Shown here in pieces: positions 1 through 64,000 of a stretch of DNA of 64,000 bases. A program made the translations under genes and the position numbers. Position 1 is the stretch's first letter; each line of letters begins with the position of its first letter. This DNA comes from Liolophura sinensis. Taxonomy: Eukaryota; Mollusca; Polyplacophora; Chitonida; Chitonidae. Location of the stretch: contig NC_088295.1 in assembly GCF_032854445.1 (NCBI RefSeq), positions 80,828,644-80,892,643 of the forward strand, in the 5' to 3' direction. The notes under the pieces are model-generated. The model searched no databases. It was given only the letters and a program-made list of their open reading frames with translations, and was not told the origin of the DNA.

Positions 1-89
1 GGTGGCAGACCTTCCCACGTACGACCGGAGAGGAAGCCAGCATGAACAGGACTTGAACTCACAGCGACCGCATTGGTGAGAGACTCATG
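1..89 (-). mobile_element. tRNA-derived SINE fragment, cut by window edge
   Basis: Read on the minus strand, this matches the middle of the full-length SINE at 22642-22911. It includes the 'caccaatgcggtcgctgtgag' stretch, the B-box-like 'gttcaagtcc' and the following 'catgctggcttcctctccgg' part. It is truncated by the start of the window. Confidence 0.75.
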
Positions 90-1789
90 AATATAAAGCT
101 GGAGATAGTGTGTATTTTACTTCCCTTACCAAGTCTTTGTCATCTAGATAAAGTGCACCGTAAACTTATAAAGTACATGTATAACCTACTGATTGATGTA
201 AGACAGACGTAAGTAGCAACTTGTTGGCTATGTTAATATATATATAAGCATATAAGTTTGCTGAAAGTGAAGTTAGTAAATTGTAAACGTTGTTAACGTT
301 TATGTATGGGAGTTCGGAAAGAATGGGGTACCTGATGTCAGTGAAAACTATAACAGGTTACTTAAAGCCAGTGTAACGTACAAGGTGCTTGACCTAGAAA
401 ATGATGATATATAAGGTGCTGTCGCTACTGAATTCAGATACTCTATCAAATTTCATAAAATAAGTGAAGACTCAAAGGTTGGTTTCAGTTGGAAATTTCG
501 CGGCGCATTATTCACATGACTGACCGTCAACAGGTTTGCGGATTGTCCATGCGAATATTGTATACTCTCGGGACATTTGCTACTTTGTCTCAAGAGCCTT
601 GAGAGCTTCAGTTATAACTCCGTCTTTGTACGGACTATTGACACATCCTCTCACCATTGTTTGTTGGTCATGTCATGATTCTTGGTTACATCAGTTTTCA
701 TAGAAGCCAGAGCTGATGTAAAATAAGATCTGCTAGACTGTTAATCGCATCGCGAGGACAGTAGCTTGGGCAGGGTAAATTTACATACACAGCACTCTGA
801 CACCATCTTCTGCGTGTAAATTCACTCTGAAGGATAAGATTGCTACATTTCAAGGTAAAACTCTACAGGTAAATGTAGTAAATTGTTAAGTGGTCACGTA
901 TGAACTTTGCCCCCCCCCCCCTCCACATTGTCGTCACTGCTCTTTTTTTTTTTTGTCTTGCAGTCTTTTGTATACCTCATTTTTTCTTTTACTTTCTCTT
1001 AGAAACGTTTTGCACTGATCTGTTCACCACAAAATCAACTTCCGGAGGACTTAGCAGGAGAGCTTTCCTAGACCACGAGAGACATGCACATGTGGACTTT
1101 TGTGAACTCCTTTATTGAGCTTTTGGCGTTATTTTTTCTTTGCCAGCTTTCACTGTTCTTGATGTTGATTTCAGTAATGCTAAGTCTATTATACAGTAAA
1201 CTCAGAGACCTATAATCCCACCACTTTTTCGAAAGTGGGGGAAGATAACGTTAGATAATGAAAACACAGAAACAAGTAATAGTTGTGGTTATCGCCAGTT
1301 ACTTACAGCAGCTGGTTTTGTACTGATTATTGTAAAGTCAGTGCTCTGCTATTACAACAAGCTGAATCTGGTACAGGGAAACAATGATTGTTATTTTTCT
1401 GAGAAGCTAAATGGGCACAAAATCGATTATTCTTATAAGATATGGAAACTCTGTCCTGTATAAGCCACTTTACATTCCGAAGTGTATGTAACAAATGTCG
1501 CTTGTGAAAGCATTATATGTACATATTATAACTCATGCGTAAGTCTCCTTCCAGAAAATCAAAACATATCACAGATTGTTTCGTTAGATTTTGTTGTCGC
1601 AATCTTATTCTGGAAACATTGCACGTGTGAAAAGGAGAAACAATGTATAAACAGGTGTATAGTCCAAAGTCCAACCTTTGTGAATGTTATTGATTTTGTC
1701 GCATTGCATAATGAATATAACTTAGATTCAAATAGTCGCCATTCCATTTCTATATAATTTAACACACGGTGGTGTGAGTCCACACTGAG

Positions 1790-2165
1790 AATCTTGGAAT
1801 GAATGAATGAGTGAATGAATGAATGAATGAATTCTTGAGGTTTAACGCCGTTCTTAATGTTTCTGTCAAATTACGACGAGGAGCCATTAGGTGTGTGTAC
1901 ATATACCGTGTTTCCGTGTGGCAAGGCGAGTCCATGCCGCTAAAGTTCTGCCGCCACTGAAGTATGACACTCCACCCAGTTCGGGCCAACCAGCACTGTA
2001 TTCTTGCTCTAACCTCTCAGTGCTGAGAGCCAGACAGCAACAAGAACAATTTTTAAAGGCCTTGGAATGACCAACTCGACCCGGGTTTGATCCATAGTCT
2101 CCTGACTTCGACAATCTAACCAGTAGGTCACCGAAGCGGTCCAAAAATTTCGGACATTGTGCTTT
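1790..2165. repeat. Dispersed repeat beginning with (GAAT)n and 'aggtttaacgccgttct'
   Basis: A short GAATGAATGA run is followed by 'cttgaggtttaacgccgttctt' and about 300 bp of further sequence. The opening resembles 18093-18165 ('gagtgagtgcttggggttta', then 'acgtcgtactcaa'), so it is probably a family of dispersed elements. The tail contains a possible B-box-like 'gggtttgatcca' motif. Family assignment is uncertain. Confidence 0.5.
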
Positions 2166-2944
2166 GAGTGTCGACTGGCATTATAACAAACCCATACTCT
2201 TAAGATAGGCAACTAAAACCGTACAGATGAAAGTACTCCTACACCGATAACTTAAAGTAATTATAGGTGAACTTTAAAAGTTTGCAAGGGAAGTTCGACT
2301 CTTGCTTTGAAAGAGCTTTCAATCAAAATGGATGTTCCATGTAAATAACCTGCATGGCCAGTTCCCAAAACGACAACAAACCACCAAAATCTACTAAAGT
2401 ATGCAAGGTACACAATAAGGACAGAATTTTGCAAAGAGAATTTTACCGTCAAGTTTCCAATGATGTCGGAAAGATTCAAGGAATGTTGAAATCAGTTTTC
2501 AAATAGTGTACCATGCTAGTATATAAGTTGTCGATAATAAAATAAGTAACTCAGTTGCGCTTTGCATGCAACTGTTTATATATCCAACGTGGCGATGACC
2601 TAAATCAACACGATGGAGATGCGGCCCATATTTTCTGGCAGGAACATGAGAAAATCACATATTTCACTGCTTAACCACATGCAAGTTGGCTGTGTCTGTT
2701 TTCCTATCAGATCCCCAGAACTGTGTTAAATAAGTCAACAGCAGAAGAGTTGTGTGCAAAAATTTTAGAAACGCAAATATTAATTGTCCAATTTTGGAAA
2801 TATGAGCCCTTTCAAAAAAACTTTGTCATACCTACCGCCCCGCACGCACACCGGTTATCCAGAATAAATATATAAACTGAGGTTCAAATATCAGCTTCCG
2901 ATTTATTTGATACGTGTTTTAGGCCATATTTAAGAATATTTCAA

Positions 2945-3002
2945 TCATATCCTGCGGCGGGAAGCATTGTGGTGGGAGGAAACTGGGCGGAGCCAGGGAG
3001 TA
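2945..3002 (-). mobile_element. SINE fragment (3' portion)
   Basis: On the minus strand this reads as the 'ctggctccgcccagtttcct' and 'cccaccacaatgct' part of the SINE family seen at 22642-22911. Only about 58 bp is preserved. Confidence 0.6.
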
Positions 3003-3517
3003 TAAACATCTGAAATGGTGGGTACCTGGATTGCCTCTCACAAATCACAGGTAACATCCTGATCACCCAGACAGATAAATAACGCTTAATGCAAGCTATA
3101 CATCACTGATGAGAAACCGGAAAGAGGGCGGAAAATACCTGCGCCCTTGGTATTTAACATACTTGTTGGATATATGAGCAGGCCACCTCATTCCTCACTG
3201 GGTTATCTGCTGTGGTGAAGGAGCTTTGTACCTAATGGATATCTAGCTCCAGCATTCACATGTTAAATTCCCTACGGATATTCATTCTGAAGTTATCTTT
3301 AGATCACATGGCAATATAAAATGCGACGTGTTACCAAAATGTCATTAAACATTAACCAGCAATAGTTGGTGCCAATTCCGGCTGACTGGTTGGCCTAGTG
3401 AAAAGCCAGAAACTTCCCAGTGGAATGAAAACTGTAGCCCGAATGGTTTTAAATGTAGGCTTACACTGATACTCTGTCAAAGTTTTATCGTGTGGTTTTT
3501 TTCGCTAAAACTTCTTG

Positions 3518-4032
3518 ATGGCAAAAGGTAAAATGAGGAGCAAGGAGAAATCACTGATTCTCTACTTCAGTGTACTTGCGATGTTTTTGCCTGATGATCA
3601 TTTTGTTGTGAGTACCAACAGTTCAGTGGAAATCTCTAACGCTGCCAGCATCAGCAAACCTTCGGTGGATGGGAGAACTCTGACGGTATTACAAGGACAT
3701 GAGGCGCAAGCACAGGCCGTAACTACACAGGTAACGCCTCAAGAACTATCCGACGAGTCCAAGTTACCAAAGTTTCAAGGTGGCACGGACATCTACCACG
3801 GTATGACGGAATGGAACAGCCTAGTTTGTGGTTTGAGTGTCTGCAATTCCACCCTGGCTCGTCGGTCATGTTCCAAACCTGTTTGTGACACCTGCCATTG
3901 TGACGAGGACTGTTCCCGTTACGGAGACTGCTGTCCTGACTATTATCTGTCCTCACCGCCCAAGTCACCACAGGCCGACTTCTCCTGTGTTTCTCAGGCG
4001 TTTATCGTCTCCAACTACGTCCAGTTCTACAG
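3518..4032 (+). CDS. GPCR exon 1: signal peptide and somatomedin B domain
   Basis: The exon encodes residues 1-171 plus two bases and ends at TTCTACAG|GTACTG. The N-terminal hydrophobic stretch SLILYFSVLAMFLP is followed by a Ser/Thr-rich linker and then by nine clustered cysteines typical of a somatomedin B fold. Such domains are stable extracellular disulphide knots, often involved in protein binding. A second ATG at 3533 would remove five residues without changing the prediction. Confidence 0.85.
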
Positions 4033-7000
4033 GTACTGCTAGCTTTATGAAGATTGTGTGTAGCGTGTCCTCAGTGTAGGTATTATTTTGGGGGGTTTGA
4101 AAGCGGAGTGGGGGGAAATTGTCTCCGATTTACCGAAGTAAATCCATTTTTAGTGTGTATTGCGGAGGTGTGTTTTAGCATCTCCGTAAGGTTTTCTTCC
4201 ATTTTACTTGGTATGTAAACCCGTCTAAAGCATCGTTATTGTAAAGTACAATAATCAGTACATAAATACCAGTTAAATTATGTCTTTTTACATTAAAATT
4301 TTAGTGTTGTCTGTTCGGACTATTTAGTTGCATGGTACAAAATGGTCGCATTTCCAGTTATTTGGTTGGGGATGCGGTGGGGGAGTAAATGGGGCGTTGT
4401 GATTGGTGGAGGGAGTCGTGCACGTGCGATGTCGTCATGGTGATGTCAGAACGTGTGTGATGTTCTGAAAGCGTCTGTGTTGTAGTACAGTGTTATGACA
4501 CGCGGGCCAGGTGCACCGGCAGGCCTATCTGGAGTGCAAGTCAAGCACCGTTCGTGCGGGTGCACTCCGCGACCTGGTCTGCTTACATAACCCTGTCATG
4601 ATGACACACATAAATCACAAGTACTCAGACTGAAAAAGTTATCTTTCGGAAGGTATGGGAGGCCCTGAAAAGGGCCTTTGAAAAATATAGTCCTGACAAG
4701 GGCTGTTGGTGTTGTTTTAACAACTCCTCACCATCCCCTGAATGGTTTCTACACTAGAATCTATGCTACAGGCTGACATGAAAAAAATAACAGTAAATTA
4801 TACTGTTCACCTAACTGCTTTTCTAAAAACCCCATGCAAAGGTAAGTGTTCTATATACATGTATATAGGTACAAGCCAAATGAGCCTTCCCAACTTTCTA
4901 CATCTTTTAATTTACATGTATATAGGTACAATTTGTCTTCTCCTAGGTTTTGAGATCGTATCCCCATCCAGGATAAGATGGGGCCGGGGGAAAAAACAAC
5001 AAACGTAGGTATACATACCTACATAGCGATGTGCATATACGCTCTACGTTAAATCCCCAGGCTTACAATTTCAGTAATGCCCTAATACCACCCCGCACTT
5101 ACGATTAGACAGACGTGCCTGTAGCAGACAACCACGGCTGAGGAGGGGCGTGGAGTGCTTGCTGACAACGCGCCATAGGTCCCCAGGCAATCATAATGCT
5201 AGTATGCTGCGTTGAAACCGGTTTGCGCCGGTACTTTTCTAAAAAAATTAGCAGAATCCTTTTAACTGGTCACTGAAATGTTGTCATGGAATGGGTATAT
5301 ACACAGAGGACAGGCGTTTTGACCGCGAACCGCTTTATCGACACATCATACGGAAAAAAGTAGAAGAATTAGACAAGGGTTTCGACCAGGCCTGCCGGGA
5401 GTACACCGCCATGCAAAGCTACCGAGGTCTGGACAGGAGGCGGGTCCTTCTGGAGGTAGATACTAAATGGAAAGCCTGGGGAGCTGTGCTGAACACCAGA
5501 GCTACATATGAGAGGTCCGCTACGGTCCCCTTTTCGAACCCAGAACTTTGAGGATATCAAAGCCGGGCTGACCCTGGCAGGACAATATCCACCCCTATCT
5601 TACAAGTCTCCTCTCGGTAGGCCCGGTTGAAACAACAACAGCAGGCCTTGACAGGGCCACCCATATCTTCCAAAAGATAACTTGAGGTTTATGTGTGTCA
5701 TCATGACAGGGTTATGTACGCTTCCAGGCCATGGAGTGCACCACTCCACGACATCGGGTGTATGACTTGCACCCCAGGTAGGCTGGCCGGTACACCTGGT
5801 CCGCTTGCTACAACACAGACGCTTCCAGAACATCACACACGTTCTAGAACACCATGACTTCATTATGACGTCATCGCCCGCACAAGCCCCCCCCCTCCAC
5901 CCCCCCCCCCCACACACACACTCCACCAATCACAAGACTCCATTTCCTTCCCCACCGAACCCTCCTCCCCCACCCAGGGTTTACTCACACCGCTGCCGTC
6001 ACCCATAAGAATGACCCAGGGGAGAAGAAATTGACTTGATCTGCTACTCACAATGATTATAGGTCCTACGAATTTAACAATGACATCATTGTGCTAATGT
6101 TTTGCAGCCGATAGTCACAGATCCGTTGGACCTACCGTTTATAATACCACTAATCGGTGTGGCTCATTACTGCTCGGTACGTCACAGGAACGTTAGAATA
6201 CTTGACACTCATTCGTGCGGCTAATACCTTGTACTACTGAATTTGCACTTTACAATAGCAGGATCTCTTTTAAACCTATGGATTATTATTTATTTATTGA
6301 TTTAATTACTTATTTATTTATTTATTAAATTGATGTTTTACGTCGTACTAAAAAATATTTTATTTATACGACACTAAAATGTAACATATATCAGATGAAA
6401 GACCATTCATACCCTGTCCCGAGAAAGAGATATTTTTTAGAATTTTTCCAACACAGTAAAATGATTTAAAACAATAGCTTCTTAGCTACGGTAGTATGTA
6501 GTGACCCAGGGAGCATCAGTGACGTTACGTCAATATTTTTTACTTCAAGTTTCATCCTCGAATGCATTCGCAGATCTATATTTACATGCATTTTGAATGA
6601 TGAAGTCTAGCAGTTTGTGTGTGTTAAGTGACAAAAATCTGACGTGACGTCACGACAACCAAAGAGTAGAGTCCAAAGTTTCAAATGCACTGTCAAAGAA
6701 ATTCGAAATAACATGAACTGAAGTGTTTCATGAACAGTGTTCATTGGTCTTTCATCTCACCTACACTTAACGTTCGTGGGGGTTTGCCTTTAATGAGTTA
6801 AAAGGAACCACTAATTTAATTACCGAATCAAAGGAACTATAACATGTAACTATATAGAAAGGATCGGTTAAAATAATAAACCTCAAACAAACAAGGGTTT
6901 CTCACTCTGTACAATAACTTGTTTCCTATATTAGAAATGTCAGTGAATGTCAGCACTAGAGAACAATACCAGAATTAACAGGAAGAGCTTAATATGGTTA

Positions 7001-10000
7001 TGTATTAAGTTATTGTTGAAACTTACAAACATCACCTTTGTCTCCTTTAGTTATAAGATGGTCAGCAGTTGTCCTAACTTGGAATTCTCAAAAGATGACC
7101 AGATGTCCACGATGGATAAATGTCTTAATCCAGACCATACAAGAATCCAAGATAGTATTCCCGTGTATTCTGCACAAACAAAACTTCATTATAGGAATGC
7201 TGCTTGTGCCGTATGTAATGGCATTGAAGACACCACAGTTTGGAATGTGCAATCGGTATGCCAAAACTTTGTGAAATTTTTTCGGTTAACCTCCTATGAC
7301 GACCTACTCCGTTTGATTCAACACGAAGAAACCTGTGCCGTTCATTTCCAGCCGCCCGTTTTCAGTAAAACCCGGAAATGTCAGTTCACGGCGAATACAA
7401 CAAAGACGTGCAACGTGAGTGGTAACTGGAGGACTTATGACCCGGATATAGCACTGGCCTGTTCTCTCTATTCTCAGCCGTTTTTGTACTCAGATGTTGT
7501 ATATGAAAACATTTTCTGCGCTTCTTGTAACGGGATACAGCTGAAAGCTGAGTCTTTGTGCTTGGCTTCCGATTCGAATTTCAACGCATTGGCGCCATTT
7601 TCCTTCATTCTGGATATCCGACAAACCAACTTACCCACGAATAACAAAGATGCCCATATAAATTGCACAGGAAGCGAAGTATACGACCCCTCCGTTGTAA
7701 GTATGATATGTATATGACATAGGTGACCGAGACATATTACAAAAAATTGGTTATGTATTAAGTATTTTATAAAATAAAGAGAAAGGGATACTACAAAAAC
7801 GTGTGATTTAATCTCACGCAGCATTCACTAACCCAGTGACATACCATTAAGAATCCACTGGGTCTCTGTTGATACAGCAGACTAAATAAGTTACATACGA
7901 GTGGATCGATCTCTCAGAACTCCTTTGCGTTAAGAAAAGGCCGCATATTATTTAACAGATTTTTCCAAAAGTGCATTAAGGCGTTTGCTACCGTCAAATA
8001 CAAAAAAGTCAGCCACCTGTTGCACTACTTCAAATAGTACAATGCACCCAATGATGGGTTTTTCACATCATATCCTTGTTAAAAAATTTACACTGGTCGC
8101 CAGTAATAGTTGGCCTTGGTGACAAAAAGCTCTTGGCAAGGCCCGTGGCCAGTTCTACAGTCTTAACGTTCGTTGAAGGCCTTTTGTCGTGCTTAGCGTG
8201 CATATCTGTACGTTACCAAAGTGAAAGTTTCATCATTAACTTGCCACAGCTCGGTAGTTTATCTGGGCACTTGTGATTCTTGTATCGTTGAAAAGTTCTT
8301 TTCCTTACTATTTCTGTAGGAAATTTGTCGACTTCAACTTCAAAAATATAAACCTGTGGATGGTCGTTGGTTTCCTATTGGCTCAGCGCGATTTCGTATC
8401 ATCACAATGTTGGTTGTCGTCGTATAAGTGTAATATTCTTGAACATGGCGTAAAAGACCAGCCAACCAAACAAGCCATTCACGGAATACCGGTAGCTTCT
8501 TGATTGAGCAGTTTGTAAAACTATATAATGTTCAAGTCATGTGCTCCATTCAAATACCGACCTCTAAACCAAAAAAGTAGAATGATTCACATTGTTATGC
8601 ACAGACATTATCCTCTAATTATACAGTGCTAAGATCTTGCCATTAAATCAACAAGATAGACCAAAATTATTATACTGTCACAACTACATTTTTCATTGTT
8701 TATCCTATGCTAAAGGATTGTAGAGCAGTGACTTCATATGTCATGGAGTTGCAAATCATTGTGGTGGTAAAAGAAGCCGTGGGGAGTTTGTGCACAAATT
8801 CACCACAGAGGTCTTTGGTATGCAAATCGCGTTGCATTTGGCAATCTATGTACTAGGGGAGGTAATTGCAACCCTGTGAATAGCTGAGTAAAATGTTGAG
8901 CTATCAGGTAAATGGCTTCCTTGCTCTTTGATATGCAAATCTCTACAGATGATAGGCTGTATGTGTACTATGATTGGCAACTGCAACCCTATGATTGGCA
9001 AAAATAAAAAAGACACCGCCACCGACAGCATCTGATCCCCGTATCACAATGCCTTTTCTTACTTCGTAAGGTGAGCCAAGTACTAAATAAATAGATACAA
9101 AAGTATGTCCCTAACTTTCGCGTGATAAAATGCCATGCTACCACATGCAGGTTCTACGACATATCAAAAGCGTAACCAAGCATGACAACCATTTTTTCAA
9201 CTGAGGTTCCTGGAATTGAAGTCATGCCATTTTGTTACCTTGGTAATCTTGGGCGGGATGAGTTGTAAAACTGCGCAAAAATTTTTGATTTCTATCCAAA
9301 ACAGACAAAATTCTAATATTTTAACTTCAACTTGGTGTAAAACAGCAGTGCAGAAATTTACAGTGTGCCAACAACCTACAATGTCTGTTTGGCAGTATTA
9401 ATTAATCGGCGCTCCTTCACTCTTCAGGTCGGAGGCAAATCTTGGACTCAAGTGCCCCAATCGCACATGTGTAACCTTAATCACAGCCTTAAACAACAAT
9501 CAAATACTAAATGAATACCTCTCAGTAGCCACGAGACGAGGTGGAAAATAAAATACATCCTGATATCTTAATAACTTATGTTAACTCCGTAAGTGGGAAA
9601 GGCTCTGCCCGGTTTCTTCCCACTCTAATGCTGCCCTCCGTCGTATAGGTGAAATACTCTTGAGTAGGGCGTAAAACACCAATCAAATAAATAAATAAAT
9701 AAATATCTTCCTTATCTGGATCTACTTACCACAGAAAATGTGCCGGCCCCTGATTTGTCCGCTGTGGAGGTACCCTCAAGACAGTAGATGCGTGAGCGTT
9801 TTTCCAACCTCACAGGGAATGGGTTACATTCTCCACTTCAGCCTAACGCCTCGACATCAGCCCTTTCTCTCAGTGAAGGATCTCAAACAACTTGCCCAGG
9901 GTTTATCTGAGCAGATTAAATGTAAAGTGGACTGGTTCCAGTCGAAACTGACAGTATCTAGCGTGAACGTCACATACGCTATTTTACCAAAAAATTTAGA

Positions 10001-11471
10001 AAAACGTGTACAAGAGATTGACGTCCAATATTCTCTGGTAGTGGGTGCGATGATACCCCGTAAAGAGACAGAGAGCCATCTGGTTGGTCTTGCCAGAAGC
10101 AGGTTTTGGTGGCACGAGGATGACTCAAAATCTCCAGTGTACTTTGATGTCAAATGGCAGGCAGGGGTCAGCAGTGCGCGATTGTTCAACATGACTGCCA
10201 TGTACACAAACGGGGCCGTAAAATCACAAAGTTTTACAATAACAGAATTTTTGAAGCCAGTTGCTGATAATTTTAAGACAAATGCATCTTTATATATCGT
10301 GGTGAATGATTTGCTAATGTGTAACATGATAGAACTGAACAGCACGGAGTACACAGTGGTTAATTCCAGCCAGATCTTCATTAACTCGACTGGTGAACAC
10401 CTTGACGAGGGGCAGTATGTCTGGAATGGCGACCGTGTCCATGCCTGTACAAACTATACTGGTGACATACCGGACAGCCAGACTCAAGTCAGCGCTACAC
10501 CCTACGATCAGACAGAACTCATCCTAACTTTAATTTGTACTTGTTTATCTCTCTGTGGACTAGCTGTCACCCTCCTCATCTACTTGGTCATACCTTCTGT
10601 CCGCCAGCAGCTTCCTGGGAAAAACAATATGTTTTTGTTAGTTAATCTGTTTTTGGCCCAGTTACTTTTCCTGACGGGGTCCTCAGCTAAGGTGTCCACA
10701 CCAGGATGTCGGGCTCTGGGGATCGTCATACACTATTTCTGGCTGGCCACTTTCTGTTGGAAAGTCATCTGTGCCTATCACATGTACCGGTTATTTACCA
10801 GTCCGCTAAAGGTGTTGGACCAGACCAAGTCCCTGTACAGGTACGTTCTGTTTTCTCACCTGTTCCCGGCTGTCTGGATCATTGGCGTTGTTTCCATTAA
10901 CCTGGGACTCTCAGGCCTCGTCAGAATTGGCTATGGTGACAGACAGAACCTTTGTTTCCTTTCAAGCACTCTCGATATAGCACTTGCTTTCATAATCCCC
11001 GTTGGATTGGTTATAACACTCAATACGTTTTTCTTCTCACGCTCCATCTATGCCCTGAGGCATCGACCTAAGGTACAACGCCAAACGACAAAATCCGACA
11101 TTAAAGAGACCGTCGTTTATTTTAAGATGTCACTGTTGTTTGGCTTCACCTGGGTATTAGGTCTTGTGGCCCTGCTTGTCAATGAACGCGGAATGTGGTA
11201 CGTCTTCACGGTTGTAAATACCAGCATTGGAGTCTTCATCTTCGTGAGTTTTGGTGCAAAGAACCTTTCGCCTTCTGTTCTGATGCGAGGCCGTCAAGAA
11301 GTCCATTCTGACACTACCAGGAGCTTGCAGACATTTGATACATCTACTGACATCAGAGATAATGTAAGATCTGCATCAGTTTCAGGCGCAGCTGTTAGTC
11401 TGAATAAACCAAGTGATGATGCAAATAACAGAACGGAAGACAATAATAGACCTTTCCCAGCTGTCCATTAA
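3518..11471 (+). CDS. Somatomedin-B domain secretin-like (class B/adhesion-type) seven-transmembrane receptor, 3 exons
   Basis: Three exons join in frame: 3518-4032 (ends phase 2), 7051-7696 (ends phase 0) and 9735-11471. The product is 965 aa. An in-frame TAA four codons before the ATG fixes the start. Residues 10-30 form a signal peptide or anchor. A somatomedin-B-like cysteine cluster lies at about 104-143 (CSKPVCDTC then CHCDEDC then GDCCPDY). Exon 2 carries two similar Cys motifs (YRNAACAVCNG and YENIFCASCNG). Seven hydrophobic segments follow from about residue 648 to 893. They show class B signatures: the ECL1 Cys with HYFWLATFCWK in TM3, FGFTWVLGL in TM6 and VVNTSIGVFIF in TM7. I see no canonical GPS cleavage motif before TM1. 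By family it is a plasma-membrane G-protein-coupled receptor; the ligand is unknown. An AATAAA lies at 12439. Confidence 0.88.
4385..5955. mobile_element. Foldback-type element with long inverted arms, in GPCR intron 1
   Basis: About 340 bp at 4385-4730 is a diverged reverse complement of 5625-5955. Shared landmarks include 'caacacagacgct', 'cagaacatcacacacgttct', 'tgtcatcatgacagggttat' and 'ctccaccaatcaca'. The arms flank about 900 bp. The whole lies between GPCR exons 1 and 2. This resembles a foldback or MITE-like DNA transposon. Target-site duplications were not resolved. Confidence 0.7.
5291..5551 (+). CDS. Unrecognised 86-codon open frame inside the foldback element
   Basis: The frame starts at ATG and is charged and helical-looking (for example KKVEELDKGFDQACREYTAM), ending in FSNPEL. 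It sits between the inverted arms, so it may be a remnant of a transposon-encoded protein or a captured exon fragment. I recognise no family, and coding status is uncertain. Confidence 0.3.
   Translation: MGIYTEDRRFDREPLYRHIIRKKVEELDKGFDQACREYTAMQSYRGLDRRRVLLEVDTKWKAWGAVLNTRATYERSATVPFSNPEL
5956..7050. other. Remainder of GPCR intron 1
   Basis: No gene is seen. A minus-oriented SINE tail lies near 6285-6365 (runs of ATTT followed by 'gatgttttacgtcgtact'). The intron ends at the acceptor 'ttgtctcctttag' before 7051. Confidence 0.6.
7051..7696 (+). CDS. GPCR exon 2: cysteine-rich extracellular region
   Basis: The acceptor 'tcctttag' completes the AG|T serine codon from exon 1, and the exon ends before GTAAGT at 7697. 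It encodes residues 172-387. Two paired motifs, YRNAACAVCNG and YENIFCASCNG, suggest an internally duplicated Cys-rich module. Several N-glycosylation sequons (NTT, NVS, NCT) fit an extracellular location. Confidence 0.85.
7697..9734. other. GPCR intron 2
   Basis: No gene is seen. It contains SINE 3' fragments at about 8405-8485 and 9598-9704. It ends at the acceptor 'ctacttaccacag'. Confidence 0.65.
9598..9704 (+). mobile_element. SINE 3' fragment with (AAAT)n tail
   Basis: Matches the 3' half of the SINE at 22642-22911: 'ctctgcccggtttcttccca', then 'gtcgtataggtgaaatact', then 'gtaaaacaccaatc' and an AAATA-rich tail. It lies about 30 bp upstream of the exon 3 acceptor. Confidence 0.75.
9735..11471 (+). 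CDS. GPCR exon 3: juxtamembrane region and seven-helix domain
   Basis: A phase 0 acceptor precedes AAA ATG TGC. The exon encodes residues 388-965: about 260 residues of extracellular juxtamembrane sequence with many N-glycosylation sequons, then seven hydrophobic helices. A Ser/Thr-rich cytoplasmic tail of about 70 residues ends at TAA. Encoding the whole seven-helix domain in one exon is compact for this receptor class. Confidence 0.92.
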   Translation, partial: KMCRPLICPLWRYPQDSRCVSVFPTSQGMGYILHFSLTPRHQPFLSVKDLKQLAQGLSEQIKCKVDWFQSKLTVSSVNVTYAILPKNLEKRVQEIDVQYSLVVGAMIPRKETESHLVGLARSRFWWHEDDSKSPVYFDVKWQAGVSSARLFNMTAMYTNGAVKSQSFTITEFLKPVADNFKTNASLYIVVNDLLMCNMIELNSTEYTVVNSSQIFINSTGEHLDEGQYVWNGDRVHACTNYTGDIPDSQTQVSATPYDQTELILTLICTCLSLCGLAVTLLIYLVIPSVRQQLPGKNNMFLLVNLFLAQLLFLTGSSAKVSTPGCRALGIVIHYFWLATFCWKVICAYHMYRLFTSPLKVLDQTKSLYRYVLFSHLFPAVWIIGVVSINLGLSGLVRIGYGDRQNLCFLSSTLDIALAFIIPVGLVITLNTFFFSRSIYALRHRPKVQRQTTKSDIKETVVYFKMSLLFGFTWVLGLVALLVNERGMWYVFTVVNTSIGVFIFVSFGAKNLSPSVLMRGRQEVHSDTTRSLQTFDTSTDIRDNVRSASVSGAAVSLNKPSDDANNRTEDNNRPFPAVH

Positions 11472-11645
11472 GAACCCGCATTTGACCGATGGTAATCAAT
11501 ATTGTTGCAAGTAGGCCAGCCAGATGTCCTACACACTGGCCACAAATCTCTAATCTGTCTGTGACGTCATGACGTCAAAATTGCTTTCACCGGGATTGGA
11601 ATGAAAAGCAAGGTTGTCACAAGAAGAGGTGGTGGGACACAAAAT

Positions 11646-12435
11646 GGTTTCTGTTAGACGTCATTTTGGGGAATTGGCCTTGCGGTTGTTGACCTGGAGC
11701 GTCCTTGTTGGTTGACGCTGGTATACAAAAGCCTGTTTCGACGCATAGATAATTCTCTCGCAGACTGTACGACAAGGGGGATAGTTTCAATTTTGACATT
11801 GTAAATTATCCTTATTTCGACAGCAATATATCGAAGGGTTCTGCATATGGCGTGTACATATCTCGCCTTGTAACATTTGTTAGATCCTGTGTGTTATGTG
11901 ACGATTTCAATCAACGTCACAAGTTATTACTGCAAACAATTGTGTGTCATGCTTATTCCATCAAACTCCTTCACGCTAAGTTTCTTAAGTTTTACAATGA
12001 GTATAAATCACTTGTAAGTAATTATGGACAAAGCGTCCAGAATCTCTGGCACTCTGCTTCATGACTGTGTCTAATTCCGCTTAACCCGACGCTAGGGGCA
12101 GTAAATTTATCGCGTTGAATTAGATCGCCACTTTGGGTATATGAACAAATGCCATTAAACCGCAGCTGAGATACATATTTAATTATCGATAACTTATATT
12201 CTAGCATACTACATGGCTTGAATACTGATTTCACTCTGTCGCCTAGAATATTCCTTGCGTCTTTCCTACAATATTGAAAACTGCTTCTCTTTGTAGGCCT
12301 ATGGTTCGGTGCTATTTTCGTACTTTGGTGGTTTGTGTTAAACGTCGTTTTGGGAATTGGCCTTGTGATTATTGGCCCGGAACGTCCATCATGGTTGACG
12401 ACTGGTATACAAATGTCTGTTTCGACGCATAAATT
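11646..12435 (+). repeat. Pair of about 105-bp direct repeats downstream of the GPCR
   Basis: 11646-11750 and 12330-12435 share 'ggaattggccttg', 'gttgacg' and 'ctggtatacaaa' followed by 'ctgtttcgacgcata'. Similarity does not extend further on either side. They lie in the presumed 3' UTR. Confidence 0.6.
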
Positions 12436-12438
12436 AGT

Positions 12439-12444
12439 AATAAA
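12439..12444 (+). terminator. Candidate polyadenylation signal AATAAA for the GPCR gene
   Basis: First AATAAA noticed downstream of the receptor stop codon, which would give a 3' UTR of about 970 bp. No transcript evidence. Confidence 0.4.
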
Positions 12445-12979
12445 ACACTGAACTGACCCGGAAGACCAGGAAAACTTTGGAGAAATACACAGGATTTTGA
12501 GTAAAATACCCTTTAAAGATGTGACATCTAATGAATGTGAAGTAATAGAAAATATTTATTTCATGGTTGTTTAGCGTCATACTCGGTACTTTCCGCTTCT
12601 ACCATGGGGATTGTTAGATTGTGTGGTGGAATGCAAAGTCTCCGAGGTAAATCACCGACTTTTGGCAAGTTACTAAAGAGCTTTCCCACATGTGACGTCC
12701 GGATACGTATTGCTTATTAGTGGAAGACATCTAGCAGTTATCGAAGGTTAGGCTGTGCAAACGGCTACACGAGTATCGTCTACCACTAATTGCCTCCAAG
12801 GTCCCACGATTCCCTCCCCAAGGCCAGGGTTGATGAAGCGTAGAGGTAAAAACTCGCAATTTCGGTGAAAGCAAACTTTCACCTAATAGGGCCTGGCAAA
12901 ACGGTGACCTTAATCGTAGAACCCTGGTTATCGTACAATATTCTCCAGAGTTGATTTAACATCATACTTCTGCTGACAT

Positions 12980-14025
12980 CATGCTGACCACAAACTAAGC
13001 ATGCATCAGGTTGCCATCGTCACCATTCCTGCTTGGCCTGTTTTCCATGCACCGTTGGTCACAAACTAATCATGCATCGGGTTGCTATCATCATTATTCC
13101 TGCTTGGCCTGTTTTACGTGCACTGCTAGTAACAAACTAACCATGCATTAGGTTGCCATCATCACTTTACCTGCTTGGCCTGTTTTACGTGCACTGCTAG
13201 TCACAAACTAAACATACATTAGGTTGCCATCATCATTATTCCTGCTTGGCCTGTTTTACGTGCACTACTGGTCACAAACTAAACATGCATAAGGTTGCCA
13301 TCATCACTATTCCTGCTTGGCCTGTTTTACGTGCACTGCTGGTCACAAAGTAAACATGCATCAGGTTGCCATCATCACTATACCTGCTTGGCCTGTTTTA
13401 CGTGCACTGCTAGTCACATACTAAACATACATTAGGTTGCCATCATCATTATTCCTGCTTGGCCTGTTTTACGTGCACTGCCACTCACAAACTAAACATG
13501 CATTAGGTTGCCATCATCACTTTACCTGCTTGGCCTGTTTTACGTGTGCTGCTAGTCACAAAGTAAACATACATTAGGTTGCCATCATCACTTTACCTGC
13601 TTGGCCTGTTTTATGTGCACTGCTAGTCACATACTAAACATACATTAGGTTGCCATCATCACTATACCTGCTTGGCCTGTTTTACGTGCACTGCTAGTCA
13701 CATACTAAACATACATTAGGTTGCCATCATCACTATTCCTGCTTGGCCTGTTTTACGTGCACTGCTAGTCACATACTAAACATACATTAGGTTGCCATCA
13801 TCATTATTCCTGCTTGGCCTGTTTTATGTGCACTGCTAGTCACAAACTAAACATGCATTAGGTTGCCATCATCACTATTCCTTCTTGACCAATTTTCCTT
13901 GCACTGTTGGCCACAAACTAAGCATGCATCAGGTCGCCATCATCAGTGTTCCTCTTTGGCCTATTTTACATGCACTGCCAGTAACAATCTAAACGTACAT
14001 GATGTTTCTATTATCACAACCTTCC
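12980..14025 (+). repeat. Minisatellite, about 71-bp unit, about 14 copies
   Basis: The unit contains 'ttaggttgccatcatcact', then 'cctgcttggcctgttttacg', then 'tgcactgctagtcacaaact'. Copies start about 71 bp apart from 13130 onward. Both end copies are more diverged than the centre. It lies between the convergent GPCR and CCDC12 genes. Confidence 0.9.
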
Positions 14026-14776
14026 TGGCCACCTGGACCTACACTGCTGTTTGCTCATAAAATACAAACACTATAAAATACATTCTGGTCACAAAATGCT
14101 TCTCTTTTCAACACCCTTTTCCTCCTTAGCATTTAACTTCTAAGTAACAAACAACATTAATGAAATAGCATAGCCAACATATTTCTCAGCCTGCGCTGTG
14201 CCCAGGGTTTTATTCTGACTGTTCATGTAAATGCATTAATTAGAGCAACTTACACGTCCCATAGCACCATGGGTTAGGCAGGATTAGGTTTAAAAAGTGC
14301 AGTGATGTTAATTGCATTTTTTGTAGAAGACATTGGTTTAAAATTACTAAAAGAGTTTTAGTGTTGTCATCACATTTAACATACAATAACATTAAAACAA
14401 TGCAAAGGGACCAGGCCTCGGGGATGTTTGGTCCACCAGCAAAATCCTGGTTTATGCAGAAATATAATATAATTAAAGACGTACAGCAGAGAGAGTAAAT
14501 CCAGAACACACATTATAGTTAGTTTAATAACAGCACCATAACACATTAACTGTGGTAAAGGTGAATAACCCAGTAAAAGTACCACCGTACATGGATTCAG
14601 TCCCAGTATAACGAATATGTACAGCGTGTACGGCCCGCTCCAAAACAGTTTACTTACTTGATTTGCTAGCAATTTAAATACTACTATAAATTTTCGCGAA
14701 AAAAAAACATTTTTCTCATCCCTTAAATCACAACGTGTTTGAAAGGATAGTCTTTGGTAAATTCAGTGGTCTATAT

Positions 14777-14835
14777 AAGTTTATTTATTTATTTTGATTG
14801 GTGTTTTACGCCTTATACAGAATATTGGGAGAATT
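14777..14835 (-). mobile_element. SINE tail fragment
   Basis: Minus-oriented 3' end of the SINE: 'ttgattggtgttttacgcct' preceded by a TATTTATTT run. It lies directly upstream of the GPCR exon 1 copy. Confidence 0.55.
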
Positions 14836-14875
14836 TCTGAGGGGCGAGACGCAGTACATAACTACAACGGCAACG

Positions 14876-15033
14876 GTCCAAGAACCATCGGAATATTCCA
14901 AGTTTCCAACGCTTCACGGTTACGGGGACTGCTGCCCTGGCTGTTACCTATCCTCACCGCCCCAACCACCACAGGCCGACTTCTCCTGTATTTCTCAGGT
15001 GTTTATCGTGTCTGACTACGCCGAGTTCACCAG
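14876..15033 (+). pseudogene. Partial, internally deleted copy of GPCR exon 1 (somatomedin B exon)
   Basis: Closely matches the 3' part of exon 1 (residues GDCCPxxYLSSPP through SQADFSC-like sequence to FIVSxY) and ends at a preserved donor-like CACCAG|GTAAAT. Upstream it also matches the 'caagaactatcc' to 'tccaagtt' part of exon 1. The stretch between, which encodes most of the cysteine knot, is missing. No matching receptor exons follow on the plus strand, so this is most likely a duplicated relic. Confidence 0.75.
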
Positions 15034-15299
15034 GTAAATATTTATATATTGTGTATAGTCTGGGCACAACACATAAATCAATTGGTATTAAAAATATACT
15101 GAATCAAAGACACCGAGCCAAATGGGTAAATAATAGAATAAACCTCAGTCGAACGGTTCATCCCTGTGTAAAACTGCCTGTTATCATCTATAGGTTTAAA
15201 TTGGTTATACTACAGATTTTTGGCAAAATAAATACTGGATAATCTAATCAAATGTTCTTTATTTACCAACAGTAGCTCCAACATATTGTTTTTCAGTAA

Positions 15300-16145
15300 A
15301 TAGCAGACTTGTAGCCCGGACACAAAATCATATCTATTTATATAGCATATATATGGAAAATGGCGATCTGGTAACCTAGACAACCACACAAATGGACAAA
15401 TGTGAGTCTTCATCTTCATCTGTTTATGTATGTATCCACCAAAAATGAAAACTCTACGCAGAAAACAGTTGGACTTACAGCCCGGACACGAAATCATATC
15501 TATTTATATAGGATATATATGGAAAATGGCGATCTGGTAACCAAGACTACCACACAAATGGACAAATGTGAGTCTTCATCTTCATCTGTTTATGTATGTA
15601 TCCACCAAAAATGAAAACTCTACGCAGAAAACAGTTGGACTTATAACCCGGACACGAAATCATATCTATTTACATAACATATATATGGAAAATGGCGATC
15701 TGGTAACCTAAACAACCACGCAAATGGACAAATGTGAGTCGCGACACATCTTCATCTGTTTATGTATGTATCCACCAAAATGAAAACAGTGCACTTATAG
15801 CCCAGACACGAAATCATATCTACCTATACAGTATATATTGGGAAATTGGCGATCTCACAACCATGACAACCGGGCAAATGAACAGATGTGAGTCGGGACA
15901 CATCGTCATCTGTTTATGTATGTATCCACCAAAACTTACAACGCTACACAGAAAACAGTTGGAGTTATAGCCCAGACAATCATATCTATTTATATAGTAT
16001 ATATAAGGAAATAGCTGGTTACTATGACAACCACGAAAATGGACACATGTGAGTCACGACACATCGTCATCTGTGTATCTATGTATCCATCTAAAATTTA
16101 AATTCTATGTTGAAAACTGTTAGAGTTATAGCCCGGACACAAACA
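15300..16145 (+). repeat. Tandem repeat, about 165-bp unit, about 5 copies
   Basis: Copies are marked by 'tagcccggacacgaaatcat' at about 15313, 15477, 15645, 15804 and 15968. 'ctgtttatgtatgtatccac' recurs in each copy. The array degrades toward 16145, where a GGAC-rich microsatellite (about 16146-16180) begins. Confidence 0.85.
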
Positions 16146-17747
16146 CGGACGGACGGACGGACGGACGAACAGACGGACAAAATTGCTGTAATATAATACG
16201 CTCCGCCTATTTGCGGGGGGCGAAGAAAAAAATCATGATCGGGTGCCTTCTGTCCAATCAGTTACAAAGCCTACATGTAGGCTCTATGTATATAATTGGT
16301 GGACACCAAGAAACCTTCATCAAACTTTACATGAAACCACATAAACACCAGCATATTCATAAGAGTACTGTCCACTACAATACTGCCACTATGGTCCCGC
16401 TGAGAGTACAAATGCATTATCAGGTATTCCCTTGGGTTTGAACCAACAACGCATACATCTAACTAGGGGTGTAAATTGCTACTGTTTATGCATTCACATG
16501 TATATGCACAGTTAGAATAAAGCCCTGACGAGGTAGACTGACAAGAAGCCCTACTTCACCCGTTACAAGTGACCACTTGCCAACCACACTGTCGTCGCGG
16601 CTTTGGTTTTTACTCTCTATTCTCTACATCTTTAATTATTAGTATTCCATTTGCACTCACTGTCAGACAAATCCTGGCTAACACACTGGTTAGCCATGTA
16701 AAGACAAGGGCCCAGTTTCAAGCTCTCTTAACTTTAAGAGCTTGCAACTATCATGACGACGTAATGCCTACAGTACTGATTGCCATGGTAGTTAGGAGAA
16801 CGTAACGTTAGGAGTGCTTCATGAAATTGGGCCCAGCATTTCAATCACTAAAACACAGAAACAAACAAAAATATACCACATAACATTGAAGCTGTTCCAC
16901 GACAATTAAGTAGTTCCATGACATTTAATCCAACAATGTAATCTCAACAAAATGAATTAAAGTTGTATCAATCTTAATCCAGGTTAAACCTGTAATCCAC
17001 AATCACTGATGTTGGGTGAACGTCATGCAATGTGTATGGCTGAGTGACTGCTTCATTAATTTGAACACTAATCAATAATGTAGAGATGCTCACCCACTTT
17101 CACCTCTGATAATTTTCAACCATGACAATACGTACACTCAACCAATATGTATACTGTCCTCAGTAAAAGTGAACAGCGTGCAGTACCAAGGGTCCTACCG
17201 TGGTGTGGCTTGCCTTAAACATCCTGAAGTCCATTTGAACTGCTGATGTATGTAGAGCATTCAAGATAAAATTTCTAAGATCGCTTAGCGTAGTTGCCAT
17301 AGAGATTTCTCCTGGACATCATACCCATCACAATCTTTACTCACTTGTATCAAAGTCACAAAATATTCAATTCATTGCTTTTATAAGCCATACTCAAGAT
17401 TATTCCCCCTACACGACCATGATGTTAAAGTTTATGGATGAAAGAAAGAGAAGCCATTGGCTGTGAAAATTTTGACAACAGGGCCTCTCTTCACAGTAAA
17501 GGACACCTCCATAGTTACATACAACTTTCAATCTGCAGCTGAAATAATTTGGTGGAGCATATTTAACAGCTGAATTAAATTTATGTTCTTTGAAAAAGTA
17601 AAAAATAAGGAATGTTATTCAGTTGATTGTCTAGATATTTGTTGACTTCATTTATATTGTTCATGGAGCACAAAAATGATCTGGGCTATAGGCTTACGGA
17701 CGGGTAAGCGATGTCTGTAAATGAACAGCAATCTAAAGACCGGTTGT
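16146..17747. other. Intergenic sequence; no gene seen
   Basis: Starts with an (ACGG)n microsatellite. Otherwise only short open frames without recognisable protein features occur here. Confidence 0.6.
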
Positions 17748-18077
17748 TTAGGCAATCAAATCCACCAAACCTATAAAGGCTACTAAAACCTGCTGGTACA
17801 CGGCCACAGAAAATTCATCCCAAACACTAAAAATGTAACCCAAATTGTCAACGGCCTTTGTTTTAAACTGAGGCAAGCTGGACCATTCGTCCAGCGAGGG
17901 CCCACAACTCACAAAATACATTATGTACCTAACACTGTCCTCCTCTGATTCTAGGTCATAAGATGCACCACAAAGTAGCTGAATTGGGTACTGTTCAATT
18001 TTCATCAACATCAACAACAGCAACACAGACACATTAATCAATGACATTATTCCGCCATGTATTAATATTCGTCTCAA
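17748..18077 (-). CDS. Unrecognised 109-codon open frame downstream of CCDC12
   Basis: The frame has a hydrophobic N-terminus and aromatic and acidic C-terminal sequence, but I recognise no family. It lies 480 bp beyond the CCDC12 stop on the same strand, so it may simply be CCDC12 3' UTR. No flanking splice structure supports it. Confidence 0.15.
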   Translation of the reverse strand: MRRILIHGGIMSLINVSVLLLLMLMKIEQYPIQLLCGASYDLESEEDSVRYIMYFVSCGPSLDEWSSLPQFKTKAVDNLGYIFSVWDEFSVAVYQQVLVAFIGLVDLIA

Positions 18078-18092
18078 TCATCATGCACCAGT

Positions 18093-18165
18093 CTTGGAGT
18101 GAGTGAGTGCTTGGGGTTTAACGTCGTACTCAACAATTTTTCAGTCATATGACGACGACACCAGT
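18093..18165. repeat. Dispersed repeat start ('gagtgagtgcttggggttta')
   Basis: Similar to the opening of the element at 1790-2165. It is followed at 18170-18500 by a degenerate short tandem repeat with units containing 'cacagaggttat' and 'gatatcag'. Confidence 0.5.
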
Positions 18166-18555
18166 CTTGGATGCTTTTCACATACACAGAGGTTATCTCC
18201 ACATACAGATGTCATGAATATCAGTTTACATCCCAACATGCAGAAATGATGGTTATCCGTTGACATCCTGATAAAAAAGAAGGCATGGGATATCAGCAGA
18301 CATCTTGATACACAGAGGTTATGGATATCAGTTGGTGTGACGTCTCGATAAAAAAAAGTCATGGATATCAGCTGATGCCCAGATACACAGATGTTAGGGA
18401 TATTTGTTGATATCTTGTTACACTGAGGTCAAGATCAAGGACATCCAATACCCAGAGGTTATAGGTATTTGTTGACATCCATTTACAGCCCCAATCACCT
18501 TTATCATCAGGGATAAGTTGAAAAACATTGGATGTAGATGATCTCATGACACTTG

Positions 18556-20685
18556 TCAATCATCTTCTGCTTCCACCTGAGCTACTGCCGCACCTGCATT
18601 CACCATGGAAACCAGGTCTTCCTTACCCATCTGTAATCGTTCACCTGTCCAACAATAAATCAATACATAAAATGATTAACTCACAACACAGCTCCTAAAA
18701 ATAATAAAATATGCTTGGAAACATTTACAGGTTTATAAACTAAATGTGGTTTAAACCAAGGTGGAAAATGATTACATGTATGTACAGAAAAAGACAGCAA
18801 ATCTCAAAACAGCTGTAGAGTGAATATTATGAAGTCTTACGTATTAATTCAGCAATAGCTCGCTGTGTTCTCTTCTCCAGTTTTTCAAGTTTCTTTGCTA
18901 CGTCCCTCTTGAGATCCCAATCTGGTTTCCGTGGAGCAAGGTTTGTCAAATCCTAATAATAGATGGGCAAACATGTATTTAGTTTATGGGACAAACAAAG
19001 TATTACAGTAATGTCATGCTCTATAAGCCCTTGCATTATCATGGCAAAGTCAAGGTCAATTCATTTCCAGTATCAGTATATCATCAGTCATACAAATTTC
19101 TAATAAACCACATCACATTCATTGCATAATTGATATAATACTCCCAACATGAAGTTGAACTGAACTGACAGAAACTTACAGGTGAGAACTGAGTTTGAAC
19201 ACAATCAAGCAAAGGCCCTGGCCTTGCAAATAATACATGTCTTACCATCATGACCTTGCAAGATAAAAAAATGTACAATACACTGAAAGTTTGCTTATCT
19301 GTCACAATACCAGAAAGTGCATGCATTTCAAACTCACAATTTCTTTTGCCAAGTCCTCTTCCTTACCAGCCTCCAACTGGTTCTTAATTTTCTCTGTTAC
19401 TAATAACAAACAAAAATAAACATGCCACATAATTTATGCATATCAGGTCAGCTGCATATGTATCAGTATGTAAATTACATCTTTATAATTTATAAATGTA
19501 TCTTAAAATAAAAAGGGATCTAACAAAAAATGCATAAAAAAATCAACAGGTCTAGTCTAAAACACTGTGGTAACACATTCATAAACAGAGAAAGGTCAAA
19601 CACAGAAATTTTACCATAAAGATGTCAAAAGGTGGTTAAAACACACTGTTTACATGGTTTATACACACTGCTCTGTGACTTTTGATTAGCTAAACAATAA
19701 ATATGTGTGTGAAAACAATTGACTTAATTTCAATGATGTTTCACTTTATATTTATCTTGTTTTACACATATTGAGCAAGTCTTCACACCATACATACCAT
19801 CTTCTGGTTTTATTTTGGGCAAGGTGCTTTCTTTCAGTGAATCATCTGCTGGTTTGTAACTTCTAAACACGGGTCTACAAGAAAATTATGCCAGTAAATG
19901 GATGGCCTTGAAAGTTTTACTTAAATTCCATTCATTCAGACTTAATTTATTTTTGTTGTTGTAAATCTCTGAAAAATACCCCCAAAGACTGACAGCAGCT
20001 CTGAAACATTTAAGTACACCCTGTATGAAGCAGAGTAAGAATGGCCTGGCATAACTCTGGAGCTATGAATAATGATGAAGCTGGTCTACAATAACTTCAC
20101 GAACTACCAACTCACTGACTAGTGTTTAAGCCCCGTGCGCAAGAAGTTTCCACTTACCGGTATTTCACAAGATGACGGGCGGGGCAAAACGGAATGCCCA
20201 GAGTAAACTGACAAACCACCCCCAGCAAAAATAACAAGAGCTGGATTTGAACACAAAACTACTTGCGTTTGTTTGTTGTAGTGAACCAATGCTTTTAAAA
20301 GTTTAACCCAACTCATCTGAACCAGCTAGCCATTTACTGATCACAAATAAAACAACTGCTTAAATCTCTAAATACCACCACACAGAACATACTGCATGCA
20401 TTCTGAAATCAGAAACAGGCCACTGTATTATCACGGCCTCCTGTGAATCACGAAGACATGGTGTGTAAGACTTCACTAAAGGTTCAATTTTCGTCGCCTA
20501 AGTAACTATTGTTATCAAGATTATGTACATAATTACTTTGGTAATGTTTCCCATTCACTGTCTCCTAAAGCTTTCTTCTCTGGCGGTTCACCATCAACTG
20601 GTGTTTTATTTTGACGATTCCTCAGGGCCTTCAATCGCTCTTTTCTCTTCTGTGCCTCCTCGGCCAAGGAGCCTACCGAAGCCAT
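18556..20685 (-). CDS. CCDC12: CCDC12, spliceosome-associated coiled-coil domain protein 12, complete in 5 exons
   Basis: Exons on the minus strand are 20685-20537, 19874-19798, 19399-19338, 18952-18841 and 18644-18556. All introns are GT/AG with compatible phases. They total 489 bp and encode 162 aa, close to vertebrate CCDC12 (about 166). Family hallmarks are visible: LAEEAQKRKERLKALR at the N-terminus, TEKIKNQLEAGKEEDLAKEI in the middle, then LTNLAPRKPDWDLKRDVAKK, LEKRTQRAIAELIRERL and an acidic C-terminus. The protein is a nuclear component of activated spliceosomes, related to fission yeast Cwf18. It is mostly helical, with a Lys/Glu-rich coiled coil. The ATG context GGCATGG is acceptable. 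A SINE sits about 90 bp upstream of the start. Confidence 0.95.
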
Positions 20686-20775
20686 GCCTCTACAGCGTTG
20701 TAAGGGAGACAACCGTGTGTGTTCTAAAAGGGGTTGGTCAGTGGGGGAAAGGAGAGTTATTGGTGTGTTTCTTTT

Positions 20776-21013
20776 AGCCGTACTAAAGAAAATTTGGATT
20801 ATTCGACGGCGTCCAGCATTGTGGTGTCAGGAAACCGGGCAGAGCCCGGGGAAAAACCACGACCATCCTTTGTCTGCTGCAAGACCTTCCCTAGTAAGGC
20901 CAGAGAGGAAGCCAGCATGAGATGGACTTGAACTCACAGCAATCGCATTGGTGGAAGGCTCATGGGCTATTGTGCCGTGCTGGTGTGCTAAACCCCTCGG
21001 CCTCGGAATCACC
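20776..21013 (-). mobile_element. Nearly full-length tRNA-derived SINE near the CCDC12 5' end
   Basis: On the minus strand it has a tRNA-like head (with 'ggttta' and 'gcacggcac'), the B-box-like 'gttcaagtcc', and the SINE body through the reverse of 'attattcgacggcgtccagc'. It starts about 90 bp upstream of the CCDC12 ATG, so it may lie in the promoter or 5' UTR. Confidence 0.8.
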
Positions 21014-22641
21014 CCGATGGGGGAAAGGGCTGCTGATGACATAATTACGATTTCAATACATTAATTCATGATCATTAACATATAACATTTCCATAGATGG
21101 TATTATGTAGGTTCGAATGATGTGTAAGACCATTTTCCTGGAATAGTTTGTTTGTTATTCTGTGTTAACGTCTTGTAGGCCTACTGGAAAACTTGGCCAT
21201 ATAGGTCTAGGGCCTGTAATCTATATAGAGGGGTCTTGCGTGGTTTCATTCACCGCATGCATGTGTAAACGTTAAGTACGTTTTGTTTGCTTTACTTGCA
21301 TTTATTTCTTAAACTGTGTATCTCATATAGACAATAGTTTCAGTGTCCGATTTGTGACGGCAGAGCACCGTTCAAGGTCATAGATAATATAGCCCTACTC
21401 TTCCCACTCCTCTCCCACTGTACAATAGAGACATCCTAAATTATCCTGGATTTAATTGTAGCTGTGACAAGGGGAAAGAGATATCGGTGGTAACCATCGA
21501 ATGTTGTTACAGTGTTAGTATTTATGCATCTACATGTATATTCTGTTAGCAATCTATAACTGCAACCCATAGCCACCCCTCTGCCCGGTTTCCTCCCACT
21601 ATTATTCTGGCCGCCATCTTATAAGTGAAACTATTCTTGAGTACGCCGTAAAACGCCAATCAAATCAATCAATCAAAGCCAGGCAAGATGGTAACAAAAA
21701 GCGGCTGACGGCTTTGGGGGACCCTTTGAGAAGTGTCATCTTCCTTGAAGACGATTAGTCTGATTCCGCCGTGCAAGTAAACTTACAAGGGCGTCACACA
21801 TGGCAATGTTCGACAGGGCCTTGCCCTCCACCCATCGAAAAAGTGAAAAATTGTTCATTATGGCGTTAAACAGCAATCAAATAAATAAATAAAAAATAAC
21901 CTTATCATCGACAATAAATTTTGATATCTCTAAGTACTACTTGGAATTTAAAAACAATTACAGACAGATACAACTAGCCTCTGTAGGCCTATTCAGTTGC
22001 AAGGTTCACATTAAAGAAACGCACGACTGTGCTATTTTGTTGCCGTTAAAAGTGATCAATTTGTTGTAATTGCCAAAAATAAGGTTTTGGAGTCATCATA
22101 TGTGTCTTAATGACACTAAACAGGTTAAGTATATAGCATAAATAGGAAAGACCTTAAGAAAGAAAGGTTTTCTTTACATATAGCTGTAAAACTGAACTTT
22201 GGTGAATAATTTTGGTGAAGACAGGCCCATCAATTCTGGAGATATCTTTCAGCTTAACATTTGATCTGCTCCATGTCTGAAATATTTAATCACACTCATA
22301 TATTGTGTAACTAATATAAAACACCAAAATAACCTTTATAAGCATAGGGTATATAAGCAATAGGAGTGCACATCGTCAGAAATTGTTGTTTTACTTGTCG
22401 TTAGATCGAATTCAGTTGTCACTGGTTCGACGATGACTTCATGCCAGAAGGTTTTTTGGTTGATTTATTATTGCAACCATTTTCATCTACAAAAAAATGA
22501 TACGGATGATATAAACGCCTGAAATTTTGTGGAATACGTAATTTTAATCTTGTCATACGTATGGTAAGTTTACATAATTAAGCTTTGATATTTTTGCCCT
22601 TGAGAGACATATTTTGTGTAACCTCACACATTTCGTCTCGA

Positions 22642-22911
22642 GGGCCTCCGTGGCTCAGTCGGTTAGCGCGCTAGCGCAGCGTAATGACCCAGGAGTTTCT
22701 CACCAATGCGGTCGCTGTGAGTTCAAGTCCAGCTCATGCTGGCTTTCCTCTTCGTCCGTAAGTGGAAAGGTCTGACAGCAACCTGCGGATGGTCGTGAGT
22801 TTCCTCCGGCCTCTGCCCTTTTTCCACCCACCATAATGCTGACCGCCGTCGTATAAGTGAAATATTCTTGAGTACGGCGTAAAAGACCAATCAAATAAAT
22901 AAATAAAATAA
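22642..22911 (+). mobile_element. Full-length tRNA-derived SINE
   Basis: The head 'gggcctccgtggctcagtcg' carries an A-box (TGGCTCAGTCGG at 22651) and the B-box-like 'gttcaagtcc' at 22721, the internal RNA polymerase III promoter of tRNA-derived SINEs. The body continues through 'gtcgtataagtgaaatattc' and 'gtaaaagaccaatc' to an AAATAAATAAAATA tail. It is the reference copy for the many fragments in this window. Confidence 0.92.
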
Positions 22912-23974
22912 CATTTCGACTCATGTTTTTCTTTCCCGCCATGAACCCTCTCCTCCCCGCAATAATGGTATTCGACGTCGTATAGGTGGAATGTTCTCGA
23001 GTTCTACGTAAAACACCAATCTTGAATCGCAAACTGTGTTAGACTACACCCTGACAAAGGAACTACCTGAAGGCCGGCCGGCGTCCGAGTGACTAGAGAC
23101 AGATTCCATTGGCCAAGCCTTGGTTGTCGTCTGTGAAACAGCGCGATCAGCTGGGGCCTTGATAAGGTATAATAATCATTACCACAGTCAGTGGAGGTTA
23201 TGTTTTGCCGATGTTTATTTGTCTGTCTGTCAGAAACTTTACCGAAAGGTTGGTGGAGAAAAAAGTCGGTCTTCAACGAACGTTAGTCCACAGAACAGAG
23301 AGCATCGTTGGCTTCTTTTTGACACTAGCGCACCACAAAGAGGGACAACTGCCGGGAATCTATAAATTCCCTGTGCAAAGCCACGTTTAAGCATGTACTT
23401 TAAGAAAATGTTAACCTCGAGGTAAATACCATTAAGTGCAAAACTCATATTTATATCCTTTGTTAAAATCCGTCTCTTATCATACTCCTTACATCGAATG
23501 CGTAGCTTCCTGCACTCGCTCTACATCACTGCCACCACTAGGTTAGTTTGACATTTGGAGCACGTGGCCTTGTTTAAGCTTAGCCTCACCACCGGTGTCC
23601 TCGTGCGGAACTGTTTCAATCAGCATTCATTAATAAAATTGTTTCTGGTGTGGTTAGAACCATGTTGTGCATATTTCTGATTGAGAGACTGAATGTGTAC
23701 GAGTATTGTGTGAAAAGTGTTTGTGTTTCATGGCATCACGTCCTGCCCAATCACTCTAACTTCACTGACCTCAGCGTTGTTCAAGATTTATGTACAAAAT
23801 TTACTGCTGGTAGCAGTGATACAGAGAGAACGTAGGGCGGGACGCATGCGTTGTAAGGGAGTATGGGTCTCTTACATGTATGTACAAGAACCTTAAAGAT
23901 TGTTCAGCACTGGGCCTAAACGACATAGTGTCTGTGTTGACACCTCTAACAAAGTAAACAGAAAGATCCAATAG

Positions 23975-24057
23975 TTTCGCTCTGCCCGTTTTCCTCCCAT
24001 TAATATATACCATTGTATATTAAGCGCAACAATCAAATAAATAAATCAATCAATCAA
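23975..24057 (+). mobile_element. SINE 3' fragment
   Basis: 'ctctgcccgttttcctccca' is followed by a shortened body and a CAAATAAATAAATCAATC tail. It abuts the presumed 3' end of the MAP gene. Confidence 0.65.
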
Positions 24058-24077
24058 AAGTTTTGTTTTACAGACAT

Positions 24078-24083
24078 TTTATT
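24078..24083 (-). terminator. Candidate polyadenylation signal of the MAP gene
   Basis: AATAAA on the minus strand about 2.4 kb downstream of the MAP stop codon, just before the SINE-rich intergenic region. No other AATAAA was noticed on that strand in between, but the scan was by eye. Confidence 0.35.
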
Positions 24084-26047
24084 GCCAGTATAATATATGA
24101 AAAGCCATGACAGATCTATATAAAAGGCGAGCGTTGTTGGATCAAGTATGTATGACACTTGGAAGATATATTAAAACATAAACTCACCAACTAAGCACTT
24201 AAGATGGCTTGTAGATTCCTAAAGAATAAGTTACGGGGATGAAGCTGATTTGGAAGTAATGCACTTTTAATTATACATGTATATGGCAAGTTTTAACTCA
24301 GTTCAAGTTGACCTCTTTTATAGTGCTGATCAAAGTAGTAACTGGCATCAGCATTCTAAAGTGAAACTATATTTTCCACCCACATATATGTAACATCTAA
24401 ATTTTGTTACACTAATTGAGAGCACAGAACTCTGTTGTATAATCTATAATTTTAGCAAATCGCTGCAATGTTCTAAGATGCCTAAATTCAAGTTTATGGG
24501 TGGGTATATATGCCTTTATAAAAACGTTTTTGAGCCTTTTGAGTTCAGAGGTATCTATTGTATATAAAAAGTCTATTCTATAACTTTTAGATGCCTACTA
24601 AAAGCCTGAAGTAAAATAAGTGGACTTGATAACTGAAACTCAGTCTACCGGTAAATATGCTATAAAACGATTAAAAATATTCAGTACATATGATAAAAGT
24701 GCTCGATATCAATGACAGTAACATTTAGGGATAACCTGGCAAGTAATCAGAACCAAATTGCTGCCAATACACAAAATACACATCCTTAGGAAAAAGCCCT
24801 AGAAGAAATCCAACGCAGAAAAAATACCATGAGATAAGTGAAAATAATAAGTTCATGTCATGCCTTCAATAACCTGAACAGCCAAGTCACCTAAATCTGC
24901 ACAGTTCATGAAAGATTTTGTTAAAATTGTAACACAATTTTATCTGGATAAAAGGAATAATATTCACTCCAATATTTCTTCATCTGTCCTATGGTGTCCA
25001 ATGTAGATCTTGCAAAGATTACACCAGCGTGAAACACACACACATTCACCACAATATGTCATTGTACACATGTCTTTAGGCTTAGCCTGTCAAGTTCAAT
25101 CATGTTACTGTAACACATGTTATACACAGTTTTTTAGAAAAAAATATTTGTGGGCAGGAATTGCAGATGATTCAGAAATTCAATAAAATGAAAATCAGAG
25201 ATTATGATATGCAATAAAAAACAAACAATAAATAATACCCACAAATAAATATCACAATATCCAAGAAGTTTGTTATAATACATACATGTAAGGAAGAGCC
25301 TTCCTGACACAAGACTACATCTACAGTGTACATCCAACATTACAGAGTGACTACAGCACAGCTAATTACAGCCACAAGGCTACACAAACAAGCTTTATGT
25401 ACACTCCTTACACAGTTTTATAGGTGAAACTTGCTGTACACATCCCACCCCTTGCTGAAACAGTGTTCAGATTCCTGTTGTCATAGTTATCAAATGATCA
25501 CCCAATAGTACCTGTGACTGGATTCAATACATCATCACTGCTTCATCACTGCTGATACAAGTAGCAGGGTGGGTTATTGTTAGGCCAGCTTCAAAGATCC
25601 ACAGTACAGTCTCATTCAACTACTGTCTAAATGCTTCTACACAAAGAGTAATTTATATTTATGCAGATATCATTATGCATATTTGATAACTCTAAGATAA
25701 AAGTACTGTAAAGTACATGTACATGTTGGTTGGAATTCCTGTAATTCAACTACATGCAGGTAACCATACACCTGTTAATTCTCGTTTGTGTATTTCACAC
25801 ATGTCTAATAAGATATATTTCTTTCATTTCTCTGCTACACCACCTACATTTTGCTGTAAAAAGTAAATGAAGGGCTAAGTCCTATGGGCTTTAATAATGC
25901 CTTCATGCACTGTCAAGAACATACAATGACGTAAAAGGCATAACAAGGTGCTAACGAGGAAGCTATATGATTTCCATATATATTTTACATGTAAACTTCC
26001 TTTCATTTAGAACAACCATACATGTATGTGTGTGTATATATTTATGC

Positions 26048-26092
<45 letters not shown>

Positions 26093-26485
26093 AAAATTTG
26101 TGTATACCACCACATTCTGAAATATCAACACATCAGCACCCCTAAAGGGTCACTTGAACATTACCCAGTCATGTCATGGTATCATCTCCTCATTCTGAGC
26201 AGTACACAAACAGTACAACACAATAAGCCACTGGACACATGCTCAAAATGTCTGTGAAGGTACATGGATATAATTTGTTCATAGTGGTCATGCAAACAGA
26301 GCTGTGTCTTGACAGCAAAGACAGGTAACTGGGCATACGTGATCACATCTATATAGTTAATTTAAAACGCAGGAGGGCAACCAACAGGAGATACATGTAA
26401 TAGCACTGGGTACTGGTCTTAACTGACCACTGGCCATCTCTTGAAGGACAGGTCACTCTCTTTGACCACTCATTCACTTAAATGT
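24084..26485 (-). other. Presumed long 3' UTR of the MAP gene
   Basis: No coding feature is seen. It contains a long (TA)n microsatellite near 26047-26090 and repeated TACATGTA words. The UTR assignment rests on the position after the MAP stop and the candidate poly(A) signal. Confidence 0.35.
26047..26091. repeat. (TA)n microsatellite
   Basis: About 40 bp of uninterrupted TA dinucleotides, within the presumed MAP 3' UTR. Confidence 0.95.
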
Positions 26486-26560
26486 TTAGTCCTCGGCAGC
26501 TTTGCCAGTATCTGTTTTAGCCTCAGCATTTTCACGGAATGTCAGTGTTTCTGTCTCAAT
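26486..26560 (-). CDS. MAP exon 25: C-terminal tau-family motif and stop
   Basis: Acceptor 'ctactttcag'. Encodes [20 protein letters not shown] and AAED, then TAA. It matches the post-repeat exon of tau (IETHKLTFRENAKAKTDHG), and its phase 0 start fits exon 24. The long C-terminal tail of vertebrate tau is missing. Confidence 0.93.
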   Translation of the reverse strand: METETLTFRENAEAKTDTGKAAED

Positions 26561-29500
26561 CTGAAAGTAGACAAGCAATAATGAATGACACCTGAATGCA
26601 AAACTTCAGCTAAATACATAAAGTACTGAGGTGTGAATTTGTTAATTTACGGTAATCAGTATGTACACAAAGCATCAGCAATGGAACATTTCCTTTGTTT
26701 CACCATGACATTTTAATGCAGAAAAGAGATTTGAAGGAATTTTGTAATTTATTGTGATCAGCAGACCAGCAGGGCTTCAACAATGGAACACTCCCCCCCC
26801 CCCCCCCCCGTGTTAATGTGCATTACTTGTATGCCAAACTTCAGCTTAATACTTGCAGTACTCTTTGAGATATCATTGATTTTTCAAAACACAAGACTGG
26901 GTTTTGTAATTTACACCAATGGAGGACCCCCCTTGTGTTGTTGCTGTTGTCAATTGTAAGCACAACCTGAGCTCAATACATGCAATACCTTTTGAGATAG
27001 CTTTTGAGATAGCTTTTGAGATACCTCCCATATCACAATTAATTAACATTTACTTTCACATTGGTTAAGCTGTTATTGGACACTAATGGTTGGGGTTAGA
27101 CATAAACTTTACAGAGCTATAATAAAAAGTGAAGATGTGAAGGTATATATCACAGAGATTTCAAACCGAAAAAATGGAGTTAAATAAAAGAAAAGGAGAT
27201 ACCATGTGTAGATTAATTAGTCATGTCACATCAAAAAGAATGGTATCTTTGGGTCATTTCTATGACGGTCAACTGGTGATGCCCTGTCATATGCCCTGGC
27301 AGCTTCCAAAGCCCCAACTTTAGACTTGGCGTTCCAGTGTACTTTTCTGTCCACAATCTGAACGTCCCCTCCACCTGGTCTGTGTGAACAGTTATCCAGA
27401 GAACCTATTTTAGACTTGGTTGTCCAGTCAAGTTTTTGCTTCTGAATCTTTACCGAGCTTTGTTTTGGCACATGTTTGGCATTGTCAAGAGAACCGATTT
27501 TCGACTCTGCTTTCCAATGAGTTGTTTTATCAATGATTTTCAGGTTTCCACCTCCAGCAACATGATTAGCATTGTCAAGAGATCCAACCTTTGCCTTTGA
27601 CCTCCAAGTTGGCATCTCATCATGCACTTTAAGATCCCCACCTCTTGGACTGTGGTGAATGTTTTTCAAAGATCCTACTTTTGCTCTGATGTAGTCATAT
27701 TTTTTGTTTGTAACTACGGGAGCTGCGTCAGATACTTCATAATGTACATCTTCAAAGCATTTTTCAGCCTTTGCTCCATAATAAACCTTTCCAATCTCTG
27801 GGAGAACAGAAAAGGACTTCGGTAAATAACTAGTTTTGCGGAAGTCATAGTCAATGTTGTCAAAGAGCCCACTTTAGGAAAGGCCCTCCAGTTGAGTTTC
27901 TGGTTAAATATCCACCCTTGTCCACCACCAGGGACATGAAGAGCATTATCCAGGGAGCCAATTCTGGCTTCTTGATTCCAGCCAAGGTCAATCTGGGGCA
28001 AAGGTCGGTCTCCACCACTACTGTAGTTAAAGTTGTCGAGAGAGCGAGTGTGCATGCTTGGCTTCCACATGGGTCGAATAGTCCTCATTGGGAAGTTGGT
28101 GGCCAACCTGTACTCACGCTCCAGGGCTTCCAGGTCAGATATTAATCTTTCTCGGCCCATCCTTGGGTCAGCTAACGTAACTCATGCAGCGATCATAACT
28201 GACTTCATGCACCTGACAATTCAGCCCAATCTGTCTCTGACTACTACCAGGTATTACCAATAGGTCCACACTAACACCTGTCAAGGCCTTCACACCTGAC
28301 CTGCTCTGAACATTTACAAACCTTGGCATACTTTCCCTAGCAGCCAGAACTACCAAGGAACCACACTGAGTGATCAACAAAGGAGCCTTTCACTGCAACA
28401 ACCCTAACACTTAATACTTCAACACACCTATTCAATTTGGCACTGCTACCTGATATATTAAGTACTGCCTTTCACTGATTTCGAATCACAGGCAGAGACC
28501 ACTACACAAGAACACTGTGTCATTTGTTTAAACAGTTGGTAAACCTTTTAATTTCCTGTCAATGTTACCAGTCCTAGAACATGTTATCAAACTAGGCCAC
28601 CCACGAAATGCCAATAAAGGATATGTTAAAGTCCATGTGAATAACATAGGAGGCTACAATCTAAACACTTGGTGAAAAGGTCAATAAAAACTCTATAAAT
28701 AAGCAACAGAAACATGTCCACTTTGGTTGTCAAGGGTCAGATGTAAAACAGGTTGTTATACTGAGAGTAAATGGCATTGCCACAATCAATAAGGTGCATG
28801 TGAGACATTATCAATGAAGGTTAATGCAGAAACAGCAATATATTCTTAAAGACATAGAGACTCTTTGTACACACAAATAGATATAAACCTTTGCATAAGA
28901 GAGGTCTGCATTTCAGTATCTTTGAGCTTAATTTGAATTTTTTCTCTGCAATCAAACAACTTTCAAAACTTGATCTCTCACAGCTATTAAGACCTATGTC
29001 ACAGCTAGGCTATGTGAACAGACAGCCAGCCAGACAGAACTCATGACAGAAACAGTCAAAAACATCTGTCTTACTCTACTGTACCTTCTTGTCTCCTCCC
29101 CCGGGAGTGTGATGGGCATTGTCCAACGATCCAATTTTTGGGTCAGCCTTCCAATTCACCTTTTCGTTGTAGATCTGTCAATCAATTATAATAAAGCTAT
29201 TAACTATCATGAAAAGGTAAATGGCATTCCATATCCATGCTCAATGTGGCGGACAAGTAACATACTGTATTTCACTTAAAGTTGGGTATGTAAAAATGCA
29301 CTTTCAAAAGCACATAAAGGGCTTAAAGTCATAATTTTCAGGCCAACACTTCAATCTTGCTCACAAGAAATCAATCAAACTTCATAAAAAAACATTTAAG
29401 GTGGCCTCTCAAAATGGGTGAATCAATCAGAATCAAACAAAATCTGTCACTTGAAAAATGGTAAACTTTAGATGAATTACAGTAGCTTACTTTAATCTGG

Positions 29501-32500
29501 ACTGCTTTACAACATGTGTAAACAGGATTTAGTAAATAATAGCCAAATCCAACAGACAGTCACACCAGCCACATATGTATCACACTTATGACTTTGTAAG
29601 GCTATACAACATGGTTATTCATTGCACACCATAGTAACAATTCTACTATTTCATTAATATTTCTAGCAGTCATTAGCAGGTTATTCTTACCAAAACTGAA
29701 AAAATTAAATTAAATAAATAAACATATGGTTTAAAAAAATATATTGCTACATATACAAATGTGTTAAAATCTGGTGTAGGTAATACAATTGGCCTGGGAC
29801 TGATATAACAGGTATGTTTGTCCCAGATTTGGTATATAAAACAAACTGATAGTGTACACTAAATAAAGCACTTTTAAATTATGCACACAACATTGTACCA
29901 TGATAAACTGTTCAGGTTTAACACTAAAATATAATTAAAAAAATTCCAATGCAGCAGTTTATTTCAATGTAAGATACAGCTTCTTTACAGCTCTTCTGAC
30001 TCTGGTATCAAATCTTATATGACCATTTCATTTCAGTATTATATGTATCTCAACACTTCATTAAAACATGGCATCACACTGGACCATATATATAGATGTG
30101 TACACAAGATGTCAATACATGTACATATAAACCTGTCTTAGATCTCAACTAATGACGACACCTAGAACCATAGTGTTAGATCAGTCCTAATGATAGCTCC
30201 ACTATGACATTTACATTTCACCTTATGACAGCACCTAGCACCATTGTGTTAGAGCAACCCTAATGAGAGCTCCACTATGACATTTACATTTCACCTTATG
30301 ACAGCACCTAGCACCATTGTGTTAGATCAACCCTAATTGTGTTAGATCAACCCTAATGAGAGCTTCACTATGTCATTTACATTTCACCTTATGACAGCAC
30401 CTAGCACCATAGTGTTACATCAGTCCTAATGAGAGCTTCACTATGGCATTTAAATTTCACCTTATGACAGCACCTAGCACCATTGTGTTAGATCAGTCCT
30501 AATGAGAGCTTCACTATGGCATTTAAATTTCACCTTATGACAGCACCTAGCACCATAGTGTTAGATCAGACCTAATGAGATCTCCACCATGACATTTACA
30601 TTTCACCTTATGAGAGCAGCCATAGCGTTATAGTGTTAGATCAGACCTAATGAAAGCTCCACTATGGCATTTACATTTCACCTTGTGTGAGCTACATAAA
30701 ATACATCATATCTACGAAAACCTCTAATGAGAGCTTCACAGAATCATTTACATTTCATCTCTGAAGAGCTCTACAATATCATTTAAATCCCACCTCATGA
30801 GAGCTCCACAATAGTGTTAACATTCTGTTTGATAAGAGCTCCACAACAGAATTAACATCCCACCTTATGAGAGCTCCAAAATAGCATTAACATCCCACTT
30901 CATGAGAGCTCCACCACAGTGTTAACATCCAATCTCATGAAAGCTCCACAATATCATTTACATCCCACTTCTTGAGAGCTCCACAATATCATTTACATCC
31001 CACTTCTTGAGAGTTCCACAATATCATTTAAATCCCACTTTATGAGAGCTCCACAATATCATTTACATCCCACTTCATGAGAGTTCCACAATATCATTTA
31101 AATCCCACCTTATGAGAGCTCCACAATATCATTTACATCCCACTTCATGAGAGCTCCACAATATCATTAACATCCCACTTCATGAGAGCTCCACAATATC
31201 ATTAACATCCCACTTGATGAGAGCTCCACAATACCATTAAAATCCCACCTTATGAGAGCTCCACCATAGCGTTAACATTCCGCCTCATGAGAGTTCCACA
31301 ATATCATTAACATCCCACCTTATGAGAGCTCCACAATATCATTAACATCTCACCTTATGAGAGTTCCACAACATCATTTAAATCCCACCTTATGAGAGCT
31401 CCACAATATCATTTAAATCCCACCTTATGAGAGCGCCACCATAGCGTTAACATTCCACCTCATGAGAGTTCCACAATATCATTTAAATCCCATCTTATGA
31501 GAGCTCCACAATATCATCAACATCCCACTTCACGAGAGCTACACAACAGCATTTTAATCCCACCATATGAGAGCTCCACAATTTCATTTAAATCCCATCT
31601 TATGCGAGCTCCATAATATCATCAACATCCCACTTCACGAGAGCTCCACAATATCATTTACATCCCACTTCATGAGAGCTCCACAATATCATTAACATCC
31701 CACTGTATGAGAGCTCCACAATATCATTAACATCCCACCTGATGAGAGCTCCACAATATCATTAACATCCCACCTGATGAGAGCTCCACAATATCATTAA
31801 CATCCCACCTGATGAGAGCTCCACAATATCATTAACATCCCACCTGATGAGAGCTCCATAATATCATCCACATCCCACCTGATGAGAGCTCCACAATATC
31901 ATTAACATCCCACTGTATGAGAGCTCCACAATATCATTAACATCCCAACTGATGAGAGCTCTACAATATCATTAACATCCCACCTGATGAGAGCTCCACA
32001 ATATCATTAACATCTCACTGTATGAGAGTTCCACAATATCATTAACATCCCACCTGATGAGAGCTCCACAATATCATTAACATCCCACCTGATGAGAGCT
32101 CCACAATATCATTAACATCCCACCTGATGAGAGCTCCACAATATCATTAACATCCCACCTCATGAGAACTCCACATTATTTCACAGTTTAACTGGGCAGT
32201 TAAATGTGAAGCTCGACATACATGTTGATATATTATTCTCAATCTCAACATCTCCTCCCCCAGGTTTACACTGGACATTAATTAGAAAACAACATTTGGA
32301 TACGGCTTTCCAGCCTTGGGCTTTTCACCCACAAGTCCTGAAAATATATCCTGAATGGAAAAAAATAACATCTAAGAGAATTTCAACTTTTGAAAGTAAA
32401 ATGCTAATAAAATTTGAACATTCAAAGTTGCAATATTTGAACAACCTGCTGGTGTCCAATCAGTAGTCTGTGTGATTCCTACTGAAGTTTCTGGAATTCA

Positions 32501-35500
32501 GTCAAGCCAGATTATAGGTAAGACTTTTGAGAAGCCCTTGTACATGAATTTATCAAAATTCTCACAGGTACAGTAATGCTTTCTCCAAGAAAATATGACT
32601 AGTATAAACAGACTTTACTGAGTCTACCTTTGTAGAAACCCACCCTTTTGTCTCCACAACCTGCCTTATGATTAGCATTGTCCAATGATCCACATTTAGA
32701 CTCCACTTTCAGTTTAGTTTTTGGTCATAAATCGGTTCAAGACAGTTTTACAAAATGAAGTCAGACCACAGGAGCCTTCATATGTTCTAGTGAAGTACAC
32801 TGTTACAACCATTCCATGGCAAATGTGAAGATTTAAATTTAAATTAAAATTAAATTGAATTTAAATTCATACTAAAAAGATTTCTCTTGATTACTATTCC
32901 ATGTACACACTGTTATCATTACCTTAAACAACAATGAAATGCTATTTTTATTAACTGTAAAATTATATATTTTATAACTATCATATGGCATATCAGCTTA
33001 TCCAATATTACTTGCCATGACAGAGCTGGTAAAACAGAATCAGATGTCTGTTATACATCGTGCCTACATGTAATGTGCCCTGCATATGCCATCCGTAATC
33101 TAATGTAAACTAATTCTATGTATCGACGTTACAGGCTTGAACCCTACGCATTTTATCATAATTAGGCTAATACTATAAAATACAGCTTCTGCAATGTACA
33201 TATATAACAACATTTTGAAGTATATTTATTTAGACTGGTTAAAATCACATTATAAAAATGACTGAGGTCTAAAATCAAATATCAGTTAAGATGTCACATT
33301 AAAGTAACTTCTGCACTTGGTCAATTATTTGCTTTTATTTTATTGGTGCTTTTATACATCATACTCAACAATATTTCATTTAATTAATAGCTGTGGGCTT
33401 TATGGATCTACAGAACCGGGTAGAGCTCACAGAAAACTATCTTCCTGCAAGACAATAAGAAACTTTCTGTCCTAAAGCCACATGTGAAGCTGATAGCTCT
33501 GGATTTGGGCTCATGTCCTCATTGGTCATTTTAATTGCCAATTGACTTCTACTCTAAGCCAAGAGCTGGATGGCAAGCTAGGGATCTACATAGTTAGTGT
33601 AATAATCTACATGATAGTAGTTTCTGAAATTCATTTGTTAATGCTACATACTTTTTTATGCATATATGCACTAAAAGTATGTATCCCATTAAGAAATGAA
33701 TATACATATAGGCCTATCTGCTTGTGCATTTATAGATTTTCTAAACCAAGTTTACATATAGGCCTATCTGCTTGTGCATTTATAGATTTTCTAAACCAAG
33801 TTTACATGTAGGCCTATCTGCTTGTGCATTTACAAATGTTCTAAACCAATCATGCATATTGGCCTATCTGCTTGTGCATTTATAGATTTTCTAAACCAAG
33901 TTTACATATTGGCCTATCTGCTTGTGCATTTATAGATTTTCTAAACCAAGCTTACATATAGGCCTATCTGCTTGTGCATTTATAGATTTTCTAAACCAAC
34001 CTTACATATAGGCCTATCTGCTTGTGCATTTATAGATTTTCTAAACCAATCTTACATATAGGCCTATCTGCTTGTGCATTTATAGATTTTCTAAACCAAG
34101 TTTACATGTAGGCGTGATATCAGATTATATAATAAAAGAACAAAACACAGCTAATGAGGGGTTAATTAAGATAAAAGCAGCAGAATATTACAGAGGATTG
34201 ATCGAAGTGTAGAATTATGTTTCTGATGTTAAACTTTCCATTAGTAATTATAGTATTACTTTGGGTCACTTCCTTTCCTGGAAGTATTTTAACTGCATAT
34301 AATCTAAAGCTTCAATATATGTGAGGTAACATCAATATAATTTGGAAAAGTTTAATTTGCAATTCGTGATAATAAAAGTAAACTCAACTTAAATTTAAAT
34401 CAATATAATAACAATATACCAGCTGATATTTAACTTTACAATACAAATTATAGCAGTTAACAATTTTAATTAAAAAAATGTCACCTCACCAGCAATTTTG
34501 TATCCAATAATAATGATTAAATCTTGAAAAGCCTACTATTGTGTTTTTAAAGATCAATCTACAAAGAATGTCAAAGCAGCTACAAATACATCTATTAAAG
34601 TTCCTGGAGTCTATCACACCTTTTTGTCCCCTCCCCCAGCCTTGTGGTCAGCATTGTCCAGTGACCCACACTTGGACTCCTTTGTCCACTTGAGTCTCTC
34701 ATCGTGAATCTAACCAAATGAGATAGTGAACAGTTAACATTAGTTTATCAAATGCCATTATAATTAGTTTATCAGCGACCATATCATTTGGAACAAAATT
34801 ACATTAGAAGTCTTGTGTTTGTAATGCTAAGTATAATTTCAAGACATTCAATATCACTGACAAAAACAGACAATGATCTCATCTAAGAGTATATACATTC
34901 TGGCATTTAATACTGCCCGCAAGATCCATAGTTCAGTTTTGTCCCCTTCGATGAACTGCAGCTCATGAAACTGTAGTGAATTCTAGTGTAAAAAGTCATT
35001 TTCTAGAAGCTTTCAGTTCTAATTATTTGAATCATAGAATATAAAGTTTAATTCTTCACAATGCGCACCTTGACATCTCCACCCCCAGCTTTATGATCAG
35101 CATTATCTAGAGAACCACATTTGGATTCTGCCTTCCACTTGGGTTTTTCGTCATGAATCTAACATGAGACATAAAACAAAAGCATGTGCAAACCATCACT
35201 CTATAAAGAGCATTAAACACACACAAAATTGTATTGTAGAGGTACTTGGATTTACATACTGTCAAACATGAATTATTCCTGAATGCCACTTCCATTACAT
35301 ATGCATCTGCCAGTAAGAACTAATTGTAAATAATAGGCTATCAATGCAATACTACAGCAGAAGAAAGTTTAAAGCTCATTGGTGGTGTCATGATATCTTC
35401 CAGTTTAAGCCATATACACATATTTTTACCATGTCAAAGTTAGTCAGCTTTTCAGATTTGAACAACTGTCATGACTGTTGCTAAGGAACCCACCTTTTTG

Positions 35501-38500
35501 TCTCCACCACCTGCCTTATGATTAGCATTGTCCAATGATCCACATTTAGACTCTGCTTTCCAGTTTATTTTTTGGTCATAAATCTGTTTAAGACATTTTC
35601 AGCATAGCAGAATGAAGCCATATGACATTTATATGAAAGAGTAGCTTGTAAAAATGTACATGAAAATATCATACGTACATTAGTTTATTCATACCCTTAT
35701 TTTTACTCCCACCACTTCGGCACAAATTTGTTTTCTACAGGATAGCTTTAAAGCTTCAAAATGTGATCTTTTACATCAACACTTCAGAGACTGCAATATT
35801 TTACCTCACAAACATTACATAAACTTACATAAATTTATTATTTGATGCTTAAAAAGGTTACCGTATATTTAAATGAATTCAAGATAAAATTACTTATTGG
35901 CCTGTAAAAACTGTAAACATATATTTAAACTAAGGTTATTCTTAAGTATATATGTCTCTGGTTTGTTATTGGTTATTGGCAACTAACGGTTCTAACATCA
36001 GTTAAGGAAATGAACCCTACAGCCACCCTTTGCAGAGGATCTTGTTACCTCATATGTATTGCTATACTAGATGGAGCATCTTGTACTTCACATGGATGAC
36101 AAAACCATCTTGCATTGAGGGCACTGTGACTGCACGAGAAAGATTTATCGTACTGAGGTACTTGTATTGAGGACAGCATGACTGCATGTGTAAGATGTAT
36201 TGTACAACCATCTTGTGCTGAGGTCATTCTGACTGCATGTGTGGGATGTATTGTACAACCACCTTGTATTGAGGACACTCTGACTGCATGTGTAGGGTGT
36301 ATCGTACAACCATCTTGTAATGAGGACACTCTGACTGCATGTGTAGGATGTATCGTACAACCATCTTGTATTGAGGACGCTCTTGACTGTATGTGTAGGA
36401 TGTATCGTACAACAATCTTGTATTGAGGACACCATGACTGCATGTGTAGGATGTATTGTACAACCATCTTGTATTGAGGACGCTCTGACTGCATGTGTGG
36501 GATGTATCGTACAACCATCTTGTATTGAGGACGCTCTGACTGCATGTGTAGGATGTATCGTACAACCATCTTGTATTGAGGACACTCTGACTGCACGTGT
36601 GGGATGTATCGTACAACCATCTTGTATTGAGGATGCTCTGACAGCATGTGTGGGATGTATCGTACAACCATCTTGTATTGAGGACGTTCTGACTGCATGT
36701 GTAGGATGTATTGTACAACCATCTTGTATTGAGGACGCTCTGACTGCACGTGTAGGATGTATCGTACAACCATCTTGTATTGAGGACGCTCTGACTGCAC
36801 GTGTAGGATGTATCGTACAACCATCTTGTATTGAGGACGCTCTGACTGCACGTGTAGGATGTATCGTACAACCATCTTGTATTGAGGATGCTCTGACTGC
36901 ATGTGTAGGATGTATCGTACAATCATCTTGTATTGAGGACGCTCTGACTGCATGTGTAGGATGTATCGTACAACCATCTTGTATTGAGGATGCTCTGACT
37001 GCATGTGTAGGATGTATCGTACAACCATCTTGTATTGAGGACGCTCTGACTGCATGTGTAGGATGTATCGTACAACCATCTTGTATTGAGGATGCTCTGA
37101 CTGCACGTGTAGGATGTATCGTACAACCATCTTGTATTAAGGACGCTCTGACTGCACGTGTAGGATGTATCGTACAACCATCTTGTATTGAGGACACCAT
37201 GACTGGACGTGTAGGATGTCTCGTACAACAATCTTGTACTGAGGACACTCTGACTGCATGTGTAGGATGTATTGTACAACAATCTTGTATTGAGGACACC
37301 ATGACTGCATGTGTAGGATGTATCGTACAACCACCTTGTATTGAGGACACTCTAACTGCATGTGTAGGATGTATCGTACAACCATCTTGTATTGAGGACG
37401 CTCTGACTGCATGTGTAGGGTGTATCGTACAACCACCTTGTATTGAGGACACTCTGACTGCATGTGTAGGATGTATCGTACAACCATCTTGTATTGAGGA
37501 CACCATGACTGCATGTGTAGGATGTATCGTACAACCATCTTGTATTGAGGACGCTCTGACTGCATGTGTAGGATGTATCGTACAACCATCTTGTATTGAG
37601 GACGCTCTGACTGCACGTGTAGGATGTATCGTACAACCATCTTGTATTGAGGACACTCTGACTGCATGTATAGGATGTATCGTACAACAATCTTGTATTG
37701 AGGACACTCTGACTGCATGTGTAGGATGTATCGTACAACCATCTTGTAATGAGGACACTCTGACTGCACGTGTAAGATGTATCGTACATCCACCTTGTAT
37801 TGAGGACACTCTGACTTCATGTGTAGGGTGTATCGTACAACCACCTTGTATTGAGGACACTCTGGCTGCTTGTGTAGGGTGTATCGTACAACCATCTTGT
37901 ATTGAGGACACTCTGACGGCATGTGTAGGATGTAAACTAAGGCTCAGGCTGCACTACACACACACCTAGGTGTGCACAGAGGATGTGACTGCAAAGAGGT
38001 AAAAAAACTAACATGTGTGATATGGTTAATTAGATGTGATGATGGAAGGACTTAGGGATTTAAACTTCATGATGAACAGAATTATGCATTTATGTAACAT
38101 GTCAATTTCACTCCTGTTCACAAATGTCATTGAAATATTGAAATTTCTGGTACATTATAACATTTTAAGACAAATGTTGGAAAGAAAAAGATTATGATTT
38201 TGGATGACGTTCCCTTTTTTAACATCCTTGTATGTGGTAGCATCACAACTTATTACATATCTATATATGATCATCTGATGCCTTACATTGGTGTTTTCTT
38301 CATGAAAGACAGTATATACGCATGGCAAGAAATGGGAACAAACTCTATTGTAAAAAAATATTAAATATATATACAGATTAAGAGCAAGCACACAGAAAGT
38401 CTAAAACTGAGAACAAAGTCATATGGTTAAGTGTCTACGGAGATTAATGTCCTCTATTCAAAGTGCAGTATATGTTTCTATTAGACGTGTATACAACTGA

Positions 38501-41500
38501 AAGATGTTAGAGCAACTAAGTTTCTAGAGTCTAGCTCTCACACCTTTTTGTCCCCACCCCCAGCCTTGTGGTCAGCATTGTCCAGTGACCCACACTTGGA
38601 CTCCTTTGTCCACGTCAGTTTCTGACTGTGAATCTAAAACCAGGTTTCAAAAATTCTGTTTTTCGACATACATTATAGTCAAATAGCAACATTTGTGAAA
38701 ATCAGAAAATAATAATACCCTGTTCACATGGGCAAAATTTAAACTGGATCTAACTGCACCCAGGGCATTTAATCCAGTTACAATTCACATGACAAAGATA
38801 AATGAGACCTGAAACCAGCTTAAATACTTGTTGTTAGCTGGGGCAAATAAACCGGATTAAATGTTGTTAGCTGGGGCAAATAAACCGGATTAAATGTTGT
38901 TAGCTGGGGCAAATAAACCGGATTAAATGTTGTTAGCTGGGGCAAATAAACCGGTTAAATGTTGTTAGCTGGGGCAAATAAACCGGATTAAATGCCCCAC
39001 TTTGCGTTCACACAAGCGACATAAAACTGGTTCAAAGCCACTTCTGAATTTCAACCAGCTTGTAACTTTGCCCATGGTAACGAGGTATTATTCTCCTATT
39101 TAGACATTTACTTGTTTATAATTTTGGCAAATTCAAGGACGTTTCAAACTTAAAAAAGCATTTTTCTAATTAACTTTTGCTTTACTTGAACTTAAGCTGT
39201 TTTTTTTATTTATCTGAAATTTTTTATTTCACTCTGCTAGGCATCCCCACCCTGACATCTCCGCCCCCAGCCTTGTGCTGGGCATTATCTAGAGAACCAC
39301 ATTTGGATTCTGCCTTCCATTTCGGCTTTTCATCATGGATCTGTATTGAATAAACAGAAATTCACCCACACTAAAACCACAGTGGTCTGATATGTTATTA
39401 TATACTGTCACAAATATGTCATTGTCAATAAAAATTAATGCGACTGAATTCTATATACTAACATCTTAGCTAACAAACAAGATGACAGCTAGCTCAATAG
39501 ATGTGACGATGAAAACTCTTTACGTATATGAACATGTTCCTGTCTGCAGTGAGAACATTTTCACAAGCCAGGTATGAATGCCTAAATATAATATGTATAT
39601 ATCCATTCTTCCTCCAGAACACTGTCACCTATATGTAAACCAGAAATAATTATCTACATTTTCACAGGTATTACAGACAGCTTGTATAAAAACAGATTCC
39701 ACCTTCTGGGAACATTTCAGCCAGTTTTCAGACCTTACTGAGTCGACCTTTGTAGAAACCCACCTTTTTGTCTCCACCACCTGCTTTATGATTAGCATTA
39801 TCCAATGATCCACATTTAGACTCCACTTTCCAGTTTAGTTTTTGGTCATGAATCTGTTTAAGACAGTTTTTAACATAGCAAAATTAGAATCAACTGTGGT
39901 ACTGGTAACATACATCTGCTATCAGATGAGCAAACTTATGATCAAGATATAAGATTTCTCCATATGTGGCAGTTATCAGCTTCATACACTTATCTCAGTA
40001 CAGTTTTTCTTCTTGTGTACATGATTAAACAGTTTCCAAATTCTTACATGAAGTATATATTCAAAGCAGACCCTATCAAACAAATATTACAACTGAAGTG
40101 GAAAGATTTCTCAAATCAAGCTCTTCAACACTCAGTGGCAGTTATACAAAACCACACATGCAAGCCTCTGGGATGTCTAACATCTTACGTCCATGTACAG
40201 CCTAGTGCATTCCTTCAGAAAAATAATTATTAGCCTAACTACATGTATCAACCTCACACCTTTTTATCCCCTCCCCCGGCCTTGTGGTCAGCATTATCCA
40301 GTGACCCACACTTTGATTCTTTTGTCCACTTCAGTTTTTGATCATGGATCTACAGACAAATTATAATCACTTCACAAAAAACACAATCAGTTGCAAACAT
40401 GGTTGAAATTCTCATTAAACTTGATACATGGTTCACTTTGTCATATTACCTTTATACAGTTCTCATTAAAAAACAATTAGTACATATAGGTTATGTAATT
40501 TTTTCACAGCACAAAAAAACCACAGTGTAGTTAAAATTAAGCAAAACTTTGTGTTTTTAGGAAAGTTCTTGCCTGCTAAAACTTACACTACATGTATGTG
40601 TTATATATCACTGTATAGAAATAGGTCACAAAGTTGCACAAATATGAAGATATTTAGAATAACAATCAATTCCAGTAGGAAGAAATAAACTAAACAATGT
40701 AGACATACACTGTATCTTTATGACGCTACAATCTATGAAGTTAAAGTAAACAAATAAAGAAGGTAAAATAGCAATGTGTATGAATCTCAAAAGATACACT
40801 GTCCTTGTGTTATGTAAAGAAACTATAATATTCAATTTCAAATATGAAACTGTATGTTAGTATACTGAGTACTGTTAAATGACAAACAAAGACTGCTCTA
40901 CTGTAAAACAATCTTTGTTTGGCAAACTATCAAGCTGAGAGGGTGTTATAGATGGACTGATCTCTCAAGAGTCTGTAGAGAAATTTTTAGCATTAGGAGA
41001 GAGGAAAAGTATTATACTGGTGGAGAGAAACTAGCTATAGTGATCTGAGTTTCAGACATTGGAGGGTTCAAAGAATCTAAGCAATGCTGTACGACCCTAA
41101 ATGCATCAAGTGACAGCATGTGAACCCCTTACAGCCCCTTACAGCTACGTAATCTACCAGTAACTCCCTAAATAATCTCACATTTATTTGTATTTCTTAC
41201 ATGTAAATCACAGTATGTTTAGACACACATGTATTATTATATCTTCATAAGTTACAATTATATAACAAGGCAGCGGTAACGATGCAAATCCCATCATAAT
41301 GCCACTGGTTAAATTAGCCTCATGAATTAGGCGTTAATATGTTCAGTTTTTATTGAACAGCTCATTACACTAAATAATTATGTATATACAATATGTGATC
41401 AATTTATTATATACTTTTCTTTGCTGCTGTGAGTTCAAGTCCAGCTCATGCTGGCTTCCTCTCCAGCTGTATGTGGAAAGTTCATCCTGCAACCTGCGGA

Positions 41501-44500
41501 CGGTCCCGAGTTTCCCCTGGCCTCTGCCCAGTTTCCTCCCACGAAGTGAAATATTCTTGAGTGCAGCGTAAAACACCCATCAAATAAATAAATAAATAAA
41601 TAAATACCTTTCTTTGCACATATGTTTGGTGACGCATGCATCAGTTTGTGGAATAACTGGCACAATACTGGTACATCAAAGTATAAATACATCAACATGA
41701 CCAGACTGGATTAGCTTGTTGGGGTAATTAAGGTGGGTTACATTTGATGCAGCTATAGGGCCTACAGAGGTAAGTCTAGCATTAATTCCACCAGTAGATC
41801 AGAATAAAATGCTCTTTACAACAACAGTTTATTGCATTCCACATTAAGTCATTTATATGCAGCAAATCTGCAGAATTTACAATAATATTCCTTTTGAAAG
41901 TTCATATGTTGACTGTACACAACGTTTGATTAAATCATGGGGTTAGTAGATCAGAGTAGAGTAGACCTTCATAATAAACAGGTTACCAGGAAAGGATACA
42001 AATTCTGAGCAGAAATAGCATCTTTTCGTTTTGTCTGTCTGTCCGTTAAATACTTTTTTAGTGCTCTATACAGTTCTTCAGAAGGAATGAACTAATTCTA
42101 CTATAAGTTTATTAAGACAAGATACAGGAAGAGCACCTATACACCTACTCGCTACATTTGCTAAGGAGAATAACCCCACCTTGACATCGCCTCCACCAGC
42201 CTTGTGACTGGCATTGTCCAGAGAGCCACACTTGGACTCTGCCTTCCACTTCATCTTCTCATCATGAATCTACAGTAGTGAGCCCATGATATGTCTATAG
42301 CCATCAATCTATATTTTACCCTACTTAAACCCTGCATATTGTAACCATGGCATCATCCCTGCTCAAGACCGCTGTCAATGCCCACATGTACACACATGTG
42401 ATCTGACCTGGTCACATCTGACCATCAACACAATTTTTTAGAATGGTAAAAGTGCAATAACATATGCATTTTAATACAATAATTCGGAGTAATAATGGTA
42501 ACCATATCACCAAGGATGTATCCTTTTAAATTAAGGCTAGAGCATGAATAATGGATTTAAAAAAATACTTGTAGATATAAATAAAATTCCATTTTATATA
42601 ATTATGGTGACGTTTTTTGCTTCATGACACTACTAAAGTAATCTAGTCAAGTTTTCTGGTTTCTAATTTCTTATTGTGTGGGCTTGATTTTTAAGAGACC
42701 TTTCTTTATACAACATTTTGGTACTTAAACCACATGACAAAATATTGTGTAATTTACACAGATATGAATGCATGTTCAAAGACCAGCACAATACAAATAC
42801 GGGAAAAGAACTTAGACTTTCTAAAAAAATCAAGGGTTATTATTGGTCACGCATATACACATATCTATATTTGCTTACTACTGGATTAAAAATATGAATG
42901 ATGGAGGGGAAAACGATAACTGCTGAGGACACAAAATAAGACAGAATGAAAGACATAAAGAGAAAATATTTTGAACTATATTCATTGCACAGAAATAAAC
43001 ACACCTGTCATGTCAGCGGTTTGTTGGACAAGATCAGAAATCAAAAGTATCTTTAGTAGTGGGTGGTGAAAACAATTCACTTTCGCTTCAACTTGTAGTG
43101 AAAGACATGAAGCAGGCAGAGCTTTTTGTTCTGTTATGCAAACTTGGACCATACTAATGAACCTCAACCTGACAGGTGTGTAAAGGTGTGAAAAGAACTT
43201 TCATAGTCAAAGTAATCCCTGCATGTCAAACCTTCACGTCTCCTCCGCCAGCCTTGTGTTTAGCGTTATCCAAGGATCCACATTTTGATTCCGCTTTCCA
43301 GTTCAGTTTTTGGGATTCAATCTAGACAGCATAGACAATTGTGGGAAGACATCACTGTCAAACACTCTTCATCACATCCACAAACTATCTTTAAAAAAGT
43401 CGTGTGTCCATATCAAAACTCTTAAAAACATCCATTTATGTAAAAATATGCTGCACCTTTTCTTCAGTACAGCGAGACACTTTAATATACGTACATCATT
43501 TTGTGGCTTTTTGACTAACATATTCATTGATTCACTGTACCATCACAATACAAAGATCACTGTGTGCACACTCATCAAATAGATCTCTGAGTGCACACAT
43601 TCATCACAGAGATCTCTATGTATACATACTCATCATATAGATCTGCACATACACACTCATCACAGACATCTCGGTGTGTACACACTCAACACAAAGATCT
43701 GTGTGTACACACACTCACAGAGATCTATGTTTGTACACTCACCACAAAGATCTGCATGCACACACTCATCACACAGATCTTAGTGTGTACACACTCTCTG
43801 TGTGTACTCACCACTCATGATGGACATCTCAGACATCTCGGTATACTCATTACAAAGATCTCAGTGTGTACAAACTCACCACAGAAAGTCTCCTGGGCTA
43901 TGTATCTTTGTTATATGTCAAAGAAGCTGATAATTAATATTCTCTAGGGTACAGCTGTTAGCATCAAGATTTAAGCTAGCTTGTAGATTATGAATATGGC
44001 TGACATACCTTCTTGTCTCCGCCTCCTGGCTTGTGAGTGGCATTGTCCTTTGACCCAACTTTTGACTGAGCCTTTGACTTGAAGTTCAGTTTCTGGGTTT
44101 CAATCTGATTATAATAAAATGCTTCATTAAACAATTGCAAATATGGGAACATAAATTTGAATCTCATGAATGCTATATTCATGATTAATACATATAGGCT
44201 ACTATATATGAAGCATTCATCATTTCATTCATGGAGCATCAATGAAATCTTGACTATGGTCATCATATTTAACAGCATTACAATGGCATGACTGGCAACA
44301 GAAGCAACAGAAAAGCTCCATGCAACGTTAACTGACCACAGCATGAATACGGTTTCAGCCCAATGAATGCTGAAGGAATTGTTCAGACAGAGTATTGAAA
44401 TCACACCTTCTTCTCCCCGCCACCCGCTTTATGCTGGGCGTTGTCCAATGATCCACATTTTGACTCTGCCTTCCATTTTGGTTTTGCATCATAAATCTGC

Positions 44501-47500
44501 GGAAAGCAAAAAAAGCCACATGCAAATAGCGAGGAGCATTATTCCTCCTGTATGCGTACACCCAGCCAGTAATCAAGCTTGCTCAAGTCTACATATGAAA
44601 CCATTTATGCACTTTCGAAAAAAAAACAAGCACCCATTCATGAAAAATGTTTCCTTGCAGGTATAAAACAGCATTGCAACCAAATCAAAGGTTAATATAT
44701 GACAGGCATAGGCCTTTGTTATTTACAACATGTAAGTCTACTATCCATAGAAATATACAAAAATGTTTGGTACAACGAGTCAACCTTCCACATATAACCT
44801 ACAACAACATTCTTGCATGTACGTTTGCCCAGATTTCTTGGGTATACTGTGAGTAAGAAGATTTGGATTACTTTTATCATTACCCATAATACTGGAAGGT
44901 GTAAGTCATGCTAGTACACATATATCTGTTACATACAGTCTTGATATACCTGCATATACAGACCTTCAATTAAATTAACCATTTCCAGTTAATATGTCTG
45001 ATGCATCCAAATTTAAATGATATAACTACTCCATGCAGGAAATTTTATTGATTATACGCACATATACTTTTTTTGTTACAACCTCGAATAAAGATGACCA
45101 TTTTGGTGTTGTAAAAGCTGATGTTGTGTAAGTACACGTGTAAGACCAGACACACCTGAACTTTGCAATGTATTATTGTGCCACAAAGGCAATGCTTGCG
45201 GCCGAGAGGAGTAACACATGAAGAAAAAAACTTCATCTTACATCTAGAGATTCTGTGAAAATTTTGAAATACAACATGCCAATGAACTCTTAATAGTCAA
45301 ATTTCAAAGAAAAACAAAGCTTACACAAGAGCTAAGTTTTTTATACTCAAATTTCTGTCACAGTCTACACCTATAAGTAATGCATTGTCAAAATAGAAGG
45401 AAACTTTGTTGCCACATGGTAGTGGGGTATTAACATCAATCATTATACACACAGCCTTGTATGAAAGTCAAATCATTGCTCCTACATCCCCAAACCCCTT
45501 CACACCTTTCTTTCCCCGCCCCCAGCTTTGTGATCGGCATTGTCCATGGAGCTACATTTGGACTCTGCCTTCCAGCTGAGTTTAGAGTCGTGTATCTGTA
45601 GTGTTGACAGCACATGCAAAGAAATGCATAGGTGAGTGATATACAATAATAGTTACACAGGTACACCAATGGCCGGTGTCATTTGGTTATGTATAGAGCC
45701 ATTATACACTGACAAAAACAGCACAAACCATTTACAGGCCATTCAAATGTGACATATCCTGATAGCTGCATTCAGAAATGAGTTTAATTATAATCTTCTG
45801 GTAAAATTTAACTCCATATGCAACACTTGAATGGCCTATAATGAACAACATAAAAGCTGGTAAAACTCAAATGTGAAGTTATAATATCCACTTTCAAAAG
45901 TTGTTCAATTTAGGATTTAGCACATTAAAGCTTCAGTATATAGTAATATGCAAATAAAATATTTATCAAATTCAAAGGTCCCCCTGAGACGATATATGAC
46001 CTTCCTTTTCAAACATGAAACCTAGTATTTTACGTCCCGAAGAGAACACTGGTACAACAAAAGAAATACTCAAAATGGCATTAATTTATGCCATATAGCC
46101 ATAACAAAGTTATGGTCATGTGTCTTTGCATTCATAAGCAATTACTGACAAAATATACACTGAGAGTAGCTTATCTACAAGACCTATCTTATCATCCAAC
46201 AACAACATCTGAAACGTCTTCCTCATGGAAAACAATGTGAGTGGCTACGCACAACATTCCACATCACCTGGTTTTGTTTTGGGACTCCCCCTCACTGGAG
46301 CCGGTAGACTTCATACCCCAAGAGGCTTTGACAGCACTTATAGGCTGTACGGGCCGCCTCTGGTATACCAGATCATTGTTTACCCTATTCCCGCTCAGAG
46401 CAAGTCTCCAAAAGTAGGAATTTTTGTTAAGGGCAAAAGTCTGAAAGAATTTCTAAAATCTTCATACATGTTTTTTTTCCTACCCTGATTTTCCCTTCTT
46501 TTTTTTCAATCACTTCTCCGGTTAAGACAAAACACGAGATAAAACAATGAACACACGTGTAACCTCCCCCACTGATAAGACAAGACAATTCTACAGTTTA
46601 ATTGTTTCACCACTGGAACTCAAAACTTTAACCAGAAATAAGAGGAACAAGAACACAGACAATGACAAGTGGCTTATTTCAGGCTTAGGTTCTGTTTCTG
46701 GAAAGACTTATCCTGTGTTATCTTCCGAGTGTAGATACAAGTATATATATATATACCACAAGGCTATGGACACCTGTCAGGCTAACAGAGGCCCTCCATC
46801 ACTGGAGTTGGGTGGGGTGGGATACACACACTCCTATCATACACAGCCTGTTGCGAAAACATAGACAGGCCAGAAGAAATAGCCAGAAGGGCTGCAGAGA
46901 AATTCCAGACATGTCAGTGACAGCCCACCTTAGCTACAGTCAGCCTCAAATGCCAGTATACAGCAGCTCTGTGTAAACCCTTCCAGTATCAACTCCTGAC
47001 AACATCTGACTGCTCACTTTCCTCACATCAGACAGCAATTCACCAGAGAAAATAAAGTACAATGGCAAGAAGGTAAGGCGAAAAGATATGATAAAATGAT
47101 AATAGGAATACAAACATATCTCCGTCCATATAAATAAATCTATGCACCTGGAGCTGACTTGTGACATGAATTAATACCACCACTACTGTATCAGGGATCA
47201 TGCCCAGTAAATCTCTAACCACCACCACCACTGGTTATAAACATATACACGAACTGCACAAAACATCAGAGCTGATATGAAACCATTCATTTACCACCAG
47301 TACTAGGTGTGTACACACCATACCACTGACAAACACATCACAACAGGTGACTGATCAAACAATCCACACTGTAATCTTACCTTCTTGTCTCCTCCTCCTG
47401 GCTTATGGCTAATATAATCTTTAGAACCAATCTTGGACTGAGCCTTTCCTTTAAAATCAAGCTTTTTGGATTCAATCTGGTAAAAATATGTGTCCAAGAA

Positions 47501-50500
47501 GAGTGCAAATCAGTTAATTAGAAATAATGGCAGGCTGGTGGCATGAAACAAATGGTACATACATATAGGACTCCAAATAAACACCTGTTAGGAATAAGGA
47601 GGATGCACTTTACAAGTTCATTTACAATAAATTTTCTGATATACCCATTAACTGTATAATCTGGATGCCATTATTTAAAATAGTGCACGAAATATTAATT
47701 CTCTGCCATAATTTTTATAATTAAATCATCTTACAAATTATTGCAGTCTATGGAACTGAACCACCACAAAGACAATACTTGAAGACCAAATACAAGATAC
47801 CACTTATGTTAAAATATATACAGTCATACATACATGTACACACAGTACAGCTGAGACAAACATTGAACACCTTTATATCATTATACATGTAGGTTTATGA
47901 GGTCATACTTTAACATTACCGCCTCCTGGACTGTGATTAGCATTAGCCAATGAGCCAATCCGAGATTCCACATTCCATTTTAACTTTTGAGATTCAATCT
48001 ATGTACAGGAGAAACACAAACGGGACACGCAAATTAGAAAAGCTGGCACGAACAGAGCATCAACTCTACACAGAAGAAGAAATTAAAGACAGGAGATAGA
48101 CAGAAAACAACATGTCCTAGCTGGTCTGCGATCCAATCAACTGAGATTACAGGTAGCTTAGCCAGGTGAAATCTATCAGGTGCATGTTAGCAATCAAAGG
48201 TGAATTCTCATTCTATGCACACCTAGGCATAAATGACAGAATATTGTTAAAAATATTAATCCTATCAAATAGAGCTACAAAGTTCTACAATATGCAAAAC
48301 CAAATACTCATTTTTAATTTAAATTTTACATTTCGAAACAGCAAAATATGATGACAATATTACAAGTAAGTCTATTAAGTCAACTTGTAAAATTTATACT
48401 TCTACACAGTACTTAAAAAGGTAATAATATGCAAGAAATTAGTCAATGAGGGGAAAGATCAATCCAGGAATTGAGTTTTTAAAACCTTAATTATACATGC
48501 ATACAGTGTTTGCAGTTTCAGATGTATTACATTAAATAATTAATGGAACAGATAAAATTGTCCTCAAAAGTTTCCTACATAATACTATGAATACAACTGT
48601 ACAGATATTACTAAACTACATTCTGGCTGGTTAAGATGTGTTAATGTGATATTGATAGTGTTTTAGGCGTGGTCAGTCTAACCGACACACACCTGTCCCA
48701 TCAGGTAGTTGTTAAGCCATTATTTGTCTACCTGGTTACCTTATTGGTGCCACCCCCAGGCTTATGTTTGGCATTATCTAGAGAGCCAACCCTAGAGCCT
48801 GTCTGCCAATCCAACTTTTGGGTATCGATCTGATATAGCACACACAGGTATACAACATATTTAAAACAATGAAAGCCAGCACAACATGAAAATATTCTGA
48901 AAGATATGCAACCATAACAAGAAATGCAATGATAACAAAATATACATCAAAAAAAAAATTAAATATCTTTAAATAACCAAAAAAACTGAAAAAAAAACTT
49001 TGAATAACACAAGCAGGCCCAGTTCATAAGGCAGACACAACATGTGCCTGATGTAATGTCCACAGAACATAAAGTAAAAAGCAGGAAGTATGTCAATCTG
49101 AGTCAGAAACTGTAACTGTTTCATGAAATGGGCTCTAGCTGCAACTAGGATCTGTCCTAATGGTGTTTCACCATCTGTCCAAGTAAAAAGAAGAGTGCAA
49201 TATGTTCACACACCAGAGCTATCCAGTTCCCCTCAGAACTACCACATGCTCAGTCAGAGGGAGAACAATGAACTCACACAGGGGAGCACCTACACCAGGC
49301 AGGGAAGGTGGAGGGTCAAATGACAAGGTATTTCGTGGAGAACAGATGCTAGACAATTTTTGTTCAACAAATTTTCTTTTATATATGATAAATGTAGAAA
49401 ATAAATCGCAAAAAAAGATGACATTTGATTGCACATTCATGATTATAAATGTACACATCAGTTAATGAAACTGTATTCCCCTGCTAAAAATAACAAATGA
49501 CAATTATCAGGTGGAAAATGTTTATCTCAAACAGATTCTTTTCTCTCATTCAATAAACAACATAAACAACCTAATAATTTTGTATTCTGTAGGAGGTTCT
49601 GACAATACCTTTACCACGTCTGTTCACCACGTCTGTTCACCAACAAACACCCATGGGGCTTATCCCTTGTCTCATCCCCACCCTCCCAGCTCAACTTAAA
49701 TGGACACTGTTGACATGGACTGAGACTGAAGGCTAAGGGCTGCACACAGGGCCACAGAGTAACAAGTAAGCAGGTGAGCATCATTGTCCATACCTTCTTC
49801 TCTCCACCCCCTGGTTTGTGACTAGCATTATCTAATGACCCAATTCTTGATGCAGCCTTCCACTCGAGTTTTGCACTCTGGATCTAATTAAATAATTCCT
49901 CATGAACAAATCTTCTGGGTCTAATTAAATAATAAGACTCATGAACGAAATCTGCAGGATCTACTGAAAAGCTTACCCTCTATGTACAAAACTAAGAAAA
50001 GACGATTATCTTTACAAAATTACATAAGATATTTTTCATTATAACTTTTGGAAAGGGAACTGACCAAAGGACCTGCACGTATGGCTTTATGACAAAAACT
50101 TGATACAATTTATCCTTAACATTTGCCATCATCATTAACACACAGTAACTAGGCGAAATAAATGGTATTCTTGGTTCCTGTAAGGAATTGGTGCCACAAA
50201 TCCTTCTTGAATGTGACAACTGCTGGCAGAACACAGCTTAGCTTGGAAAATTCAGCCAGCAACAATTAGCACACAAAATTCTATGAATACAGACAAACTG
50301 ACAGACAAAAAACAACAGCCATTCAGCCAGTAAAATATGATGTCCCTGTTCACTTTGCCTAACGCTGTAGACAGCTAAAGTGCATACTCCTGATTTTCCC
50401 ATGAAAATTAGGATTTTATCTGTAGGTGACTCACCTTTAGTTGTTCAGTAATACTTTAGCATGTATATATGGGAAGTTGTATTATGCCTACAGGTGAAAT

Positions 50501-53500
50501 AGGGTTCCAGACCATCAATACCCCTATGCCAACCCTGACCTTAACTTAGCTTGATTAGGCTACATGTTTAGTTAACAGCTCATTCATTAACATAAACAAC
50601 ACTTGGCAACAAATTAACCTACCTTCTTGTCTCCTCCACCGGGTGAATGTTTGGCATTATCCAAAGAGCCTATCCTTGACTTTGTTCCATCATAGCTCTG
50701 TCGTTTACTTTCAATTTTAACCGTACCTCCTCCTGCAAATATCAAAAGATTAATTTTAAACCATACAAAGCCAAATGCACCATTCAAATTTATCAAAATG
50801 CTACTAATCTACTTCTGATACATTTCAAGTATAGTATTTAAAAATTCTTGCAACCTGAATTAATGGTATGGAAAAGTTCTAACATCACAAGTTGATTTTA
50901 TCACATTGATCATCCATATCTCTGCAGAGATGGTTTTAACATATACAGTTAAATTTACATCAAACCATAAACTATGTGGCCAATCAGATCACTCAGACAC
51001 ACAGTAAGCGTATAGCTGTCTACAAAGTTTCCTGAGAGCAAGTTTACTACATCTAACTTCATCACTTAAGCAGTCCATTCTGACACCAGCCAGACGGGGA
51101 CCAGGTACTGTTACCTGCGCCTGCCAGGTACGTGAAAGGAACCCACCTGGTTTGTGATTCATGTTGTCCTTGGATCCAATCTTACTGGAGGCCTTAACAT
51201 CTGTCTTCTGATTAAAAACTTTCACCTGTATTAGTGAAAATGTACTAGGTAAGAAAAACTTACAATGCCGTACACAGCAACAATACATCCACTGTAATAA
51301 ATCTCTGTAGACAGATTAATTCAATAATGGTAAAAAATGCCTGTGCAAGCTAAGTTACATTCATACACATAGACTTGTCTGATGATCATCATTAGAAAAC
51401 AAAGATTACAAGATGTGCCTTCATATCTTCTGAAACTGGTGCATGTTTTACTACCTTCATATTTATTTTTAGCCCTTAATTTGAGTGTACAGTTTAACTA
51501 CCATTACATCGCTACATTATCTTACATTTCCTCCTCCTGGAGTATGGGTGGCATTATCCAATGACCCCACCCTAGACTTGATAGGACCCTTTCCCCCTGG
51601 GCGAGGAGATGGAGTTTCTGTGGGATGACAAAGAAAACACAATAAGTGCATGTCTGATGACACTTTAGAGACACCATTATTTCTTGAACATAAAAAGTAT
51701 TGGCAGTAATAACCATGAAAGATTAAATTCTTTTTCCCGGCAAATCTACAAATCAATGGATGCAGCCATTTTTTGAAGCTGGCTGATTTCTTATTTCTTC
51801 CAAGGTACCAGAATTAAAGGTCGTGTTAAAATTGTCAAAAACTGTCTAATCTTGGTTTGCCAAAGCCATTTTCAAGCCAAGCCTTTCAGGAAACACAAAA
51901 TGAAAGAATACAAAAAAATGTATTTCAATGAAGTCAAATGTAAGAACAACGAATGTCTCCATCAGACACTGGTCATTAATACCTAGATGTATATGTCCCC
52001 AAACATTACCTGCTGATCCCGTGCTGCCCCTCTTCTTAAGGTCTGCACTCTGTCAACAATAACAACAGCCAATGACCATACACTTACAAAATATACAGTC
52101 CACAGTATCTTGACTGACATGCTTTCTATGATGTCATACCACACGTGAGTTTGTTAGTTATGAAAAACCTGCACAGTGATTTTTTTAAAGAATATGTATC
52201 TTATAAAACAGCTCTTAGTTCAAAAAAATTAAAGGAGCAATAAATTCTGTTGAGTCAAACTAATAACAAAACAAAATCAAATATATGTAGTAGATCACAT
52301 TTAAGATCCCTTAGGTGTGTGTGGTGAGAGAGTGGGGTAACGAAATTAAAGGCAGAACTCCACCATCAATGGTGAATTAGTGAAATTTTTACTAAAAAGG
52401 TCAGTAAAACTTTGGAAACACCACCACTTATTAAAATCAAGCTTATCAAAACACTATTTATTACATCTATATGTTTACATTATTTTATATTAACAATATT
52501 CATTTCATCGCCATGGCCAGTATTTGACAAAAATACTGCTTGAGTGGGATAAAACCCATATTATTCATTCATTCACAAAAGGACCATTCTTAACATACTG
52601 TCAATGTGGATGGGGGTTGGGGGGAGGTGGGTGGGTAACTACAGTTTAGACGCAGCATATATGCCTGCTACAGCATATCAGACAAAGTATGGACCTTTGC
52701 AATGTCTGACCTTGGTCTAATTCCATGAGACAACCCTGTCCAGACTGGCGGGTGGTATACATCAGTGGAACACCATGCCTACATGGTCAGGATGCCCCGA
52801 AGACGACCAAAGCCAATCCTCATCAGGATTTACTGGCAAGCTTCCAGTATTGGTCACCTCTGAATCGATTGATCAGTCATGTTCTGGAGGAGCTATTCTA
52901 TGTGTACAAAGTATCATGCATCTCCCCACATTTATGTAGGACAAATGTCCCAGACCTATTTCTCAGAAGATCTTGCGTCTATAGATAGGCATATGCATCT
53001 GCATGCATGCAATTACCGGGTATGGGCATACATGCAACTAGTCTGGCCACTGGTCTATTTTCAGTCCAGCCAGTTTTATATTAGATGTATATCAGCTCAA
53101 ATATTGATCAATGTTTGCCCTCACTTAACCTTGGCATGGTCATGTCTGTGCACGGATGTTGGTTCCATATTGCCCAGTAATAAAAACAGCCCTGTGATGG
53201 AGAGCCAGAGACACTCCCTGCAGCCATAGAGTAATGACATGCAATCAGACAGCTTAATGAGGAGAGCCATATTAGGGTGCCAGGACTTTCACCATGGTCA
53301 CTTTTGATCCGGATATCATAGCCTTGAGAAACAATCCATATTCAGAAAATGTATTTACTAATTCTCTATTCAAGCCCTTAGGCCATATCTTTGAAACTGA
53401 TATCTGCATTACAAGATCATTGTGACATTAAAACATTGACATATCATTATTTAACAATCAAACACAGCCATTATAAAAGTCATCATGTCACAATGCAATC

Positions 53501-56500
53501 AGAAGAAGAAAACAACTGACCTTTCTTGTTGTTCCTGATGCACCAGAACTAGATGATGCCTCTGTAAATGAATTAAAATAAAAATTTGTAACACAAAATG
53601 ACAAAACTAACAGTAATGCAACAAGGATATAATCCTTCTACAAATATTTTCAAATATATAACTAAACTGGTAAGCAAATGTCAAGTTATATTAAATGCAT
53701 GCATTTACACCTGTATTTTGAAATATGTTAACAATTTGGGAACAGAAAATAGACTGTTTAGTACACTCACAAAAGGATAGTTAGTTCATTATAAAGCATT
53801 ATGCTTAAAGTACAGTTACTGCAACTGTCAGATGTATGTATGATCACAAATAACCTTCATCAAAGTCTTGTTAAAAGGAGAGTGAGGCCTGACAATACGT
53901 GTACTGAGACCATACGACAAGATCTGACCATAAAGACAAAGCATTACTACATGTAGATCAAATTTCAGACAATCCATACAAATATGGTTTCATCAGGAAA
54001 TATTTTATGGAAAGGATATGAGCCAAAGATTAAACAGAAAAAAAATCATAAAGATACAGCCTTTGGAACAGACAGACAGACAGACGGAATAACAAGAATA
54101 ACAATACAGACATAGCAGACAGGCGCACACATATATAGACAAACAGACCAATCCCAAACATAAAACATACATCACACATAAACACCAGGTCCAACAGAAA
54201 CAGATAAAACTGTATAAATACAATCTATGAATAGTTACAAATAGTCCTGCATTTGAGCACACATGGCACAGTTAGTAACAAGGTGTATTATTTACATCAT
54301 GTAGCATGTGTTGCACATGGAACTATGACACATAAACAAGGCCAATGATTTTGATCAACATGTATTTGCATTGGCCATCTGATATACAAGTAATGCATGC
54401 AAGTGCAAAATGTATGAAGGCAATAATACAGATTGCAATTGCTAGATAATACAATTGTCGTCTCATGCATCATGAAATCAAGCGCAGCTATGTCGACTGC
54501 AATACTGGAGGAATCAGCTTCACTGCAAACACAGGGAATAGGCATAAATTCTTCAAACTGTCACTTATAAGATAGTGTACGAAATTATGTGAGATATATG
54601 TGAGAAGAGTGCAACCAACATTCCCATACAAAAAACAGCATATTAGTAATAAACAAAAAGTCAAAACAAAATAAAAACAAACATTAATGTACAACACGGT
54701 ATCACTGCAGTCATTACACTTCAAACTGGATAAATAAGCTTGGTTACATGTAACCAGATAAAAATCTGAAGATGGCAAGCAATGACGTGACAGGAGCAAT
54801 GTCCCAGAAGCCTGGCACCGAAAAAGGCAGGCAGTAAACAATTAGACACATACAAACTGTGCAGGCTGCAGCTCTATATGCGACAACACCAAACAGCCAG
54901 TGAGTAGTATGGCATGCAGTATGCACCTGAGGTTCGCGACGAAGGACTGGACTTTGCCCGGCTAGAAGCAGTGGTTGCAGTGGTGCTACTGGCACTCCTA
55001 CGAAGCTCGGCGGTGCCCTTCCTGGTGCTCTGAGTAGGCCTCATCTCTGCGGACTTTCTGGGAGTCACCTGTCCTGAGGTTTGAGCAGATCTAGTCAGGG
55101 GCGGCCTCTGTGGCGCTGGTGTCCTACTTGGGACAGAACTTGACTTCTGAAGAAGAGCGGTCTTCTTTAGGTGTTTAGCACCAGCAGCAGCTGGTGATGG
55201 CTTAGCTTTTGCATCCTTTCCAGGAGACCTTGGACTTAAGCTAGCTATTTTAGTGGCTTCTGGCTTCTTAGCTGGACTGCCTGGGGCCTTTAAAGCAGGA
55301 GTTTTGGCGTCTTCCGGCTGTTGTGAGGCCTCTTCCTTGGTTTCTGAATCTGCCACCACAGGAGCTATGATCTCTGTAGCATGGTCAACCTTTGGCTCTG
55401 GTTCTGAACATACTGGAGCACCTACCTCCTCATCATGAATACCAGGCTGATCTACGGACTCTATCTTCTCAGCGGACTCTATCTTCTCGTCATTGTCTTC
55501 TGCCTCAGGCATTATGCTATCAATAGGAACATTGTCTACAATGGGCAAATCAACTGATGATCCCACAGTTGTGTTATCTTCTTCAGTCATGTAGTCATTT
55601 TCAATTTTTTCATCACTAGGTTCACCAGGCTCTACAGATCCGTCAGAATGGTGTTCTGGACTGCCATTCTGTTCACTTGGTTTATTCAATTCAAATGGAT
55701 TTCTATTCTCTTCATCTGGCTGAACTTCGTTCATTTCCACTTGCTCTGTCAACTCAGTAGATGTAGCAAAAGGGTTTGTGTCCTCACTTGGTAACACTTC
55801 CACACATTCCTGGCTGTGCTCAGATTCAAATGGATTGATGTCAGCAGCGGGACATACTTCCACATTTTCGTCTTTTTGTTCAGCCTCAAACTGGTCTGTA
55901 TCTGCTGCTGGCGATAAATCAGCATTACCTTGATCATTCCCTGCATCAAAAGGGTTGAGACTAGCAAGCTCTGATGAATCTCCAAAGAAGCTGGCCTGCA
56001 TGATGTCCCCTCCTCCAAACTGAGCTGGCAGAGCTGGATCAGCTTCCTCTGAAGAGGGGGCATCCCCCGAAGCTGGCTCCTCCATCAAGAACGGGTTGTT
56101 TGATGGCTCAGAGGCTTCTGCCTCACGATTTCCCGCAGCTCCCCCAAAATCAATCAGAATACCTTCTCCTGGACCAGCTTGTTCATCAGTTTCAGCTTCA
56201 GCTTTACCAGTTTCAGGTTTTACAGGGTCCAGGTCTTGTATTTCTGGATCTGTTGCAATGTGGTCAGAGTAAGGATCAGCCTGCTCAGGGGAGAGTACTT
56301 CAGGCTCTCGAGGCTGTGAATTTAAACTTAGCAAATCATCGCTGTATCTGCCCCCATTGACAGGCTTATCAAACCCATTATAACCCTGAATTAAATCTGA
56401 GGAATTCACTGCATGTTTGGCCGGCTCCTGATAGTTAGTCACTGCTTGTACATCTTCCAAAGGATCCTCCATGGTTAGCTCGTGTCCTAGAAACAACAGC

Positions 56501-58360
56501 GCTGTCATGATTAATGCACAACCAATGAAGACAAAAATCTTGTTATAACCATTTAACAGTTAGTAAGACCTGCAAGAAATGTGGCGTAACAGTGAGTTTA
56601 GAAAGAAAACAATTCACTCCAAACATTAGAACTGTTCAAACATAATCATACCATTCTGTCATCTGCAAAAAAAAGGAAAATATGTTTCTATACTTATAGC
56701 TAAATAACATAGGCACATGTTTCTTTAGATTGTAACAAATGACTTGCTCAACAAAAGTTCACACCTTAATATCACACTTTAAATATCTACATAGTCTTAA
56801 TATTGCATTCTTACATTAGTGATAAAACGCAGTGATGTGCATCAGCAGAACAGGTTCAGGTCATCATGACAACAACTAAACACATGACGTTCCTGACTGT
56901 CAAGACAGGACAAGTTTTTGCCTGGCATAATTCAGGTGTTAACTGAAACTACATGCATGAGACCTGTCAGGCAGATGGTCACAACTCTCCCTCATATACA
57001 TGTACATATATATATATATATATATGTATATCAAGCTGCCCTGATAAATATTTACACCTGCTACATTACAATAACTGAATCAGATTATCACTTAGAGATT
57101 GACATCAGATCTGCATGTAAGTCATGTCAGACCCATATGAATATCTAAGCTACATACAGTGTAGAGAACTTCTGTTCCAGGTGACTGCCATGGAAGATAA
57201 ACACAAAAACCTTGGTCTTAATTGTTTTGTTTTAACAGAAGAAAGAAGATAAGAATCACAATCTGTGAATACTGCATCATTCAGATCTGTTTTTATCTGC
57301 CTGAATTTACAGATCTTCTTTCACTAGAACAAATTACAAGATAGGAATTTAAAAATGAGTATGAGGTTTTATGATTCATTTTAACAAAATGTGGAGAACG
57401 CATGTTTAAATGCACATAATATTCAAGACACATATGTTATTATAAATTATGGAGACGTATATATGTATAAATTTGTAACGTTTGTATAAATACAGCCATG
57501 CTATACAAAAAAATGTACCTTCCCTGCAACACATTACAACAACTTACCAGCTAAGCGAATTTTACCTGCAGACAGCACAGCTGTTTAGAAACCATTAATC
57601 CAGTAATAATAACGATATCTGGTTACAGGACAGGTAGTGAAGTGTGCACATGTATGTAGGTATAGTGTGACTTAGGTGTAACACCACACATAGCTGCCAG
57701 GGGTATATGGACCTAACAAACCCCACAAACAACAAATAACGCTGCAGCAAAAGCTCTTTTGTCATACTGTAATTACAGTTAATTACAACCCATTTTTTGT
57801 AAATGTATGTGGCTGGGTGACAAACATTCTCCATGAGATGATGTACAAACATGGTCACCCTACAGTGCTGAGTTGGGATCTATAAGTGGTGCATGTTACA
57901 TGTGCACAGGCTTGCTGTTTTGTTTAGAGTATCATGAACTGAATTGAAGGCTGAGTTATGGGGTAGACCACTAGTCAGCATACCAGCTAATAGTGGATGA
58001 CTCACAACACAAATTATGTTCATGTCATTTAGTTAGTCCTCCCATAACATACAGCAATAACACAAAGGTTACTTTTCCTCTTGCACTTAGCCCTACTCCA
58101 TATACATGATCACAACAACATGCTTCGGCCATGTTTGCGTGTTGTCCTCAACAATGATAATTTATACAACGTTTAGGATACTCTAGATTTATGGGCATCT
58201 ACATACATATTTCTTACAGTTCCAGCATAAACTCACCATTACAACACTTCATTGTTTGTATCACTGGTAAAACCTTGCAAGACAATAAGAGAGAATAATC
58301 AAGATCCAAGCTGATGTACGTACCCTGGTCTTCAACACCATTGGTGGCAACGTCGGCCAT
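26486..58360 (-). CDS. MAP2/MAP4/MAPT-like: Tau/MAP2/MAP4-family microtubule-associated protein with 20 tubulin-binding repeats, 25 exons
   Basis: The start ATG is at 58360 ([12 protein letters not shown], good context GCAATGG) and the stop is TAA at 26488-26486. The 25 exons joined at GT/AG sites total 3,576 bp, or 1,191 aa, with every phase consistent. Residues 13-532 are an acidic projection domain followed by a Pro/Ser/Lys-rich basic region. Residues 560-1167 contain 20 repeats with the family core [KR]-[IVC]-G-S-[LK]-D-N-x-x-H-x-[PA]-G-G-G. The C-terminus [17 protein letters not shown] is the tau-family post-repeat motif. Proteins of this family bind along microtubules in the cytoplasm, stabilising and spacing them. 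Vertebrate members have three to five repeats, so 20 is exceptional. Exons 8-24 are all 90 or 96 bp and phase 0-0, so any can be skipped in frame. Lower-scoring alternatives such as unseen micro-exons cannot be excluded. Confidence 0.93.
27226..28160 (-). pseudogene. Intronless array of eight diverged tau-like repeats inside the last MAP intron, one frameshift
   Basis: An ATG at 28160 in strong context (AGGATGG) opens [17 protein letters not shown]. Repeat cores follow: [36 protein letters not shown](D)[65 protein letters not shown] and [12 protein letters not shown]. The array ends at TGA (27226). The frame breaks once near 27861, where GGCTCTTTGACAAC lacks one G against the family GSLDN codons; the other frame then continues to the stop. 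An in-frame CAG|ATTGAC at 27992 would also accept phase 0 splicing from exon 24. It could be a nested gene, an alternative 3' exon, or a young pseudogene. Confidence 0.75.
28161..29084 (-). other. MAP intron sequence between exon 24 and the nested array
   Basis: No further repeat exon is seen. If the nested array has its own promoter, it should lie here; I see no TATA-like element that I would defend. Confidence 0.4.
29085..29174 (-). CDS. MAP exon 24: repeat 20
   Basis: 90 bp, phase 0-0. Starts [12 protein letters not shown], core [19 protein letters not shown]. It reverts to the Pro type without Cys. Donor AAGAAG|GTACAG. Confidence 0.93.
30140..30709. repeat. Minisatellite, about 73-bp unit, adjacent to and related to the 35-bp array
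   Basis: The unit contains 'cacctagcaccattgtgtta', 'gatcagtcctaatgagagct' and 'ccactatggcatttaaattt'. The second half resembles the 35-bp unit that follows, so this looks like a diverged dimer. Confidence 0.85.
30710..32175. repeat. Minisatellite, 35-bp unit, about 40 copies
   Basis: The unit 'gagagctccacaatatcatt' plus 'aacatcccacctgat' runs almost without interruption, with the purest copies at 31690-32160. It lies in the intron between exons 23 and 24. Confidence 0.95.
32244..32337 (-). pseudogene. Dead MAP repeat exon, cassette type B
   Basis: On the minus strand it retains GTGAAAAGCCCAAG, ATCCAAATGT and CTGGGGGAGGAGATGT from exons 19 and 22. It has small indels, in-frame stops (TAATTAA) and a lost donor (GT replaced by AT). 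It follows the dead type A copy in the same A-B order as the live cassettes. Confidence 0.8.
32644..32732 (-). pseudogene. Dead MAP repeat exon, cassette type A
   Basis: It aligns along its full length with exons 18 and 21. It is 89 bp instead of 90, because one G is lost in the Trp codon region (AACTGAAAG for AACTGGAAAG), which shifts the frame. The acceptor CAG has become CCG, GGTGGTGG has become GGTTGTGG, and the donor side is altered. The neighbouring intron sequence also matches exon 18. Confidence 0.9.
33330..33540. repeat. Degenerate dispersed element
   Basis: 'tttattggtgcttttataca' and 'catactcaacaatatttca' resemble a minus-oriented SINE-type tail, followed by about 150 bp of unfamiliar sequence. 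Tentative. Confidence 0.35.
33704..34115 (+). repeat. Minisatellite, 50-bp unit, 8 copies plus a partial
   Basis: The unit 'acatataggcctatctgctt' with 'gtgcatttatagattttcta' and 'aaccaagttt' recurs every 50 bp from 33704. It lies in the intron between exons 23 and 24. Confidence 0.95.
34620..34709 (-). CDS. MAP exon 23: repeat 19 (cassette type C)
   Basis: 90 bp, phase 0-0. Starts [12 protein letters not shown], core [19 protein letters not shown]. Its 3' intron flank resembles that of exon 20. Confidence 0.93.
35069..35158 (-). CDS. MAP exon 22: repeat 18 (cassette type B)
   Basis: 90 bp, phase 0-0. Starts [12 protein letters not shown], core [19 protein letters not shown]. Confidence 0.93.
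35494..35583 (-). CDS. MAP exon 21: repeat 17 (cassette type A)
   Basis: 90 bp, phase 0-0. Starts [12 protein letters not shown], core [19 protein letters not shown]. Confidence 0.93.
36100..37945. repeat. Minisatellite, 51-bp unit, about 36 copies, in MAP intron
   Basis: The plus-strand unit contains 'gtattgaggacgctctgact', 'gcatgtgtaggatgtatcgt' and 'acaaccatctt'. Because 51 is a multiple of three and the unit is stop-free in several frames, long open frames arise on both strands. The copies are highly similar, indicating recent homogenisation. It sits in the intron between exons 20 and 21. Confidence 0.95.
38544..38633 (-). CDS. MAP exon 20: repeat 16 (cassette type C)
   Basis: 90 bp, phase 0-0. 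Starts [12 protein letters not shown], core [19 protein letters not shown]. Confidence 0.93.
38827..38993 (+). repeat. 33-bp tandem repeat, about 5 copies
   Basis: The unit 'ttgttagctggggcaaataa' plus 'accggattaaatg' is nearly perfect, so the expansion is recent. It lies in the intron between exons 19 and 20. Confidence 0.9.
39251..39340 (-). CDS. MAP exon 19: repeat 15 (cassette type B)
   Basis: 90 bp, phase 0-0. Starts [12 protein letters not shown], core [19 protein letters not shown]. Confidence 0.93.
39764..39853 (-). CDS. MAP exon 18: repeat 14 (cassette type A)
   Basis: 90 bp, phase 0-0. Starts [12 protein letters not shown], core [19 protein letters not shown]. Flanking intron sequence resembles the dead copy at 32644. 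Confidence 0.93.
40260..40349 (-). CDS. MAP exon 17: repeat 13 (cassette type C)
   Basis: 90 bp, phase 0-0. Starts [12 protein letters not shown], core [19 protein letters not shown]. The WTKE variant marks type C. Confidence 0.93.
40350..42179 (-). other. MAP intron 16
   Basis: No exon is seen apart from a SINE copy lacking its tRNA head at about 41418-41608 (plus orientation), including 'gttcaagtccagctcatgct' and an (AAAT)n tail. Confidence 0.6.
41418..41608 (+). mobile_element. 5'-truncated SINE
   Basis: Starts at the B-box region 'gctgtgagttcaagtcc' and runs through the body ('gaagtgaaatattcttgagt') to an AAATAAATAAATAAATA tail. Same family as 22642-22911. Confidence 0.85.
42180..42269 (-). 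CDS. MAP exon 16: repeat 12 (Cys/AGGG, cassette type B)
   Basis: 90 bp, phase 0-0. Starts [12 protein letters not shown], core [19 protein letters not shown]. Confidence 0.93.
43232..43321 (-). CDS. MAP exon 15: repeat 11 (Cys/AGGG type)
   Basis: 90 bp, phase 0-0. Starts [12 protein letters not shown], core [19 protein letters not shown]. Confidence 0.93.
43590..43890 (+). repeat. Degenerate short tandem repeat, units of about 30 bp
   Basis: Recurring 'acactcatcaca' plus 'gagatct' with GTGTGTACA spacers. The open frame over it is a repeat artefact. It lies in the intron between exons 14 and 15. Confidence 0.7.
44009..44104 (-). CDS. MAP exon 14: repeat 10 (96-bp type)
   Basis: 96 bp, phase 0-0. 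Starts [12 protein letters not shown], core [20 protein letters not shown]. It resembles exon 11 and retains Pro in PGGG, with no Cys. Confidence 0.93.
44407..44496 (-). CDS. MAP exon 13: repeat 9 (Cys/AGGG type)
   Basis: 90 bp, phase 0-0. Starts [12 protein letters not shown], core [19 protein letters not shown]. Confidence 0.93.
45506..45595 (-). CDS. MAP exon 12: repeat 8 (Cys/AGGG type)
   Basis: 90 bp, phase 0-0. Starts [12 protein letters not shown], core [22 protein letters not shown] is changed to SSM. First repeat with Cys and AGGG. Confidence 0.92.
45596..47380 (-). other. MAP intron 11
   Basis: No exon is recognised. Plus-strand open frames at 46225-46488 and 46547-46864 show no family features and lie opposite to the gene. 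Confidence 0.55.
47381..47476 (-). CDS. MAP exon 11: repeat 7 (96-bp type)
   Basis: 96 bp, phase 0-0. Starts [12 protein letters not shown], core [20 protein letters not shown]. The KLDF-x-x-x-x-QSKIGS pattern is like vertebrate tau repeats. Confidence 0.93.
47909..47998 (-). CDS. MAP exon 10: repeat 6
   Basis: 90 bp, phase 0-0. Starts [12 protein letters not shown], core [19 protein letters not shown]. The usual Asp of SLDN is Ala here. Donor GTTAAA|GTATGA. Confidence 0.9.
48740..48829 (-). CDS. MAP exon 9: repeat 5
   Basis: 90 bp, phase 0-0. Starts [12 protein letters not shown], core [19 protein letters not shown]. Donor AATAAG|GTAACC. Confidence 0.93.
49794..49883 (-). CDS. MAP exon 8: repeat 4
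   Basis: 90 bp, phase 0-0. Starts [12 protein letters not shown], core [19 protein letters not shown]. First of the 17 inserted repeat exons. Confidence 0.93.
50623..50732 (-). CDS. MAP exon 7: repeat 3
   Basis: 110 bp, phase 1 to 0. It begins with the rest of the PGGG ([10 protein letters not shown]) and then has [20 protein letters not shown]. It corresponds to vertebrate MAPT exon 12 (113 bp). Confidence 0.92.
51147..51225 (-). CDS. MAP exon 6: repeat 2, split PGGG
   Basis: 79 bp, starting VKVFNQK and containing [15 protein letters not shown]. It ends at CCAG|GTGGGT after the first Gly of PGGG (phase 1). Vertebrate MAPT exon 11 (82 bp) ends at the same codon position, so this looks like its counterpart. 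Confidence 0.9.
51526..51617 (-). CDS. MAP exon 5: tubulin-binding repeat 1
   Basis: Acceptor 'catcccacag', donor GGAAAT|GTAAGA. A Pro-rich start ([11 protein letters not shown]) leads into [18 protein letters not shown]. This is the position of the first repeat in tau-family genes. Confidence 0.93.
52010..52049 (-). CDS. MAP exon 4 (40-bp micro-exon)
   Basis: Acceptor 'gttgacag', donor TCAGCAG|GTAATG, phase 1 end. It encodes [13 protein letters not shown], a basic stretch just before the repeats. Confidence 0.8.
52050..53520 (-). other. MAP intron 3
   Basis: About 1.5 kb. No exon or recognisable element seen. Overlapping plus-strand open frames at 52725-53229 have no recognisable features. 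Confidence 0.55.
53521..53561 (-). CDS. MAP exon 3 (41-bp micro-exon)
   Basis: Acceptor 'catttacag', donor AAGAAAG|GTCAGT. It encodes [14 protein letters not shown] together with the last base of exon 2, extending the Ser-rich basic region. Confidence 0.8.
53562..54926 (-). other. MAP intron 2
   Basis: About 1.4 kb. No exon seen beyond the readthrough of exon 2. Cys-rich minus-strand open frames at 54005-54841 look like translated low-complexity intron. Confidence 0.55.
54927..56486 (-). CDS. MAP exon 2: acidic projection domain with NPF motifs and basic Pro-rich region
   Basis: 1,560 bp between the acceptor 'tttctag' and the donor CTCAG|GTGCAT; residues 13-532. The first about 380 residues are strongly acidic. 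They contain five NPF tripeptides at about 143, 190, 230, 250 and 275, each near acidic residues. NPF is the ligand of EH domains. A DDLLSLN sequence near residue 65 resembles a clathrin box (LLSLD). The last about 130 residues are Lys/Pro/Ser-rich with SP and TP sites (GSPAKK, SPRSPGK, VTPRK), like the regulatory region before the repeats in tau and MAP2. Confidence 0.92.
56487..58323 (-). other. MAP intron 1
   Basis: About 1.8 kb between the 37-bp coding first exon and the large exon 2. A short (TA)n run lies near 57003-57026. No other exon seen. Confidence 0.6.
58324..58360 (-). CDS. MAP exon 1 (coding part), residues 1-12
   Basis: ATG GCC GAC GTT at 58360 runs to a GACCAGG|GTACGT donor, phase 1. 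The frame matches exon 2 exactly. The short MA-D/E start resembles MAP2 and tau N-termini. The 5' UTR continues upstream (higher coordinates). Confidence 0.8.
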
Positions 58361-61300
58361 TGCAGAATGGAGACCTGGACAGAGTCTGAAGAGTTCCACA
58401 AGACTGTGACAACTGGTTGTCCAGAAGATAATCCAAGACAAAGAGGTAAATTAACAAACACCAAAGTTCTCCGTAACAATGGCCTAAGGTTAGCTGTGTT
58501 TGGGTGTCCCTGGTCCAACACTCGTCTCCGTAATAGTGCTGCTTTGGAGATTCTGTCAAATATTCAATAGAAAAGGCTGGATGTAGCACAATGGGTTGGG
58601 GAATAACTGTGGCAGCCTTAGCTCAGCAAAAATCAATAAAAGACTGGGTGGGTGAAGCGATGTAGAAATGGCTGAGCCTTGGTGAAGCTAGCCAGCGATC
58701 TGGGTACGGCTGCATCAAGCGCTAAACCGTACTGAATAATGCATCAGTCAGCTGGCTAGCATAATGATATAGTTCGTCACATCATCTACATAATACATGC
58801 AGGTTGACCGGAGACAAACTGTGAGGACAACAATGGTTGTGGGGAACTTGAGATGGCTCAGCGACTTCACACAAAGACCCTCAGTGACAGTCTACGGACA
58901 GATGGGGTTAAAGCTGCCCTATTCCATACCATGCCCAGTTGTAAGATGACAAATTAACGCCATTAAATTAACATGCCATTATGACAATTAATCCTTTCAT
59001 CATAAAACAAAGTGACATTGATTTTGAAATGAAATGTCAAAGTACATGTAATATGACATTAAAAGGTTGTTGTACAACACAAACGTTATAATCTCATGGT
59101 AGCCTATGAAATGATTGTGTAATAATATTTAACTTGAACTGCATGTATAATTCTCCTCACATTGTAATTAAGTTCAGTACATTGTATGCTTGGAGTTAGC
59201 CAGCAAAAGTATTTTGGGTACCCAATCACCCCCTAAAATTACCAAATTTAACTTGAAAGGGATAGGAAATACACTCTTCAATTCATTGTGAATTCATGAA
59301 AACCCAAAATTTTAATCTCTCATTAACTAACTAACTGCAATATCTACAGTAACATGGCAATACCAAATGAATGGTTAAACTTCACTTTCTGAATACCACT
59401 TCTGACCACTGACAATTTATGTGTGCAAAATCAAATGTAACAGATAAAATGTTCACATACACTATGATACAAATCATGATTGTAATAACAGATATGCTAC
59501 ATACAGCACACATGGCTTTCATATCTTGTTTTTGTTGCATTCAACAAGAAACAACTGATAATATTGAGTTCATTATGTGACAAAAAGAGCAATGAACAAT
59601 GTGATAAAACTATAGGTATAGTAACATTTTATTACAGGGTTCTTCTTACCTAGGATGATTACAGGTGAGGCTGGTAATTATACAACACCTGTCACTGGGG
59701 CATTAGTCACCTGTCACAATAGAGCAGCCTGGCAATGTCCAGGTGTGTGCAGACTTTTGTCAGGTAAGCCATGTAATATATTAAGTGAGAAGTCATTAAT
59801 CCCCACAGTAAAGAGAAATATGAACATCAGCAAAAACCAGCAATTAAAGGTTCATCACGATCGCACAAAAATATTGCATCACTTGAGAGAGAAGAAGCAC
59901 AATGTATCTATGGAGATGATTCTCATTTTGGATGGGTAACTGCCAACTTCACTCCTTCACATACTTCATAACTGGATCAATACATTGCTTCATTTGCTTG
60001 AGAATATATCTGCAAAAACCTGCCAGATTTGGGTTTCCTTATTAGACAGAGCCTACATGATTAGATTCTGGTGCTAGAGAATGAAGACTACATGATACTG
60101 TATTGCTGGATACAAGCCAGCCAAGTGGGCAAAAACAAATCACTCAACAATATGAATTGTATGCATATATACAGCTATGTTTGCAAACCATACTAATGCT
60201 AACTAAAAATAGAGAAATCAATGATCTTTCATCATCGTTAAACCTGTGCAACCAAAACTCTCACTAATTTCACTGATATCTCGGAAGTGATTTACCCCAG
60301 CCATTTTGCATGCTATCATAATTTAATTGAACTAGCCTAATCACTGTCTTTTTAACTCCATATGCACAGAATTTGTAGAAACAGTCATACTAGAAAGATA
60401 GCATCACTGCATGACACAGTATGGATTTTGCTATACATAATTCACTTGTTTTATACCATGTCTGCACAACTGTTTCAAGCACTGAAGAGCAAGTGTTTGA
60501 ACAGCTTTATGAGCTAGTTTGCCCAAAATTACATCAGCTTCTCAGACCATCATCAATGAGGTATTAAAGAAGGTAAGGTTTCAACCATGACTCACACAGA
60601 ACCATTTGCTGCTTTGCCAGCCACACAGAGAAAGGTCACTTTGTTGGCAGGATGTACTGAAGTTGTTCACAGGTTTCATATAGAACACATGCTTCTTCAA
60701 TGACAAATGAATCTGCACCCTCCTGAATTCTCTATATACATGTATCAATTTATTTCATCAACTTCGAGAAATATTATTAATCTGGGGTTTTGGGACTCGT
60801 GAGACATTTAAAATGATGATAAATGACAAAGCTAAACACTAAGTGAATTGGAAAACACATGCATTCCATATTCAACAGCCCTAGTCATTTGACCCATTCG
60901 CCAACACCATGACTCCCACCCACACTGATGTAAAAAAAGTCATCAAAGCTTACATAACAGATCACAGCATGTTATAGATCTAGTTCGTGTTGCTGCGAAT
61001 GAGCTGTAGCATTACCTCAAGAAGACTATCAGGTGTTCAGCAATGTGCTGTAGTTTACCAGGGACTACATGTATAGATGTAATATCTTCCAAATATTAGT
61101 TATTTAAAATAAGTGTTGGTACAGTGCGAAATACAAATAAATTAAATTAATGCATAAATCTGGCTCAGTACATGTATGTTCACTGTGAAGGAATATACTA
61201 AGTGGACATCAGATGGAATTCTCTGATGACATTAAAGGGTTGAAGCCACTCATAAGGTGTAATCACAATGGGTGATTTATTTAATTACACCATGCAAATA

Positions 61301-64000
61301 CACACCAATAAATTCAGACATTAGAGCAGCAAAGCCATTCTATTTTATTGAAATACTAATCAATGAACATGTCATGACATGCTAGAGACAAACAGAATAT
61401 CAAATGTTATCCCTGAGGCTCATATAGCTAAGCTCATTCAAACTCATCTATCTGCACAACCAGTTTAAACATGCAATTGTAGCTAAATAGTAGCACAACA
61501 AATTGCACAAAATTTGTTTTGCATTCCCAAGAAAAGAGCAATGAAAAGTGGAGAAAAATTCTAACAGAAGCTAAATGCCATGAACAGAACAGCTTTTTGT
61601 CCTTACAAATGTTCCAGCACAAAACGAAGAATTAATCGAATCAGGCCAATGTACAGCACACTGTACTATAACAGTCATTAGAGTGGAGGAAAACCATGGA
61701 GCTTCATTATAAAACTCACCACTGTACTGAGCAAATATATGTGTTCAGACAGCAGAGTCTGTCTTCTGTGTCAACACTAAGCCAAGATTAGAGACCTACT
61801 GTACTCTCTGAATTCAAAAGATTTCTCTACAACAGGAAGGGTAATTCCATGGAAACGTGCCATTTGATTTAACAAGGTCCTGCACCTAGTATCACAGGTT
61901 GGGTGGACAGAGCAAGAAGGGAACTAGGGACAAACAGTGAAAGTCATGCTAAAGAAATAAAGCCACAGAAATCGAGAAGCTAGAGAAGTACGTGCAAAAA
62001 ACTTACTGCACAGTAGCCTATCCTAAATATCCATCAATTTCATACGTCAGTTCTGGGGACTTGTTACACATGTTACACATGTATTACAGCATGTGGTCAT
62101 AATGCATTGCCAGGCTTTGAGGTACAGTCAGGAGAGTAGCTTATAGCAGTACCTTTAAAGTCATATCAACTAAAATTTTATATCTCTATTTTCTAAGGAA
62201 TGATGATAAATATCAGCAATCAACATCAAATGAGTGTATGTATGCCTAGAGTAGGTTGTATGACATACTGAATTGCAAGAATAGTAGCCACTGGGGAGAG
62301 AGACTAGCTAGCATACAAAACTGCCATTTATCTGAGCAATACTTCACTACCTGTATGGTTTCTGAGAGATAGCTACATGTATGTGATTGATCCCTTAATT
62401 GTTACTCCTATACAGTACATGGACTCATTTGCTTCAGCTGTAAAAAAAAACATGGCTAGAGATGAAGAAAAATATATTTTTTAGTACACTATTATAACTG
62501 TTTATTCTCTTACTCTCATGTATTTACTTTACCAGGCCCCAAGCTGATCAGGCTGTTTTCTGCATTTGACACCTGTTCTCTAAATGTTAATAACCTATAC
62601 TAAGCATACCTTCATATACATGTCGCTTATCATTAGGCATTATATTAATTTTGTTGTGTCATGTGAACGCACTCACATAGCTACTTGAAACAGCTCTTCA
62701 CAGCTCCATTCATGGCATGCTGTGAAAGTGACAGACGGGCAAAAGAGAGGGGAGTGGATTAAACCTTGTCGCCCTTGGAAAGTGCTGTCCACCTTACATT
62801 ATTATACACAGGACAATAAATTTATGTAGTTTGTTCAGATCAACATAACAACTTATGCTAGATACAACTGCCACCATAATGCATGGATACTTCTATAACC
62901 TCTTATTATTAAGACTTGCGCCAAGTCATATTCTACATTGTAAACAATCCATTTGTCCATCACATTACTATTATGTGATGTACAAAAGTGAAGGGGTCAA
63001 GTCTGTGTTGATCATAAACTTATCACAAACCAGGTGTTGTATACATGTGCTAAGGTGTGACATTCTTAACTTACAACGGTAAGGTTACATAATGGCTGTT
63101 ACTGTATACCCAGCTACATGTATGCACATGTCTACACTGGGACTTTGTGTTGCTCGAAGCAAGCCACACAGTTACAGGCCCAAATGGTTTGGCAGAATTG
63201 AATGTAATATAAAAAAGTTCAAAGGAAATGTTTTGTTACATTAGGAGAATTTGAAGTTCTAGTAAGTCACATGACTTTATTTCTTCCATGCATTTCTACA
63301 TGATACACAGATTGACATATACAAAAACTTAGGCCAGTTTGTGTCTAGAACTTAATGTTTAGATTATTTCATACTATTTCATGCCTAAAATTCTTTCAAT
63401 ATGAATACTTACATTTCCAGAACTTTAAACTTACTGAAGAAAGTTAATTTTTGCTAACCATCACATGAAATGTTCCTAAAAAAAGGTTGACCAGCTGATT
63501 TCATACCTTCAGAAAAAACTTTCGCAATCCTGCACAGAGCAGATGTCATAACATGGTAATTGGTCTGATGTCACTGGATGTACATGTACACATGGGTACC
63601 TGACTTTTACAAGTGTGTTCAGCTCCTGTACATTGGGGATATACATGTACAAGTATACAGATGGGCGGAATCAGGCCTGATTAGTCTGTCAGTTTGTGCC
63701 AATTATCACCAGGCCTGTGTCCCATCCACACTCACTACTGCAGGATGTCTCTCCCTGACATCAGGACTATATTATATACTGCCAGCTTGTTTATGGGTTT
63801 TGGTTTCAGCATTTATCCACCCTAAGTGGGTCTGTTTAGGCCCAAATATCACAATGGCATATGTGTTACTCCTCTGGAGGGATTTTGTAAACAACCAGGA
63901 TGACTGACATCAGCTATATGTCATCAGCAAATTTTTAATGACTGCTGCAACATTTGTCACCACTAATGGTACTGCTAATCCCCTCCATATTTACGACATT
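58361..64000. other. Region upstream of the MAP start codon; no gene seen
   Basis: The MAP 5' UTR and promoter should begin here on the minus strand. Open frames are short and lack recognisable features. No SINE or long tandem repeat was noticed. Confidence 0.6.

What the first reader, a model, noticed from the sequence alone, without database searches (positions are those of the whole stretch)
29085..51617. A tau/MAP-family gene expanded to 20 tubulin-binding repeats
I can read 20 intact repeats with the core [KR]-[IVC]-G-S-[LK]-D-N-x-x-H-x-[PA]-G-G-G, each on its own exon with valid GT/AG sites and consistent phases. Vertebrate tau, MAP2 and MAP4 have three to five. The product could bind an unusually long stretch of a microtubule protofilament, or crosslink several microtubules.
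Basis: partly seen in the sequence, partly recalled or inferred. Interest (0 to 1): 0.85.

Follow-up and report, generated by a model that had tools for sequence, protein, structure and literature searches.

The report
Molluscan tau gene with 20-28 repeats
A mollusc's only detected tau-type gene carries 20 microtubule-binding repeats on separate small exons plus about eight more, some worn, in its last exon, far more than the three to five of vertebrate tau and more than the ten reported for an oyster; whether one protein uses them all is not known.

Summary
On the minus strand, 20 exons (51617-29085) each encode one tau/MAP2/MAP4 tubulin-binding repeat, with AG/GT sites and compatible phases, joined in frame to an acidic N-terminal exon (ATG 56472) and two small linker exons. 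The array is longer than reported: a last exon (about 28181-27226) holds about eight more repeats, five of them Pfam-positive, and ends in tau-like R' sequence, with one apparent 1-nt frame break near 27862. Two decayed repeat exons lie at 32.7 and 32.3 kb. It is the only PF00418 locus detected in the genome (26 of 26 matches), which is molluscan (eight haemocyanin units). The repeats are old and constrained: among 11 core modules mean pN is 0.13, pS 0.79 (55 of 55 pairs). A period-3 similarity pattern (best of 280 groupings) points to growth by three-exon cassettes. Seventeen modules are phase-symmetric, 15 of exactly 30 residues. Repeat expansion in molluscs is already published (7-10; ten in oyster; PMC8985376), so this is an extreme variant of a known kind. 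Repeats per mRNA, tubulin binding and span are untested.

The parts
54927..56472 (-). Coding exon e2: ATG (56472) with an ACCATGG context, acidic projection domain with five NPF motifs, then a basic Ser/Pro-rich region; donor phase 1
   Evidence: residues 1-431 pI 4.05, net charge -77; 432-560 (spliced product) pI 12.0
53521..53561 (-). Exon e3 (41 nt), Ser-rich linker
   Evidence: AG/GT and phases 1 to 0 fit
52010..52049 (-). Exon e4 (40 nt), basic linker
   Evidence: AG/GT and phases 0 to 1 fit
51526..51617 (-). R1 exon (92 nt), ends GGGN| phase 0
51147..51225 (-). R2 exon (79 nt), ends PG| phase 1 inside the PGGG
50623..50732 (-). R3 exon (110 nt), starts inside PGGG (phase 1), ends GGGDKK| phase 0
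49794..49883 (-). R4 module (90 nt, phase 0-0)
48740..48829 (-). R5 module (90 nt, phase 0-0)
47909..47998 (-). R6 module (90 nt, phase 0-0)
47381..47476 (-). R7 module (96 nt, phase 0-0), closest to human tau R4 (66%)
45506..45595 (-). R8 module (90 nt), Cys type, KCSS variant
44407..44496 (-). R9 module (90 nt), Cys type
44009..44104 (-). R10 module (96 nt, phase 0-0)
43232..43321 (-). R11 module (90 nt), cassette position 1
42180..42269 (-). R12 module (90 nt), cassette position 2
40260..40349 (-). R13 module (90 nt), cassette position 3
39764..39853 (-). R14 module (90 nt), cassette position 1
39251..39340 (-). R15 module (90 nt), cassette position 2
38544..38633 (-). R16 module (90 nt), cassette position 3
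35494..35583 (-). R17 module (90 nt), cassette position 1
35069..35158 (-). R18 module (90 nt), cassette position 2
34620..34709 (-). R19 module (90 nt), cassette position 3
32641..32749 (-). Decayed copy of the R14-type exon: acceptor AG lost, one-base deletion, substitutions
   Evidence: alignment; part of it still over the Pfam cut-off at 34.6 bits
32247..32327 (-). Decayed copy of the R15/R18-type exon: 2-nt insertion, core motif lost
29085..29174 (-). R20 module (90 nt, phase 0-0)
27226..28181 (-). Last exon region: about 8 further repeats in two open frames (28181-27717 and 27873-27229) with an apparent one-base frame break near 27862, then a tau-like R' pseudo-repeat and TGA at 27228-27226. 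Acceptor uncertain: in-phase candidates before 27992 (first frame) and before 27795 (second frame)

Best explanation
This is the one detected tau/MAP2/MAP4-type gene of a mollusc. Its repeat region has grown from an ancestral arrangement (R1 | R2 | R3 | module ... R') by duplication of a phase-0 exon that begins at the old R4/R' junction, and later duplications copied three neighbouring exons at a time. SHOWN: exon model, phases, number and classes of repeats, purifying selection on the repeats, the period-3 similarity pattern, decayed copies, no second locus found. INFERRED: the way it grew; and that the product is a long disordered protein with an acidic projection arm, a basic Ser/Pro-rich clamp and a string of 20 (up to about 28) repeats. 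Each repeat would lie along the outer ridge of a protofilament on one tubulin dimer, as tau repeats do, so the full string could cover roughly 160-220 nm. KxGS serines would allow MARK/Par-1-type kinases to loosen it repeat by repeat. Because 17 modules are phase-symmetric, exon skipping can change the length in steps of one tubulin dimer without breaking the frame. I expect mRNAs with clearly more than five repeats, probably several isoforms rather than one.
For: Exon model: 22/22 AG, 23/23 GT, compatible phases, 1150 residues open. PF00418: 26 matches (41 candidates scored) in the genome, all here: 20 exons, 5 in the last exon, 1 decayed exon. PDB: all 48 sequences hit in each search are tau, E 3e-42 for a query of R1-R4 and E 6e-24 for the 3' end, whose alignment runs into R'. 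Selection: among 11 core modules mean pN 0.128 against pS 0.788, pN<pS in 55 of 55 pairs; 105 of 105 for all 15 ninety-nt modules (pairs not independent); third codon positions differ four times as often as second. Length: 15 of 17 modules exactly 90 nt, while both decayed copies carry indels. Introns: of 129 self-matches only six are 100 bp or longer and start outside the tandem arrays, all covering repeat exons, the longest 142 bp, so the array is no recent assembly duplication. Cassette: the grouping R11/14/17, R12/15/18, R13/16/19 is best of 280, also on third positions. One repeat per tubulin dimer and about 31 residues per repeat are from PMC13224075 and PMC10873104 (passages).
Against: There is no transcript or protein evidence at all. 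The last exon holds an apparent one-base frame break; if real, a transcript using the acceptor before 27992 would lose the last repeats and the tau-like end (an in-phase acceptor before 27795 could bypass it). Donor pairing with U1 is uneven: R6 -1.8, R1 -4.3, R11 -4.9, five modules -5.2 kcal/mol, which do not stand out from GT sites in the gene at large (mean -1.75, 5th percentile -5.9), against -8.7 to -10.9 for R2, R3, R7, R12, R14, R15 and R17; constitutive inclusion of all modules is not assured. R8 has lost the KxGS glycine. Two modules have already decayed.
Confidence: 0.72

Rival explanations
1. Splicing reservoir: the array is a menu. Each mRNA uses only a few modules, so the protein has ordinary tau length and the extra exons provide variants.
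For: 17 consecutive phase-symmetric modules; uneven donor strength; human tau exon 10, one repeat, is alternatively spliced (PMC8909800, passages).
Against: The 11 Cys-type modules are 79% identical on average, which gives little choice for a menu; an oyster protein entry already has ten repeats (PMC8985376).
Confidence: 0.3
2. Decaying array: most modules are no longer used and the gene is losing its 3' part.
For: Two decayed exons, a frame break in the last exon, weak last-exon units, large tandem arrays in introns.
Against: All 20 exon modules keep frame and splice dinucleotides, and core residues with few exceptions, although synonymous sites between most modules are saturated.
Confidence: 0.06
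3. Assembly artefact: repeats multiplied by misassembly or by tandem placement of two haplotypes.
For: Large tandem repeats nearby can confuse assemblers.
Against: Introns share little beyond short exon-centred stretches and most modules differ at saturated synonymous sites; the 3' exon region has a single match in the assembly.
Confidence: 0.02

Closest known systems
Molluscan MAPs with 7-10 repeats (Gottschalk and Hefti 2022, PMC8985376; ten in Crassostrea gigas)
   Same: PF00418 repeats expanded in a mollusc; that paper finds invertebrate MAPs apart from vertebrate MAP2, MAP4 and tau
   Different: 20 exon-coded repeats plus about 8 in the last exon; that paper counts domains in proteome entries, and the parts I saw describe no exon structure, phases or cassette growth
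Vertebrate tau (MAPT), MAP2, MAP4
   Same: Acidic N-terminal arm, basic region, repeats of about 31 residues with KxGS and PGGG, R' end. Splits at GGGN|V, PG|GG (phase 1) and GGGDKK|I match human exon 10/11, 11/12 and 12/13 boundaries as I recall them (exon 12 ending in KK fits the W-tau passage)
   Different: Three to five repeats; canonical tau has no Trp (PMC8909800, passage) against a Trp at the same place in 15 of 15 ninety-nt modules (Phe in R7 and R10); VQIINK/VQIVYK hexapeptides not found here
Antarctic rockcod tau with 7 repeats (Suendermann et al. 2016, PMC4815063)
   Same: Tandem copies of a Cys-containing repeat; passages also mention other fishes with 5 and 6
   Different: Far fewer copies, vertebrate lineage, so presumably an independent event

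Membership tests
tau/MAP2/MAP4 family | Tandem tubulin-binding repeats (PF00418) | tested here: met
   26 matches over the curated cut-off at this locus; E 2e-43 for one frame of the last exon
tau/MAP2/MAP4 family | Acidic projection domain followed by a basic region ahead of the repeats | tested here: met
   pI 4.05, net -77, then pI 12.0; Pfam finds no named domain in e2
tau/MAP2/MAP4 family | Repeat-region exon boundaries at GGGx|V, PG|GG and GGGxKK|I | tested here: inconclusive
   Positions and phases found here; the human boundaries are recalled, supported only in part by passages in PMC2483273 and PMC8909800
tau/MAP2/MAP4 family | R' pseudo-repeat and C-terminal tail after the last repeat | tested here: inconclusive
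   R' met: the PDB alignment runs to human tau residue 385. Tail not shown: the last 28 residues of the 133-residue query are not aligned
tau/MAP2/MAP4 family | Microtubule binding | not testable with these tools
   needs protein
Vertebrate tau, MAP2 or MAP4 as individual orthologue groups | Phylogenetic placement in one of the three vertebrate groups | not tested
   PMC8985376 places invertebrate MAPs outside the three; no full-length tree was made here

The most novel reading that the evidence does not exclude
A 'ruler' tau: a single polypeptide with 20-28 repeats, most in strict 30-residue register, each such module with an invariant Trp and mostly Ala in place of the PGGG proline, growing and shrinking by three-dimer cassettes, and lacking the amyloid hexapeptides of tau. 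That would be a natural separation of extreme microtubule avidity from tau aggregation.
Probability: 0.35. Interest if true: 0.7.

Novelty: new variant of a known kind. Interest (0 to 1): 0.5.

Why it matters
Vertebrate tau has three to five repeats. A natural array of 20 or more constrained repeats gives a ready test of how repeat number sets grip, length of track covered and aggregation. It also suggests how such an array grows: by a phase-symmetric exon, then by a three-exon cassette, with decayed copies left behind. The core modules replace the PGGG proline (position of human P301, a dementia mutation site; passage in PMC2483273) with Ala and lack the VQIINK/VQIVYK motifs, which makes them useful for asking what separates binding from fibril formation.

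Tried and rejected
Chance motif matches: rejected (controls). Assembly duplication: rejected for the exons. A second tau-type locus or a retrocopy that would record spliced mRNA: none found, though such searches can miss weak matches. Splicing round the frame break: among phase-0 acceptors of the second frame the best by pyrimidine count (14 of 17) is before 27795; R20 could join there in frame to the last repeats and R', skipping Lb, Lc and the break. It is neither shown nor excluded. A separate short gene or alternative start at an ATG near 28160: not excluded. Naming the species: not possible with these tools; only 'mollusc' is supported. Structure prediction was not run, because the protein is expected to be disordered. 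Other molluscs could not be checked by sequence, since no other animal genome is held. Literature searches on repeat number and molluscs led me to open two papers that report more than five repeats, PMC8985376 and PMC4815063; the other listed papers were seen as listings only, apart from those cited.
Full report
What was checked. The finding claims 20 tau-type repeats on separate exons between 29085 and 51617. I rebuilt the gene by hand on the minus strand and tested frames and splice sites by script. The model has an ATG at 56472 in an ACCATGG context, a large first coding exon (56472-54927), two small exons (53561-53521, 52049-52010) and 20 repeat exons R1-R20 from 51617 to 29085. All 22 acceptors are AG, all 23 donors are GT, every phase fits, and the 1150-residue product has no stop.

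It is not chance. A repeat HMM gives 33-62 bits for the 20 exons; in 20 first-order Markov controls of window length the best score was 0.1 bits. The HMM was built from 21 window repeats, so the independent evidence is Pfam PF00418: 41 candidates were scored in the 609-Mb genome and 26 matched, all over the curated cut-off and all in this window. Twenty fall in R1-R20, five in the last exon and one in a decayed exon (positions compared by subtraction). The tool warns that such counts are lower bounds and that weak matches can be missed.

The array is longer than described. Downstream of R20 an exon region (28181-27226) carries repeats in a row without introns. Its two open frames score PF00418 E 1e-12 and 2e-43. 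I count eight units: five clear (Lb, Le, Lf, Lg, Lh), one cut by the frame break (Lc) and two very degenerate ones placed by eye (La, Ld; 19-23% and 4-13% identical to the human tau repeats). They are followed by an R' pseudo-repeat, and the PDB alignment to human tau runs to residue 385. After KVGSL the frame changes by one base near 27862, with the expected DN following in the other frame. Whether this is an assembly error, an allele or real damage cannot be told here. The acceptor of this exon is also uncertain. An in-phase AG before 27992 fits the module boundary, but repeat-like sequence continues upstream of it. Another in-phase AG before 27795, with 14 of 17 pyrimidines, would let R20 join the last repeats beyond the break.

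What organism. The same genome encodes eight haemocyanin beta-sandwich units in tandem on one contig, and one unit matches haemocyanins in the PDB far ahead of tyrosinases (that these haemocyanins and PF14830 are molluscan is my knowledge).

Age and constraint. Among the 11 Cys-type modules of 90 nt, mean pN is 0.128 and pS 0.788, with pN below pS in 55 of 55 pairs; for all 15 ninety-nt modules it is 105 of 105. These pairs are not independent, and two pairs are recent (R16/R19 pS 0.11, R14/R17 pS 0.18). Third codon positions differ in 51.6% of comparisons, first in 14.1% and second in 12.1%. In six close pairs examined without gaps, intron flanks away from the splice sites are 20-35% identical, near chance, while exons are 80-93%. 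Of 129 self-matches in the gene, six were 100 bp or longer and began outside five tandem arrays; all six cover repeat exons. So the modules are mostly old, separately maintained coding exons.

How it grew. In R11-R19 the grouping by every third module is the best of 280 possible groupings, on all sites and on third positions alone. R14/R17 (93%), R16/R19 (92%) and R15/R18 (87%), with R13/R19 (87%) and R13/R16 (86%), are the closest pairs. Two decayed exons at 32.7 and 32.3 kb match R14 and R15 best, which fits a further copy of the same cassette. The module boundaries (I... to ...GGGDKK, phase 0) coincide with the end of R3, and by my recollection with the human exon 12/13 junction. I take the module to be derived there. 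In the protein tree R2, R7 and R10 fall in one group with human R2, R3 and R4; the tree was midpoint-rooted, was printed without support values, and units of 30 residues give weak trees.

Residues. In the 15 ninety-nt modules among R4-R20, Ile1, Trp8, Ser16, Asn19, Ala20, His22 and Gly25-27 are invariant; position 24 is Ala in 11 and Pro in 4; position 14 is Cys in 11. R7 and R10 have Phe where the others have Trp. K-x-[GS]-S occurs in 20 of 28 units by the pattern used, including the KCSS of R8, so strict KxGS is 19; most of the rest have Arg for Lys. Ser262 of tau, in KxGS, is a MARK site and contacts alpha-tubulin Glu434 in the cryo-EM model (PMC13224075, passages). The pattern VQI..K is absent from the 1150-residue product; in the last exon VQIVDR occurs once. 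R2 keeps a related VKVFNQ. Canonical tau has no Trp (PMC8909800, passage).

Mechanism. Tau repeats lie extended along the protofilament ridge, one repeat of about 31 residues per tubulin dimer (PMC10873104 and PMC13224075, passages). By analogy 20 repeats could span about 160 nm and 28 about 220 nm (8 nm per dimer; inference). The constant 30-residue length over old modules, with indels in the two decayed copies, is what a lattice-matched string would show. But two modules have 32 residues and a test against neutral three-base changes was not made, so this is suggestive only. Phase symmetry allows isoforms of many lengths. Donor pairing with U1 varies from -1.8 to -10.9 kcal/mol, which leaves room for regulated skipping. 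Crosslinking of several microtubules is possible but has no specific support.

Known or new. PMC8985376 (seen: part 1 of 4 of the text, passages and section 11) reports that some molluscs have 7-10 repeats and the Pacific oyster one protein with ten; it also found that three octopus entries are pieces of one gene. PMC4815063 (abstract and passages) reports seven in an Antarctic fish. So the kind is known and the present case is an extreme variant. My searches listed no title or abstract reporting 20 or more repeats, but the library lacks most subscription journals and the listings were capped.

Results against. No RNA evidence; one frame break; two decayed modules; three of the eight last-exon units weak or cut; several donors no stronger than background GT sites. 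Interest is set at 0.5: a striking extreme with a readable growth history, but foreshadowed in print and untested in function.

Noticed in passing
window 54927-56472 (-): The N-terminal arm has five NPF motifs (residues 126, 173, 213, 233, 258), the type bound by EH-domain endocytic proteins (recalled), hinting at a link between microtubules and vesicle traffic.
   Followed up: partly
window 30727-32179, 33703-34113, 36103-37934: Large intronic tandem arrays (35 bp x 41, 50 bp x 8, 51 bp x 36) within the repeat-exon region, possibly unstable.
   Followed up: no
window 3509-11468 (+): Weak somatomedin-B match (under the Pfam cut-off) and a clear secretin-type 7TM domain (E 1e-18), possibly one adhesion-type receptor gene on the other strand.
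   Followed up: partly
window 20536-20826 (-): Possible start of a cwf18/CCDC12-like splicing factor gene (E 6e-5, just under the Pfam cut-off).
   Followed up: no
window near 28160 (-): An ATG in good context opens the first last-exon frame; could be an alternative start for a short repeat-only isoform.
   Followed up: no
G000 contig C8, 37880506-37891931 (+): Tandem eight-unit haemocyanin gene, each beta-sandwich match in an open frame of 429-529 residues.
   Followed up: partly
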